Positions 1 through 64,000 of a stretch of DNA of 64,000 nucleotides are shown here, piece by piece. The translations under genes were made by a program, and so were the position numbers. Below the pieces are notes generated by a model, which saw only the letters and a list, made by a program, of their open reading frames with translations, was not told the origin of the DNA and ran no database searches. The stretch covers positions 19,267,346 through 19,331,345 of the forward strand of contig CM020618.1 in NCBI GenBank assembly GCA_009829735.1, given 5' to 3'. Numbering within the stretch: the stretch's first letter is position 1; each line of letters opens with the position of its first letter. Source of the stretch: Pyropia yezoensis. Lineage: Eukaryota > Rhodophyta > Bangiophyceae > Bangiales > Bangiaceae.

Positions 1-318
1 TGGGGACAAGACACCGTCTATTCAACACGTTCGGTCATCACCTTCTGCGCTGGATTTGCTAAGCACCAAGACCTCTGCCCAAGTGCCCTTCCGCACGGGC
101 GCAGCCGCTGCCCCCCTCCCACACCGCGCTCCCTCCTACTCGACCTTCAATTAACCGCATTTGCAACTCTTTCGTGGATTGGCGGACGTTGCCGTCTCTC
201 GCTGGACCCCATCGTCGTGTACGGCGTCGGCGCAGCCGATGCCGTCGATTGGACCTCCCCCTAGCGAAACGTCTCGTGGCTCCCTGTGGAATAACGAAAA
301 AGTACATATCGGATAGTC

Positions 319-377
319 GGAATCGAACCCGGGCCCTTGAGAACTAAGCGGAATGGCGCGCTCAAACCAATAGGCAA
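319..377 (-). other. tRNA-like pol III box pair, decayed
   Basis: On the minus strand a B-box-like GGTTCGATTCC (329-319) follows an A-box-like TTGCCTATTGG (377-367) at a spacing typical of tRNA genes, and the 3' side continues with GACTATCC like an acceptor arm. I could not pair the acceptor, anticodon or T stems properly, so this is at best a tRNA pseudogene or a tRNA-derived SINE fragment. Confidence 0.25.
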
Positions 378-565
378 CCGGGTGAAATCCCTGACATCTC
401 GGGCCAGATTTGGGGTTTTTGTCCCCATCTCATTACGAGTACCTACCGTTTTAGGTAAGCCAATCGGTGATTATGTACTATGCCACACTCCCCTGCCACC
501 CATGGTGTTCCTTCCTAGGTGGGGCAAGCCTGCGGCGGGCGTGGGGTGGGAGATCTAGCGGGATC

Positions 566-2115
566 GTGACACGCGAGGAGCTGCGCCGTGAGTTGGCAGC
601 GTTGAGCAGTGAGCAGGGGCGGCAGGTTTAGGTTGACTCCCGCGGCGCACGCCTCGTGAGCATGCGCTGCGACCTGACCAGCTTATTGGAGGAGCTGCAG
701 GCCAGCAGCGAATTTGTGGAGTGCTATGTGCGTGGTGAAGACGGGGCGCCAGTGGCATACACAACTCACTTTCGACCCACACCCGAGCTTCCGAACGAGC
801 TACAATTGGACTCGACGGCTGACGTCCACGTGTGCCTCGGTATGGACAAGGGTGGGCGCGGCACTGCCACGGCTAAGCTGGTTTTAACAACACTCAACCA
901 GAAGCGGCCGATGTCGCGCGGCAATTCTGTGATGCTTACAGCCATGCCGTGCGCAGACGACAGCAATGATGAGCTTCAAGCGATGCTGGAACCTTGGATG
1001 GGTGACGTCCCAGAGCTTTTGGAGAACGGCATTGTGATTGATGGAACTCTCCCCGCGATGAGGCTCCTCTTTACTGGCGACTTGGCTTTTTTGTATTCCT
1101 TTTTGGGGGCATCAAGGCCCCACCGCCCGGATGCCGTGTGTCTGGTGCTCGGCCGTCTCCCGTGCGAGTGCTGTCAACGCAGACCTAGCGGCAGACCACG
1201 GCCACCTACAGGCGGCAGCGGTACGACCAGCGCAACTGCGAACCATCTCCAAAAGATGATTGAAGCCTGTGCAAACCAAGGAAACCACAGCCTTGCTCGA
1301 CCTCTATCGCCATCCAAGCACCTCTCCATCGAAGCCTGCCGCTGCTCGATTTTTATCCGTCGCATATTGTAGTGGCGCCATTGCATCTCACCACTTTTTC
1401 TTTTGGGATAATCCACGCGCTGCTGCGGCTGAGCCATGACGCTGTACTCCTCGAGCAGGGCCCCGAGTCAGCACTCGCTGCCGCGATTGCAGTCGGGGCT
1501 GCCTTATTGGAGGACGTCTGAGTGAGACCAGTCCCAGACCTAGGCGGTGGATTTGAGGGCCGGGCGTGCTACCGTATTCGGCTCCGATCAGCTGTCGTGC
1601 GCGCTGCCCTGCGTCCGTTCTTGTCTACCACTCGAATGCAGGCGGTGAGCGACGCTTGGAGGCAGGGGTGCCCATTGGCGTCCATTCTGAATCGGTCCCA
1701 GGAACTTCCTGCGGCTGAGCTGGTCGCCTTTGCCCGCGGCGCTGTGGGGCTGGTGCCTCCGCTCCAGGAAGCATTTCCCTGGCTCAGCGTGACGCCCAAG
1801 CCCCACGCCCTGGCCCATCACGCGCCGGCGTTTTTGAAACGGTTCGGGTCCCTAGGCTCGTACGGGGAACAGGCTCTCGAGGCGTGGCATGGGTGGTTCA
1901 ACCACACGGTCGCCGACTGTACAGCCGACTCATTTCTGGGTACATGTTTACAGTTTGTGCGCCGCGCTGCTATGGAGCGGCAGCCTGCGGCAGACGTGGC
2001 CCTGGGCAATGGGCAGCACCGGCACTCATCAACTGGAGCGCACAACGCCGTGCAACCTGATGAAAAGCGCTTACGCGTGAACAAGGACACCGCAAGAGAG
2101 ACAACAACGGGATAA
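566..2115 (+). pseudogene. Decayed transposase-like gene, two main open pieces
   Basis: The open pieces are 566-628, 662-1372 and 1429-2115. The 662 piece has an LGMDKGGRGTA motif, an FTGDLAFLYSFLG motif and a cysteine cluster (CECC) near residue 170. The later piece has KPHALAHHAPAFLKRFG followed by YGEQALEAWHGWFN. This order (GxDKGG core, Cys cluster, then the KxH..xHxxxF and SEQxxEAxH blocks) resembles large uncharacterised transposase-like proteins scattered in animal and protist genomes; the family name is uncertain. Stops lie at about 629 and 1519 and the frame changes between 1372 and 1429, so it is broken. A short in-frame piece at 566-628 (VTREELRRELAALSSEQG) suggests the gene began upstream. 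No terminal repeats were found. A host gene derived from a transposon is the alternative, but the breaks argue against function. Confidence 0.5.
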
Positions 2116-5100
2116 GAGAAGGAGCTCGCAGAGATGAGGGCTTGGGCAACGGGCTGCGTAACCAAAGCATCAATTGTGATTCGCGCGCATCAAGCGCGAT
2201 TGACCAAAGGCGCCGCTGTAGTGGATGCACCTATGGAAGACGATGATGGAGAGGATGAAATGGATGCGGGCACGGCGCTGTCGTTAAGGTAGGCTTAATG
2301 TCAACAAAAAGAAAATCGGACCCATCCTACTTACAAAGGCAGCACCCTTTCGCGTACATGATGGGAACGCGCCATAGGCCATATTCAGGGCACGGGTGGA
2401 CGAGAGTGAGAGTCCCCCAGTCCGAAGCAGATGCCAGCGAGAGCTCCAAGACTGAGCGGCGCGGGGTTGTTTGGCAAAAACCGCTCGCGCACCCGGCACC
2501 CAAGTTGGGGTGATGCACAAGGGCTGCCTCCCGTGTCGGGGGAGCAGGAAGAAGTGCAAGTCGCACACACGCTGACTCTGTTGTGGGGCAATCCCCCCAT
2601 TAGCAAACAAGAAGATGGTGTGTGGGCCAACAGTTTCTTGGTCGGGACGGGGAAGCGAGGCCAAGCCCCGCTGTCCCTCCCCTTATCCCCCCAGAGTCCT
2701 CTCAGAATCTCGCCCCTCAATATCTCCCATCCCAGCACCTGCCCACCGGGCCACACAAAAATCCAAGACGATAAAATGCAGAAAACCGTCAAATCCTTGT
2801 TGGATTTACTGTCAAGCAAAGTATCCCGGACTTCGGGAAATTTGGGATCAAATGCAAAGGGAGGAACGGGTCAGACCAGTTGTCCCCCGTCCCAGTATGG
2901 CGCGCTCTGCCCCCCTGCGTGAGGCCAGTTCTGCCACAGGGTGCACCGCACCTGAGATGCCCTACAGAGCGCCCTTCGCTCTGACAAACGCGGGGGAAGC
3001 CGATTGCCAGCTGTGGGCAGAAGTGTGAGGGCGCTCGGAGCCCTCTTAGCGGGCGCACAACGGCGCGCAAAGGACGTAAAGAATGTGGTGACCAACTGGC
3101 AACGCCGCGCTGGGACAGCATGTTCGTACCAGCATATGTAGGGGTACCAGAGCGCTGCTGAGCTTGTTCAATGGATTTCGGGGGACCGGTGCTCCCGCCC
3201 ATGGCGGATGCAGAGTAGCAGGCCAGGCGACAACGGCCAGGGGTGAAGCCTCTGCCACACACAATGACAAACCCTCCCAGTGGTCATCTCGCAGTGACAG
3301 CGGTAAGCTGAGCTGGGCGGGCGTGCGTGAGGCAGAGAGCTGACTCCGCCGCGCATCGGCAGGCAAGCACACAGCGAAAGAACTAACAGGGCGAGAGACG
3401 GCTACGCAGCAACCCACTCCAGCGGAATGCTTCTTTGAAGCCCGTTCGGACTGGAAGCCTTTCGCCGTACTTGGCCGGGTGGGCGCGAACGGTGCGCGTC
3501 GTCTCTGAGGTAGATCGGTAGTGCTCACAGAACAAGATCTCGCGAAGGCCACCGGGCCGGCGCCCACGACTTTGGCAGGTTCCTTCAAAGTCCAGGTGGG
3601 CAGGCAGCAGTTAGCGGCGCTTAGTTAAGGGGGGGGCGTTGATGCGGGTGGGTGCCGTGGCAGGCCGGCGGCAAGGCAAGAATTGAAGGGAGGCAGCGGC
3701 GCAGCCACTGACCTGAGCAGCACGCTTCTGGGATGGCCAGCCTTGCGGGAAAGATACTGCCGCTCTCCGGCGGGGGGGGGGTGGTTGGCTGCCGCGGTCG
3801 GCGAGGCAGGCCAGCGGGAACGCAAAAAAAGAAACGGGGGGGGGACGGTGACGCAGCCGCCCGCCATAGGGTGGCGTTACTTTGATAGAAACGAGGATAC
3901 GCAGCAGCTCTTGGACCCACGCTGGAAGGGAGGGATGGAGCGTGCACTCTACGTGCGAGGTCAGCCATGCGCAGAACAAAAGTGGGTCGCAGCAGCCATA
4001 AAGGCCCTCGCGGCACTGACAAGTCTTGTGATGACCGCCCAGTTGACGACGCTGCACCTGCTCTGTGGGAAGGCGGTTGGTGCACGCCGGCGTCGCGACA
4101 GGCCGGTGGCAGGATTAAACGCAGTCGTGGGGAAGGCGACAGAGCCGACCGCCACAGGGTATCACAAGGCACCACAAGGAAACCTTACGTGGATGACGAC
4201 GCCAGCAGATTTTAGTTTGCGGCACTCAGGCGGGTGGGAGGGATAAAGCTGGCAATTGCCTCGCCAGGCCAGCCGCGGAACAAAAAAAAACGTCGGGGGG
4301 TAGCGGGCACGCAACCCTCCGCCACCTTAACACGTTGCTGGCGTTTCCAGCCAAGCCGAGCCTGCCTAACCCGCTCGCGGGCAGAGTGGTAGGTGCACGC
4401 GGGCGCCGCCGCAGGCCAGCGGCATGGCAAAAAAAAAATGGGCCCGGGGGACGACGACACAGCTGCCAGCCACGTGGTCACGCTCCGGAATTGGCGACGT
4501 CCGTGGGCTGCAGGTCTTGGCACTTGGCAGGCGCGCAGGGGTGGAGCGCGTTACCGCGGCGGCAGACCAGAGGCATCCATAAAAGAACAACGTGGGGGGG
4601 CAACCATGCTGGCGCCCGCCACACCTACACGACTATTGCGTGTCGAGGAGGCAGGCAGCATTTGGCGGTACTTAACACAAGAGAGCGTGATGCTGCAGGT
4701 CGTTGTCGGGGAACACCTGCGGGAAACAAAAGAGATTGGGGGGGGATGGCGACGCAGCCACCGGCCTCATCGACACATGTCGTGAGTCACCAGGTGGGCG
4801 GGTAACGGTACACTCGCCCATGGCGACGGTAAAGTGAAACGACAGATCACATCGCATGGGGCGGGGTAGCATCGTCGTCTTGAACGTCAGCCAGTAAGGA
4901 GCGGTAGTTCGCCCATGTCTTGGATGAAAAGGAGGAAGGTAGTACAGCTGCCCTTGTGCGGCAGCAAAATGGCATGCCAAATCGCAATGATGGTGTGCTG
5001 CGACCTGCCCACGGGAGCAGCAAAGTTGTCAGACACAGACGGACGACGTGTCCACGCTCAGTTAGAGGAATCACCTTGGCTGCACGGGGATGGGTAGGCG

Positions 5101-5711
5101 ACAGGGGGGTGCGTAACGACTTACGTTACGGCCGCGGCGTGGCAGTTTCATGAATGATAGGACGTGGGGGGGGCGACCACGCCGCCAACCAGCACAGCAG
5201 ATGGATGTACTTGATGGAGTGGGGAGCGGTCCCCCCGCTGGCGGACGACAAAGATCGGAGCACTTAGAGAGAAGGAGGTGTGCAATTGTTCGTCCGTCAG
5301 CCACCGTAGTCATTCACCGCACTCAGGCGGGGCCAATGGGCGTTGCTCCCTCCCACGGCGGTAACGACGGTGGCGAGGGGCTGCGAGCCGAACTCCAGCC
5401 GCGGCAGCTTCGCACCGCGACTGCGGGTGGGTGAGGGGGTGTGGAGAGGGGGGGATGCGGGGGGTGGGGGGTGGGAGGTGGTCCATGCACCCACGGTTTC
5501 CACCCGGCGACAGGGGAGAAAAGGCAGCGGTCCAGCCGCGTTCCCCGGGAGGACGTCGCACTTGGAGAATCGGGCGTCTGTGGTGGGGGCCTCGGTCAGC
5601 AGAGCAGGTCGCGAACGACTGGGCGAGGGGGGGATGAGGTGTAGCTTCGCGCAGCAAGATGTAAACGGGAGCAGCGAAGATCGAAGAGTGCCACACGGAC
5701 CTCGGAAGTTC
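2116..5711. other. No gene seen
   Basis: About 3.6 kb between the transposase relic and the pogo-type element. Open frames here are short, lie on both strands and show no recognisable motif. The middle part holds a worn repeat field, listed separately. Confidence 0.6.
3637..4770 (+). repeat. Degenerate repeat field with A-run / G-run core
   Basis: At least four diverged copies of one module can be seen at about 3810-3865, 4262-4325, 4410-4475 and 4715-4770. Each has a stretch like CAGGCCAGCGG, then a run of A (4-10 bases), then a run of G, then a segment like GGCGACGCAGCCGCC. Two copies also share a leading GGTGCACGCSGGCG. Spacing is irregular (about 150-450 bp), so this is an old array or dispersed element, not a clean tandem repeat. 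Confidence 0.4.
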
Positions 5712-7602
5712 CATTGAGTCAAGCACGAAAATGTTCATATCTACACAGAAATGTTCACCCGCCCATCCGAGATCGGGTCAGCTGTCGAACCTTCCCACGC
5801 ACTCTTGCTCCCCCCGTAGCCGCAATATGACTCCCCTTGAGGCTACCCCCCGCTTACAGGCGCTTGTTGCTGCCGGTAACACCCTCAAGGCGGCGGTGGC
5901 TACCGTCGCGGCGGACACCGGCCTGCAAGGGCCGGCGTTGGCCACCGCCTACAGCTGCCGCCGGACCGATGCCGATTCTGCCCACGGCAACGCTGTGCAG
6001 TCGAAGGAGCAGGAGCAGTTGCTGGTGGGCGTCGCCCAGGCCTTCAGCATCAGCAACCTCCCCCTCTCCTTGCCCGAGCTGCAGGCGCTAGGCAACAACC
6101 GCCTTGGGGCGACCGTCTCCCGCGAGTGGGTAAACCGGTGGCTGGCGCGACATCGCGCCCACCTGTCACTACGGGCGTGCGAAACCCTGGCAGACAAGCG
6201 CGCTGGGCCACAAGTGTGGGCCACAAGTGTACTTTGGAGTACAGTGCTTCTGCCTGGAGCTACGCGTGTTTTTGGACCGCCACCATTTTTCACCCGACTG
6301 CGTCTTCAACTACGATGAGACGCGAATCGTGCAGCACAGCGGCAACCTGGTCGCCAAGCGGATTGAGACGCGCAACAAGGAGTTCCCCAACGCCGTGTCG
6401 ACTCGCCGGAACACCGTGGCATCCCTGCTGACTTTCATCTCGGCTGATGGGAAGGTACATTTCAGTGTGTACGTTTTGAAGGCGAGCTTTGATGAGAGCC
6501 GTCCGGCTGATGTCTTTTTTACTTTAAGAGAGGCCCCTCGAGTCAACAGGCGTGCACGGCCTCGTTATTATTGTCGGAGCGACAAGGGGTTCTTGGTCGG
6601 GGAGACTTTCGGTGTGGTGATGGACCATTTCTGCACCGAGTGCGCCGTCCGCAACCCTGGGCGTGACGCACTTTTGTTTGGTGAGCAGTTGGGTGCCCAC
6701 AGGCAGGCGCAAGTGATTGAGCAGTGCATGGCAAGGGCGGTATTCCTTTCTGCTTGACGCCCAACTCCTCCCACTTCAACCAGCCGCTCGACGCCTACGC
6801 TTTCGCCTCGATTTAAGGGGCACACTACGCGGACCAACGAGCAGGGCATCATGGACTGCGTTTTGTCGTCAACCAACGCGCGCGACTCGCTGCTGCTGGC
6901 CGCCTACACGGCGGAGGTGAAGGCCTTCACGTCGGACGCCATCGTTGGCTCCTTCCGGCTGTGCGGGCTCTGGCCATTCAGCCCGGCCACAATGCTGCAG
7001 CGGGCCAAGGACAACCTCGGCATGGCGGCGGAGGGCGCCTCCGCGCGGGAGGTGGCGCAGAGCGCAGCGGGTGCCTTCATCTCGGAGACCACCCTGCGCA
7101 ACACCAAGAGCCGCAAGGGGACCTCGAAAGGTCCGATGTCGGTGCAGCGCTCCGTTCTCCACTCTGGCGCTGCCTTGACTGCTCAGGCGTACGCGCGGCA
7201 GGCCGCCCGGGACAAGCTGGAGGAGGAGAAGGCGCAGCAAGCGGAGGAGCGTCTCCGCAGGAGGGCGGAAAAGGACAAGGCTGAGGACCAGCGCCTGTTG
7301 GAGAGGAAGAACAACACCTGCCGCGTCTGTACGAGCAAGACGCGCCGCGGGGGGCGCGGGTGGGTGGGGTGCAATTGTGGGGAGCACTGGGTGTGCCCTG
7401 AGTGCTCTGTGGGTCCAGCTGGCAGCCCATAGATCGCGGAGCATCATCGGGAGTGCACTGGGGCGAGCTCCAGTGACGAGTACGACGTGAGCAGCGTGGA
7501 GGGGGAAGAGAGCGAATGACCTGCTATTCTTCTTGTTCCTTCTCGGATCTGGAGTGAACATTCGTGTGTAGATTTGAACATTTTTTCGTGCTTGACTCAT
7601 TG
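5712..7602 (+). mobile_element. pogo-type DNA transposon with 45-bp inverted ends
   Basis: The left end (5712-5758) and the right end (7556-7602) are inverted copies: both read CA(T/A)TGAGTCAAGCACGAAAA, then ATGTTCA(T/A)ATCTACACA, then AATGTTCAC, differing by a few substitutions and small gaps. If the terminus is taken as GAGTCAAG, the trinucleotide ATT flanks both sides and may be the target duplication. The interior encodes a DDE transposase of the pogo/Tigger (DDE_1) kind. Conserved ends with a disrupted transposase frame point to a fairly recent copy that is probably no longer autonomous. Confidence 0.75.
5827..7432 (+). pseudogene. pogo/Tigger-like DDE transposase, frame disrupted
   Basis: The likely start is ATG 5827 (MTPLEATPRLQAL). 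The N-terminal part (to about 6215) carries a CENP-B/Tc5-type helix-turn-helix ending in WVNRWLARHRAHLSLR. From about 6227 in another frame comes the catalytic region with FNYDETRIV (first catalytic Asp) and SADGKVHFSVYVLKA. Near 6736-6800, in the first frame again, lies TPNSSHFNQPLDAYAF, the equivalent of the PxxTHxxQPLD block. From 6851 the frame changes back to a C-terminal tail with a charged coiled coil (about 7200-7310) and a Cys/His zinc motif, CRVC...WVGC.C..HW.CPEC, ending at 7432. At least three frame changes separate pieces that together cover a whole transposase. Introns are possible; frameshift decay is more likely. The family would cut and paste its element using the listed inverted ends. 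Confidence 0.7.
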
Positions 7603-8682
7603 CTGGACCAGAGTCCGGACCTTTTCTTCAGTACATTCTAAATGCCATCGAGCGCCGGGTGACGGCAGACGTGCACACGAGATTGAGGTCACCTGAAAGT
7701 TGTGAAGTATTCACAGCATCCGCCCTTTGTTAGGAAGCTCCAATCAGATGCTAGTTTGAGGCTTACATAAAAGTCTACGACGTATCAGAGACCCCCAATC
7801 TTGTGAAAACCCAGATGTCTGCTCAGGAGGGGTCTTATGTGGGCGTGCCAGCTGGTCTGCAGACTCGATGCGCCCGGACATGTTCGCCCTGTCAGCGCAG
7901 TGTGGATGGGACGGGCCATTCCCTTGACCTTGCAATGAAAGCTCTTCAAAGAGGGAGACATGCGGGGGGCGGAGGGGGGCAGCACGGCTGGCCGCCGTAC
8001 CAGCCAGGCAGCTTGGCCATTGCAAACACAGAAGGGAGGGAAGAGCAGGGGGGCCGGTTTCGCAGTGGGGTGGGGTGGGGAGGGGAGAGCAGCGGGTCTC
8101 CCCGGCGGTGCGGCGCGCCCCACGCGTCGTCGGCCTCGCTTCGCGCCGTCCGCCGCACGTCGCCACACCCCTTGAAGTTAACGAAATAGCGGCTGGCCAG
8201 AGGGGCGGGTGGTCTGGCGGCCCGCTGCCGCTCTCCGATCCTGCGGGCGGGATGCCCTGCTACCCGCGGCGGCCCGCCATGCGGGCAAGCGGGTGGTCCG
8301 GGGGGCACACGCCGCGGACGCCTGCCGAGCGGGCGACAGGTACCCCTCGGGGGAGCAACGCGACGCGGGATGAGGGTCGGGCATGCATGGCGCGCGCGCC
8401 GTTGGGCGCACCACCGCGCCAGACAGAAGGAATCCGTCATGACCACGGCTGCTCGTTGGCATGACGGCGGTGTCGGGGGACGTGGAACGGGGATGGGAAC
8501 AACCCTTCCCCTTTCGATACCCCGCTGGCGCGCCAGCTCCGCATTGACAGGCGGGCCCCTTGGGTGCCGCCCCTGCTAGAACATCCCCCCACACTGCCCA
8601 CTACCGTCCACAGCCGCTCGTGGAGACCGCCTCGCTTCCCCCCCCCCCCCCCACCCCCTCCGCCATCCTTCCCCAACGCTTT
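7603..8682. other. No gene seen
   Basis: Spacer between the pogo-type element and the 3' end of the phosphatase gene. It is low-complexity and GC-rich, without credible coding motifs. Confidence 0.6.
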
Positions 8683-9584
8683 TCAGCCCCCCCCCGCCTC
8701 CCCTGCCTTGGCCGCCGCCAGGACGCACACCAGCTCGTCCACCACCCCCGGGGCGGCTGCGACCATCCCCCCCCCCCCCCAACCCAGTCCCACTCCCCCC
8801 CCCCCAGGCCCACCACCACCCCCCCCGCCTCGGCGACAATCAGCCCTCCCGCCGCGTAATCCCAGATGCGCCACCCCTCCCCCGCAACGCCCGTGTACAC
8901 CGCCGCCACCCGCCCAGCGGCAACATAACACATATCGAGGATGCCACTGCCCAGCTGCCGCACCCCGCGGGAGGGGGCGCCCAGCACCGCCCGCGCGGCG
9001 GCGAGCATCGCGTCCATCCCCGCCGGGGTGCGGTCGTAGCCCCACTCCATGACCACCAGCCCGTCGGCGAGTCGGTCACAGACGGGCGGCGGCAGGCGCA
9101 CGCCATTGAGGGCGGCGCCGCCGCCCGCCGTGGCGGTGTAGAGCTCGTCAGCCACGGGGCTGTAGACGACGCCCAGGATGACTCGCCGGTCGACGGCCAG
9201 CGCCAGCGACACGCACACGTCGGCGAGGCCGGCGACAAAGTTGGCCGTCCCGTCAATGGGGTCCACGATCCACGTGGGGCTGGCGCCCAGCGGGGTGGCG
9301 GCGGCGCCGTCCTCCTCCCCAATGTAGGAAAAGTCGGGGTAGTGGCGGCGGAGGGCGGCAAAGACTGCCCCCTGCACCGCCACGTCCGTGGCGGTGACCA
9401 GGTCCGTGGAATTGGACTTGGACGACGCCACGGGCGCGCCGCCGACGCCCTCGGTGCCTCCACCCCCGCCGCCGCCGCCGCTGCCGCCCCGCGGCAGCGC
9501 CGCGCGGATGGTGGCGCCCGCCTCGCGGGCGATGCGGCTGGCAATGGGCAGCGCCGCCACCGCCAGGGGGGGGGGGGAGGCCAT
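8683..9584 (-). CDS. Inositol-monophosphatase family phosphatase
   Basis: An Mg-dependent phosphatase of the IMPase/FBPase fold; likely substrates are inositol phosphates or related phosphates (L-galactose-1-P or histidinol-P are alternatives). From ATG 9584 the signature residues are in order: GEE (E90), WIVDPIDGTANF (D108, D111) and WDYAAGGLIVAEAGG (D242), matching the four metal ligands of the family. A glycine run (residues 34-43) is an insertion. The ATG was chosen because homology begins just after it; the frame stays open upstream to 9830, so a plastid-targeting extension is possible. After residue 260 the frame enters two poly-G tracts (8767-8781 and 8796-8807 on the plus strand as C). 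Read straight on, the C-terminus is Gly/Trp/Arg-rich and ends at 8601. One frame over, it reads VAAAPGVVDELVCVLAAA and stops at 8683, which is the expected IMPase ending. The real end is therefore probably 8683, with a length error in the homopolymer. Length (about 300 residues) is normal. Confidence 0.85.
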
Positions 9585-12500
9585 CCCGCGGCGGGTGCCC
9601 ACAGAGGCGCCCACACACAGGGGGGAAGTGGGAGAGGGGGGGGTGGCGGGGGGGGAGGAGCGCGGGGGGGGAGCGCGCGGGGGGAGGAGGTGGTCGCCGA
9701 TGAAACGGGCCAGAGACCGACACGAGGCTCGGCAGAGTGCGCTCTCGTTGATCCCACAGACGACCCCTCCGTTCAAGCGCCTTTGTGTACGAGATTTTCC
9801 TTCTCTCGACCACCGCCCCACTACCTCCATCCACCTGACCCCACCTCACCACCACCCCGTCTGTCTTTGCCAGGGCCGGAATGTGAGTGGCTTGGTGGAT
9901 GATGGGGGGGGAGGGCTCTGGGATCCCCGCTCCACAATACTGGGGAGGGGGCCTGTCGGCAGTGGCATCGGTGGGCGAACCCTTTGACGGAGGCCGGCGC
10001 CGACAACCTCCCCCCCGCCGCACCGTGTGATGGACGTCGTGGCTCCCCCCGCGCCGCCTGGATGGCCGCCCCGCTCCGCGCCGAAGCGGCGGCGGCTACA
10101 TCAACCGACTGGCATGGGGAGTGGCGACGCGGTTGGACGGGTGGTCCCGCTTTGCTTTGACATCCCCCCAACCCCCCCTCACGCCAGACTTCCCCGGGGC
10201 GCCGCAACACGACAGCGTGCGGCAAAAAGGACCCCCGCCCGGCGTGGGTAAAAATCAGACAAGCTCGACGGCCACTCTACGCGTGGAAAGCGGTCGTGCG
10301 GCGGGCACGATGCAGGCCCACATCAGCCGGAAGGCTGCGTCGCCACGGTGCTCCCCCGCAGCCGCGCGGACCGTCCCACCACCGCGCACAGCATCATGTG
10401 TACTTACTTTTCCCTGCGGCCGTTGGCTGGCCGCTGCCGCCAACGGGACTGTGGTGGCTAGTCACTGGCCCACCCTGCCGCCGGAGCAGACGCTTCGGCG
10501 CGCGCCGTCAGTGCTGCGGCTCGCCAGCCTTGACCCTGACAACCCCCTACCCTCGCAAGCGACCCCTGCGGGCGCCGTCACCGCCCTGCCCACGCCCCAT
10601 GCTGAGGCGCATGCTTTTTCCTTGCTCTCTTCGCGCCTTGGCGGGACGGCCCGCCGTCACAGCCCCGCACTCGACGCGTTCGTGCCCCCCCGCCCCCCCC
10701 AGCGGACGGGGTCTACCCAGTGTCCTGACCCTAGCCACCACGGCGCGCCAGCCTTGATGGCCACGTACGGTCAGGGGCAGAGGCCTTGTCGGTAAGCGTA
10801 GCTATTCCTCGCTACATACATACACCCCGGGGGTACTGGTGGTGACCGGTGTCGGTAGCGTCAGAGGACAGCTGTTCATTTAGGAGGTGCGAATGATGTG
10901 GCGGACCGGGGGGGTTGCAACACCCGCGGAAGGCTGCCGCCGCGCCGGCGGGTTGCCCCCGTGCAAGGATGAGGTCAATGTACTGTACTGTACATGTGTG
11001 GCCCTCAACCCGTTGGCGACGACGGCCGGTAGGCAACGCTCTAGCTAGGTGATCCCGATCGGTTCGGCCGACGGCGGCACGCGCCCCACGCCGTTGATGG
11101 CGGCGTACGCGGCTTTGGCGGTCCGCGTGGTTGGGACTGTGGTGCAGCCGCCAGAGCGCCGCCCCCCACGCCCCACCCATCTGTGGTGATCCCGTCCCCA
11201 CGGCCAAGCTTGCTGTGTGTGCCGTTGGAGAAGACCCGCAGGCGTATCGGGAGGCCAGCGGATGGGGGCAAAGGCTGCCGGGCCGCCGCCGCGTCAGCCG
11301 CCGGCCGTCTCCCCATCGTGGATGGGGGGTTGCCTCTTACAGGGGCGCATGGCGCGAGGGGGGGAGGGCCTGGGGGGGCGGGTGGTCGTCTCGAGGGAGA
11401 CCCCGTCCTTCCCTGTTCTGTCTTCTTTTCTTTTCCGGTAACGCCGCGCGTGCTGACCCTCTCTCCCACACGTGAGGCAAAGGGAGGGGGAGTGGGGGGG
11501 GCGGCAGGGGGGGATCTCGGGGCTCACCGACCAACCATGCTGGCAGGCAGGCAGGGCGTGAGGGTGGCCGCGGCGAGAAGATTGCAGACACTCTCGGGTG
11601 TATGAGGTAGGGGGGGGGGGGACAGAGGCAGCGGGAGGGGGGTGGGGGGTGAGGAGGAAGAAGGAGATCCGGCGGCGGCTTTCCTCTCTCGTGCGTGCAG
11701 CGTACATAGGGAGGGGCTGCAGCCTCAGCTGAGGAGAGAGACGGGGCGGATGTCGGGAAGGGGGGGGGGGGCGTGGGTTTGTGGGGCGCCTGCTAGCAGC
11801 AGGCTCGGGCAGCCGGCCCCCCCTGTATATCTAGGACGGCTTGTGGCCGTTGCCCTAGGAGCAGGTACACGGGTGACGAGCGCGATGCCAGCGCTATGCC
11901 ACGCGGCCAGGGCTATCTACCTAAGCGACAGTACCACAAGGGCAACCGCCTGCGGCACGGGGGAGCCAGGTGGCGTAGAGGCACAAACATGAGGAGGGAG
12001 GAGGCACAAGGGGGAACCCTGCGGGCCGCCTGCGTCGGCGCTGTCAAGCCCTTGGACCTTTTAGTTGGCGACCCATGCTTGGCAGGCCAGCAGACTGCCG
12101 AGGCGCCTCGGGCTCCCCTCTCTCTCCCCCTGTGGCCGTTACGCGGCTGCCGCCGACCCACTGCCCCTCCACTGGACTCGCGGGGGGGATGGGCTGCCGT
12201 CGAGGCTGCCCGTGGGGCTCCCCGCTCTCTCCCCCCCGGGCTCCTCCCACCACTCCCGCACCGCCTCTCTGCTGAGCACGGGCCGGCTGCCCGCGGGCGG
12301 ACCCGCCCCCTTCCCGCGCCCCCCTCCCCCACTTGTGGGCCTCCGCCCCCTCTCACGGACCCTGCCCATCACACGCTCCCCAGCCGCAGGCTCCTCCCAA
12401 GATCCTTAATCGGTATGCTTCTTTATCCAGTGGCAGTGCGCCGTGGGCCCGCTGAAAGAAAGGAGACGGGCGGTGTGGTCGCCACGCTCCTTTACATGTG

Positions 12501-13308
12501 CGGCTCTCTCGGTGGCTTGCTTGCAATGAGCGTGACCCACCTGTCCGACCTTTCCTCTCTATTCACAACTGACACAGCAGGTCACGCCGAAGCGCGCGAA
12601 CGTGCTGCCTGGAAGGCGATGGCAGACGTCCCCGGCTATAGCTAGTGTGTGTCAAATGTCGACCACTCTCGCTGAGATCCAAGGTTCCCGTGGACTACAA
12701 GAGAAGCACAACACACGTGCTTGTAGAGGAGACCGAGGCGAGTAAGAAGTGTATGTTTTTTTTCTGAGTGCTTCTGTTCTCTCTGAGCTACGAGCGAGAG
12801 AAGCCCAACGGACTGTAAGAGTTGCTCCGGGAATGTCGACCAGACCATGAAGCCAATGGAAACACCCGGATTTGAGATCAATCTGGGTCTGCGGTGCATG
12901 GTGAGCGAATCAATCATGCTGAGTGTAGCACGACCACGCACATTGGGCCACCTGGGTGCTATTTGACGGCGTCAGAAATACACTTTGAAGTAGAGAAAAA
13001 AGCACAGCGTGGAGGGCGTCGACCCCCAGGTGTTGATGCTGGACCAGCAAGTGGACAACATCTGCGTCCATCTGCTGGTGGAAGGTCTCAAGCCCAGGTC
13101 ATGTGAGCTTCTCGTGCTGTTGGATGCAAGCAGCGGAGAAAAATACATCCTTCAAGAGTCGGCCTTCTTGGGGCCGTCAGGGGGGTCGACATTTCCGGCA
13201 CGTGTCGACATTTGGCACCTACTAGCTAGAAGAGGCACCGGCCTGGCAGCCTCAGCCTCCCTGCCCCCCGCCCCCCCCCCCGCTTCCAGCTCTGCCGTCA
13301 CGCCCACC
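9585..13308. other. No gene seen
   Basis: Intergenic stretch between two minus-strand genes. 9585-9830 is an open extension of the phosphatase frame and may be its leader. The rest has overlapping low-complexity open frames on both strands without motifs; G-runs occur at 11611-11621 and 11760-11772. A less GC-rich patch at 12640-13000 also shows no gene. Confidence 0.55.
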
Positions 13309-15231
13309 TCACCCCGCCGTCGCCTTTTCCCCAAACCGGCCCGCCAGGTGGTCCCCCAGCCGGGTGGCCAGCGCCGCGAGCGTCAGCGTCGGGTTGGCTG
13401 CCGGCGACGACGGAAAAACCGACAGGTCACACACGTACACCCCGTCGGTGCCGTGTACGCGGAGGTCCGCGTCGACCACCCCCCCCGACGGGTTGGCGGC
13501 CATGCGCATGGTGCCAACGTCGTGGGCCACCCCGCCGACACCCGCTCGCTGAAGGGGCAGCCCGGCGGGCTCCCCGGGCAGCGGCGTCGCCCGCAGGGAC
13601 TCCATAACCCGCCGCTGCACCGCCGAGGCGCTTGCCACCAGCGCGTCCACGTTGCGCGTGGCGGGCGTGGCGTGGACGCGCATGGGGCGCCCGTCTTCCC
13701 GGCCAGGGGCGGGCGCCACAAAGCCGCCCTCGTCGAGCGGGGACGACGCCAAGAAGACCAGCTCACACAGCTGCGTGGGCCGCCCCTCATCCCGCTCCCG
13801 GCGGTGGGCGGCAAGGATGTCCTCGTCCACGTACCGCCCTTGGTTGTAGTCTGCGCCCAGCTCCAGGATGGCGTTCCACCGGTCCCCCACGGCCGTCGCG
13901 TCGGTGGGGTAGATGACCACCTTGGCCGACGCGTCGTCGGCGTAGAGGGGCGCCCCGGGGGCCACCCCAAAGTGGGTAAACCACACGGGGTGGTCCGTGA
14001 GGCCGTGGCCAAGCGTGCCGCTGCAGTCGGGCAAGGCCGACAGGGCGCCAATCTTGGGCGACTCGAGGGTGCCCGCCGCCAGCACCACCGCCCGTGCGCG
14101 GTAGGTGCGGTCCACGTAGCCCAGCCGGTCAGTGGCGTGGACAGTAAGGGGCTCTCCGGGAGTGCCCGGCGGCGGCACTTCCACCCGCGTCACGTCGTGG
14201 TGGAGGTTGACGGCCAGGTTATCCGAGCCCGCGGGGCCCGAAGTGGCCACCGACTCCATCAGCAGGTCGGCGGTGGAAAAGACGCCCGCGGAGAGGGTGC
14301 GGAGCTCAGATGTCTGCCGCTGCACCGCCATGGGCGCGTCCACCACCGTAAAGGCGGGGCCCAGGAGCTCTGTCAGGTGCGCCTTTGCGGCTTGCTGGTA
14401 GTCAGACGGGCGGGGGGGGCCGACCTTGAGCAGCGCCTCGGCGCGCTCCACGTAGCCACGGCAGAGGAGGTCGTCACGCACGGCGGGGGGCCACTCGGAG
14501 TCCGGCTCGTTATACTCCCACGCCCGCATGCGGGGGGTAAAGGCGCCCCAAAAGACGCTGCGGCCGCCCAGGTTGTACCCGTACGCCCCGCCATATGTCG
14601 AACCAGGCTCGTTGGTAAAGAGGCTGCGCCGAAAGGGCGGCTGGTTGAACAGCCCCCACACGTGCTTGTCAAAGACGCCCACTTGGTGGGCACGGGGCAG
14701 GTTCGCAATGTGGGTGGGGAAGAGGTAAGACCCCGCCTCGAGCACCAGCGTCCGCACCCCCCGGTCGCTCAGCGCGTCGGCCACCACCCCGCCGCCCACG
14801 CCTGACCCCACCACCACCACATCCCACACCCGCTCCGGGTCGAGGGTGGGGGCGAAAAAGGTGCGGGACACCACCCCGGCCTCGGCGTCGGGGAGGGCGG
14901 TGGAGGGGTCAAACACCACCTCCCCGCCGCCGCCCCCACCGGGGCTGGCGGCGGTATATATAACGGCCCCCCCCCCCGGCGGCGGGGGGGTGACCACCAA
15001 GTTGGGGCCGGCCTGCCACACCTCCCGGTCGAGGAGAAACTTGAACTCGGCGGCCTCCCCGGGGCGGGGGCGGGGGAGGAGGAACTCCCAGTAGCCACCG
15101 TCGCCCTTGTAGACGCCAAAGCGGTCGTCGACAACACCCCACCGGGGGGCCACCCGCACGCTCACCGTGTGGTCGGGGGTGTAGGCGGTGGTGGCCAGCC
15201 GCAGCGTCCAGGGGGGGGGCGCCGACGCCAT
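13309..15231 (-). CDS. GMC oxidoreductase with N-terminal CBM20-like domain
   Basis: A flavin-dependent alcohol/sugar dehydrogenase or oxidase of the glucose-methanol-choline family, 640 residues from ATG 15231. Residues about 8-80 look like a starch-binding CBM20 or glycogen-binding beta-sandwich: TVSVRVAP, then GYWEFLLPRPRPGEAAEFKF, then WQAGPNLVV. The FAD Rossmann motif is DVVVVGSGVGGG (137-148) with the ribose-binding Glu at VLEAG (165-167). GGRSVFWGAFTPRM (222-235) and VVLAAGTLESP (382-392) are family blocks. The C-terminal block VAHDVGTMRM supplies the catalytic His570 and SSPAANPTLTLAALA the second active-site position, Asn613. No signal peptide or membrane segment is seen. The frame is open 64 codons upstream, but family-like sequence begins right after this ATG. 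The true substrate is unknown; choline or a sugar is possible. The neighbour at 17464 is divergent. Confidence 0.88.
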   Translation of the reverse strand: MASAPPPWTLRLATTAYTPDHTVSVRVAPRWGVVDDRFGVYKGDGGYWEFLLPRPRPGEAAEFKFLLDREVWQAGPNLVVTPPPPGGGAVIYTAASPGGGGGGEVVFDPSTALPDAEAGVVSRTFFAPTLDPERVWDVVVVGSGVGGGVVADALSDRGVRTLVLEAGSYLFPTHIANLPRAHQVGVFDKHVWGLFNQPPFRRSLFTNEPGSTYGGAYGYNLGGRSVFWGAFTPRMRAWEYNEPDSEWPPAVRDDLLCRGYVERAEALLKVGPPRPSDYQQAAKAHLTELLGPAFTVVDAPMAVQRQTSELRTLSAGVFSTADLLMESVATSGPAGSDNLAVNLHHDVTRVEVPPPGTPGEPLTVHATDRLGYVDRTYRARAVVLAAGTLESPKIGALSALPDCSGTLGHGLTDHPVWFTHFGVAPGAPLYADDASAKVVIYPTDATAVGDRWNAILELGADYNQGRYVDEDILAAHRRERDEGRPTQLCELVFLASSPLDEGGFVAPAPGREDGRPMRVHATPATRNVDALVASASAVQRRVMESLRATPLPGEPAGLPLQRAGVGGVAHDVGTMRMAANPSGGVVDADLRVHGTDGVYVCDLSVFPSSPAANPTLTLAALATRLGDHLAGRFGEKATAG

Positions 15232-17268
15232 GGTGCCCGCAGAACGCGCGACGCCGGCGTCACGGCAACCACGCCCTCTGCTGAGGGGTTGATGGAAAAG
15301 GCGGGCGGGACCGCGGAGGCGTGACGTCGGGTACCTTGAAGGGGGTCGAGTGCCAGGGAGGGGGGTGCGGCTGCGGCGCAAAGCTGTCGGTGGTGGGTGG
15401 GGGAGGGGTGGTTGGGGAGGCATGGGTGCTGGGCCACCCCCCTTTTAAGTTGCCCCACGACGGCCCCCGCCGCGGCCGGGGGTGCGCGCCCAACAAAGCT
15501 CTGGCGCACCTCCGCCCTGGCCTCCGCCCCCGCTTGGAGCTCGCCAGCGGCCAGGCGCGCGGCCCGTGCGGTGTCCCCGCCCACCACGGGAGAACGCAGG
15601 TGGAGGGGGCGGGGGGGCGCCCCTCCCCCCGTCCTCGCGCGACCCCGGCGCCCCACCAACCCCGCAGGGGACCCCCCGCCGCGGCCTGTGCGCAAACGGT
15701 CCAGCACACACCCCATGATGAGATCCACCACGACCAGACGGTGGGTGCGCCCCCGCCGGGGGTCGGCTCCTGGACTGTCACAGCGTTGACCACCCCCCCC
15801 CTCCCCCCCCCCCCCCCCCCCCGGCGCTGCCCGCTGACCCAGTAAGGGGGGGGGGGGGGGGGGGGAGGACTGCCGCCGTGGCAGTGCGCCTGCGGCCGCA
15901 GCCATGCGGCAGGGCAAGGTCGGTGGCGGCGGCTGAGGCGCCAGCGCCCTGTCAAAGCCAAGTTGCCGACACGAGCAGCGGCGGCGGCGGGAAGGGTCAT
16001 CAGCAGCTGAGCTGGCGTCGCCAGCTGGCGCCTGCCGATCACCCCGTGGCTGTGTGTGTCACCACACGACACCGTGTCGCATCCCAAACCCGCACACACG
16101 ATCCCATGATGGGATTCTCAAAGAGGCGTGGACATTGACAAGCTGTCGTAGCTCCCGCCCTCCCTCCCCCCAGCGCTACAGCGGGCAACTCGGCGCTCAC
16201 ACCCCTGGGAAGGTCCCTGGATCACCCGCGCCAGCGGAACAACAAAAAAGTAAGAGGAAGGGAGAGCGCGGACGGCTTCGCAAACAACTGTTTGCAGGGG
16301 CGGGTCAGTTTGTAACGGGGCGGGGCTGCAAGGTCATTGCGGCAGAAGCAGCCCATCCGCATCACGCGGCGGAGCTTCTCTCCCCCCCTCCCGCCTCGAC
16401 CCGCTGGCTCTCTCTCTTCCAGCAGGAGACAGCACGGAACAGGGGGTCGGAACGACGCACGTGGCGGCTGCCCATCAGCGCGGGCAGCGACAGCACTGCA
16501 GCGCACCTCCGATCGAGCGCGGGAGTGTACCCTGTACATTATCCTGCTCGTCGCGCTATCATGCTGCGCAAGATCACCGAAAATTGCTGCCCCCGAATCC
16601 CAAGTCGACACCCATGTGTAAGTCTTTGGAGTACTTCCTATCCAACCTGATGGGGCCAAACAGGAAAGGAATGGAGGGGAACGCCATGCTGACTGCTGAC
16701 GCACCACGTGGAGAGGGTCCCGAGTACTCGACGTATCCACGATTGAATGGAGCAGAGTGCTCATCCATTCCCAGGTCCTTGGCCGCAGGAGGTGCTTCCC
16801 GTGGCCGGCCCAGGTCCGTTTGATCGGGCGAGGTCAGACACGTCCGCGCGAGTCCCTCCCCTGCGCTGGGCCCCCGTGTCGCCCGTTGGCGTTGCCTATC
16901 GCCCGTTGACGTGTTCCCAAAATCATCGATCAGCCGCGCAGGAACGTCAGCCGTCGGGCCCGTCTTTGCGCCGGTCCAGCCGCACCCTACGATACCATGC
17001 ATTTATTCGGGTCGCAAGAGGGCATTCGCATAGCGGGCCGCCCGCCGCACGGTGCGGCGCAGGGTCGTTGCGCGACTGAGAGCAATGCGAAGGGCCCCCT
17101 CTCCCGGGGCCCTGGAATGCGGGTCAATGACAAGGAGCTTGGCCCGCCAGACGTGAGCGTCTTCGCGGCAGCCTACCCGGGGCGGGCCACGAAGCTCGCA
17201 CCTCATTTGCACGCTTTGATGTTGGCCCTTGCCGTTCGCTGTGTCCTCTGGGAGGGACCGCCCGTGCC
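15232..17268. other. Divergent intergenic region, no gene seen
   Basis: About 2 kb between the divergent GMC and methyltransferase genes, presumably holding both promoters. It contains long C and G runs at about 15788-15822 and 15846-15865. Open frames on both strands are compositional and show no motif. Confidence 0.55.
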
Positions 17269-17276
17269 CTATAAAG
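17269..17276 (+). promoter_or_regulatory. TATA box of the methyltransferase gene
   Basis: CTATAAAG stands about 190 bp upstream of the ATG at 17464 in otherwise GC-rich DNA. A transcription start near 17300 would give a 5' leader of about 165 bases. Confidence 0.5.
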
Positions 17277-17463
17277 CCACTGTGGTGACTGGCGCCCAGA
17301 CGTAAAGCATTCCTTCACCTTGGTCAATGCACCACAGCCACCACGTCGCGTGCGCTGCCATCCTTCTTGTGCGTCGCCGCGACCACGTCGGTCACCCCCT
17401 CTCCTTGGCGGTCCCTCCCCTCCTTGCCGGTCCTTCCCGCTCTTCCCCCCCCGTTTGTTGGCC

Positions 17464-18456
17464 ATGACGGGCGACAGCAACGGGACGGCGACAGCCGCGC
17501 TGCGGCCCACCCGCATTGACGACGTGCAGGACCTGTACGACGGGCCCGCGTCTGCCCAGTTCTACGCCATCATCGTTGGGGACGGGGGCCCCCACGTGCA
17601 CACGGGCGTCTACCGGTCGGCCACCGACACCACCCGCGCCGCGGCTGAGTACTCCTGCACGATGCTCCGGGCGCTGGCGGAGAGCGCCGGTGCCGTCTTT
17701 CGCCCCGGGGTGCGGGTGCTGGACCTGGGTTCGGGCGTTGGCGGGGCGGCGCGGAAGCTCGTCACCGAGACCGGTGTGGCAGTCACGTGCTTGAATTTGT
17801 GTGGCAAGCAGAACGCGCAGAACAAGGCGGCGACGGCCGCGGCGGGCCTCGAGGACCGCATCACCATTGTAGAGGGCTCCTTTGAGGAGCTCCCCGCCGA
17901 CTGGACCGCCTCCTTTGATGTTGTGTGGTCCCAAGACGCATTTTGCCACTCCAACCTCAAGGCGCAGGTGTATGCCGAGGTGGCGCGCGTGCTCGTCCCC
18001 GGCGGCTTCCTGATGCTCACCGACCTGATGGCGGGGGAGACGGCCTCGCCAGAGGCGATGGCCCCCTTTTGTGCGCGCCTTCGCGTGGACGAGCTCCTAA
18101 CCATGACCCAGTATGAGGCGGCGCTGGCTTCGGTGGGGATCACGACCCTCCGTACCCGTGACCTTACCGCCCACCTACTGCCAAACTACCGGCGGATGGT
18201 CCAGCGGCTGACCACCGAGCGGGCCCGCCTCGACTGCTGCTCGGACGCGTTTGTGGAGCACGTGCGGGGGCTCCTGCTGGGCAGCATTGAGGTGATGGGG
18301 GAGGGGGAGGCCCAGACGTGGGCCGCCCTCGTCGCCCGCAAGGAGGTCCCCCCCCGTGGCGTCGGGGACGGCGAGACCACCGCCACCGCTGCCGGGTTGC
18401 CGGCGGTGGCGCCGGCGGCCGCGGGCAATGGCGTTGACGGCGCGTCTTGCGGGTGA
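17464..18456 (+). CDS. Sarcosine/dimethylglycine-type N-methyltransferase
   Basis: A class I SAM-dependent methyltransferase, 330 residues, closest in motif order to sarcosine/dimethylglycine N-methyltransferases, which make the osmolyte glycine betaine. Visible blocks are: DLYDGPASAQFYAIIVGDGG (24-43) and HTGVY (46-50), typical of the family's start; motif I VRVLDLGSGVGGAAR (83-97), binding SAM; CLNLCGKQNAQN (109-120); ITIVEGSFEELP (133-144); FDVVWSQDAFCHS (151-163); and LVPGGFLMLTDLM (177-189). The last 40 residues are a Thr/Ala-rich tail without counterpart. ATG 17464 has a good context (GCCATGA) and directly precedes the homologous region. A tocopherol or phosphoethanolamine methyltransferase is the main alternative. 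Location is likely cytosolic, since no targeting signal is evident. Confidence 0.85.
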   Translation: MTGDSNGTATAALRPTRIDDVQDLYDGPASAQFYAIIVGDGGPHVHTGVYRSATDTTRAAAEYSCTMLRALAESAGAVFRPGVRVLDLGSGVGGAARKLVTETGVAVTCLNLCGKQNAQNKAATAAAGLEDRITIVEGSFEELPADWTASFDVVWSQDAFCHSNLKAQVYAEVARVLVPGGFLMLTDLMAGETASPEAMAPFCARLRVDELLTMTQYEAALASVGITTLRTRDLTAHLLPNYRRMVQRLTTERARLDCCSDAFVEHVRGLLLGSIEVMGEGEAQTWAALVARKEVPPRGVGDGETTATAAGLPAVAPAAAGNGVDGASCG

Positions 18457-19479
18457 TTGTTCGCACGCCGCTGCTATTGTCTGTTGGGCGGTGGGGCAGA
18501 CTGGAAAGACGGCGGGGGGTGACGGTGACGACAAGCCAGTCTACGTTGGGGGTTGCGGGAGACCTCCAAAGGGTGGGAGGGTGGCGCGCTTTGCAGACGG
18601 CGGTCGCTGGCCAAGCGTGTCAACTTTTCCATTCCGCATCTCCCTCCCTCGCGGGGCGCCGCCTTGACAGAGGGTCGTCTGCCCTCGTCTGCAGTGCTGC
18701 CATCCCACACTGCCCGCGCATTTTTGTATTTTTTTTTGGGGGGGGGGGGGGGGGGGTGGGGTGTGTGGGGGAGCAGGTGCAGTGGCTTGTGCCGCTGCTG
18801 CCCCTGCTGCCTTGTTGCCTGGTCGGCTTGGCCGCGACCATGTGGCCTGCCAGACGGCCGGTGGGGTGCATCGCCTCAGATTGTACACTTCTTTTGTTCT
18901 TGGTCTCGCCTCGCCGTGACGCCACGACGGGTTGCGCGTTGGATCGCGGGAGGCAGTGAGGGGGAGGGTTGGCTGCGCGCGTCGTCGTGCCCCCTCGGGA
19001 AGCTCACAGTCGTCCGCGGGGGCGGCCAATGCCAGCGGCGTGGGGGCCGGTGGGTGTTTGGTGGGCGGGGGGGCTGTTGTCCGGGAAGAAGACCGCCTAC
19101 ACAGATAGGGCGGACAGGGAGGGATGAGGGCGGCAGAGGCGGCAGGAAATACCACATCCCGCCACCAACGAGGGGGTCACAGCCGTCCCCCTCAGACCCT
19201 CCCCCCCGCCACCGGCACCGACGCGCACCACCCGCAGTGCAGAAGCGCGCACTTCTCTAGTCTCCGCTCCGTACAGTCCCACAGGCAGTGTGGGTCGAGC
19301 CGCTCAGGCTGCCTGCAGGCGCCGCGGAGCCCGCGTCACCGGCAGCGGCGGGAGCACAGACAGCAAGTCCCTGCAAGGCTCGGGGGTGACGACAGAGTCA
19401 CAGGTCCATGCAACCCTTCTTGGCGCCGAAATCAAGACCTCTGCACTGCAGAGGAGCCCTCTGCTCGCACACTACATAT
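18457..19479. other. No gene seen
   Basis: Spacer between the methyltransferase stop and the AT-richer zone beyond the Fanzor gene. It includes a run of 22 G at about 18738-18759. Overlapping open frames have no motifs. Confidence 0.55.
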
Positions 19480-19765
19480 CGCTCGACTAAAACGACTAAA
19501 ACGCGATGTTTCAGTCGAGCGCTATTGCCCGGATTATCGGATCGTAGGGTATGCACGTTTATTTATGGTATTGCAATTGTAGTAACTATCGGTTAAACCC
19601 CTCCGGGAAACATCCGACTCATCCTGGGAAAGGTCCCCGGGAAAATCCGGCGTCTAACCTACTAGTGAACGGCCGACAATTACCCATAATTGGCTCGTCG
19701 GCGAAAAAGGGGGCGGCTGACGCACCCCGTGGTAGGTGAGGGTCACGGGCAAGATGTGCGCTGTC
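19480..19765 (-). ncRNA. Candidate guide (omega) RNA region of the Fanzor locus
   Basis: Directly downstream of the Fanzor stop (minus strand) lies noncoding DNA clearly less GC-rich than its surroundings. It contains a 14-bp inverted repeat (19480-19493 with 19508-19521, one mismatch, 14-base loop) and two similar CGGGAAA-ATCCG blocks at about 19603-19614 and 19638-19651. In Fanzor and TnpB systems the guide RNA is made from the 3' end of the nuclease gene and the following noncoding end of the element, so position and structure fit. There is no direct evidence of transcription, and no terminal repeat marks the element's end. Confidence 0.3.
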
Positions 19766-22700
19766 TTAGCGTCTTGCAGTGTCCACCAGACCACGGGGCG
19801 CGTCTATCGCCCCCGTCTCCGCCCGACGCACCCCGTCCATGGCACTGCCGGCCGCCGCCACCTGTTCCCCACCAGGAGCACCGCGTCGCGTCGTACAGGG
19901 CGCCGCCGTCGCGTCGCCGTCGACAACCCCCCTACCGCCACCGCCACCGCCACCGCCACCGCCACCGCCACCGCCACCACCACCGTCGACGACAGTGTCC
20001 ACTGCAGCCAGTACGGGCCATACATCGACCCGCGTAGTCGCACGGGTGCGACGTACAGGCGGGACGGGAACACCACTGGGAGGACGCTTGGTCGTCCAGG
20101 CCCACCTCATACCAAACGGGCGCTTGAAAGGCCACACGTTGGTGCCCGTGAGACGACGAGCGGCCACCCACGCAATGTTGCGGGCCGCAACGTCGTCCCG
20201 ATTGCGAATCACGGGCGGGTGTGGCGCTGGGTGACCGGGGCCTTGTGGGGCCGCGAGAGAGCACGTGTAGCAGCCCTTGGCCGCCCACTCGCTCAGCCGC
20301 CTCGGGTCGGCATAGACGGCGCGATCCTCGACGGCACAGGCGGCCAGCGCGGCCGCGCGCCGCGCCACAGAAGCAGCACGGGCAGTGGCTCGGACGGCCG
20401 CCCGGTAGGCGTCGGGGTCTGGCCCTCGGCGCGTCACGTGGGTAGCAGAGGGGAGGGCCCGCTTTGGCCGCCCCCGACGCGACCCAGCCGCCATCCGCAC
20501 ACGCCGTGTCCACGGCAGAGGGCCGGCCGGCGGCCCATACAGCTCTCTTGGAATCTTGGGGGGGGAGTTGCCCGTCGAGTAGATGAGCACCATCTTGTCG
20601 TGACACTCGGAGCACGCCTTGCTCGTGTTGAACTCGTCCTGGTCGACAAACCAGCACAGCCGTCGGAGGTGGCGGCGGAGCCAGGCGTCCCCCCCGCGCA
20701 CGCGCGCGGTGCCCATGGCCACGACGACCGCGCCGCCGCCACGGACCTGGCGAAGGAGGCCGCCGGTCAGGTCCCGCGCCACCGAGGCAGCAAAGCGACC
20801 GCGTTGGATGGCCTTGCGCACACGCGCCGCCCGCAGGTGTCGCGTGGCTTGCGCGCCAAATCGCTGGCCGTACGCGGCCGTGTCCCGACGGGCGGCCCAC
20901 TCGAGCGTTGCCTGCCGGTGCTTGCCGTCGTCGCCGGTACGCATCGTGCCGTGTGCTGCTGCCAGGTCGACGGGTGGTAGGTGGCCAGCGACGCCGCCTC
21001 CGTCACCCGCCGCCGCCACAAGTCCCGCCACCGCCACCGCCACCGGTACCCCCTCAGTACCGCTGCATGCCCGCCACTGCTTCCACGCACGGGCCAAAAA
21101 GTAACCGCCGCTGGCCTCGCGAAAGTGGGCGGCACTCAGGCTGTAGCGAAGGCCGGGGACGGGTGTCAGTCGACGACACCCCTTGCGCCGGGGCAGCGCG
21201 TCCACCCGGTCCTGCAGCGGCGCGTCTAGGGTGGTGCCGCCGTCACTGTCGCCCGCCGCGGCAGTGGGGTCCACCAGCCACCGTGCCACCTTTTCCGCCT
21301 CGTCACGGGGCACAGTCCACCGGGACAGGCGCGTGCGACGCAGCACACGCCGCACCGAGGTGGCGAGCTGGGTGCGGCGGGCCCGTCGGATGGACGCCTG
21401 CGGCCCACGCCGCACGCGCCCGTGGCCACCGCCGGGGCTCGCCGTCTGGTAGGTCTTTGCCTCGGGGGGCGTCGTCGCACCCGCCGCCGCCGGGGCCACC
21501 GCCGCCGCATCATCGTCGCTGCCCTCGGGTGACGACCGCCGCGCTTGTCGCTTGGAACGGCTCCCCCCTGTCCCCGCCCCTGCAGCCGGGGCGCCCGCCG
21601 CCGCCCGCTTCCTAGACCCCCTGGGTGGGTGGCCGTCGGGGACGGTTGCGGCTGCCGCCACCCCGTCTTGGACGCCCGCCCCACGCAGGAGCGCCACGGC
21701 CGCCCGGTTGAGCGCGTCCAAGCCCATGTGGCGGGACCATGCGGCGCGCATCGCGGCTACAGCGGGGCGGGCTGGGAGGTCTGCCGTTGCCACGCGCTCA
21801 CCCGGTGCTGCCGACAGTACGGCAGACCGTCCCGGGTCTCCGCCGACCATCTGGAGCCACCGGACGCGCGCCAACGGCAGGCCAGCCCGCTCGAGCTGCG
21901 TCAGTACCCCCGCCCGGGACGCAAAGCCTTTGCCGCCGCGGTCCCGCGCACGTCCACCGCCGTCCAGCTTCTTGGCCGAGGCCACCGCCCGCGCCTCGGC
22001 CTCTGCGGCCGTGTCGGGTCGAGACAGAAAAAACGTCACCGCCACGCCGTCGGTAGACAGCTGGGAGGCGGCCCGGTTGGCGCGGCCACCGACACCAGCC
22101 ATGACGGCCAGCACCGCTGCACCGCCCGTTCGCAGCTCTGGCCATACCCGAAGACTGGGGTGGCCACGCACCCCTACGCCAGTGGCGGCCGAAACTGCCC
22201 GCAACAGGGCGAGCATCTTGTCCGGCACCAGCGTGCTGTGACCGTGGAGCACCGCTCGGGCTCCAGGGATGAGGGCGTACGGGCTCCCCACACCCACATT
22301 CAGGACGTGGAGGAGAAACGGCACGTACGCCCACCAGCGGCGCTTCTTCACAGGCGTTGCTGGAAAGAGGCCCGCCACAGAGGGTGGCATGGCCGCCCTC
22401 ATGACGGCTACCCGTTGCGCCAGCGCCTGGACCAGGTGCTGGGGGACGCCGTCGAGGCCCCGCCGGCCCGGCGTTGCCTTGTCCGCGGTACCCGCGCGGA
22501 AGCGCGCGGCCGCCCACCGCGTCAGCCGCCGCTCCGTGTCCCAGGCAGAGCCGCTCGCTGGAGCAGGCGTGGCAGCGGGGGAGGTGGCCAGCGCGTCCTT
22601 GGCCGCCTTGGCGCCCAGCTTGCGACACGCCGCGTCCACACACCGCCCGGCGTGGGTGGCCACGATGGTGGCGACGGGCTCCCATCGTGCCGTGTTGTTG

Positions 22701-23173
22701 CTCGCTGGAAGATACCGGTCGCACGCAGCTGCCGTGACAGCCATCACCTGCGTCAGGGCGTAGGAGAGCGCCTCTGCCAGCAGCGGGTGGCTCGTTGTCA
22801 CCACAGAGCGGGCGCGCGCCATCCGCGTGTTGGCCCGCCCCTTGCCACAGCCCGCACACACGGTGCCCGCCTGCAGGGGACTGCCAGACACACCCTCGCA
22901 GCCGCAGGCGTAGGCCAACCACAGCAAGACGGGCGCCCAGTTTGCGGGCACGGCCCCCGTCCAGTCGGCGTCGTCGGCGGCTGCGTCCGCGACGGTCGAC
23001 ACCAGGCGGCGCAATGCCACGTCGAGGACGCGGAGCATGAGGAAGCGGAGCTTGGTAGCCGCCCCAGAGAGGTCCTCCAGCTCTGCTTTCAGCGCCGTCT
23101 CCACCGCCGCGCGCGTGTCAGCGTCGTCCTTGTCGTCCCCAAACACCGCCCTTGCCAGGACGCCCACCGGCAC
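19766..23173 (-). CDS. Fanzor: eukaryotic TnpB-like RNA-guided nuclease
   Basis: Fanzors are RuvC-type nucleases related to IS605 TnpB and Cas12, usually carried on eukaryotic or viral transposons and guided by an RNA from the same locus. Counting from the first codon of this open stretch (23173, a GTG), the motifs are: a CxC...CxxC cluster (90-109); STDGVAVTFFLS (373-384); RuvC-I MVGGDPGRSAVL (442-453; Asp446); a basic linker with KRxxR patches (520-546), a likely nuclear signal; RuvC-II-like GGGAVVVAMG (812-821); WFVDQDEFNTSKACSEC (841-857) with the relocated catalytic Glu847 known in Fanzors plus the first zinc CxxC; the second CxxC GCYTC (967-971); and RuvC-III RDDVAARNIAWVA (992-1004; Asp993). 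All catalytic and zinc residues look present. A Gly run near 1063-1080 comes from a CCACCG repeat. No ATG stands at the start; the frame is open upstream to a TGA at 23219 beyond which a zinc-knuckle segment continues in the same frame. Confidence 0.85.
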   Translation of the reverse strand: MPVGVLARAVFGDDKDDADTRAAVETALKAELEDLSGAATKLRFLMLRVLDVALRRLVSTVADAAADDADWTGAVPANWAPVLLWLAYACGCEGVSGSPLQAGTVCAGCGKGRANTRMARARSVVTTSHPLLAEALSYALTQVMAVTAAACDRYLPASNNTARWEPVATIVATHAGRCVDAACRKLGAKAAKDALATSPAATPAPASGSAWDTERRLTRWAAARFRAGTADKATPGRRGLDGVPQHLVQALAQRVAVMRAAMPPSVAGLFPATPVKKRRWWAYVPFLLHVLNVGVGSPYALIPGARAVLHGHSTLVPDKMLALLRAVSAATGVGVRGHPSLRVWPELRTGGAAVLAVMAGVGGRANRAASQLSTDGVAVTFFLSRPDTAAEAEARAVASAKKLDGGGRARDRGGKGFASRAGVLTQLERAGLPLARVRWLQMVGGDPGRSAVLSAAPGERVATADLPARPAVAAMRAAWSRHMGLDALNRAAVALLRGAGVQDGVAAAATVPDGHPPRGSRKRAAAGAPAAGAGTGGSRSKRQARRSSPEGSDDDAAAVAPAAAGATTPPEAKTYQTASPGGGHGRVRRGPQASIRRARRTQLATSVRRVLRRTRLSRWTVPRDEAEKVARWLVDPTAAAGDSDGGTTLDAPLQDRVDALPRRKGCRRLTPVPGLRYSLSAAHFREASGGYFLARAWKQWRACSGTEGVPVAVAVAGLVAAAGDGGGVAGHLPPVDLAAAHGTMRTGDDGKHRQATLEWAARRDTAAYGQRFGAQATRHLRAARVRKAIQRGRFAASVARDLTGGLLRQVRGGGAVVVAMGTARVRGGDAWLRRHLRRLCWFVDQDEFNTSKACSECHDKMVLIYSTGNSPPKIPRELYGPPAGPLPWTRRVRMAAGSRRGRPKRALPSATHVTRRGPDPDAYRAAVRATARAASVARRAAALAACAVEDRAVYADPRRLSEWAAKGCYTCSLAAPQGPGHPAPHPPVIRNRDDVAARNIAWVAARRLTGTNVWPFKRPFGMRWAWTTKRPPSGVPVPPVRRTRATTRVDVWPVLAAVDTVVDGGGGGGGGGGGGGGGGGRGVVDGDATAAPCTTRRGAPGGEQVAAAGSAMDGVRRAETGAIDAPRGLVDTARR
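19934..19983 (+). repeat. (CCACCG)n microsatellite
   Basis: About eight hexamer units encode the polyglycine run in the C-terminal tail of the Fanzor protein. It lies downstream of RuvC-III, so length change should not affect the nuclease core. Confidence 0.85.
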
Positions 23174-23218
23174 GGTACACGCCCGCGTCTGCCGTCCAGT
23201 GCTCTGAAGCGGGTCCTT

Positions 23219-23962
23219 TCAGTCGGGGTCGACGCCGCGGTCGTAGGCCGCTGGCACGCCCCCACAGTGCCGCTGCACCGGGCAGGCGGCGTCCCCGCTG
23301 CTGTGGCCCCCTCCCAGGCAGTCGCGACACTTGGACGCGGCCGCCGCCGCCGCCGCCGGGACGGCGGCGGCAGCAGCAGCGGCGGCGGCAGCGGCTGCCG
23401 GCCCTGCACCAGCCGGGGCCTTGCAAGAGGTGACCTTGTGGCCGGGCTCGCCACATCCGCTACACGTTTGCGTCCGCCCCTTGCGGGCGGGCGGTGCGTC
23501 AGTGGCAGCCTCGCGCCGGGGCAAGCCCGCGGCGGCCACGCCAATCAGCCCAGCGGCCGTCTTGGCGCGTGCGGTGAGCTCCACCTCGGCCTCGCTTGGC
23601 GCCGCCCGACCACCACAGTACACGCTGACCGCCTGTGCCGCGCCTGTGATGACCGCGACGAGGTCCTCGCCGGCGCAGTCGAGGGGGCCCGCCGCCTCCT
23701 CATCCTTGGCCGCCCGCTGCAACTGCGCGACGGCGGCAGACCAGTCGGCCGACGAGGCCGCGTCGCCCCCGTGGGGTGCAGACACGCCCTGCAGGCGGCT
23801 CAGGTTGGCGGCGAGCACCGCCCGCTTGAGCTTCACCACGTTGCGTGCGTCTTGAACGTACGCCTGCTCTTGTGCCGGGTCCCACTCCTCGTCCGAGGTG
23901 GTGTCGCCGTCCAGCCCGTCGACGCCAATGTCTTGGTCGCTGCCGTCGTCATCATCGTTCAT
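23219..23962 (-). CDS. Zinc-knuckle segment in frame with the Fanzor gene
   Basis: The ATG at 23962 opens a 247-residue protein starting MNDDDDGSDQD. It has an acidic N-terminus, a helical middle (about residues 30-130) and two Cys/His knuckles: CSGCGEPGHKVTSC (C-x2-C-x3-GH-x4-C) and CRDCLGGGHSSGDAAC (C-x2-C-x4-GH-x5-C), separated by an alanine run. It ends in DRGVDPD and a TGA at 23219-23221. The Fanzor frame follows in the same phase, beginning 15 codons later with no ATG near its start, so this is probably its true N-terminal part. A GT...AG span of 54 bases (23257-23204 on the minus strand) would remove the stop and keep the frame; stop read-through or a nonsense mutation are alternatives. 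Knuckles of this type bind nucleic acid. Confidence 0.6.
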   Translation of the reverse strand: MNDDDDGSDQDIGVDGLDGDTTSDEEWDPAQEQAYVQDARNVVKLKRAVLAANLSRLQGVSAPHGGDAASSADWSAAVAQLQRAAKDEEAAGPLDCAGEDLVAVITGAAQAVSVYCGGRAAPSEAEVELTARAKTAAGLIGVAAAGLPRREAATDAPPARKGRTQTCSGCGEPGHKVTSCKAPAGAGPAAAAAAAAAAAAVPAAAAAAASKCRDCLGGGHSSGDAACPVQRHCGGVPAAYDRGVDPD

Positions 23963-23970
23963 CGTGAATC

Positions 23971-24049
23971 CGGGGGGGGGGGGGGGGGGGGGTGGGGGGG
24001 GAGGGGGGGTTTTGGGGGGGGGGAGGGGTGGGGGGGGGGGGGGGGGGTG
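23971..24049. repeat. Long G tract just upstream of the start codon
   Basis: Nearly unbroken G (C on the coding strand) begins 8 bases before the ATG at 23962. It would make the mRNA leader very C-rich; the other strand could form quadruplexes. Confidence 0.8.
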
Positions 24050-25589
24050 GGATTGTCGACGGTGGCTGATGGGGTCGGCAAAGATGGGGAACCACGGGGC
24101 ACCACCTACCGCCCTATTTATCGTCTGGCAAGGCACCATCCGGGCCGGGGTCCTCACTCGCTGCCGTACGCGTGCTGTAGACGCTGGCGATGGGCTACAC
24201 GGGCCGTCAGGATGCCGGCGGTCCAGGTCCTCCCAAGCCCCCCCCCCCGCCCCCCCCCCCGCCCCCCCCCCCCCCGCCCCCCCCCCCCCCGCCCCCCCCC
24301 GCCCGCCCCCCCCCCCCGCCCCCCTCCTCTCCCCCCCGCCGCCCGCCCCCCGCCACCCCCAAACCGACGCTACCTCTCGGGCAGGGGGCAGAACGGAGGA
24401 TGCTCGCACCGCCACGTGCCCCCGTGGGCTGTCGCGTGGCCTTAGCTCACCGCCCCGGAAATTAAAGATCCTTCTCATCGCCGAGGCACCCGTGGCCGAC
24501 GGTGGCTGCCGTGAGAGTGTCCTGTGGCGCGGCGGCGGTGGTGGTGGAGGGGCTCGCGGTGGCGGTGGTGGGGCTGGCGGTGGTGGTGTGGCGGCGGCGG
24601 TGGTGGTGATGGGGTTGGCGGCCCAATTGCAGACCGCGCACTGACGCTGTGCTCATGGCAGCCGCCAGTAGCACGACGGTGGGTGCGGGACGGAGTGCAC
24701 CGCATGCACTGCGGCATTTGAGCCGACTGACACGCCAGCATCCGTGCGGCTCGCCCAACCAAGGCGAGCGAGCGCCCCCCCCCCCCCCCCCCCCCCCCCC
24801 CCGCTCCAGACGGCACGTATTGGGAGAGTGACCGCCACCGTGCTGCGGGACAATAACAACACTGCAATTGAACCCACCCTCGGCACTGCCTGCTCGCCAC
24901 GGTGCATGTGGGGCGGCGTGTTGGGACGCGGGCACCCAGCCTTTTGGTGCTTCCGGCAGGCCCCGTCCGTTTGCAATGCATTACGAGCACCGTTTGGGAA
25001 AAATGTCATCCTGGACGTTTTGGTGGGGGGGGAGGGGGGGCAGTCGTGTACCTCAAACCCACCGCCACAGACGGCATTGCCATGCTGCGAGCTCACCGCG
25101 CGGTGCCTCCAAATGGCCTGTCACCAGCACACGACACCGCGCGGGCCGCGTGGACCTACGGCTCTCGTCAGACCCGGGGGGCGCCGAGGGAAGCGACTGA
25201 CCGGACCTGCCTGTCGCTGAACGTGCGGCCGACGGATGAGAGCACCCATCCCCGGACACCCCCGTCACCGTCCAATTCAACATCATCTCGCGCCGCCGCC
25301 CAAATCCCCTCCCCTCCCGTTCGATCCGCGTCAGTGTCAGCCGGTGGTCGGGGATTTCAGATAACGAAATTCAATTCGTCCCCCCTCCCCCGCCCGTCGC
25401 CCTCTCTTTATGGATTCCCCCCCCACCATGACGCAATCGGAAGACACTAATTCACGCGCCCACACAAAAGAACAACTATGTGACCGCCCAGCTCGTACCG
25501 TTATGCACCTAACGCGAGACGTCAGCTCTGGCGAACAATGTCTACAAAGATCCGAAGAGCGTTACGTGCAGTCGGTACCCAATATTATC
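24050..25589. other. No gene seen; C-rich tract and short repeats
   Basis: Upstream flank of the Fanzor gene. It holds a CCCCCCCGCC-type tract at 24239-24333 and a C-run at 24775-24802. A pair of CAATATTATCC units follows at about 25580-25600, next to a 9-bp inverted repeat ATCCGTACG/CGTACGGAT (25598-25606 and 25622-25630). No credible coding sequence. Confidence 0.5.
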
Positions 25590-26910
25590 CCAATATTATC
25601 CGTACGGCGAAAAACGAGATTCGTACGGATCGATTTGACAACAGGCCACCCATCAAATCCAGGCCCTGGGCTGGACAATACCTCGTGCTAGCACCCCCAG
25701 CGTAGCGGGTCTTAAACAGTGTATCTTATTTTCCGTGCCGGCACGTGCGCGCACTGTCGAATGCCTGTTTGCAGGCCCCGCGGGCCCGGGCGTCGCCGCT
25801 TCTGCAAAGCCGTAAAATTTCACATTGTCAGCGGTGCACGCCTTGGCATCATGTAAAACGCTGCAGGGCATGCACAATTTGAAGTGCGGCCCTGGTCGCG
25901 CAAAACACCGTGCCTGCAGCAACATTCACAAACACGTGAATGCCGTGCCCGTCGCATGCATTGCATTGCGCGGTCACGTGAGGAAGCCTGCACAGCAGTG
26001 CAGCAGTGCAGCACCAGCGACTGACACCATTTGGGCACGTCATGAAACGTGGATATTGCTGCATAGACACGTACTCTCGGGTCACGGTCGCCTTGTTGTG
26101 CGCCCCGCGGCACGCCTTTCCGGCGAGACGGACACAGGCCGTGGGAATGAAGGCCTTGCCGTCCTGATGACGGTCGTCGAGGAGAGAAAAAAAAAAAAAA
26201 GAGTAGGAAGCACGGTCACAACGCGGCCGTGTGCGCTCTTGCACGCGGAAATCGGGCTTTACGGGGCCCCTGGGCGCCCCCCTGCAATCCACTGCCCGCC
26301 TGTTTGGGCCCGATGCACGGAAAACAAGATACACGGTTTTAGATCCGCTGCGCAGCGGCTATCACACCCCCCATGCGACAGGGCGTCGACTCCACGAGAG
26401 ACTTGAAAAACGAAGCAGGAATGGCGTCCCACCCGTCGCGCAGAGCCATCCAGCCGCGGTGCGCTGTGGCCCACACAAGGCGCTTGGCGACGTTCTTGGC
26501 AGACAGGAAGGGTTTTTTGGCCGCTTCCCCCTGGAGTGGAAACCCAAGCTCCAGACGGCCCTGCGGACAGCGGAGACTGACACTGGTCCCTTCTCGGGCC
26601 CTCTGGTCGCTTGGGTGCGCGTGTTATTCACCATCTCCTTCAGGGATGCCACAGAGGAAAACCCGTCGGTGTCAAGCGCCCGCTTGAGGTTACAGAGCTC
26701 ACGGTCCGTCAAAACCTTGGGGCGACCCCGCTTGTCCACCCTGGCGCGGGCGGACTCCGTGCGGATGGCCCATAGCTGCGTAGGCGATGATGCTCTTGGA
26801 GCGCCCCAAATCCGTACCGATGGCCCGGAAGGACCACTTCTGTTGGAGGAGGCCAGTTATGACCCCGCGCGCTCACAGTCGGACAGAGAGCGACGTGATG
26901 AGCCCGCCAT
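25590..26910 (-). mobile_element. Tc1/mariner relic lacking the catalytic core
   Basis: From ATG 26910 (MAGSSRRSLSDCERAG) a first helix-turn-helix reads LLQQKWSFRAIGTDLGRSKS. The second domain has KRGRPKVLTDRELCNLKR and SVSAVRRAVWSLGF, the usual N-terminal pair of Tc1/IS630 transposases. After a frame change at the A-run near 26513-26518 it continues SAKNVAKRLVWATAHRGW, where the DDE domain should begin, but jumps straight to WDAIPASFFKSLVESTPCRM, the C-terminal block. The roughly 150-residue catalytic domain is missing, so this copy cannot encode an active transposase. The last residues (GVIA ... GGASTRY) are split by a MITE at 25698-26355. Its own terminal repeats were not identified. Confidence 0.7.
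25698..26355. mobile_element. MITE inserted in the Tc1/mariner relic
   Basis: A 658-bp segment bounded by 41-bp inverted repeats (25698-25738 and 26315-26355; 35 of 41 positions match) with ends like C(T/A)GCGCAGCGG(A/G)TCT. It has no coding capacity. The transposase sequence outside it joins in frame on both sides (VIA before, GGASTRY after), showing that it jumped into the older element. The same end sequence bounds the element at 35800-35956. Confidence 0.7.
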
Positions 26911-27196
26911 CGTGCCTGCCGACCACGGCGGAGTCCTGGGCGCTGAGCTGTGGGCTCACATACACGGACGGTGCTGTGGCACTTGGGCGCGACCTTGCCA
27001 TATGAGCCTTTGTCCAACTGGTCAAGCAACTCAAAGCATCAACGACAGCAGTTGGGAACAACACTGGGGAACAACCGACCACCACATGAAAAGCGACACC
27101 TTCAAAGCATAAAAAGGAGGGGGTGCCGTACAGGCCCCACCCCCCCCCCCCCCCCCCCCCCCCACTTGCCCCCCCAGAAACAAAAGATACTCCCGA
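26911..27196. other. No gene seen
   Basis: Short spacer between the Tc1 relic and the end of the helicase gene, with a 25-base-class C run at about 27138-27163. Confidence 0.5.
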
Positions 27197-27673
27197 CTAG
27201 TACACCCTGTCGGGAGCCACAATGTTGATGTGCTCGCGGTCCCGTCGATCTGGACGGCTCCACCTACGGCGGACGTTGTCCCACCAGCTCTTCCACACAC
27301 CCCCAGAGCTTGAAAGGTAGTCCATGTCACCAATCACGTGGAGATGGCTCTGTGCCCGCGACATCATGACGTTCACGCGCCGCTCGTCGGACAAAAAGTC
27401 GGTGCTCCCGCCGGGTGGCGCCCCAGGCTCTGACCGCACGAGGGAGAGTATGACACAGTCCACAGAAGCGCCTTGGCAGCCATCCACGGTGGACACCCTG
27501 TCGTCGGCACATGGTCTGCGGGGCAGCCGCCTGCTGTCTCTCATCGACTGCACCACCTCATTCAGCTTGTTCCGCTGCGCAGTGTTCGGGGTTATGAGCA
27601 TCACCTTGAGCTCGGTAGCCCCGCTGGACGTCGCCCACGCCCGCAGTAGATCCTTAAGAGCCATCTCGACCAA
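27197..27673 (-). CDS. Helicase C-terminal (RecA2) portion
   Basis: This piece continues the SF1 helicase at 27690-30461 in another frame; coding sense in this frame already begins near 27730 (IHKSLINVAELRLVEMALKD). It holds the later helicase motifs: VSTVDGCQGASVDCVILSL (motif V, with the Gln-Gly pair) and DERRVNVMMSRAQ (motif VI, with its Arg finger), then LHVIGDMDYL, the typical close of UPF1-like RecA2 domains. The frame change occurs near 27735, where the two frames overlap. An intron, a programmed shift or an indel could explain it. The domain is otherwise complete, and a stop follows at 27197. Confidence 0.75.
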   Translation of the reverse strand: MVEMALKDLLRAWATSSGATELKVMLITPNTAQRNKLNEVVQSMRDSRRLPRRPCADDRVSTVDGCQGASVDCVILSLVRSEPGAPPGGSTDFLSDERRVNVMMSRAQSHLHVIGDMDYLSSSGGVWKSWWDNVRRRWSRPDRRDREHINIVAPDRVY

Positions 27674-27689
27674 CCGAAGCTCTGCAACG

Positions 27690-30461
27690 TTAATCAGGCT
27701 CTTGTGTATCGGGGGTGGTGGAACCCGTCTTTTGCGCCCGATCGTCGGCCGGCAGGCGGGAGGTGTCTGTCACTTGCAGCCCTCCAAAGCGAATAGGCTG
27801 TCCCGGATGGTTTAGCCACGCGGGTGTTCCAAACCCCTCCTCATGGCGGGCCTTGGGCCCGCGCCCGTCCGACCATATGCCAATGTGCCGGTAAAAGACT
27901 TCTCGGAGGAGGGTCCATAACAGCGGCCGCATGCGGTACTGCAAGGAGACGATGACGCAAGCGGACAGAAACCTGGCGAGCCGCTCAAAAACGCTGGATG
28001 CCATCGGCCGTGTCTCGCCCCTGTACTCCATGCCTGCGCTCGGCCTCAGCTGGGCATTGTCGCCAACAAGGACAATGCACTTGGTCCGCTCTGCCGGATG
28101 ACCGTCCTCTTCTTCATCTGACGAGCCACCCGCACGCCCCGCCCGCTTGGCGCGAACAATGGCGGCGACAGACGCAGGGACGCTTTTTGCCGCACCCTCT
28201 TCAATGATAATGGCGTCAAAGCCTTGACCCCCCACGAGCGCCCCCGTCGACGTTGACGTGGTTGTGACAATGACGGACGCGCCGCCCACGATGCGCTTGC
28301 GGAGCTCCCGTTCCGCACGCTGCTGGCGACGCAAGGCAGCCTCCAGGGCTTGCTCCGCATCGGCACATTCTTCGAGGAGGTTTTGTGACCCACCCGCGCC
28401 CGGCTCTGCACCCTGGGTGCGGGAACGATCCACACGACGGCCCACATCGGTCACCCGTGCCCTTGCCCGTTCCACCGCGGCTGTCACGGACGGGTAGGCG
28501 ACAGGAAGGCGCTTGTCCACCACGGCGTCAATGTGCGTTGTCTTCGCACAATGGCCATTCGGAGGGGGTTCACCCGCACGGAGGAGCGTCACGGCATCGG
28601 GTTTCGCGACGCCGTGTCGACTGGCAGCCCCCGACGGACAGAACAACTCGTGCACTGCGTCCAACAGCTCGTCGCCCGCCGTGTTGGTGCGCGACGTCAG
28701 CAGGACCCGCCCGTCTGGCAGGGTCCCAAGTACCATGTCCACCATGGAGACAATGGCGCGTGTCTTGCCCGTCCCGGGGGGGCCCGTCACCAGCTGCACG
28801 TCACACTCGTCCGGCAACAGCCCCTGGAGCATGCAATCGACTGCGCGCCACTGGAACTCGTCCAGGTGGGCGTAGCGTGGAGGAGCACTCTGCAGGGGGG
28901 GAGGCCCCGGTGCCGGTACAGGTACCACCTGCTGTCCCCCGTGCGGAGGCGCTGCGTGGATGGTGAGCGCCCTCTGCATGACTGGCGGAAGAAGGTCCCA
29001 GTGGCCGAGGCCGCCAAACTTGCGGCTGTCCGACAGGACACTATGAGACAGGGTGACGACCACATTCGCCGTCCCGCGATTGAGCCTCCGCCGCACGTCT
29101 GAACGACGCACCGCAAACCACCACCGCCGGGGGGGACTGGATGCGCCACCGTGGCGCGCCGTGACGGCGTCATCGTCCCCCTCGTCCAGCCCCGGGCCAG
29201 GCGTCCTGTCCACCCACCACTGGCCTGCCTCCGCGGGCGGTGGCCCCTCAACCCCCCCGCCGGGTTGCCCCTCCTTGTCCTCGCAGCGGCCAATAAACAC
29301 GGCGTCCACGGGGGTGCTGCACACCGAGCCGACGGGTTCCGGTACCCGAAAGGCACACAAATCACCCGGGGTGGCGTCTGTGGGGTCCACTTGACACTCT
29401 CCCCCGCGGTCCTTGTGGCGGCGATGGTGGCGGCCGCCCCCACCGGGGGGACCACCCCGGGGGGTGGGCATACGCACGAGCACGTTGCACATGCGACACG
29501 CCCGCGGGTCGTCCAAGATGGAGCCCCCCACCTGCGGCGACGACAGGGTGATGGGCGCGTCGATGCGAGCCACGCCAAAGCGGGAGCACAATGAAGACGT
29601 GGTCACGCGCCCACTGCGTCCGCCGCCGCCGCCATGGCCCTTGTTGCTCCCTTCGATAGACTGCTCCACCGCATCTGTACCGCGGGCGGCTAGCTGACAC
29701 AAGGTGGCGACAACGATGGCCTGCCAGCGGCCCCCAGGTCCTCTTGCGTACAACGGGGACGGGCGCTGGTGGGTTGGGACACCCGTCCACCCAGACTCGG
29801 ACGTACAGAGCGTCAGCTGACCGAGCGCCACCCGATCACCATCCGCTCCACACAGTGTGGGAGGAATGGCCTGGCTGGCACCACCCCCCGCCGCCGCCGC
29901 CGCCGCCGCGGGCAGAGGTGCTGCAGTGGAAGACGCGTCCCCCCCACCACCCGGGAAACTGATACAAGGACCTCCCACGCCGGCAGTCCCACCTCCAACA
30001 ACAGCCGCTTCCGCGTCTGCAACTGCAGGCAAAGCGCAAGAGGGCTCCTCCCCCCGAGCCACTGCCGTGCCCACCGCAGCCACCCCCGCCGTGTCAGTTG
30101 CTGCAGCAGTACCAGGTTCAGCAGGTGGACCTCCGCCAACACCCGCGTCGGCCACGTCCGCCGTGCCCGCAGGAGCCCCACCAACGCCAGGAGCGCTCAC
30201 AGCCACAGCATCCATTGCGCCTGTGGCTATACCCGCCGCCGATGGAGCATCGGGAGCAGCAGCGGTAACAGCAACCTCGGGCGTAGAGAGCCCGCCTGGG
30301 ACGGCTGCCGTCGCGGAGGAGGTGGCAGCTACAGTCGCGACAGAGGTGGCAGCACTCTGAGCTACTGCCACATGGGCGGCCGCCCCAGTGGCGGAGGACG
30401 TGCGCCGCTGCACGACCAGGTGGCCGGCCCGGACCACCCGGGCCACACTGACGACAGTCAC
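27690..30461 (-). CDS. UPF1/ZNFX1-like SF1 helicase, main portion
   Basis: Motifs in residue numbers of this piece: LDEFQWRAV (533-541, Q-motif-like), Walker A GPPGTGKT (560-567), RTNTAGDEL (591-599, motif Ia), FDAIIIEEGAA (748-758, Walker B; the usual DEA is EEG here), VLVGDNAQLRP (797-807, motif III) and VSLQYRMRP (838-846, motif IV). An arginine-rich helical insert (665-722) lies between motifs Ia and II, as in UPF1-like proteins. The first 200 residues are Ala/Val/Gly-rich and disordered; CRMC (322-325) may bind zinc. Proteins of this group unwind RNA or RNA-DNA in decay, silencing or R-loop removal; which role applies is unknown. It has no ATG of its own: the frame is open upstream to a stop at 30483, before which the protein is acidic (IDDDDD), and the acidic run resumes after the stop, so the pieces were once, or still are, one protein. 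Confidence 0.78.
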   Translation of the reverse strand: MTVVSVARVVRAGHLVVQRRTSSATGAAAHVAVAQSAATSVATVAATSSATAAVPGGLSTPEVAVTAAAPDAPSAAGIATGAMDAVAVSAPGVGGAPAGTADVADAGVGGGPPAEPGTAAATDTAGVAAVGTAVARGEEPSCALPAVADAEAAVVGGGTAGVGGPCISFPGGGGDASSTAAPLPAAAAAAAGGGASQAIPPTLCGADGDRVALGQLTLCTSESGWTGVPTHQRPSPLYARGPGGRWQAIVVATLCQLAARGTDAVEQSIEGSNKGHGGGGGRSGRVTTSSLCSRFGVARIDAPITLSSPQVGGSILDDPRACRMCNVLVRMPTPRGGPPGGGGRHHRRHKDRGGECQVDPTDATPGDLCAFRVPEPVGSVCSTPVDAVFIGRCEDKEGQPGGGVEGPPPAEAGQWWVDRTPGPGLDEGDDDAVTARHGGASSPPRRWWFAVRRSDVRRRLNRGTANVVVTLSHSVLSDSRKFGGLGHWDLLPPVMQRALTIHAAPPHGGQQVVPVPAPGPPPLQSAPPRYAHLDEFQWRAVDCMLQGLLPDECDVQLVTGPPGTGKTRAIVSMVDMVLGTLPDGRVLLTSRTNTAGDELLDAVHELFCPSGAASRHGVAKPDAVTLLRAGEPPPNGHCAKTTHIDAVVDKRLPVAYPSVTAAVERARARVTDVGRRVDRSRTQGAEPGAGGSQNLLEECADAEQALEAALRRQQRAERELRKRIVGGASVIVTTTSTSTGALVGGQGFDAIIIEEGAAKSVPASVAAIVRAKRAGRAGGSSDEEEDGHPAERTKCIVLVGDNAQLRPSAGMEYRGETRPMASSVFERLARFLSACVIVSLQYRMRPLLWTLLREVFYRHIGIWSDGRGPKARHEEGFGTPAWLNHPGQPIRFGGLQVTDTSRLPADDRAQKTGSTTPDTQEPD

Positions 30462-30482
30462 GTCATCGTTCTCTGCGTCATT

Positions 30483-30929
30483 CTAGTCATCGTCGTCGTC
30501 AATGAACACAATGACGTTGCAGGGTTCCGCATCGTACGCAGGGGAAACGGCCTGCGCAGCCAAAACATTGTCTGGGACCGCCACTGCGGGCCGGTAGCGC
30601 ACAAGCTGGACTTCGTACCCCGTGTCGTCGCCAATGGTAATGCCGTCGGGGTCACCGTCACCGGACGGAATCGCCATGGTCGCATCGGGCGCTGAGGGAG
30701 GCCGCCCATCTTTGTCGGCACCTGACCCGGCACCTCCCTCATCGGCTGACGCAGCCCCCGCCCCTGCGTCGTCTGGCGCAGCAGCCCCCGCCCCAGCGTC
30801 GTCTGGCGCAGCACCCGCCCCAGTGTCGTCTGGCGCAGCAGACCCGCCGAGTAATTCGTCGATGCGCTGACGAAGTTGCTCGACCAGGGGGCTGACCCGC
30901 TTGCCAGGCTTGGCAGGCGGACAGAGCAA
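30483..30929 (-). CDS. Acidic linker piece of the helicase gene
   Basis: About 148 residues in the same frame as the pieces on both sides. It starts in PAKPGKRVSPLVEQLRQRID, has three imperfect APDDxGAG repeats and an acidic C-terminus. There is no domain match and no ATG. Best read as an internal part of the long helicase protein rather than a separate gene. Confidence 0.45.
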   Translation of the reverse strand: MLCPPAKPGKRVSPLVEQLRQRIDELLGGSAAPDDTGAGAAPDDAGAGAAAPDDAGAGAASADEGGAGSGADKDGRPPSAPDATMAIPSGDGDPDGITIGDDTGYEVQLVRYRPAVAVPDNVLAAQAVSPAYDAEPCNVIVFIDDDDD

Positions 30930-30983
30930 ACTCCTTAGCTTGTGCAGGGCCTGAGAGGTATTCTCCCCATCTCGTCCAAGATG

Positions 30984-33473
30984 TCAAAATGGGTCGAGCA
31001 CCCAGCGGGATCGGCGAATCGGGCGAGGCACCCGACGAGCGCGTAGCGGATGACACTCCGTGCTTTGCGACACGTCTCGGTGGATGCCCAGCCGCATGAG
31101 CAGGTGCAGGACACGGGCGAGCGCCCCACCCTCTGACAATTTATCCGAATCGCCTTGAGAGCCCACAGCCGCAGACGGGGGCCCCGCGCTCACGTCCGTC
31201 AGCACCTGTCGGCCGCCCCGCACAAACGCCGTACTTACGGCAAACAGCTGCAGGGGGATGCCGTTCCAGTGACGAGCCGCACGAGCAGTGCGCGCACTAA
31301 CATCCAGCAAGTGCAGGGCGTTTTGGATGACGCGCAGGGCGTCAAAAGGTCGCGGGCCACCACAAGGCGGACCCGGGGCGGCAGCGCTGGTGGTCTCGCA
31401 GGCGGAGTCACGGCGCCCCCCCCCGTCGGGCAGGACGGGTGAGCACCCATCCAACAGGTCCATGACGGACCACGAATCAGACCGACCGCCCCCCCGCTCA
31501 CCCACACCGGCTAGGCGACGGATGACGTCCCGGGCGGACAGTCGGAACTTTGAGCTGGGCGCCACCAGCCACCCGACGCCAGTGTCCGAGGCAGTGACCC
31601 TCGCAAAACGTGAAAACAGGGCCGCAGCCGGGGCGGCAGCAGCAGCAGCGCACGGGTGTCCCAGAACGGTTGGGAAGAGCAAAGCCGCCATGTCACATAT
31701 GGCCGTTCTCCACGCCTTGACTTCTTTAAAAGCATCGAAGAAGTCCGTCGGCAACATTGCCAGCGTCCCTGGCATGGACATCAGCAGGGCAGCGTCGTCA
31801 GGGCTGCCCGCACCGGCCGGGACAGGCTCGTCGTCACCGCCACCCCGCTCCACGACGGCAGGTACGAAGACCGACTCGACCAGATGCGACCACAGGCGGG
31901 TGTGCAGTTTTAACGGCTGCTGGGGCGCTCCAGTACCACCCTTGCCCGCCAGCACCGCCTGACGCACGGTAGCAGTGTCTGTCGCACATGCGTCGAGCAG
32001 GAAGCGCTGGGCCTCGGGTGGCCAGACGCCAATGGACCAGGCCGTACGGAAAAACCGCACTTGTTCCGGCCAGGAAGGAAAATCGACCAGCGGCCTGTGC
32101 TCGCGCAGCCATTTCGAGCAGACGGCGCCGACAGCAGCGACCATCTCGCGGCTGAAGTGGGCGAGCTCCTGGCCACCACCACTGCCAGCGTCCGCTACAA
32201 CATGCGCATCTTGCCGGGGAAGCGTCTCCGGCGGCTCGTCCGCCCTAGGGTGTCGAAAGTCCGCGCGGGGGGGGGTCAACGCCAATGAACGGGAAGACGG
32301 CATCGCAGCGGGACCCGCTGGGCCCCCAGGACCGCCCAAGGCCGGGACGGCAGGGCCACCAGGGGCGGTGAGACGCAGCCGCTTCCGCGCAGACCGGCCG
32401 GTCACCAGCATCTGTGTGGGCGCCGCCACCGCCGCCGCCCGCACCGCCAGGCGGTGGATCGTTGTTTTTGCCCGCCACACGGCAGGAACCATGACGGGGA
32501 GGACAAGCATGTCCACGAGTGCCTCGAGGTTGTCGCGAGGCAGGCTTGCCAAACCCGGGCCGCGAAGGGCATGTCGAACGGCGGTTGCCATCTCCCGTGC
32601 CACGACCGGGTCGCCTGCGTGTGGCAGATACAAGTGGGACAGGTGGGCAACAGCGGCCTGGGCAACCTGCACACCTTGGTCCGTACGAAGAAGCGTCGAC
32701 GTGGCCTGGATCACACACAGGGCGTCGGCCTGGGTCGTCTCCCTAGGGCCGACGCGAGCAAAGAGGGCGTCGCACTCATGCAACAGTCCGAGGGCACCCG
32801 TGTTGTTTGCCCGCCTGGCCACCGCAACCCCTGACTGGTCGGTGCCAACCGCCACAGCCGTCCCCGTTACCGCTGGCCCCACCTCAGGGCCTGTGATGTC
32901 CAGCATCTCCACCACCGGCTCGTCCGCCGTTATGGGTGCACACCGGCCCGTTCGCACCGGTACGATTTCGTCGTCGTCAACGGGCACCTCGTGCTGCCGC
33001 GCCAACGGCTCAGTTGCAGACGCGGCCATCGTCCCTGGCACCGCGCCCGCCGACACGACTGACACTGCACCCGCTGGCGCGGACGGCGCCAGAGCCGCTG
33101 GCGCGGCCGACGCGGCCATCGTCCCGGGCACCGCGCCCGTCGACGTGCCCGACACCGCACCCGCACCCGCAGGCGCGGACGGCACCGCACCCGCTGGCGC
33201 GGCCGACGCGGCCATCGCCCCGGGCAATGTGCCCGCCGACACGACGGGCACCGCGCCTGCCGACACGACGGGCACCGCACCCGCTGGCGCGGCCGACGCG
33301 GCCATCGTCCCGGGCACCGCGCCCGCCGACACGACGGGCACCGCGACCGCCACCGCGTCCGCCGGCACCGTCCACTTGCCCGCCAACGCCGCCGCCGTCG
33401 ACGTGCCCGACACCGCGACGGCCGGCTCGGCCGGCGAGACCGCCGACGCCTCGGCCGACGCCGCCCTTGACAT
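30984..33473 (-). CDS. N-terminal region of the helicase gene, novel
   Basis: From ATG 33473 about 830 residues; the frame is open further up into a repeated GC-rich array to 33767 but with no earlier ATG. Residues to about 170 are degenerate Ala/Gly/Pro/Val repeats (AGAVPGTMAASAAP units). A globular, mostly helical part follows, with LLHECDALFARVG, AVAHLSHLYLPHAGDPVVAR, VCSKWLREHRPLVDFPSWPE, FRTAWSIGVWPPEAQRFLLD and others. No known family recognised. Near its end the better coding sense moves to another frame (RSVIRYALVGCLARFADPAG, about 31065-31006) before returning to the first frame after 30970. It probably forms the N-terminal helical region of the helicase protein, as in other large UPF1-like helicases. 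Confidence 0.5.
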   Translation of the reverse strand: MSRAASAEASAVSPAEPAVAVSGTSTAAALAGKWTVPADAVAVAVPVVSAGAVPGTMAASAAPAGAVPVVSAGAVPVVSAGTLPGAMAASAAPAGAVPSAPAGAGAVSGTSTGAVPGTMAASAAPAALAPSAPAGAVSVVSAGAVPGTMAASATEPLARQHEVPVDDDEIVPVRTGRCAPITADEPVVEMLDITGPEVGPAVTGTAVAVGTDQSGVAVARRANNTGALGLLHECDALFARVGPRETTQADALCVIQATSTLLRTDQGVQVAQAAVAHLSHLYLPHAGDPVVAREMATAVRHALRGPGLASLPRDNLEALVDMLVLPVMVPAVWRAKTTIHRLAVRAAAVAAPTQMLVTGRSARKRLRLTAPGGPAVPALGGPGGPAGPAAMPSSRSLALTPPRADFRHPRADEPPETLPRQDAHVVADAGSGGGQELAHFSREMVAAVGAVCSKWLREHRPLVDFPSWPEQVRFFRTAWSIGVWPPEAQRFLLDACATDTATVRQAVLAGKGGTGAPQQPLKLHTRLWSHLVESVFVPAVVERGGGDDEPVPAGAGSPDDAALLMSMPGTLAMLPTDFFDAFKEVKAWRTAICDMAALLFPTVLGHPCAAAAAAPAAALFSRFARVTASDTGVGWLVAPSSKFRLSARDVIRRLAGVGERGGGRSDSWSVMDLLDGCSPVLPDGGGRRDSACETTSAAAPGPPCGGPRPFDALRVIQNALHLLDVSARTARAARHWNGIPLQLFAVSTAFVRGGRQVLTDVSAGPPSAAVGSQGDSDKLSEGGALARVLHLLMRLGIHRDVSQSTECHPLRARRVPRPIRRSRWVLDPF

Positions 33474-33653
33474 GCCCGCCGACGCGGGCGGCGGCTCGGC
33501 CGGAGCCGCCGGAGCCACGACCGTCGGCACTGCACCCGCCACATCCACCGGCTTGGTCACCGGGGAAGCCACCTCCGACGCCGACGCGGTGGGCACGACC
33601 ACCGGCGACGCGACGGATTCCGCTGCCGACACGGCCGCCGAGTCAGCCACCGG

Positions 33654-34770
33654 CTGCGGGGGGGGGGGGGGGGGTGGGGGAGGGGGGGGGGGGGGGGAAA
33701 GAGGGAAGAAAGGCACGGCAGAGAACCAGCGGCCGTGGGGTGGGGGCGCGGCTCGGGGGCGGCCCACCAGCAGCGGCTGCGGCGCGGTTTAATGAAACCG
33801 CGCCGCCGGTGCTGGCGCGACCCGCCCCCCTCTCCTAACAGAGCCGCCGCGCCCGTGCTCCCCCCCGGCCGGCCACCGATTCTCCACCCCGCCCCTCCCA
33901 CACTCTCCCTCCCTCCCACACTCTCCCCCCCTCCTCACGCCCCCCCCTCCTCACGCCCCCCCCTCCGCCCACAACAAACGCACAGTTCCGGTCGCAACCC
34001 TCCGACACACCACCCGTCGCCGGGTCAGCCACCGGCTGCGGGGGGGGGGGGGGGGGTGGGGGAGGGGGGGGGGGGGGAAAGAGGGGAAAAAGGCACGGCA
34101 GAGAACCAGCGGCCGTGGGGTGGGGGCGCGGCTCGGGGGCGGCCCACCAGCAGCGGCGGCGGCGCGGTTTAATGAAACCGCGCCGCCGGTGCTGGCGCGA
34201 CCCGCCCCCCTCTCCTAACAGAGCCGCCGCGCCCGTGCTCCCCCCCGGCCGGCCGCCGATCCTCCACCGCGGCCCCTCCCACACTCTCCCCCCCTCCTCA
34301 CGCCCCCCCCCTCCTCACGCCCCCCCCTCCGCCCACAACAAACGCACCGGTCCTGTCGCCGTCACAGCCACACCACCCGCCGCCTTGGCCGCTGCCACCT
34401 GCGGGGGGGGGGGGGGGGGTGGGGGAGGGGGGGGGGGGGGGGAAAGAGGGAAGAAAGGCACGGCAGAGAACCAGCGGCCGTGGGGTGGGGGCGCGGCTCG
34501 GGGGCGGCCCACCCGCAGCGGCTGCGGCGCGGTTTAATGAAACCGCGCCGCCGGTGCTGGCGCGACCCGCCCCCCTCTCCTAACAGAGCCGCCGCGCCCG
34601 TGCTCCCCCCCGGCCGGCCGCCGATCCTCCACCGCGGCCCCTCCCACACTCTCCCCCCCTCCTCACGCCCCCCTCCTCCTCACGCCCCCCCCTCCGCCCA
34701 CAACGAACGCACCGGTCCGGTCGCCGTCACCGCCACACCACCCGCCGCCTTGGCCGTAACCAGCTGCGGG
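33654..34770. repeat. Three tandem ~370-bp repeats with a perfect palindrome
   Basis: Units at about 33654-34030, 34034-34396 and 34399-34770. Each starts with long G-runs, then AAAGAGGRAARAAGGCACGG, a stretch of about 180 bp nearly identical between units, and a C-rich CTCAC-repeat end. Each carries the hairpin GGCGCGGTTTAATGAAACCG (arms GGCGCGGTTT and AAACCGCGCC; at about 33780, 34160 and 34526). The array lies between the helicase gene (minus) and the plus-strand gene at 36408, where a bidirectional promoter would be. Confidence 0.8.
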
Positions 34771-35799
34771 GGGTGTGGGGGGGGAGGGGGGGGGGAGGGG
34801 TGGGGGAATGGAGGGGGCGCGGCACACCGTGGGGAGGGTGGTCAGGAATGGGGGAGAGGGCGCGGCACACCGTGGGGTGGGTGGTCGGGAATGGGGGAGA
34901 GGGCGCGGCACACAGTGGAGAGGGTGGTCGGGAATGGGGGAGAGGGCGCGGCACAACCGGGAAAGGGAAAGGTGGGGGAAGGGAAGGGGCGCGGCACACC
35001 GTGGAGAGGGCGGTGGGGGGTGGGGGCCGCGCGTGCACGCATGCGCGCGCGCATGCCCGAGGATACACGCGCACGGTCCGCGCGCACGCATGAACGAGGG
35101 CTCGGGTGGGCGTTCGCGCGCATGCGCGCATGCATTCGCGCGCGCACGTCCGCGAGACGTGCGCCCCGGGAAACGACGATTTTTGTCCCGACGATTTTTG
35201 TCCTGCGCATTACACACTGGCAGTTTGCGGAAAAGCCACAAGACTTTTCAGCACATCCCTTAGCGGTCGTCGCCCGCAAGATCTACGTGCCGGGAAAGGT
35301 CCCTCATTATGTACAGAGTGAGGGGCGGTTCATTAGGAGGGGGCGGTTCATTAGGAGGGGCGATTCATTAGGAGGGGCGATTCATTAGGAGGGGGCGGTT
35401 CCTTTAGGGGGGGGGGGGGGGGGGGAAGGGTTCGTGGCACGGGTGTGAGCTGTGGGCCCACAATGGAGAATCGTTCGTAAGATCGACAGACGGCTAAATC
35501 GTAGAGCAAACCCCGTGTCCGCGGACATCTGAAAAAGCGCGGAGTTTGTGTAACCCCTACTCCAATCGATCAATGGACTGGGAAACGCGGTGTATCCGGT
35601 ATTATGCATATAGACCGCCGTCGGTCGTCACAGGAAGTGACAATAAGACTACTCGGCGGACAAGCCTGCAGAATCAAAACCTCATAGACTACCGGATTTT
35701 CGTCCTGGCGTAGACCACCGGACACATGCCGGGACACACCCGTGGCTATTTAGCATAGAATATATCGCTTCGTTCCGATTCGCATTTCCTGTGACGGCC
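34771..35799. other. No gene seen; short tandem repeats
   Basis: A G-rich minisatellite with GCGCGGCACACCGTGGRGNG units (about 34815-35030), then alternating CG/CA stretches (35030-35160) and two adjacent CGACGATTTTTGTCC units (35175-35205). The remainder to 35799 is less GC-rich and noncoding. Confidence 0.55.
35323..35402 (+). repeat. 18-19-bp tandem repeat
   Basis: Four to five copies of a GGGGCGRTTCATTAGGAG unit, followed by a run of about 20 G. Confidence 0.8.
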
Positions 35800-35956
35800 C
35801 TGCGCAGTGGGTCTAAAACCGAGTACCTACATTTCCGTGCAAGACGGCCCTCAGGGGGTCGTGAGGGCCTGCTTACAGAAGCCGACCCCCCCACAGAGGC
35901 CGTAAAGGCCATCTTGTACGAAAACGTAGGTACTCGGTCTGAGACCCACTGCGCTG
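35800..35956. mobile_element. Short MITE, same family as 25698-26355
   Basis: 157 bp with 45-bp inverted repeats (35800-35844 and 35912-35956; 39 of 45 match). The ends read C(T/A)GCGCAGTGGGTCT then ACCGAGTACCTAC. The first 41 bases align with the ends of the 658-bp element at 25698 (shared GCGCAG, GGGTCT, AAAC and TTTCCGTGC blocks). Noncoding; presumably moved by a transposase encoded elsewhere. Confidence 0.75.
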
Positions 35957-36050
35957 AGACGTCAAGCCCGTGCTCGCGCAGCCATTTCGAGCAGGCGGCG
36001 CCCACAGCAGCGTGTATGCACCGACCAGACCAGGCCGACACGGAGCATTC
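35957..36050 (-). pseudogene. Fragment of the helicase N-terminal region
   Basis: On the minus strand this encodes AAVGAACSKWLREHG, nearly the same as AAVGAVCSKWLREHR in the helicase gene (32146-32096). It abuts the MITE, so it is a displaced duplicate rather than part of a working gene; the similarity outside this segment is not evident. Confidence 0.4.
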
Positions 36051-36407
36051 CTGGCCCGGTGGCCTGTCGGCGGTAAGTGGACGATATATTCTTCCGTTGC
36101 GCTTGGGCGGTTGCGACCCCCTGCGCGTACATACAGCATATGCCAGGTGGGCGGGAGCGGCCCCCGGGACGTTCTTGGCCGCGGCCACCACGGGTGGCGG
36201 CGACAGCAGGGGCGCTTCAAGTTTAAGGTTCGGTAGCCGCCGCCGCCACGGGTGCGCGGCGACCGCAGGGGTGTTTGAAGGTGGGCCGGCGGGTAGTGAC
36301 GGGCGCACTGCGGCTGCTGGCTCGTGTGCAACTGGCAAACGTTGCCTGGACGCGCCGTTTGCCGGTGTGTGGTCGTCGGCGGCGGCGGCGGGCCCTGCTA
36401 CGCAGAC

Positions 36408-37505
36408 ATGCCTCGGCGCGCTGCGCGCCGCGTCTCGGCCGCCAAGGCCCGGCTGGCCGTCGCGCGTGATGTGCACCCAGATGTACTCCGCTCTGTGTTT
36501 GACGTTGCTGATGAAGCCGTGGCGTCTTTTCGGCGCCTGGCACTCGAGGCCCATGGTCTGGCGCGCGACGGCAGCGGGGCAGGTCCGGCGAGGACCCGAC
36601 GTAAAGTCGAGCTGAGGAACCCGGGACGGTTCGACCTTTCGACGGCTGTCAAGGACGCATTGCTAGATTTTCTGCGGCGCGCGGCTTCCCGGGCGTCTAC
36701 GACACGCGGAAAGCTTGCGCCATCAGATTCGGCCAAGGGCGCAGGCGAGAGGGCCACCGACGCCGAGGCGGCTGCATCGGGCGGCGCATCGGACGGGGGA
36801 TCGCGTGCGGTGCCGGCACAGCTTCCCCCGCGCTCTGTCGCCGTCGATGACGAGGAGAAGGGAGAGGCAGGTGGGGCAGGCGCCGTACGCGACGACGCAC
36901 CCCTTGCTAGGAACCCGCAAGTGATGACGCTCATCGGGTTTTTCCTGCCGGAAGAAGAGGCTGGCAGTGCCCCCGAAGGGGATGACCCCGCAGGCAGAGT
37001 GACAAAGAGTCAACTCCCTCGTCGCAGACGCTTGGGCGCGCGTCGTGGGGCGATGGAGGACCTCAACCGCCGGGTGGCAGACGAAGCCGCAAAGGTGCAG
37101 CACCTGCTGCACGTGACCAACAACTTCGCAGCACTGCTGCGTACTGACGTGCCCAACGTGGCGTCCACTGGCGGACCATCCACGGAGGTTGGTCCCGTGC
37201 GCGTGTCCCGGGAGTCCGACCGCACCGCACCCGTCATCATCCAGGCGCTCAGCACGTTGGCCGGCATGTCTGAGAAGCTTCTCACATCCCAAAGGAGTCT
37301 GCAGACGGTGTTTGACCAGTTCGCACAGGAGACGCGCCGGAACGAGGAGCTCCACGATTCATTCGCCCGTGTGTGCGCTGCACGGCAGCGGGACGACGAC
37401 TACGACTCCCTTCAGGGGTCGGATGAATCCGACGGGCGCGGGGATGGATCGGGTGGGAGGGGGAGTGTCAACGAGCCGACAGCCCCGGAGCCAGGCAGTC
37501 GTTGA
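36408..37505 (+). CDS. Unknown protein with C-terminal coiled coil
   Basis: ATG 36408 gives 365 residues starting MPRRAARRVSAAKARLAVAR. It has a helical, basic N-terminus (DVLRSVFDVADEAVASFRRL), then RKVELRNPGRFDLSTAVKD and a charged Ala/Gly linker (120-180). A helical region follows (AMEDLNRRVADEAAKVQHLL and onward to VFDQFAQETRRNEELHDSF), then an acidic/glycine tail. No family recognised. The leader reads on upstream without stop to 36324. It is divergent from the helicase gene across the triple repeat and convergent with NYN copy A. Its uninterrupted frame and mixed composition make it more credible than the surrounding GC-rich frames. It may be a partner of the helicase, judged only by position. 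Confidence 0.6.
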   Translation: MPRRAARRVSAAKARLAVARDVHPDVLRSVFDVADEAVASFRRLALEAHGLARDGSGAGPARTRRKVELRNPGRFDLSTAVKDALLDFLRRAASRASTTRGKLAPSDSAKGAGERATDAEAAASGGASDGGSRAVPAQLPPRSVAVDDEEKGEAGGAGAVRDDAPLARNPQVMTLIGFFLPEEEAGSAPEGDDPAGRVTKSQLPRRRRLGARRGAMEDLNRRVADEAAKVQHLLHVTNNFAALLRTDVPNVASTGGPSTEVGPVRVSRESDRTAPVIIQALSTLAGMSEKLLTSQRSLQTVFDQFAQETRRNEELHDSFARVCAARQRDDDYDSLQGSDESDGRGDGSGGRGSVNEPTAPEPGSR

Positions 37506-37924
37506 TGGGGGGCTTGGCCACCGGCTGGCGTCGGCTTTGTATTGTCTCTCTACTGCTTTTTTTCGTTTTCCATCCTGGCTTCCCTTTGTAGCTTTGTTTT
37601 GTGTATGCATGGCTACCGTTCGTTCGTACGATTCCGTCCCACACCTGTGTGTACACATGAACAGCACCCCCCTCCCCCCACCTTCAGTGTCAGCGAAAAA
37701 GGGACACACCCCACCCCACTCTTCACCCGCTCATGGGGGCAAAGGTGTGGGGGGTTGAGTGGCCGCACAGCCCCATTAGCCAGCAAAGAAGCGCCCCCGG
37801 GCGTCTAGAGCGCGCGGTCGTACCAGGCAGCACCGCAGGCCATCTTTTTTTGTCTTGCCTCCTCCTCCTCAGCAGCCACATTCGCCCAAAAGACGAACGG
37901 ATCCAGAGCGCGGCGAAGGCGAGT
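37506..37924. other. Convergent intergenic spacer
   Basis: Between the 3' ends of the coiled-coil gene and NYN copy A. It is relatively T-rich at 37540-37610 and should hold both poly(A) sites; no other gene is seen. Confidence 0.5.
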
Positions 37925-39979
37925 CTAGGCTGGCTGGGCCGCCGGCAGCAGCAGCGCGGAATTGCGGGCCGGCGGCGGCGGGCGAGTGGGGCGGACGACA
38001 ATGCCCGCCAGCACGCGCATCAGCTCATCGCGCTCGGAATGGATGTGCGGGTTGCAAAACCGCACGCGGTCGCCGCCCGCAAGGGAGCCCAGCGAGTTGG
38101 CCATAGGCCCCTGTCGCAAGACACAAACCAGATGCGCGCCCTCGAGTCGAGCAGCGCGTCGAGCCGGCCGACGGCGACGGCGAGGGCAATGTCCGCCGCG
38201 TTCTTGTCGTCGGTCGCAAAAGTCCAGCCAAGGCGGCCCACCTCCGCTAGGCGGAGCAGCGGGCGTGGAAGGAGATCGTCCCCTTCAAGGGCTCGCTGGC
38301 CAAACAGGCTGGCCACGCCCCTTGCCTTGACCGCCACCAGCACGCCAAAAGAAGGGGAAAGTCCATCTGGCAGCTCTCTCAACAGACAGGAAAAGTTGTC
38401 AGCGTCCTGCGCGATGAGCGCCAGCAGCTCGTCCACATCCAGCGTGGAGCTGACCAGCGCGCACACGTGGTCGGGCAGGCTCTCCCAGACAGGCACGTTC
38501 TCGGACAGTCTCGTCATGTAACGGGTGCTCCACCCGTGGCGTTGTACAGGGAGGCACGCGGAGACGCTGGTCGGCAGGGCAGTCCATGGCTGCAAACCAG
38601 TTGACGTCTGGCGGGGGGGCGCCGCGCTGGAGGACGGGCGTGAGGCCGCCCAGGCACATACAGCACGATGGCCGGCACGTCAGCACGGTACCGCCACGGC
38701 CGCCGCCGCCACTGCCGCTGCGGTACGTTCGGGACGAGGAGCGAGGAGCGTCAGCGCCGGCGGCACGGCCGCCACTTGTACAGCCGGCGGCCCCGCCTCC
38801 CTCCCCCACCACACCCGATGGCGTCGCATCCCCGTGGCTAGAATTTTCGTCCGTGTACCCCACAGCTCGGGGGATGCCTGTCCGGTTGGAAGTGATGACA
38901 GCTCTGTCTGCTCCGCGACTGCTTTCGTCGCCGCCGCCGTCGCCGCGACCGTTGGCTCTTCCAACAATACGCCCTCGGTTGTCTGCACGGACGCTGCCCA
39001 AGTGGCCGACACTGTCCTGTTCGCGTCGCCCCGGGCTTGCCTGTTGCCCTTGCCCGTGGTGCTGGTTGTGCTGGCGAGGCACCACTCGCTGATGCACCGC
39101 GTGCCCGTGGGGGGGACGCAGCAGCGGCGTGGGCGGGAAAATGTAGACCATGCGCTTTCGTGCGCCGCGACCGCCACCGCCACCCGGTGCAAGTCCAGTA
39201 GCCGCAGAGGCAGGTGCGGCGGCGACTGGGGCCGTCGCGTTGGCCACGGCGTCGGGCGCGACCACCGGCGCCGGTTCAGCCGCGGGCGCGTCCACCACCG
39301 TCCTCGCGGTGGACGTGGCGTTGCGCCGTGCCTCGGGTTTGGCCGCTGCAGCGGCGCCGGTGTCGACCGAAGACTCTGGGGCCACGCCTCTACCCCCTGC
39401 CCCATTGGCGGTCGTCGCCGCGGCGGTCGCCGTCGGAGAACCAGCCGCCGCGGACGTCCATTTGCGCCGTGCCGCCACGACGGCGGCTGCCCACCCGTTG
39501 TCCACCTCCACAGCCGCGGTCGCCAATGCGGCCGCCGCCGCGGTTTCGGCCGACGCGGCAGCGGCTTTCGAACCCGCCGTTTCGTCGAGCGGTGCGGCAT
39601 CCGCCAGCGCATCATCCGCATGGTCGCCCCCCGACGCTGCCGACGTGCATGCCGCCGCCACCGCCGACCCCTCACAGGCCACGGAGGAAGCACACGTGAT
39701 GCGTTTGGCCGCAGCGTCGTTGGAAAACGGCGCGGCCGCCACCGTTGGCACAGCGCCACAGTGTCGTGGTGGTGCGTCTGCAGCTGCCGCAGCCGCATTT
39801 CCTGCCACCAGTACCGGCATAGCCACACATGACGCCGAGTCGGGCTCAGCGAGCCGAGCAGCTGGCTTGTCGGCATCATCATTGACTTCGTCGTCGCCCG
39901 ACCCGGTGGCTCCTGCCACCGCTGCCGGCGCCGCAGCCGCTGGAACTGTGGGGTGCAACTTTCCCGTCGCCGCCCCCGG

Positions 39980-40010
<31 letters not shown>

Positions 40011-42602
40011 GCCGCCGCGCCCGCCGGCGCGGTCACCGCCGCCGCCGCTCCCACACCCTCTGTACGTGCCGCAACGGCCGCCGCCGCCACGTCGGGTGAC
40101 CCCACAGAGGCTGTCACATCTGTCGCCGCCGCGCCCGCCGGCGCGGTCACCGCCGTCGCCGCTCCCACACCCTCTGTACGTGCCGCAACGGCCGCCGCCG
40201 CCACGGCGGGTGACTCCACAGAGGCTGTCACCGCCGCCGCCGCCCCCGCGGCTGCCGCCTCGGCCACGTCCCGGGATGGGGTTGGCACGCCGAGGGCCGC
40301 GTCGCCGGTCGATAATGCCGACCCGTCCGCAGCGACTGTGGCAGCTTCTGTGGCCGACGCCACCGGAGCCGGTGCCGTCGTGGTGCACGATGAGGAAGGT
40401 GGGCCTCGTGCGGCCGAATCTGGCTCGATGTCGGTTGCCACGGCCGGTGGGCTACCACTACAGGAGGAGCACGGGTTTGGTACACCATAGAGGAGTGCGC
40501 GCGCGGACGGCCACTGACGTACCATGCGCTCTCTGTCACGCTCGAAGGCCGCGCTGCGTTCGAGTCGCGCCACCCTGAGCAGCTCCGCTTGCCAAGCAAC
40601 GGCCAAGGGTACGCCCCCATCCAAGACGTCCTCCTCGTCGTCTGGCTCTGCGACGCGCCCCAGCAGCTGCTCTTATGGCTGCTGGCGGTCGCGCGCCTGC
40701 GGCTGGCAGTCCCCTGCTGGCTGCGGCGTGTTTGCTGTCGCCGTCGGCTGTCGCCGAGAGGAGTGTCGCGGCGACGACAATGCGGCGGGGCGCAAAATAT
40801 CCATGGACGTATTGTCGACGCCTCCAGTACGAGCGGTACCACTCTCACCACCGGGAGCGTGGGGTTCTACATCGGGTTCCACGGCCGCGGCGGCTGCCAC
40901 GAGTTGCGGAGGAACTGGCGGCACCGAGGACGCGGGCAACGCTGCCGCCGCTGCGGTCCTCGTACCTGGCTGTACTGTGGCACCGGGACTGGTACCGTCG
41001 TCCGCCGTGCGTGTCACACCCGCCATGGCTGCCATCTCGGTCACCGCCGCATCTTTTGCGGCGGGCGGAGCCGTGTCGGTGGCGCTCCCGGTCGTCACCG
41101 CGTCGGTGGAGACGGCCGACCCTGACGCCGCCGTTGCCGACACTGGCGCCTTCTTGTCAATCTACGCCGCGGCGGCGGTCTCGATGCCCACAGCGTAAGC
41201 GCGGTTCGCCGCTGCCGACACGGCCGCTACAGACACAGCCACCGTCTCCGCCATTGCCGCCGCCGAGGCTGACGGTGCTGCTGCTGCTGCTGCTACCGCA
41301 GTTATCGCTCTGCCGTGCGCCCGTGGCCGAAGGCGACGGGCTCTCGGTGCGCGCAGCGTCGGCTCACGCTCGGTCCCCGTTGGCGCCAAGCCCGTGGCAG
41401 TGCCCGCACGTGGTACACCAGCCAAGGTGTCGCCATGGACCGCACCGGCGACAACCTCAAAAACCTCGACAACCTCGGCCGCCGTCGCCGACAACTCTGC
41501 AGCCGCCGCTGATCCCGTCGCGGCCGCGCTCAAGTCGGGCGGACGTGCGGCAGAGGCGCCATAGACTGCACCGACCACCGCCGCCGCCGGCACCGCCGCC
41601 GCCCCTGCCCCTGCCGCAGCCGCAGCCGCAGCCAGGTCGCCCGCCGCCGCCGCCGCCGCCACCGCCGACGCCCCTGCCCCCGCTGCCGCCGCCGCCGGCA
41701 CCGCCGCCACCCCTGCCCCTGCCGCGGCTGCGGCCGCCGCCGTTGCCAGGTCGCCCGCCGCCGGCGCTGCTGCTGGGCGTGGCACGCCAGAGGGCGGGGC
41801 GTCTGGCGGCGGCGGTGGCGGGAGCGTTCGGACGCCGAGCCGCACCGCTGTGTCCGCCAACGTCCGCTGGTTGTCCTGCAGGTAGGCGTGCGCCGCCCAG
41901 GCGCGCCCGTCTCGAGCGGCATACAGGCGCTGCAGGCGGGCGGCCACGAGCGGCAGGCTGCGCTCCACCCACGCGCGTCGACGTAGGACGCGCCGCTTGT
42001 TTCTCTCCGTCTGGCTCAGCACGTGGCCAGCCTCCCCCGGGGCCGCCTTCTCCGCCGGCGGTGGCAGGGGCTCCCCCCCCATGGACAGCATGACCCACCG
42101 CAGGTCACACTCAATCGCGTTGTGGGCGCGCATTGGCCGATTGGCGGGTGGCTCCAGCAGCGGAAAGGCCGCGACCGGCACCGGCAGCACGCCCGCGCCA
42201 GCGGCGGGAGCGGCGCCGCTGCCCGCGGCGGCGCGGTCTGCCACGCCCCCTCCGGGCGCCGGTGCGTCAGCGCCCCCCGCCGCCGCCGCCGCCGCCACCA
42301 CCACCACGGGCATCCCTGCCGGCACCGCTACCACCGGCACCGGCGGCACCGCCGCCGCCGGCGGCACCAGTACCGGGGGCGCCACCACGGGCGTCACCGC
42401 CGGCACCGCCGGCACCGGCATCGACGGCACCGCCGGGGCGGCCATCGCCCCCGCTGCTGCTGCTGCCACCGCCTGCACGTGCCCAACGAGGGCGGCTACG
42501 TTTCCCCATGGTCCGGCGGGCGGGCGTCGTGCGCGGGCGGGACAGCTCCGCCGTCGAGCAGCGCGTGGGTTTGCCTTGAGTTTAGGTGCATGTAAGGCCA
42601 GG
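37925..42602 (-). CDS. NYN-domain ribonuclease-like gene, copy A (discontinuous)
   Basis: Several minus-strand open stretches form one gene parallel to copy B. The N-terminal part (42600-41162) is Ala/Pro-rich but contains a conserved segment, ECDLRWVMLSMGGEPLPPP then ERNKRRVLRRRAWVERSLPL. A long Ala/Val/Thr-rich middle follows in the same frame. Then come an RGG-like patch, a Cys motif CRPSCCMCLGG (about 38660) with VNWF, and a NYN (PIN-like) nuclease domain at about 38440-37980: LLALIAQDADNFS (first Asp), KNAADIALAV (second) and FVSCDRG (third; normally SGD/SSD). NYN domains cut RNA. The frame is interrupted by stops between the Ala-rich pieces and changes before and inside the NYN domain, more so than copy B, so copy A is likely decaying unless it is spliced. 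The start is undefined: no ATG is conserved with copy B. Confidence 0.55.
41743..42602 (-). repeat. 860-bp near-identical segment shared with copy B
   Basis: 41743-42602 and 50383-51242 differ at only about a dozen sites, while the NYN ends of the two genes are more diverged and the middles hardly align. This mosaic pattern suggests recent gene conversion or a second local duplication. Confidence 0.85.
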
Positions 42603-42670
42603 GCACGCAGCACGGGCAGCACAGAAACACAGGGAGCAGTGGGCCCGGGTGGGCGGGGTGGGGGGGGGGT

Positions 42671-43059
42671 GGGCCCGCAAGCCGACCAGCACGCATCGAG
42701 GCTGGGCCCGCAAGCCGACCAGCACGCATCGAGGCTGGGCCCGCAAGCCGACCAGCACGCAACGAGGCTCGGCCCGCAATCCGAGCAGCACGCATCGAGG
42801 CTGGGCCCGCAAGTCGACCAGCAGGCATCGAGGCTGGGCCCGCAAGCCGACCAGCACGCATCGAGGCTGGGCCCGCAGCACCACCAGCACGCAACGAGGC
42901 TCGGCCCACAACCCAACCAGCACGCATCGAGGCTGGGCCCGCAAGCCGACCAGCACGCATCGAGGCTGGGCCCGCAAGCCGTCCAGCACGCATCGAGGCT
43001 GGGCCCGCAACACCACCAGCACACAACGAGGCTCGGCCCGCAACCCGACCAGCACGCGT
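42671..43059. repeat. 33-bp minisatellite, about 12 units
   Basis: The unit is GGGCCCGCAAGCCGACCAGC plus ACGCATCGAGGCT, with a few variant positions. It lies upstream of NYN copy A and is absent at the matching place in copy B. The minus strand would read CWSACGPSLDA repeats in the frame of copy A, but the array probably lies outside the gene. Confidence 0.9.
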
Positions 43060-43263
43060 GGGCGGGGCGGGGCGGGGCGGGGGGGCCCGCGGTGCGCTGT
43101 CGAGCGGCTGAGCGGCTGGGCCCGCAACACGAGCACCACAGAAACATTGGGCGAGGTGAGCGACAAGATGCTGAGGCGGGGCGGGGGGAAAGGGCCGGGG
43201 GATGGGTGCAATGTGTGGTGCTGAGCGGCCCAGCGAGATATCTTCCCGTCCGTGAGCCGCACT

Positions 43264-43275
43264 GTGATTGGCTGT
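43264..43275 (-). promoter_or_regulatory. CCAAT-type box between divergent genes (A)
   Basis: The 12-mer GTGATTGGCTGT (ACAGCCAATCAC on the minus strand) occurs here and again at 51414-51425, each time in the gap between an NYN gene and its divergent plus-strand neighbour. This conservation between the two copies supports a shared promoter element. Confidence 0.4.
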
Positions 43276-43539
43276 CGTCGCGCGACACGTGGTGCCCGGT
43301 CACAAGTGGTGCCCGGTCGACCACCGCGGGCTGCGGCCCCGTGGCCGATTTACGCACCTACGCGGGGGTGCACCGCGAGAGGAGTCACAGATCTGTTCGT
43401 CCTGCGCACACGACGACGGCACACACCGACCCGCGAGCCACTGTCGTTGTCGGAGACGTCTACCCCATTCCCTGTCCCTTCCCGCTCGGTGTCCATTCCC
43501 TGTCCATGTGCCTCGGCGCTACCCACCGTATCCGCGACC

Positions 43540-44244
43540 ATGCCGCGTCGGTCGATGCATACGTACAACGGCTGCGCTATTCACGGGGCCGCCAAAACCT
43601 TTGTTCGCTTGCTGCGGTTCTTTGGCCTTGTGACGGGTGGCCCCGGCAACACCTCCTCGCGGGTCAACAACGTTACGGCATCGCGCAGACGTAGCGGTAT
43701 GGCTCATGCGGCGATCTTCGTCGCGGTGCAATGGGCCAACACGTACGGCTCTCCTCGCCTAGACAGCGGCGAGCCTGACTCGTCGGTGCGGGAAGAGCCG
43801 GTATCGGCGGAACATGTGCCGTCTGCCATGCTCGTTGCCTGCCGGGCTGTATGCCGCTACCTGCAGCAATCGAGCCTGACGCCGCAGGGGGCGGCAGCAG
43901 ACGAGGAGCCTCTTCGACTAATCTCCTCTGTAGTGGCGTTCAACCAGGCCGACGGTCTGGCCGTTGCGACTGCCGAGCTGGCCCTGCGGGCTGTGTGGCA
44001 AGACTCCCACCCCCCGCGCGGACCCGTGCCGCCACCAGGGGCTGCGGAAGCGTCGGCAATGCGACGCTGTGTGGACGCAGCCAAGGCGCCCATTTATAGC
44101 ACGGACAGGCCACCGCCGTCGGCACTCCAGCCCCCGTACGATTGGTTTGATGTGAGGGGGTTTCCCAAGGAGGAGTATTTCTCTGGCACCCCGACGTCTC
44201 CGTGGCGTGTCCACCTCGCCAGTGGAGGTGGTAGGTCCGCATGA
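43540..44244 (+). CDS. Unknown 234-residue protein
   Basis: ATG 43540 (MPRRSMHTYNGCAIHGAAKT) has the context CGACCATGC. The frame reads on upstream to 43252, but the composition changes at this Met. Visible segments: FVRLLRFFGLVTGGPGN, GMAHAAIFVAVQWANTYGS, MLVACRAVCRYLQQS and LISSVVAFNQADGLAVATAE (helical), and a C-terminal PPYDWFDVRGFPKEEYF. No transmembrane segment or known family recognised. It is divergent from NYN copy A, in the same relative place that the Ulp1 gene occupies beside copy B. Balanced composition supports a real gene. Confidence 0.55.
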   Translation: MPRRSMHTYNGCAIHGAAKTFVRLLRFFGLVTGGPGNTSSRVNNVTASRRRSGMAHAAIFVAVQWANTYGSPRLDSGEPDSSVREEPVSAEHVPSAMLVACRAVCRYLQQSSLTPQGAAADEEPLRLISSVVAFNQADGLAVATAELALRAVWQDSHPPRGPVPPPGAAEASAMRRCVDAAKAPIYSTDRPPPSALQPPYDWFDVRGFPKEEYFSGTPTSPWRVHLASGGGRSA

Positions 44245-45270
44245 AGGATGTGCTTGTGGGTTTGACAGGCGGATGGGTTTTCATAGGAGCATGTCAAGAG
44301 AGGTATGGCGGTGTGAGGTCTCCGCATTCTCAGCCGCGACTCCCCGACTCTGTAAAGGGACCGTGAGGCGACGAACGTGCCGACCGGCGCCAGAAACCCC
44401 CATCAGCTGCAGCTCCGCATTCAGCAAGACAGAGACCTGGCGCGCGGCCTGGTCCTGCGATCTTGTGACGGCCCTGGACGGGCTTGGAAAACCGTCGGTC
44501 GGGAGTGGAAGGGGGAGCTGCTCCCTCCCCATCTGGGCGTGGGGAGGGCCGCCTGAGTGGCAAGTGGGTCGCTGGTCGTGGCTGCGGCGTGATCAACATC
44601 GATTGCCCTCCTCTCTTCCCCCCCGGCGGACACGCCCGGTAAGGGGGCATTGCCCGGCTTGCTGGGGCGGGACTTCCGGACTTTGCACTTGCGGGATTTT
44701 GGCGCGACGAGCGGCGGTTGGCGCCGGTCGACCCGTTTCATCTGCGGGGTGGCCTGCTGGCCAGGTCGTGCCACCTTGCTCCCCTCCGCAGCTCTCCCGC
44801 GGCCTGGGGAGTGCGGCTGGCCCTACGGTCCGCCGCGCGCACCTGACCGTTTCTCCTGTTGCGGCCGGTCGTTGCCACCGACCTCTGCTGGGTGACGGCG
44901 CCCCACCCATCTCTGCTGGCTGACGGCGCCCGCCCGCCGCTCCGGAGCCCACCGGCCGCACGCTGCCCCCTTTTCCTACTTGGCGGCCGGCCCTGCAAGC
45001 CGAGGCCGCCCCCCCGGTGGGCGGCAGTGTCCTTTGGCTTGCCCCACGCCCCTCTCCTCCCCGCGCTGGGTGGCGCGCTGCCGGGTCGGGCGCCCCTTCT
45101 CCTTGCTTGTTTGAAGATGGTTTCTCACCTCTGCTTGGTTGGTTTTTCTTTCAACCAACTCCTAGCTCAGTCATGCGATAAAGTCTGCGCTATTGGCACA
45201 CCGACCCCCCTCAAGCTACTGTAGTTAAACGTGCTTTGTTATAATTACGGACTGCCACGTCCGTCGCCTC
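44245..45270. other. No gene seen
   Basis: Downstream flank of the 234-residue gene. A GTTGGTT/AACCAAC inverted repeat at about 45137-45160 could be an RNA 3'-end hairpin. Open frames are short and motif-free. Confidence 0.5.
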
Positions 45271-45402
45271 CACCGACTGCCACGTCCCGGGTGGCCGGTG
45301 CACGCATAATGGATATGCGGCGACCCGGCCGGGTGGGGATCCGGCCAGCCGCGTCCGTGAAAGACTTTGCCGTGGGCGGCTCCCCGCCTGCGGTCGCCCG
45401 CG
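45271..45402 (+). repeat. Direct repeat, left copy (132 bp)
   Basis: It matches 55271-55402 without gaps with only about four differences, in the same orientation. A further short block, AACGTGCTTTGTTAT, stands just upstream of both copies. The pair encloses NYN copy B and the Ulp1 gene. Confidence 0.9.
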
Positions 45403-45917
45403 ACCGGACGCAGAGTGGGTGACCCCTGCACGGCCCACGACGAGGCGTCGTCCAGCGTCACGGTGTATGTCGTCCCCTTCCCGCCCCCTCCTCCCCGCGC
45501 GACTTCCACCCCGAGTGTGCGGAGTGTGCACGCGGCCGGCGCACGTGAGGTAGCAAAAGGGATGTACAATCAGAACGTTTTTTGCTGTGGATGGGGGATG
45601 TGAGCGGGCCACCACGGGGTCCAAGTGCCCCACGCTTTGGCGGCACGGACCGGCGGGGCGGTTGCTCTGCCGTCCCGTACGCCCTCCACATGCTGCCGTC
45701 CTCGACGCCTGTCGCCGAGGCCGTCCACGACGGTGAAACCTGTCCAGTAGTACCTCCAATCCCCACCCCGCACCCGCCCGCCCCCCCCCTCCCCCACCCC
45801 CCCCCCCTCCCCCCCTCCCCCCCCCCTCCCCCCCCCCCCACGGCCCCCATACAGATCTCACGCACACGGTGCGGATGGTACTCCACAGAGGACCATGAAC
45901 GGAGCACCCCTCAGGTG

Positions 45918-48900
45918 TCACAAGTGGTCCTCGTACCACTGGGCGAGGCGTCGCCCATTGGAGACTGCGGCGGAGACGGCGTCACGCTCGGCGGCCTCCT
46001 GTGCCCTTGTCCACCACCAGTCGATGGAGCGCGGCGGTAGAGCTGGCCGACCTGGAACCGCAACCAGTGGCCGACGGGGCACCATACTCTTCACGACGCA
46101 CATCAGGTCGCGGTGTCGGATTGGATGTGTGGGTTGCAGTACCGCACACGGTCGCCGCCCGCAAGGGAGCCCAGCGAGTTGGCCGATAGGCCCCTGTCGC
46201 CAGACACAAACCAGATGCGCGCCCTCGAGTCGAGCAGCGCGTCGAGCCGGCCGACGGCGACGGCGAGGGCAATGTCCGCCGCGTTCTTGTCGTCGGTCGC
46301 AATAGTCCAGCCAAGGCGGCCCCCCTCCGCTAGGCGGGCAAGCGCGGGCGGGAGCCGGGCGACAGCCCCCGCACCGGGCTTGCCAAACAGGCTGGGAACG
46401 CCGCTGGCCTTGATGGCCACCAGCACTCCGACCGCCGGGGAAAGTCCCTCGGGCAGCTCTTTCTACAAAAAGGAGAAGTTGTCAGCGTCCAGCGCGATGA
46501 GCGCCAGCAGTCCGTCCACGTCCAGTGTAGAGTCGACAAGGTCGCGTGCGTTGGGGGCCAAAAGACTCCGGATGTGCGATTCCGCGGAAAGCAGCTGCAT
46601 CAACAGCGGCCGCGGCACCCGACGCGTCGCACAGGCCGGCTGTCTGTTACGTTCGTCTGTCGGGAACTCCAATTCGACGAACCAGTTGACCGTCAAGGGT
46701 GGGTCGCCGCGCTCGTCCATGGGCGTGGTACCGCCAAAGCACTTCCAACACGTCGGACGGCAAGTGGACCCGCTGTCCGTGCGACTTGCAACGTGAGACG
46801 ATGCTAGGCCGTCTCCAAGAGCGTCGGCTTGGCCACCACCACCGCTGCCGTCACGCCGCCAGTCGCTGCCGTTGCTCCTGCCGGCAGAATTCCGCGCCTG
46901 GCTGCTACCGCCGTTACCACCGCCGCACCCACTGCCGCTGAACGATCCCCTGCCACCGCTACGGGGGGGTCCTTCGTGGAGACCACCACCGCTGCGACGA
47001 TCGTCGTTCGCGGGGCCGTACGCGGGGCCGTACGCGGGGCCGGACGTGCGGCCGCGACCACCAGCACCACTGCCGCCGTGGCCGCCGGTGTTGTCGTAGC
47101 CGCCGCCCCAACAACTGCCGCCGGCAAGGGTGAGTCCTGCGTGGAGACCACCACCACCACCGCTGCCGCCTTGGCCACCGGCGTTGTCTTGATCGGCGTG
47201 GTACCCCCCGGCGTTGTTGCAGTCGTCTGCGTAGCCACGGCCACCACTGCCGCCGTGAGCGCCGGCATTGTGGCGCTCGTCGCGGTAGCCACCACCGTCG
47301 CCGCGGCCGCCGGTGTTGTCGTAGCCGCCGCCCCCCCAACCACTGCCGCGAAAATCGTGGCGCTCGTCGCGGTAGCCACCACCGTCACCACCACCGTCGC
47401 CGCGGCCGCCGGTGTTGTCGTAGCCGCCGCCCCCCCAACCACTGCCGCCGGCATTGTGGCGCTCGTCGCGGTAGCCACCCCCGTCGCCCCCACGGTCGCC
47501 ACCACCGTCGCCACAATGCCGGCGGCCGCGGCCGCCGGTGTTGTCGTAGCCGCCGCCCCCCGAACCACTGCCGCGGACATTGTGGCGCTCGTCGGGGTAG
47601 CCACCACCGCCACCACCGTCGCCGCGGCCGCCGGTGCTGTCGTAGCCGCCGCCCTCCCCACCCACTGCCGCGGACATTGTGGCGCTCGTCGGGGTAGCCA
47701 CCACCGCCCCCATCGTCGCCGCGGCCGCCGGCATTGTGGCGCTCGTCGCGGTAGCCACCACCGTCGCCACCACCACCGCCCCCACCGTCGCCGCGGCCGC
47801 CGGCATTGTGGCGCTCGTCGCGGTAGCCACCACCGATGCCACCACCGTAGCCGTCGCCGCCCTCTCGTCTGCCCTCTGCGTAACCACCGCCGCTGCTATC
47901 GTTGTCGTACCGGCCAGGAGGTCGCGCCCGGCCGGGCAGGCCGCCGCTGTCGTAGTCATATGAGCCACACCCATGGTGGCCGCCAAAGCGGTCATCTTGT
48001 GGGGCGGCACGGTGCCGCGCTTCGTTGGCGTCGTCAAGGGGCCGGTCGGGTGACGGGAAACGCTTCCGCTGGTACTGCTGCTGATGTTGTCCGTGTTGCC
48101 CGTGCTGTCCGTCGTCCTTCGACACCCGGACCGGCTGCTCGTGCTGTTGCTCCTGAGTCGGCACGTACGCTCCCATAATTGGCGCTGGGGGCGACGTCGT
48201 GCCGGACACGGCGGCTGCTGCGACCGACGCCGTAGACTCGAACGGCGATGCCTCTGCTGCCCCGAACGGCGCAATGTCCGGTGTCGACGGTGACGCGCTT
48301 CCATCATCACTAGCCGCCTCGTCGGTAACTACTGCCGTCGTTGGCAGTGGCACTCCCACCGCCACCGTGTTGCTGCCACCGACGGCGGTCGCCGTTGCCT
48401 TGTCGGCTCGCGGCCACGGCGCACTCGCCGGCCCCACCGCCACCGCCGCCACCGTCGGGACGATAGGGGTGGCCCACGCCGCGGTTCGGGACGCCGATGC
48501 GGTAGGTGCCGACGCCGCCGCAGCCAATGTGGGCGGTTCGGCCGGCGCCGCCTCATCGCCGAGCTCCGCCACCGCCGCCGCAGCCGGCTCCGCCGCGCCT
48601 GAGGTGCCCGGCCCCGCGACGGCCATTGTGCGGGCCACAGTGGTCACCGTCTTGTATTCCTCGCCCGAGGCGGTCGCTCTCGCCGTGACAGTGCCGCCGG
48701 CCGCAGTGGTGACGGCCGCCGGCACGGCCACCGACCTTGCGGCCTCTGTCGATGCAGAGGGCGGCAGCGAGTCCTGCGCTGTGGCAATGGCGGACGCTGG
48801 CGCCCCCATCATTGCCCCCATCACCGCCCTCGCAGCACCTGCGTGACCCGATGCGCGCATGGCGGTGAAAGCCCCGTGACCGCTTGTGGCGGCCAGAGCG

Positions 48901-51251
48901 CCCGCCGCTGCCGCCGCCACCGAGGCGGGCGGACCCGCCCGGTTTGTGTCGGCGGCGACGGGTGCTGTGGCGGGCGCCGCCGTCGCCGCGGCCGAGCTGT
49001 TGTGTCCCACCGCGGCCGAGGCCACGGCGGCGACCACTCCCGCCGCGTAAACGTTGCGTGCTGCGACCTGCGCCGAACGGCTCGCCGTATGTGGTGCGGC
49101 GGCCGGCTGCTCAGCAGCAGCAGAATCAGGTAGTGTGGCCGCCGCCGGCTCCACGTTTGCCGTTGCCCATATGGATGCCGAGTCGGCCCCTTTTGCCACG
49201 GCCTCTTTGTTGGGCGACACCGCTGCAACCGCCGCCGCGTCCGACTCAGACGGAGGCACCGGGGCGTTGGCCGAGGCCGCCGCCGCCGTCGCCGGATCAA
49301 GCACCGTCGCCGCAGACACGTCTGCCACAGACACCGCCAAACCCGCAGCCGGCTCACAAGGTCCCACCGCCGGCGCAGTCAGTCCCACTGCCGCCGTAGC
49401 AGCCGTGTCGGTGGCCGGCACCACACGCGCCGCCGGATCGGGCGGTCCCGCCAAGCCCGTGGCGTTTGCCGACGTCCTCGCCGCGCCCGACTCGCGCGGA
49501 GGCGCTGGGGCGGCGTCTGCGGCCGCGACCGGCACGACCGGCTGTTGCGCTGCTGCTAATACAGCCGGTCCTGGGTCTACCCTCCCTTGCACTGCGGCAA
49601 CGGGTTGTTCCGTCGTGGGGGCAGCCGCGACTGCCATCGGCGGGGTGTACCCCGCGTCGGGCGCCGGCGGCCCAGCCGCGGGCGCTGTCGGTCGCACTGT
49701 CATTCGCATAGCTGCGCACGCTCGCGTCAGCTCGCGTCGGCGGCGGCGTTTGCTGGGTCGCTTCGCCGACCGGTGCGTGGCTGCCGCTGCCGCCTCTGCC
49801 GATCCCTCCTCCGCGCTCCCAGGCGCGTCCGGAACTAGCGCAATGGGAGCGTGCACGTCTGACAGCGACGCCGGCAACCCGGCGGCGAACACGGCCGGTC
49901 CCACTGCGGCCCTCGTGGCGTCGTCGGCCCCCGTGTGGTCACGGGGGTGCTTGCACCCGGGGGTCTCCGACCCGTGCTCAGTTCTGGCATCTGCCGGCCC
50001 CCCCGCCTCCTCGCTTGCGCGTACACCGGCCGCAGCGGCCGCCGCGGGAGTCGTGCCGCCAGCCAACGGCGCCGCCGCCGCCGCCGCCGCCGCCGGCACC
50101 GCCGGCACTGCCGCCGCCGGCACCGCCGCCGCCCCTGCCCCTGCCGCGGCCGCCGCCGCTACCAGATCGCCCGCCACCGGCTCCGCTGCTTCGAGAGTCC
50201 TGCCGCCAGCCAGCCTCGCCGGTGGCCGCGACACCGCCGCTGCCGCTGCTCCTGCCGCGTCGGCCGCCGATGCCTCTGGCCCTGCCGCTGGCTCCGCTGC
50301 TGTGAGAGTCGTGCCATCAGCCAATGGCGCCGCCGCCGCCGCCGGCACCGCCGCCGCCCCTGCCGCGGCCGCCGTCGCCGCCGTTGCCAGGTCGCCCGCC
50401 GCCGGCGCTGCTGCTGGGCGTGGCACGCCAGAGGGCGGGGCGTCTGGCGGCGGCGGTGGCGGGAGCGTTCGGACGCCGAGCCGCACCGCTGTGGCCGCCA
50501 ACGTCCGCTGGTTGTCCTGCAGGTAGGCGTGCGCCGCCCAGGCGCGCCCGTCTCGAGCGGCATACAGGCGCTGCAGGCGGGCGGCCACGAGCGGCAGGCT
50601 GCGCTCCACCCACGCGCGTCGACGTAGGACGCGCCGCTTGTTTCTCTCCGTCTGGCTCAGCACGTGGCCAGCCTCCCCCGGGGCCGCCTTCTCCGCCGGC
50701 GGTGGCAGGGGCTCCCCCCCCATGGACAGCATGACCCACCGCAGGTCACACTCAATCGCGTTGTGGGCGCGCGTTGGCCGATCGGCGGGTGGCTCCAGCA
50801 GCGGAAAGGCCGCGACCGGCACCGGCAGCACGCCCGCGCCAGCGGCGGGAGCGGCGCCGCTGCCCGCGGCGGCGCGGTCTGCCACGCCCCCTCCGGGCGC
50901 CGGTGCGTCAGCGCTGCCCGCCGCCGCCGCCGCCGCCACCACCACCACGGGCATCCCTGCCGGCACCGCTACCACCGGCAACGGCGGCCCCGCCGCCGCC
51001 GGCGGCACCAGTACCGGGGGCGCCACCACGGGCGTCACCGCCGGCACCGCCGGCACCGGCATCGACGGCACCGCCGGGGCGGCCGTCGCCCCCGCTGCTG
51101 CTGCTGCCGCCGCCTGCACGTGCCCAACGAGGGCGGCTACGTTTCCCCATGGTCCGGCGGGCGGGCGTCGTGCGCGGGCGGGACAGCTCCGCCGTCGAGC
51201 AGCGCGTGGGTTTGCCTTGAGTTTAGGGGCATGTAAGGCCAGGGCACGCAT
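45918..51251 (-). CDS. NYN-domain, RGG-repeat ribonuclease-like gene, copy B (discontinuous)
   Basis: ATG 51251 (MRALALHAPKLKANP) opens a very long frame. In order: an Ala/Pro/Val-rich N-terminus; the conserved block ECDLRWVMLSMGGEPLPPP...ERNKRRVLRRRAWVERSLPL (50750-50580) followed by AARLQRLYAARDG; about 2 kb of Ala/Thr/Val-rich low-complexity sequence; HEQPVRVSKDDGQHGQHGQH; an RGG-like repeat domain (47930-46980); the motif CRPTCWKCFGG with VNWF (about 46750-46685); and a NYN nuclease domain at 46510-46110 with LLALIALDADNFS, KNAADIALAV and FVSGDRG, all three acidic positions present. A C-terminal piece in another frame reads RSIDWWWTRAQEAAERDAVS and ends WYEDHL at 45918. RGG plus NYN argues for an RNA-binding ribonuclease, as in RNA-silencing or mRNA-decay factors. 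The frame changes once inside the glycine repeat, is stopped once within the NYN domain, and changes again after it, so an intact product is uncertain. Confidence 0.6.
46980..47930 (-). repeat. RGG-like repeat domain in NYN copy B
   Basis: On the minus strand, about a dozen imperfect protein repeats of the type GGYRDERHNAGG and GGYDNTGGRGDGG. The DNA units are 40-100 bp, built from GTCGCGGTAGCCACC and GCCGGTGTTGTCGTAGCC (as read on the plus strand). Arg/Gly/Tyr repeats of this kind typically bind RNA and drive condensate formation. Confidence 0.75.
50383..51242 (-). repeat. 860-bp near-identical segment shared with copy A
   Basis: Partner of 41743-42602; it encodes the conserved N-terminal block of NYN copy B. 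Confidence 0.85.
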
Positions 51252-51413
51252 TACGGGCAACACAGAAGCAGAGTGGCGAGCGTGCGGGCGTGCCTGGCCG
51301 CCCTGTGCGTGACCGCCCGACAGCGATTGTGAGTCGGAGGGTCGGGGGAGCGTGTGGCACAGGCGTCCCGCTGGATGCCGACATGGCTTGCGGCTCAAAT
51401 TTCGCGCGTCGCG

Positions 51414-51494
51414 GTGATTGGCTGTGGTGGGCGGGGGCCCTGGCCGTCGACTCTCTCCCAAAGGCAGGGCACGAGTCACTCGCAAAAATATATA
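51414..51494. promoter_or_regulatory. CCAAT-type box (B) and TATATA
   Basis: GTGATTGGCTGT at 51414-51425 repeats the box at 43264. A TATATA (51489-51494) stands 70 bp further right. The region separates NYN copy B (minus, start 51251) from the Ulp1 gene (plus, start 52071), so either or both genes could use it. The following 51495-52070 is the likely Ulp1 leader and has poly-C runs but no other gene. Confidence 0.35.
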
Positions 51495-52070
51495 CGGTTA
51501 CCCTCTAAATCTACGCCAGACAGCCATGCTTTACAAAGCTTGCAATTCATTTTTTTGAAAGTTTCAGCTGCTGCGAAATGTGAGCGACGACAAAAACGGA
51601 GCGTTGCAAGGAGCACTCAGGTACGTGGCACATCGTGCGAGGGGGGAGCCCAGGCGGACAAAAATTTCCACAGACCCTGCCACGCCCGGCGTCGCGGCCG
51701 CGGCCGCGTACAGACGTGCACACATACCACTCGGCCGCCCAGTGCACTCGGCTCCACGCACCGAGCCGTCGCTCCAGTCGCCATCGTTGGCTCCCGTGCG
51801 TGGCTGCTTCCCTTCCACCCCCCCCCCCCCCCCTTCTCCCGAGAGGGTCCCCACCGTCCTCTGCTTGCACGTGCACCGCCCACGGCGGCGGCAGCGGCGG
51901 TGGGGGCGGCGGTGGCCGGCTGCTGTTGTGGCGCCGGCTAAGGCAGTGGCGGCTGCCGTGCGCCCCCCCCCCCCCCCCCCCCCCCCCTTCATCTACCATC
52001 AACAACTGACCGGTCCCTCGTACCAGCGCAACAACGGCCGTCTGCGGCGGCGGCGGGGGTGGCGGCAAAG

Positions 52071-53228
52071 ATGACGGGGTCACCCTCGACGGCTGCACCT
52101 GCGGCGCAAACGTCAGCCGCCCAAACGGCGGCCGGGCCACCGACGGACCCTGCCACAGAGGGCGCTCCCTGTGCGACCGACAGCGCGGTGGCGGGTAGAA
52201 AGCGCTCTCGTGCACAGGCGACGGCGACGGATAACGTAGCCAGCGTCGGGGGCGACGGCGACGGCGACGGCGACGGCGAAGGTGATGCCGAAGGCGATGG
52301 CGCGGACAGTGGGCGGTCCAGTGGGCGGTCCGTCAGCTCTCATTCCGAACAGCCGCCGCGTCAACGCCAACAAACCCAGCTGTGTGGGCCCCAAGCGGGG
52401 GGTAGGCGTGCGGGCGACCAAACGGACAAGGGACGTGCGCCACTTCCCCTTTTGGGGGTCTTGCACCCCAGCGCTGCCGCGGCGATTGCTGTGGCCCGTT
52501 CTGCCGCTGTTGGCTGTTCGGTTCATGCCGCGGACGCCGCAGCCACCGCCGCAGCCACCGCCACCGGCGCCGGCGTCGTCGCCAGCGCTGCTCGTGGTCG
52601 GCGCCACAGGGGGGGTGGAGGCCCGGCGGAAGGGCTGCTTGTCGAGGAGCGCGTGGCAGGCCAAGCAGGGAGTAAGGCGTCAAAGTGCGCAGCGCGGGCC
52701 GTGGTAGTGGCACGCCGAGTGGCACAGGTGTTGGCGTGTGCGCCGCCCAAGCGCTCTGTGGAAGAGCGCTTCTTGTTGGGCGTCGTGCAAGGTGCGGCTA
52801 TAGACGGGTTCACGGCACCACCATCGCTGGTACCGGCGGGGGCCCCAGGTCGGGCAGATCGCGCAGATTCTTGTGCGAAAGAGGACCAGAGCCAGCCGCA
52901 GCAGCAGCAGCAGCGCCAAGAACAGCAGCGGCAGCAGGACGAGGTCCACTGGGAGCCGGCCATCGCGTACGAGGTGGCACCGTTTGTCATGGGCCAGCGT
53001 GCTGTCCCAGGCGGCGGTGCATCGGAGGTGGGCGTGCGGCCCCTTCCGCGGCAGCGCGTGTGGAGGTGGGACCGGCACGCACTGCAACGCGCGGTGCGGT
53101 TTCCGCTAGTGGGCGAAGGAACGGACGGTTCTGGGTCCGCACATGTGGACGATGCGGGAGCGACTGCGGCCGCCGCCACCCCCACCACCACGGCGGACAC
53201 TGCCGCCGATGCGAAGGCCCCTGAATAA
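52071..53228 (+). CDS. N-terminal region of the Ulp1-like gene
   Basis: ATG 52071 (MTGSPSTAAPAAQTSAAQTA) gives 385 residues of low complexity (Ala/Gly/Asp/Ser-rich) with some structured stretches: PPKRSVEERFLLGVVQGAAI, a Gln-rich run (about residues 270-290) and VHWEPAIAYEVAPFVMGQRA with RQRVWRWDRHALQRAVRFP. It stops at TAA 53226-53228, after which the protease frame continues in the same phase without an ATG near its beginning, so this is probably the front part of one protein. Such disordered leaders are common in Ulp1/SENP proteases. No specific domain recognised. Confidence 0.5.
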   Translation: MTGSPSTAAPAAQTSAAQTAAGPPTDPATEGAPCATDSAVAGRKRSRAQATATDNVASVGGDGDGDGDGEGDAEGDGADSGRSSGRSVSSHSEQPPRQRQQTQLCGPQAGGRRAGDQTDKGRAPLPLLGVLHPSAAAAIAVARSAAVGCSVHAADAAATAAATATGAGVVASAARGRRHRGGGGPAEGLLVEERVAGQAGSKASKCAARAVVVARRVAQVLACAPPKRSVEERFLLGVVQGAAIDGFTAPPSLVPAGAPGRADRADSCAKEDQSQPQQQQQRQEQQRQQDEVHWEPAIAYEVAPFVMGQRAVPGGGASEVGVRPLPRQRVWRWDRHALQRAVRFPLVGEGTDGSGSAHVDDAGATAAAATPTTTADTAADAKAPE

Positions 53229-54620
53229 CTCAACAAGCCGGTGCAGCCGAAGAAGAGGGCGCCTCGTCGACCACCGAAGCTTCCGGTAGGAGCGACTGCT
53301 CGCGTTGGCGCCCTGTCTTTGGAGCCCCTGCCACCGGACTGTGTGGCGTTCATCAAAGGGCTGCCGACCGGTCGACGAAGTGAGACGGTGCTTTTTCAAG
53401 TGCCTGGCGTGCACGGTTCGATGACGGACATCACGGCAGGCGATTTGCGACGGCTCTCCGATACCGCCATGTGGCTCAACGACAATGTCATCAACGCGTA
53501 CGTTGGGTTGATGAATATTCGCGTTAGACGGGGCGACGCGTCGTCATCGTCGACAAGGGACAAGGTCGCGACCGTGAAGGGTCCTGACACGGGTCGCCGG
53601 GGCGGGCGACTCGGGTCGCCTGGGGGCGCATCTGAGCACGCTGGACAGGAAGCTCGCGGCGGCGTCGGTGACGCAGCGGGGCAAGTCAAACCTGTCCACG
53701 CTCCTCCGGTGGCACAGGAGGGAAGCCAGCCGCCGCGAGAGACCGGGGAAGCGACACCTACGACGAGGCCGGAGGCATGCGAAGACGGGGTGGCCTTTTT
53801 GATGTCGGATGGGACTGAGGTGGCCACACATCCTGCACACGGCGACGGCAAAATGAACAAGAAACCGCATGCTGCAGGCCCGAGTGTCGCTGCTGCGGGC
53901 GACGCCGCGGCGGTCGAGGAGCCCATCCACAAGCGGCGAATGGACCCAGCACAGTCCCACTGTTGGGGCACCTTCTTTTTCACGACGCTGACCGGCGGGG
54001 ACCCCCACGGGGCAACGACGGACCACCAGCAGTCGGTCGTTCGAGGTGACCATGCGCGTGTATCGAGGTGGACGCGCGGGGCAGGGGTGGACGTCTGTGC
54101 ACTACACTCCATACTGGTGCCCATCCACGAGGGCGGCAACCACTGGTGCCTCGCACAAATCAACCCTGTGCGCAGGTGCGTACGGTTTTTCAACTCTTTC
54201 CGGTCACGGCACGTACGACCCGGAGTGCTCTCTGTTTTGTACCAGTGGTACAGGGACGAGGTCGCTGTGGTGGCGGCGGCGGCGGCGGCGGCGGCGAAGT
54301 CGAATGTGGCGGACGCGCGGCTCGACGGCTGCGACGACGGCTGCGACGGTGGGGACGCGCGCGCTGGCGCTGCGGCTGCCGCGACGCGCGCGGCAGCAGA
54401 GGCGGCACGCGTCGCAGACGAAACCTGCTGGGACGGCATCGTCGTCCGTCGGGGCCTACCCTACCAGACCGATGGCAGCAGCTGTGGCGTTTTCATGCTC
54501 CTCTTTGCGGACTGCTTGAGCCTGGGAGTCCCCATCCCACCCGTCGTTGGCGCAGAGGCACTCGCCAATCTCCGGCTGCGAATGGCCCTTGATCTGCTCA
54601 TTGGAAAGCTCTACTGTTGA
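53229..54620 (+). CDS. Ulp1/SENP-type (C48) cysteine protease
   Basis: De-SUMOylating protease fold. Counting from codon 53241: the substrate-groove motif DTAMWLNDNVINAYVGLMN (74-92); VCALHSILVPIHEGGNHWCL (285-304) with the catalytic His301; FFNSF (316-320) where most family members have Asp, giving Asn318; and YQTDGSSCGVFMLLFADCL (408-426) with the oxyanion Gln409 and the nucleophile Cys415. Two disordered inserts, about 97-235 and 342-395, break up the fold, and the second lies just before the Gln/Cys block. Asn in place of Asp is found in some active relatives, so activity cannot be excluded. Ulp1 domains occur both in host SUMO proteases and in proteins of Mutator-like and other DNA transposons; no transposase is seen beside it. 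The in-frame stop before 53229 leaves its translation start open. Confidence 0.78.
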   Translation, partial: LNKPVQPKKRAPRRPPKLPVGATARVGALSLEPLPPDCVAFIKGLPTGRRSETVLFQVPGVHGSMTDITAGDLRRLSDTAMWLNDNVINAYVGLMNIRVRRGDASSSSTRDKVATVKGPDTGRRGGRLGSPGGASEHAGQEARGGVGDAAGQVKPVHAPPVAQEGSQPPRETGEATPTTRPEACEDGVAFLMSDGTEVATHPAHGDGKMNKKPHAAGPSVAAAGDAAAVEEPIHKRRMDPAQSHCWGTFFFTTLTGGDPHGATTDHQQSVVRGDHARVSRWTRGAGVDVCALHSILVPIHEGGNHWCLAQINPVRRCVRFFNSFRSRHVRPGVLSVLYQWYRDEVAVVAAAAAAAAKSNVADARLDGCDDGCDGGDARAGAAAAATRAAAEAARVADETCWDGIVVRRGLPYQTDGSSCGVFMLLFADCLSLGVPIPPVVGAEALANLRLRMALDLLIGKLYC

Positions 54621-55270
54621 CGGCGCGACCAGCCCTCGCAGGGGTGTGGGGTTGGCGGCACCCATACCCAGACCAATAGGAGGTATGCATGATTTTCTTC
54701 TTGTCCATAGACACGCAGGTTGCTGACTGTGTGTTGAGAGTCGAAGTCCATTTGCCGCCCTCGCCGCGACGCACGCACCCAGTCTGGTAGTTGGTTCCCT
54801 TCCCGGAGCACAGTCGTACCACATAGCCAGTGTGGTAGTTGGTTCTCTTTCCGGAGCACAGTCGTACCACATAGCGCTCTGCTCAGCCGTCGGCCGTCTT
54901 GGCAGTGTGCTTCCAAACCGTCAGGCAGCGCGTCCTTCCAAGCTCCCCTCCCCCCCCCCCCCACCCCCCCCCCCCCGTCCCCTCCTCTGAAGTCCCCCCA
55001 GCACACGGCGTGCGCGCCCCATGCAGGCCCACGCACCGCACGTGCACGGCTGTGGCGCGGCTGCAGGTGCGTTGCACCGCGGCCTGGGTCCGCCAGGACA
55101 ATCAATGTGAGCGGTGCGGCTGAAGGGGCGGCCTAGGGAGAGAGCGGGGGGGGGGGGGGGGGCAGTCCGGCGGTGACGGTGCGTCATGGTCAGCATCGAT
55201 TGTTGTATTTTAACGTGCTTTGTTATCGATTCTTGTATTTAATGTGCTTTCTTTTAATTACCGTGGCCAC
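54621..55270. other. 3' flank of the Ulp1 gene; 48-bp duplication
   Basis: 54785-54832 and 54833-54875 are tandem copies of a TGGTAGTTGGTTCYCTTYCC unit (48-bp period). C-runs occur at 54950-54977 and a G-run at 55146-55162. No gene is seen. Confidence 0.6.
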
Positions 55271-55402
55271 CACCGACTGCCACGTCCCGGGTGGCCGGTG
55301 CACGCATAAAAGATATGCGGCGACCCGGCCGGGTGGGGATCCGGCCAGCCGCGTCCGCGAAAGACTTTGCCGTGGGCGGCTCCCCGCCTGCGGTTGCCCG
55401 CG
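55271..55402 (+). repeat. Direct repeat, right copy (132 bp)
   Basis: Partner of 45271-45402. The LTR retrotransposon begins only 30 bp further on (55432). Confidence 0.9.
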
Positions 55403-55431
55403 GACGTGGACGAGGTCGGGTCCCGCCCCCC

Positions 55432-55794
55432 TGTAGCACAATAGGGATCCGTCGCACGTCCACTCTCAGGGAACACTCACCAAGGGGGATCGGCACCAAC
55501 GTCACCGGTAGGCCAAGGTTGCTGTCCTTGGAGCGCAAGCCACGGGACCAAGATGGGAGCCCAAATGGGAGGGGTTTGTTGTTCTACCTTGGCCGGCGGT
55601 GGATTCGCCACCGGCCCCCTCGTTATAAACCCTCGGAGACACTACTAACTACCCTCCACCCCAAGATGCAAGTCCCTCTGGTCATACGTAACTTATAGAT
55701 ACCGTGACCAGTACGAACTATCAAATTGAAAGTTAAGGGTTAGAAGTAGCCCCCCTGATATTAGGGTCACAATACGGACAACCATATTGCTACA
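55432..55794 (-). repeat. 3' LTR (363 bp)
   Basis: Bounded by the inverted ends TGTAGCA (55432-55438) and TGCTACA (55788-55794), the usual TG...CA. A TTTATAA box (minus strand, near 55623-55629) is a plausible promoter. Confidence 0.75.
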
Positions 55795-55808
55795 TATCCC
55801 CCCCTTAG
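55795..55808 (-). promoter_or_regulatory. Polypurine tract
   Basis: CTAAGGGGGGGATA on the minus strand directly precedes the LTR, as required for plus-strand DNA priming in LTR elements. Confidence 0.65.
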
Positions 55809-56381
55809 ATTCGGCCCGTCCTCGGGTCGAGTTGCATTCGGGGTACCGAATGTAAGTGGGTCGTGTGACCGCTTACCCGTCGGGTGGGGCTTTGCGCCCC
55901 GTCGCGACAGACACCCCTTTTCGAGGTTGTCTCAGGGGGGTGCCCCCCTTTGCGTGGTACACACACACGATCCGTTTTCCGGACCGTTAAATTCCCGATG
56001 CGGGTTGCTGTTCACGCCCCCCCTTTCCGAGGGGTGGTGCAAGCGGATCCGCCACCAGGTGCCTGGTGGTAGGGGGGCCCCTCTCGTGTGGACGATTGAG
56101 TGGGGGGCGGGGGCTGCCCGCGTTGCGTGGGGGCGGTTGGGGGTGACCCCCCTTACTTACCCCGTGTGTGGGTGTGGCCCCGTCCCGCCCAGGTGCCTGG
56201 GTGGAGCGCGGTCGTAGCCCCGTGGGGCGCGGGTCGACCCGCGTGCCTGCGGCGCTTCTCGTGGCCGTTTGTGGTCATAAGCGCGGGTGTCCGCGCTTCC
56301 CTGGCTCGTCCCGGTTATCTCACCGTACCGGGTTGTAGCCGTCGACGGCTTGTGGGCGCGGGGGACTCCGCACCCGTTATC

Positions 56382-58817
56382 ATGTCCTATCCCCAGGTGC
56401 TTGAAGAGGAGGAAGACCTCCTGATCGGGGAGGAGATGGAGGACGACGCGCCTGTCGGTCCCGACGCCGCGCGTTACGGGGTGAGCTCGTCTGACGACGA
56501 CGGGCCTGCGGTGTCCGTCCGTCTGTCGGCCGGAGGACTGTCGTCCGTGTGCAGCGGCACGACGGTGCCGTCGGCCGGCGGTCAACCCGGCGGTCAACCG
56601 CGCGTGGCGGCTTCTACCCCCTCTCTGCCGGCTGCCCGGATGGAGCCTGGTGCCGGTGCCGGCTCACCGCAGGTACCTCAAGATGGTCCGCCCTGCGGCG
56701 GAGGTGGCGACCCGCAGCCGACTCCGGCTGGTCAAGGTGGTCCGGGTGTCCGGGCGGTGACTCCTCGAGGCGGTCCCGACGTTGACGCGGGTGGTAGTGG
56801 CGGTGCGACACCCGGTGCGGTGGGTCAAGACGGTGCGGGTGTCCGCACGGCCGGTGCTCCGGCTCCGGAGGCTGTCCAAGTGCCTTCCACTTCCGAGGCG
56901 GGGGCTACGCCGACGGGTGGTACCATACCTGCGGTGCCGCGGGTGTCGAGCGGTCAAGACGCTCCTTCTCCCATGGCGGTTGACACCGGGAGTTACTCCG
57001 GGCGGGCGCCTGCCCTTCTTCTTCCTCCTCGGCCTCGTCCATCTCCGACGTCGGCCCCTCTGCCGGTGGTGCGTCCCCCGGCGCTCCCGATTCTTCCTGG
57101 TCCTGCCCGGGTTGCCCCGTTGGGTGGCGGCGTCGCCGTGGCGGCGGGTCAACCCGCCATGTCGGTGTCCGACTTGGTGGCTCGGGTTCGAGGCCTCACG
57201 GTGCAAGAGTCGATGGAGTCCGATGGGCGTATGCGGGTGGACTTCCACCTGGTGCATCCCCGTGGAGAATCCTCCCGGCGCGTCAAGGTGGACCCGTGCT
57301 GGGAGCGGGAGTTGGTGCGGCTGGTCAACCAGCCGAACGCGGTCCGGGTGGAACACCATTGGATCCTGAGTCAGCCGGACGACCGGCATGCGCAGCTCTG
57401 GCGCACCCGGGTGGGACGGGGTGAGGTCTACCTCGACCCCAACTTCGGGGTCTGCGACTTGATTGCCCCCGCGTTGCCGCGGGAGATTGACTACCCGGCT
57501 AGTGCTCGGGGGATTGCGGCGGCGGCGGAGCCGGTTGCGATTGGGGAGACGGTGAGCCGTACCGGTCGGTATCCCGACTTTGACTACTACCCGGGGGTAC
57601 CCCCGTATCTGTCGTTGACGGCTCCCTACCCGCCCATGGCGGGGTTGAAGTCGGCGTCGAGTTGGCGACGTAACCATGGTGTCATGGCAGATGCGTTCCG
57701 CACGGATATAACGTGTGCGTTGCAGACCGGCAACGGTCGTGCTCCGGTATACACTCCCGTGCGCCCGCCGCTATGGCAGGAGGGGTGGGAACCCGCCCCT
57801 GCTTTCCGGTTTGACACCGGCTCCTGTCTTCGCTACTTCGGGAGTGTGTTGGCCTCGCGACCGGTCCACCCGTTGCAGGGTACCTTCACCCTTGAGGTTA
57901 CCCTCGGGCAGGCTTCATCCTTCTTGCTGTCCGTCCGCCGGCAGGGTCGTCTGTTTCATCTTCCGACGGGTGTCCGTCGGCACATCGCGCAGTTGGGCGT
58001 GGATCTGATAGCCGCCAAGACCGGGTTGGCCCGGGAGTTCGAAGCCCTGCTGGCTGTTCACGATGCCGTGAACTGGGCTGGGGTGTTAGACCTTCCCCCG
58101 TACCGGGACCCGCAGGCTGGGGCTTCCCCCTTGCCTCGTCACTCGTTGCGTGTCCGGCGTACTCAGCCGGGTGAGCCCAGTTGCCATGGGTGGGCATCCA
58201 CCGAGGCTGTTGCTGACCTGGGTATTCCCATGGTTATCCATGACCCTCTTCAGGTCCTTGCTCCGTGGTTCGGTAACCCGATGCCGGCGGCGGTTGGCCG
58301 TCGTCCCCGAGAGTGGGGCTCTGTGGGTGGGGAGCGTGAGGTGTCCCGTCGTCGGGCGGAGTACCGCCGTGGTTACGGTGGAGCCCCTTCGGTAGGGTCC
58401 TACCGGGCCTCGTATCAAGTGCCACCGGCTCCGGTGGTAGCCGTGTCGGCTCCTGTGGCTCCTCTGGCTGCGCCAGTGTCACCTCCCGCCCCTGTCCTAC
58501 ATGACGGGGGTCCCCGTCTCTGGTATGAGGGCGTTGACGCCCTTGTTACCCGCGCAATGCGTGGGGATCTCTCTGTTAGCTGGGGGGATATCCCCCCAGG
58601 TGCTGCGCTGGTTGGGTCCGCGCGTTGCTTCGGTGGCGTGCTGGACCGCCTCCAGAAAGCTCTGGAGGACGTAGAGGCTGGCCGCAGCACCCTCGTCCAG
58701 CTATGCACCGAGGTAACTCGGGTGGTCGACCGTCGTGACGTTGCCGACCGGTGGAGCACGGAGGTCTACGCGCTTACGCGTGAGTGGCCTCCCTCGTGCA
58801 GTGGGTCTACCCACTGA
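56382..58817 (+). CDS. Antisense ORF inside the LTR element, novel protein
   Basis: ATG 56382 (MSYPQVLEEEEDLLIGEEME) opens 811 residues on the strand opposite to pol, between pol and the 3' LTR. The N-terminal 260 residues are acidic then Pro/Gly/Ser-rich. From about residue 263 a globular part follows: MSVSDLVARVRGLTVQ, RMRVDFHLVHPRGESSRRV, YFGSVLASRPVHPLQGTFTL and HDAVNWAGVLDLPPYRD, then a Pro/Val linker and a helical C-terminus with SARCFGGVLDRLQKALEDV. No known domain recognised. The base composition matches pol more than the host genes, so it seems to belong to the element. Antisense ORFs after pol are known in some plant Ty3/gypsy lineages. Confidence 0.65.
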   Translation: MSYPQVLEEEEDLLIGEEMEDDAPVGPDAARYGVSSSDDDGPAVSVRLSAGGLSSVCSGTTVPSAGGQPGGQPRVAASTPSLPAARMEPGAGAGSPQVPQDGPPCGGGGDPQPTPAGQGGPGVRAVTPRGGPDVDAGGSGGATPGAVGQDGAGVRTAGAPAPEAVQVPSTSEAGATPTGGTIPAVPRVSSGQDAPSPMAVDTGSYSGRAPALLLPPRPRPSPTSAPLPVVRPPALPILPGPARVAPLGGGVAVAAGQPAMSVSDLVARVRGLTVQESMESDGRMRVDFHLVHPRGESSRRVKVDPCWERELVRLVNQPNAVRVEHHWILSQPDDRHAQLWRTRVGRGEVYLDPNFGVCDLIAPALPREIDYPASARGIAAAAEPVAIGETVSRTGRYPDFDYYPGVPPYLSLTAPYPPMAGLKSASSWRRNHGVMADAFRTDITCALQTGNGRAPVYTPVRPPLWQEGWEPAPAFRFDTGSCLRYFGSVLASRPVHPLQGTFTLEVTLGQASSFLLSVRRQGRLFHLPTGVRRHIAQLGVDLIAAKTGLAREFEALLAVHDAVNWAGVLDLPPYRDPQAGASPLPRHSLRVRRTQPGEPSCHGWASTEAVADLGIPMVIHDPLQVLAPWFGNPMPAAVGRRPREWGSVGGEREVSRRRAEYRRGYGGAPSVGSYRASYQVPPAPVVAVSAPVAPLAAPVSPPAPVLHDGGPRLWYEGVDALVTRAMRGDLSVSWGDIPPGAALVGSARCFGGVLDRLQKALEDVEAGRSTLVQLCTEVTRVVDRRDVADRWSTEVYALTREWPPSCSGSTH

Positions 58818-59129
58818 GGAGTGCTATTGTTTGTGCGGGAGAGGGCCCCGGCAACCCTTATGGTAGCCGGGTAGTAGTGAGTATAAACTCATCCCCCGCT
58901 GGGGGCATTGCTTGCCTCTGTTTGCTGCCCTGGGGAGTACCCCTTCTGGCTCAGTGGTGCCTTGCCTCCCGTCCAACTTCTTCCGGTTGGTTCATGCTTG
59001 GGGAGGTTATCCTCCCTCACTTTGTGTCTTGGCTTTGGGAGGTCATCCTCCCGTGTAAGCCCCCTAGTTACTTCGATATTATCGAGGTTAGCCTTTACCT
59101 TTAAGTTAACTTATTAAGGTTCAGGTTTT

Positions 59130-59225
59130 ACTTAGTTACCTAAGCTTAGCTCTACTTAGTTACCTAAGCTTGGTTCGACTTAGAAACCTAAGTCTGATTT
59201 GACTTAGAAACCTAAGTCTGCCATA
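59130..59225. repeat. Four 24-bp palindromic tandem units
   Basis: Units start at 59130, 59154, 59178 and 59202. Each begins ACTTAGNNACCTAAG, itself a CTTAG/CTAAG inverted repeat. They lie between the convergent ends of the antisense ORF and pol, where 3' ends of both transcripts would form. Confidence 0.85.
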
Positions 59226-59296
59226 ACCATGTCACACCCTACTTAGTAGGTACAAGCCTCACCCCCCAACAGCCGAAGTCGGTGTCGGTTGGGTTG

Positions 59297-62200
59297 TTAC
59301 AGTAGGCGTCGTCGCCTCATGTAAGGCATGAGTAGTTGGCGGGGTATACTCGCCGCCTGTTCCCAGGTGGGTGAGTCGTATCCGACCCACATAACCTTGA
59401 CGTACCAGGGTCCTGGTAGGTCCGGGTCGGTGTGTCCGACCACGCTCTCTACTTGGTATGGAATCCCATCCGGTCCCACCGGGTCATCTGACCGGTGGGT
59501 TGTAAGAGCTTCATGTAGCAACCCAGCCGGTACCGGCTGAGGCTGTTCCGGCTTCGGAGCAGGTGTGACATCATTCATACTGATGCGTTGGATCTCCGTA
59601 TCGGAGTGTAAGATAACAGAGTGGTCATCTCTGTGGAGGATCTGGTACGGTCCTTTGACCGGTTGCATAAGCTTGTTCCCTCGGAACTTCTGGTGTCTGA
59701 TATAGACCCAGTCACCTGTTACCAGGGTTGCGTTGCGCACCCGTAGTCGGGCGTCGAAGTTCTTCTTGTATCGAAGTTGTGTTCTGTCAAGGGCACCCTT
59801 GAGCTTCGGTATCATCCATGATAGCTTGGACAACCAAGCTAGGTGTATACGTTCGGCGGGTCGGCCCTTCGGTGTATCATACCGAGTGCACCTGCCGGGT
59901 GGCAGCGTCAGGTTACCGACGCCTAGTGGCATGACCCACTCCAGCGGAGCAATGTTTGTGCTCCGATGTGGCCTGGCATTGTATGCCAGGGTGAGTACGG
60001 ACAGAAGCCTGTCCCAAGTGTTCGTGTGCTCGGCCACGTAGCACTGTAGCATCTTTACGATGGTGCGGTTGAACCGCTCCACCTGCCCGTTGGACTGCGG
60101 GTGGTAGTCGGATGCCCGACGTGGTTCGATACCGAACATGCCCAGGACCTTAGTGCAGAATGCCGACGTAAGGTTTGCTCCGTTATCGGAGAGGAGTTGC
60201 TTCATGACTCCGTATGCACTGATCCAGTGGTCAACCACTGCGTTCATGATCGTGTATGCCGTATCATTCGGGATGGCTGCCGCCCTTGACAGCTTAGTGA
60301 AGCGGTCAGACATGACCAGGATGTACCTGTTCCCTTCTTCCGTTACCGGAAGTGGCCCGAGTATGTCGATAGCGACTTGCTCGTTGGGCCCATCGGGTGG
60401 GAATAGCTTCATGGCAGACGCCTGCCTATGTAGACTCATGCGGTTACGCGCACAGGGGTGGCATCCCCTTACGTGGTCGACCACGTCGACGGCCATTGCT
60501 GGCCAGTAGAAGAACCTTCGCATTGCTGCGAACATACGTGAACCCCCCGGGTGTCCGGCTGTAGGGTTCTCATGTTCTCGTTCCATGACGGCTTGCCGTA
60601 AGGACACGGGAACCACGACTTGATGTCGTCCATCGGCGGGTGCCCGCCGGTATATGAGTCCGTCTTCGATCTCGGAGAAGATGGCGGCCGTACCGGCCAG
60701 GAGGTTAGCACGATGACGTCTACAGTCATCGTCGTTGGCCTGTGCCTCGCGGAAGTCCGCGAGGGTCAATGAGCACGCAAGGTGTGCCATGGTATGGTCA
60801 GCCATACCCTGGGTAGCATTACCCACCATGCACACCGGTACCACCGGGATGTCCTCGTCCACCGGGCGGGTATCCCCGCTCGGGGTGTCGAGTCGAGACA
60901 ACGCGTCTCCGAGGTGGTGGGTTGACCCAGCCTTATACACCGTGCGGTAGTCGTGCTCGGCCATCTTCAGCCTCCATCGGGCTAGCCTCCCATGGCTATC
61001 GGAATCCTTGTCACCAAGGTTGAGGAGCCATCGTAGGGGTTCGTGGTCGGACCTCACGATGAACCTGGAGCCCTCCAGGTATGGACGGAGCAGTTGCACT
61101 GCCCATATAACTCCGAGGCATTCACGCTCGGTGGCACTATAGTTCCGCTCAGCCGGGTTGAGTGTCCGGCTGAAGTACCCTACCGGACGTAGGTCCGGGA
61201 TAACGTTATCGGTACCGATCAACGTCTCTCCCTGTAACAGGGTGCATCCCACTTGTGTATCACACGCATCGACATCGATGACGAAGGTACCCCGTCTATG
61301 CGGTAACGCAAGGACGGGTGGGGCTAGTAGGGCTCGCTTCAGCGACTCGAATGCCTCCTCTTCGCTAGGCGAAGGGGGTTGGAGTACCTTGGGTAAGGTA
61401 CTGCTCGTAAGAACCGTTAACGGTTTAGCTATCCGAGCGAAGTCCTTGACGAACCGTCGGTATACATTGCACATTCCCAGGAAGCTCTTGAGCTGCGTCT
61501 GGGTGTTAGGGAACCGGGCATCCCGGAGTGCCCGGGTATTGGCTTCGAGTACCCCTAGTTTACCAGGGGTTATCTGGTGGCCCAGATATTCGACCGTCTG
61601 TTGGAAGAACGCGCACTTCTTCAGACGCAGGGTTACCCCGGCGTTCCTCAAGAGGGTGAGTACCTTGTCAACATGTTGTACATGGTCATCCATGTTACGC
61701 GAGAAGACGATGACGTCATCGAGGTACACTAGGCAGTTACGCCACTTCACCCCCGACAGTATGATGTCGATAGCCCGCTGGAATGTAGCGGGGGCGTTGG
61801 ACAATCCGAAGGGCATCCTTAGGAACTCGTACACTCCACTGTGACAGACGAATGCCGTCTTGGGGATATCCTCGTCCGCCACCGGGATCTGCCAGTATCC
61901 GGCGTTGCAGTCGATGGTGGTAAACACCGTAGCCTCCCCCAGGGAGTCGATGCATTCATCCATCCTTGGTAAAGGGTATGAGTCCTTCTTGGTAACCAAG
62001 TTGAGGCGTCGATAATCGATGCAAAACCGAGGGGTTTGATCCTTCTTCGGCACAATAACGACTGGGGCACCCCATTCCGACATCGAAGGTCGGATCACCT
62101 TAGCTTCACTCATCCTCTTCACTTCTCCATCAACGATCTCTCGTTGCATAGGTCCCGCTCGGTGCGGTTGTGAGCGGGCGGGTCGTGCGCCTGGTACCAG

Positions 62201-63388
62201 GTCTATACGATGTTGGGTTGCCCCAATGGTCCCCAAGGCCCCGCCTGTCCACATAACGTCATGCTTTCTTAGCATCCGTCGTACCCCTTCGGCTACCGAA
62301 GGGGGAAGGTGGTCGAGGTCAGCCTCGGCCAGTGCCTTCAAGGCCTCTTGGTCCTTTGGCGGCAGGTCCGCCGGAGCCGCCGATGGGTTAGGCTTCCCGT
62401 CATCGGGTTGCTGTCGCTCGGTGGTCTCGGCGACCGCCAGTACTTCAAGTGGTTCCACTTGACCTTCCTTATCAGGGGTAAGGATATCTCCTTCGTAGAG
62501 TTCGGCAATCCCGAGGATAGTTCCCTTCGGGAGGGTGACTGCCTTACGGCGATAGTTCGCCATCACTAGGAGGGACGACCCTCCTGCTGGGAGGTCAATG
62601 AGACCGTTGGCCATGGTCAACCCATGGCGCTTGTACGTCCGTAGGTTGGACTGGACTCTGCAGATGCCTGCGAGGTCGCAGTTAACCGGGAGGACTGTCT
62701 CTGACAACGGCTCAAAGCGAGTTCGCTTGGCCAACCGAAGTGTCTTCGGCTCGACGCTTGCGTACACCTCAGCCACGTTAACGTGGCTTCCTTGTAGCGT
62801 CAGGTCCCTGACGATAGCCGTGTGTCCTCGCTTCGTCCCGTCGGCTTCTTGAAGCTCGACGGTCCTCCGGCCTGGCCGGATTGCATCAACGTGAACGTTG
62901 ATGAAGGTGCACCCCAGTATGCAGGGCACCGATAGCGTTTCACATACCAGGAAGTCAACTTCCGTGGTGAGATCCCCGATGATAACCCGCAGCGACATCG
63001 CTGCGTTCGTACGAATGAGTCGACCATTCGCGTCCTTGATGGTGGGTCCCCGAGTCACTCTGACTCGTGGAAGCCACTTGTCCGGGAGGGTATCCTTCCG
63101 GATAAGGTTGGGTCCAGCCCCTGTGTCCATTACAGGGTAGTACGATCGTGTCGACTGGGGGTCAACCCCCAGTGTGGCTGATACCTTGAAGTTCTCCAAG
63201 GTAAACAACACATGTCCTACACCGATATCCGGTGTAGCTCGGGCATCCTGAACAGGGCCCTTGTCTGGTTCAACGTGACGGGGCTTCCCGTCCTCTCCTC
63301 CCAACCTTGGAGGTTGGTCATCAATCCCCTGACGCCGTGTCGTCGGGGCCGGAAGGTGTACCCGGGGGTTGATGCGGCGTCGGCTCAA
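59297..63388 (-). CDS. LTR element pol: protease, RT, RNase H, integrase, chromodomain
   Basis: A single open frame of 1363 codons. Domains in order: aspartic protease (VMDTGAGPN, about 86-94), reverse transcriptase (about 430-610, with RFCIDYRRLN and LVYLDDVIVF), RNase H (about 690-830, with DVDACDTQVG), integrase zinc domain (HH-CC, about 939-979), integrase core (about 1003-1110, with AIDILGPLP, LLSDNGANL and the Glu block NGQVERFN) and a C-terminal chromodomain (about 1310-1358, with YQVESVVGH and VKVMWVGYD). The order with integrase after RNase H defines Ty3/gypsy, and the chromodomain places it with chromoviruses, which often target heterochromatin. It looks whole. It is expressed after gag, in a different frame, as is common in the family. 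Confidence 0.95.
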   Translation of the reverse strand: MSRRRINPRVHLPAPTTRRQGIDDQPPRLGGEDGKPRHVEPDKGPVQDARATPDIGVGHVLFTLENFKVSATLGVDPQSTRSYYPVMDTGAGPNLIRKDTLPDKWLPRVRVTRGPTIKDANGRLIRTNAAMSLRVIIGDLTTEVDFLVCETLSVPCILGCTFINVHVDAIRPGRRTVELQEADGTKRGHTAIVRDLTLQGSHVNVAEVYASVEPKTLRLAKRTRFEPLSETVLPVNCDLAGICRVQSNLRTYKRHGLTMANGLIDLPAGGSSLLVMANYRRKAVTLPKGTILGIAELYEGDILTPDKEGQVEPLEVLAVAETTERQQPDDGKPNPSAAPADLPPKDQEALKALAEADLDHLPPSVAEGVRRMLRKHDVMWTGGALGTIGATQHRIDLVPGARPARSQPHRAGPMQREIVDGEVKRMSEAKVIRPSMSEWGAPVVIVPKKDQTPRFCIDYRRLNLVTKKDSYPLPRMDECIDSLGEATVFTTIDCNAGYWQIPVADEDIPKTAFVCHSGVYEFLRMPFGLSNAPATFQRAIDIILSGVKWRNCLVYLDDVIVFSRNMDDHVQHVDKVLTLLRNAGVTLRLKKCAFFQQTVEYLGHQITPGKLGVLEANTRALRDARFPNTQTQLKSFLGMCNVYRRFVKDFARIAKPLTVLTSSTLPKVLQPPSPSEEEAFESLKRALLAPPVLALPHRRGTFVIDVDACDTQVGCTLLQGETLIGTDNVIPDLRPVGYFSRTLNPAERNYSATERECLGVIWAVQLLRPYLEGSRFIVRSDHEPLRWLLNLGDKDSDSHGRLARWRLKMAEHDYRTVYKAGSTHHLGDALSRLDTPSGDTRPVDEDIPVVPVCMVGNATQGMADHTMAHLACSLTLADFREAQANDDDCRRHRANLLAGTAAIFSEIEDGLIYRRAPADGRHQVVVPVSLRQAVMEREHENPTAGHPGGSRMFAAMRRFFYWPAMAVDVVDHVRGCHPCARNRMSLHRQASAMKLFPPDGPNEQVAIDILGPLPVTEEGNRYILVMSDRFTKLSRAAAIPNDTAYTIMNAVVDHWISAYGVMKQLLSDNGANLTSAFCTKVLGMFGIEPRRASDYHPQSNGQVERFNRTIVKMLQCYVAEHTNTWDRLLSVLTLAYNARPHRSTNIAPLEWVMPLGVGNLTLPPGRCTRYDTPKGRPAERIHLAWLSKLSWMIPKLKGALDRTQLRYKKNFDARLRVRNATLVTGDWVYIRHQKFRGNKLMQPVKGPYQILHRDDHSVILHSDTEIQRISMNDVTPAPKPEQPQPVPAGLLHEALTTHRSDDPVGPDGIPYQVESVVGHTDPDLPGPWYVKVMWVGYDSPTWEQAASIPRQLLMPYMRRRRLL

Positions 63389-63471
63389 CCGCGCTCTCCG
63401 TGGGGCTTTCCCCGCGGTACTCCGGGGTGGCTTGCTTGGGTAACCCCAGCGCCCCCCGGTTATCCTTCCTC

Positions 63472-64000
63472 TTACTCGTTTCCCGCCCTTGGTAGGGTGC
63501 TGTCCGCCGGGACATCCGGCTGAGGAGGTGCCCCCTCGACGGCCAGTACTCCACCTGGAGCTGGCTGCCTACCCGGTGCGGGTCCGGGTGCTCGGGCGGG
63601 ATACCCCCCGGTAGATGCCTTGCGTTGCGCCGCTGCCCGCCGAGCCTCCTCGGGGATGAGTGGGCAGGAAGACACCCAGTGCTGCGGATCCCCACACAAC
63701 ATACACCCGGACGTGCCGGTCCCCCCTTGAGTTCGCATCGGGGTAGCCCCGTAGCTACGGTTGCCTCCCTCGGGCGCCCGAGTGCCTGCTCCCTGGTAGG
63801 CCTTGGGTCCTTGGGTCAACCGGAACATGGACTCCCCCAACCGGTTGGGTCGGCCCGCAATCTGCGGAGGTGCCTCCGTGCGCACCGCCCATGTTGGCAA
63901 GGGTTGGTGAGGGTTACCCGTCACCGGGGAGTACCCCGTAGTCCGCACATACGGGACGCGCCGTCCCGTTCCTTCGTTGACCTGGAACTGGGTTCCAGCC
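63472..64000 (-). CDS. LTR element gag, C-terminal part
   Basis: The frame runs off the window edge and ends at 63472. It carries one zinc knuckle, CMLCGDPQHWVSSC (C-x2-C-x4-H-x4-C), typical of nucleocapsid, followed by a Pro/Ala-rich tail. The capsid portion lies outside the window. Confidence 0.8.
   Translation of the reverse strand, partial: AGTQFQVNEGTGRRVPYVRTTGYSPVTGNPHQPLPTWAVRTEAPPQIAGRPNRLGESMFRLTQGPKAYQGAGTRAPEGGNRSYGATPMRTQGGTGTSGCMLCGDPQHWVSSCPLIPEEARRAAAQRKASTGGYPARAPGPAPGRQPAPGGVLAVEGAPPQPDVPADSTLPRAGNE

Follow-up and report, generated by a model that had tools for sequence, protein, structure and literature searches.

The TnpB nucleases of IS200/IS605 elements, such as ISDra2, are encoded near the 3' end of their element, and a short conserved tail connects the gene to the element boundary, beyond which the flank differs from copy to copy. 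These elements are small (1–2 kb) and carry an HUH transposase. In TnpB, the catalytic Glu is located in the strand that precedes the zinc domain.

Fanzor1 proteins are frequently carried by transposable elements (PMC3627910). Most of them are 600–700 residues long, and PpFz1 has an insertion of ~100 residues within RuvC (PMC11423790). One red-algal example is CMe-1A of Cyanidioschyzon merolae, a Fanzor1 element of ~3 kb that is present in 150 copies, lacks terminal inverted repeats and is of unknown class (PMC3627910). For GtFz1, NlovFz2 and MmeFz2, neither inverted repeats nor a link to a transposase were found (PMC10432273). Giant transposons have been described from algae as well. In Ectocarpus, they are KDZ and EnSpm elements of tens of kilobases, in which nested insertions have become fixed in the copies, and the main text of that paper does not mention Fanzor or TnpB (PMC12477816). 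Enlarged EnSpm elements of the red alga Chondrus reach 16–20 kb and contain 4–5 ORFs (PMC6431247).

We analyzed a stretch of 64,000 nucleotides from the genome of the red alga Pyropia yezoensis (contig CM020618.1), referred to below as the window. Its minus strand carries a Fanzor1-like gene (19766..23962) of 1398 codons plus a stop, with the ATG at 23962 as the likely start. The motif strings quoted in an earlier, sequence-only reading of this DNA all share a single minus-strand reading frame and follow each other as given there. The coordinates of the gene stand too, but its frame is not open throughout: the window copy is broken by an in-frame TGA at codon 248 (23219..23221, minus strand). 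Because the relatives P0001 and P0002 have Cys at this position, selenocysteine was considered; however, no Rfam match in the window reached the gathering score, so there is no SECIS element and a plain stop is likelier. The residues proposed as catalytic (D446, E847 and D993) are indeed present, but this numbering counts from a GTG at 23173. Counted from the likely ATG, they are D709, E1110 and D1256. The unusual size and the basic linker were both borne out, the latter evolving almost neutrally (dN/dS 0.94).

Copies of the gene are numerous. Merging of 53 matches yielded a minimum of 41 loci, distributed over three contigs of P. yezoensis, the other loci being 87–97% identical to the window copy. 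Among 21 copies examined, 12 are open from ATG to stop (1387–1414 codons). The motifs, the tail, the element and its ORFs are given below for the minus strand of the window. The N-terminal part of the protein contains a CCHC zinc knuckle, CX2CX4HX4C (codons 167–180, 23423..23464), and a second, CCHC-like one, CX2CX4HX6C (codons 212–227, 23282..23329); each pattern occurs in 20 of the 21 copies. Further downstream lies TDGVAVT (codons 637–643, 22034..22054), resembling the TDG block found upstream of RuvC-I in all four Fanzor1 proteins compared; the pattern occurs only once among the 1097 open stretches of the window. Neither the knuckles nor the TDG block, the element boundary at 19584 or the repeat family had been reported in the sequence-only reading. 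RuvC-I (GGDPGRS with D709, 21824..21844; DPG in 20 of 21 copies) is followed by a low-complexity basic insertion (approximately codons 735–919, 21206..21760), which lies within RuvC and widens the distance between the first Asp and the Glu. The proposed catalytic Glu, E1110, and the first CxxC pair are part of EFNTSKACSEC (20603..20635); the Glu is kept in 20 copies and the Cys pair in all 21. The second pair, CYTC (20261..20272), is separated from the first by 110 residues. All but one of the 21 copies have it, but in relative P0002 it is incomplete (KACVSAA, one zinc Cys missing). RuvC-III, NRDDVAARNI with D1256 (20174..20203), reads NRD in 20 copies and HRD in one.

At the level of sequence blocks, the RuvC-I Asp, the relocated Glu before the zinc domain and the third Asp within NR[DN] are thus all present and in order. 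The motif blocks follow the same order in the solved Fanzor1 proteins SpuFz1 (8gkh), GtFz1 (9cer) and PpFz1 (9cf0), all three of which share with the window protein the relocated Glu in E-x-x-T-S-x-x-C-x-x-C. DP[GN] at RuvC-I is likewise common to Fanzor1 proteins and the window protein. At the usual TnpB position no Glu was seen by eye (VVVAMGTA occurs there). The TDG block precedes RuvC-I by 72 residues, versus 50–55 in four Fanzor1 proteins. Two other spacings fall outside the Fanzor1 range: the distance from the first Asp to the Glu is 401 versus 157–173, and that from the Glu to the third Asp is 146 versus 44–63 in the compared proteins. Overall, the Pyropia protein has ~1400 residues, compared with 600–700 in most Fanzor1, two N-terminal zinc knuckles and a RuvC insertion longer than that described for PpFz1. 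It departs from the Fanzor1 pattern of Bao and Jurka, D-X(125,275)-[TS][TS]xx-[C4 zinc finger]-X(5,50)-RD (PMC3627910): all blocks are in order and the last gap (20) fits, but the first gap is ~403 rather than 125–275.

The arrangement itself is hard to obtain by shuffling. The pattern D..E..[TS][TS]xxCxxC..CxxC..RDxxAxxN occurs once in the window, which has 629 open stretches of 60 residues or more. It was absent from all 300 shuffled sets of these stretches, in which the Glu-TS-Cys part appeared 16 times and the RD part five times. It was also absent from 100,000 shuffles of a 1135-residue version of the protein, which produced the Glu-TS-Cys part alone three times. No curated profile reaches its cut-off on the window protein. 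With the zinc-domain profile PF07282, it scores 15.7 bits (cut-off 26.3), compared with 28.7 for a Fanzor1 reference, and four of the 13 family members reach E ≤ 1, the lowest value being 0.0049. In a search with an HMM of 44 Fanzor1 sequences, the ORF ranks first in the window, but with only 4.5 bits, and the alignment recovers the TDG block and the Glu block in their correct succession. The top score among the 13 family proteins is 9.7 bits, whereas no decoy out of 1313 exceeds 0.7. A 35-column HMM built from three Fanzor1 proteins likewise ranks it above every other open stretch in the window (5.4 bits, E 1.1). However, several decoys from ten-fold shuffled stretches score higher (best 9.5 bits), and therefore we count this HMM as no support. 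An hhalign comparison with Fanzor1 gave P = 0.0022, yet a probability of 13%. A PDB search with the family profiles found no Fanzor match, the single window protein used as query matched best to Gly-rich linkers, and a peptide-pattern search of viral and prokaryote contigs revealed no relatives of the nuclease family. Measured against the refutation named in the sequence-only reading, the lack of a significant Fanzor or TnpB profile hit, the gene does not come through cleanly; the identification as a Fanzor-type nuclease, which we consider likely, follows from the motif blocks. It might be argued that the likeness arose by chance or convergence, in a zinc-knuckle transposon protein unrelated to TnpB or Fanzor, as every profile stays below its cut-off and shuffled decoys beat the ORF on the short HMM. 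Nevertheless, several separate blocks occur in the right order and frame and are kept in copies and relatives, and we regard such a coincidence as very improbable. Judged by these blocks, the protein is likely a RuvC nuclease of Fanzor1 descent.

Whether such a descendant has kept its activity can be considered from the pattern of conservation. The RuvC-I Asp, the Glu and the third Asp are retained in 20, 20 and 21 of the 21 P. yezoensis copies, respectively. Among intact copies dN/dS is 0.45 and is lowest in the RuvC-I block (0.125); broken copies show a similar value (0.52). The retained residues and the low value in RuvC-I argue against an alternative in which the protein descends from Fanzor1 but no longer cuts, and instead binds nucleic acids through its zinc knuckles on behalf of the element, perhaps in transposition or regulation. 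In favor of such a role are the distorted spacings, the two added zinc knuckles, the incomplete zinc site of P0002 and the replacement of the Glu in relative P0006 and copy L043. On balance, we consider it unlikely.

The nuclease gene is the last gene at the 3' side of a repeated element whose 3' end is sharply defined. This end lies at window position 19584, 182 nt past the stop codon, and is common to all 21 examined copies, while their outer flanks are unrelated (none of 210 pairs alike). The sequence-only reading had suggested a stand-alone or host-kept copy. That no transposase was identified beside the gene would agree with this, but the number of loci and the shared boundary refute it, and the window copy moreover carries a stop; the probability left to a stand-alone, host-kept Fanzor is close to nil.

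Between the stop codon and the boundary lies a non-coding tail (19584..19765), which may be the scaffold of an omega-RNA or a recognition site at the terminus. It is 182 nt long in 18 of 20 copies, and its mean pairwise difference (0.016) is below dS (0.046), a yardstick of synonymous sites only. Such low variation is as would be expected of either candidate function. The predicted fold of the tail is ordinary (z −1.06), and pairing across the near-identical copies gave no compensatory, six one-sided and eight broken cells. A conserved non-coding element end that adjoins the nuclease gene, with a flank unique to each copy, is an OMEGA-like layout resembling that of ISDra2 TnpB, but it is also expected of a transposon end without a guide RNA.

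The part of the element within the window extends over 35.8 kb (19584..55431), where a retrotransposon cuts the window copy; other copies run further. The full size is ~44–45 kb or more. It is given only as a lower bound because the candidate 5' end at 'TGTAATG..' (L065:3126), although clean in two copies, belongs to a unit of ~300 bp that recurs several times at some loci, and this end was rejected. Two other delimitations were discarded as well: a Helitron2-like element of 6 kb (hairpins 19480–19521 and 25598–25630), the first hairpin of which falls outside the boundary of the 21 copies, and a Fanzor element ending at the facing repeats 25719/26334, both of which are internal. The cargo includes an SF1 helicase ORF (AAA_11, 27690..30461; 70.1 bits, cut-off 27) between repeated segments and, in another copy, an N6/N4 DNA methylase gene; weak SET halves were seen among element ORFs. 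These genes, together with the size, could point to an integrated large DNA virus or a virus-derived element instead of a transposon. However, no capsid, polymerase or packaging match was found among the scanned element ORFs, a weak negative because most of them have no good match at all, and the helicase has no relative in the phage collection. We consider a viral carrier improbable.

No transposase was identified among the scanned ORFs, most of which lack a good Pfam match, and to this extent the earlier statement that none is visible stands; it needs qualification in that the element contains a broken Tc1/mariner-like fragment (approximately 26350..26739), recognized by eye. Pieces of this fragment gave no Pfam match, and the matching part of copy L031 hits HTH_Tnp_Tc3_2 at E = 0.0028 (18.3 bits, cut-off 31.5). 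Nothing else was seen when Mariner, Helitron2, EnSpm, KDZ and Sola2 transposases and termini were considered, and in two copies, the 5' regions that were read do not contain the 3' end in inverted form. The element differs from the KDZ and EnSpm giants in having no visible transposase of either kind. As a multi-copy red-algal element of no assigned class that carries a Fanzor1-like gene and shows no terminal inverted repeats in the regions read, it resembles CMe-1A, but it is far larger (~3 kb there) and holds other genes.

Taken together, we think that the window gene, which is 3' terminal in a giant DNA transposable element, is an interrupted copy of what is probably a divergent, ~1400-residue Fanzor1-type nuclease, and that this nuclease may be guided by its own 3' flank. 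We infer that the conserved tail may act as the omega-RNA scaffold, with the host sequence just beyond the element as guide. If the guide is taken from the adjoining host sequence, each copy would specify the very site into which it is inserted. At a site that the element has left or has not filled, cleavage by the nuclease would be followed by repair from an occupied copy, which would bring the element back, as has been suggested for TnpB. A broader and more tentative proposal, to which we give somewhat less than an even chance, is that these elements represent a kind of giant transposon (~44 kb or more) not described before from red algae, with an oversized, flank-guided Fanzor1 bearing zinc knuckles of the RNA-binding type at the 3' end. 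Two or more subfamilies, diverged and in part mosaic, would then have the same young cassette for the nuclease in common, as though it had moved between them.

The retention of Fanzor by eukaryotes still awaits an explanation. A cultivated, edible alga with a minimum of 41 loci of one family, 12 intact copies among 21 examined, and a common end next to differing flanks in all 21 makes it possible to test directly whether the nuclease serves to keep its element in place. The Pyropia protein would also extend Fanzor1 to about double its usual size, in a form that has zinc knuckles near the N terminus, and would tie Fanzor to giant transposons.

All the motif strings quoted in the sequence-only reading, which had proposed a Fanzor nuclease, were recovered on the minus strand in a single frame. 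The nuclease gene most likely runs from an ATG at 23962 to the stop codon at 19766-19768, giving 1398 codons plus stop (GC at codon positions 1/2/3 of 0.76/0.63/0.79). In the window copy it contains an in-frame TGA at 23219-23221 (codon 248), and a 1135-aa ORF begins downstream of it from GTG 23173. Two protein relatives have Cys at the TGA position: P0001 from P. yezoensis, with 799 of 840 aligned residues identical to the window protein, and P0002, with 677 of 1074.

Curated profiles did not reach their cut-offs for the window protein: PF07282 scored 15.7 bits (cut-off 26.3) and PHROGs yielded nothing. NCBIfam produced no match for either P0002 or the window protein. Among 13 members of the nuclease family, PF07282 matched four at E <= 1 (best 0.0049), and PHROGs returned two matches for P0002 at E 0.3-0.4. 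In a PDB search with the single window protein, the top matches (best 60 of 242) were low-complexity Gly-rich linkers; searches with nuclease family profiles gave first no match and then two chance-like ones. A 655-aa Fanzor1 was retrieved from a viral contig (L003) as a reference; it matches the solved Fanzor1 proteins PpFz1 (4e-35), SpuFz1 (3e-34) and GtFz1 (4e-23). An HMM of 44 Fanzor1 sequences ranked the nuclease ORF first among the open stretches of the window, at a weak 4.5 bits (next, 0.3), and aligned to it in two blocks, TDG followed by DEFNTS..C..C, in the correct order. The best of the 13 family proteins reached 9.7 bits, the best of 1313 reversed or shuffled decoys 0.7. A 35-column HMM also ranked the ORF first, at 5.4 bits, yet shuffled decoys in a ten-fold set scored up to 9.5. 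By hhalign, P was 0.0022 and the probability 13%. The strict whole pattern including TDG matches 16 of the 21 copies and is absent from all other open stretches in the window. By regular expression, motif spacing is wider in the window protein than in Fanzor1: 72 versus 50-55 from TDG to D and 401 versus 157-173 from D to E (four Fanzor1 proteins), and 146 versus 44-63 from E to the third D (three proteins, the pattern having missed the third motif of SpuFz1; for PpFz1 and GtFz1, the strings compared were assembled from pieces). A basic low-complexity stretch at about codons 735-919 accounts for the longer D-to-E gap. Fanzor1 descent is likely for this nuclease.

The reference itself lies at L003:1833-3797 on an IMG/VR contig. 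Of 7998 candidates scored, 1476 are related to it at E <= 1e-5, and the contigs carrying the 120 that were listed reach 510 kb.

The P. yezoensis genome holds at least 53 matches to the nuclease protein, corresponding to at least 41 loci once 11 scraps of the C-terminal part and a locus split in the search had been merged by hand. The matched part is stop-free in 22 of the 41, a group that includes the window because its stop precedes the query. We retrieved 20 further copies with flanks (21 with the window); in 12 of the 21 the frame is uninterrupted between ATG and stop, over 1387-1414 codons. The RuvC-I Asp and the proposed catalytic Glu are each kept in 20 of 21 copies and the third Asp in all 21. 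Among the 12 intact copies (66 pairs; copy L043 was excluded from all dN/dS counts), dN/dS is 0.45 overall, falling to 0.125 around RuvC-I (codons 690-734) and 0.17 at codons 1265-1299, and reaching 0.94 in the basic low-complexity stretch. Eight broken copies (28 pairs) give 0.52, which is close to the intact value, and much of the dN/dS signal is therefore shared history.

Alignment of the 20 copies to the window revealed a sharp common 3' end at 19584, ending ...GGGGTTTAACCGATAGTT with small variations. The outer 300-bp flanks of the 21 copies showed similarity in none of 210 pairs. Upstream, homology in the fetched copies extends to 25.3-27.6 kb, and genome searches traced the element further: 40 matches with 30.5-31.0 kb, 43 (40 loci) with 32.2-32.9 kb, 47 with 37.0-37.6 kb, 18 with 44.3-45.0 kb (nine, including the window, at >=88% across the entire query), 47 with 51.6-52.3 kb (14, including the window, at >=86% over >=680 bases) and, an abundant repeat aside, 16 loci including the window with 54.7-55.4 kb. 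By these counts, the 3' half of the element thus occurs at more loci than the 5' half. A retrotransposon-like repeat cuts the window copy at 55432, and in other copies the element continues past this point. Measured from the 3' end as far as they still resemble each other, two copies span about 45.3 and 44.4 kb, possibly including nested insertions; given that an approximately 300-bp unit recurs in that area, the true 5' end may be more distant.

The inserted repeat (55432-64000) carries a gypsy-type Pol at 59297-63388 on the minus strand, and over 57600-58900 all 40 scored matches, the window being one of them, show about 99% identity. The recurring unit, at most about 300 bp long (45247-45407, 55263-55385 and L065:3126-3420), is found inside the element and repeatedly close to its 5' region; it could be a promoter that is shared or a small element nested there. 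The element also contains a 946-bp direct duplication (41681-42626 and 50328-51267, 97.6% identical), and about 233 bp present in 12 of 12 fetched copies are missing from the window copy at 30973-30977. At 25719-26334, two facing 20-bp repeats (GTGTATCTTNTTTTCCGTGC), as many as occur in none of 100 shuffles, resemble the ends of a small element nested in the giant one.

Pfam gave no good match for most of the scanned ORFs, which are part of all ORFs of the element. Recognizable cargo comprises an SF1 helicase (AAA_11, 70.1 bits) and, in the copy on contig C3, in the part upstream of the point at which the window copy is cut, N6_N4_Mtase (26.9 bits, cut-off 26.7) and two halves of a SET domain below threshold. 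An ORF in the stretch L063 looks ParB-like by eye, with no Pfam match. The window also contains, at about 26.35-26.74 kb, a broken Tc1/mariner-like fragment, whose L031 counterpart matches HTH_Tnp_Tc3_2 below cut-off (E 0.0028). No transposase for the entire giant element was found among the scanned ORFs.

Outside the element lie a hairpin in the host flank just beyond the 3' end (19480-19521; 14-bp arms, 13 paired), a SAM methyltransferase gene (17320-18456, plus strand) and a GMC oxidoreductase gene (13309-15423, minus strand). In L031, a COX17 copper-chaperone match (about 7858-7986, 57.4 bits) is located some 0.6 kb beyond the 3' end, and this copy is therefore close to a host gene.

Between the nuclease stop codon and the 3' end lies a non-coding tail (19584-19765), 182 nt long in 18 of 20 copies and 181 and 174 nt in the other two (L043 is outside this set). 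The tail varies little: its mean pairwise difference is 0.016 (20 copies) versus a dS of 0.046 (12 intact copies), synonymous sites being the sole yardstick. With a z of -1.06 its fold is unremarkable, and the consensus structure contains no compensatory, six one-sided and eight broken cells. By analogy with TnpB and Fanzor (PMC10432273), the tail would act as scaffold and the adjoining flank as guide, an arrangement that fits the observed geometry of tail and flank. This geometry is also compatible with the tail being a terminal recognition site for a transposase.

The 40 loci found with 32.2-32.9 kb fall into two groups by identity to the window: >=93% in 22 of them, counting the window itself, and 76-80% in the other 18. 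Seven of these 18 (near L026, L027, L029, L030, L032, L036 and L038) carry a nuclease gene 95-97% identical to that of the window, and at 30.5-31.0 kb five of the seven are at 90-91% and two at 78-79%. Since identity depends on the segment, the elements are mosaic. Fanzor1 is already known from a red alga, Cyanidioschyzon, and Fanzor elements of chimeric make-up are likewise known (PMC3627910); a word search of PMC10711439 gave no mention of red algae. Among the open-licence papers listed on Fanzor (including its links with red algae, Pyropia or zinc knuckles) and on giant or Neopyropia transposons, no title or abstract opening describes this element. Nuclease genes 95-97% identical on more diverged carriers imply that the nuclease cassette (about 19584-25423) either arose after its carriers had split or was exchanged between them.
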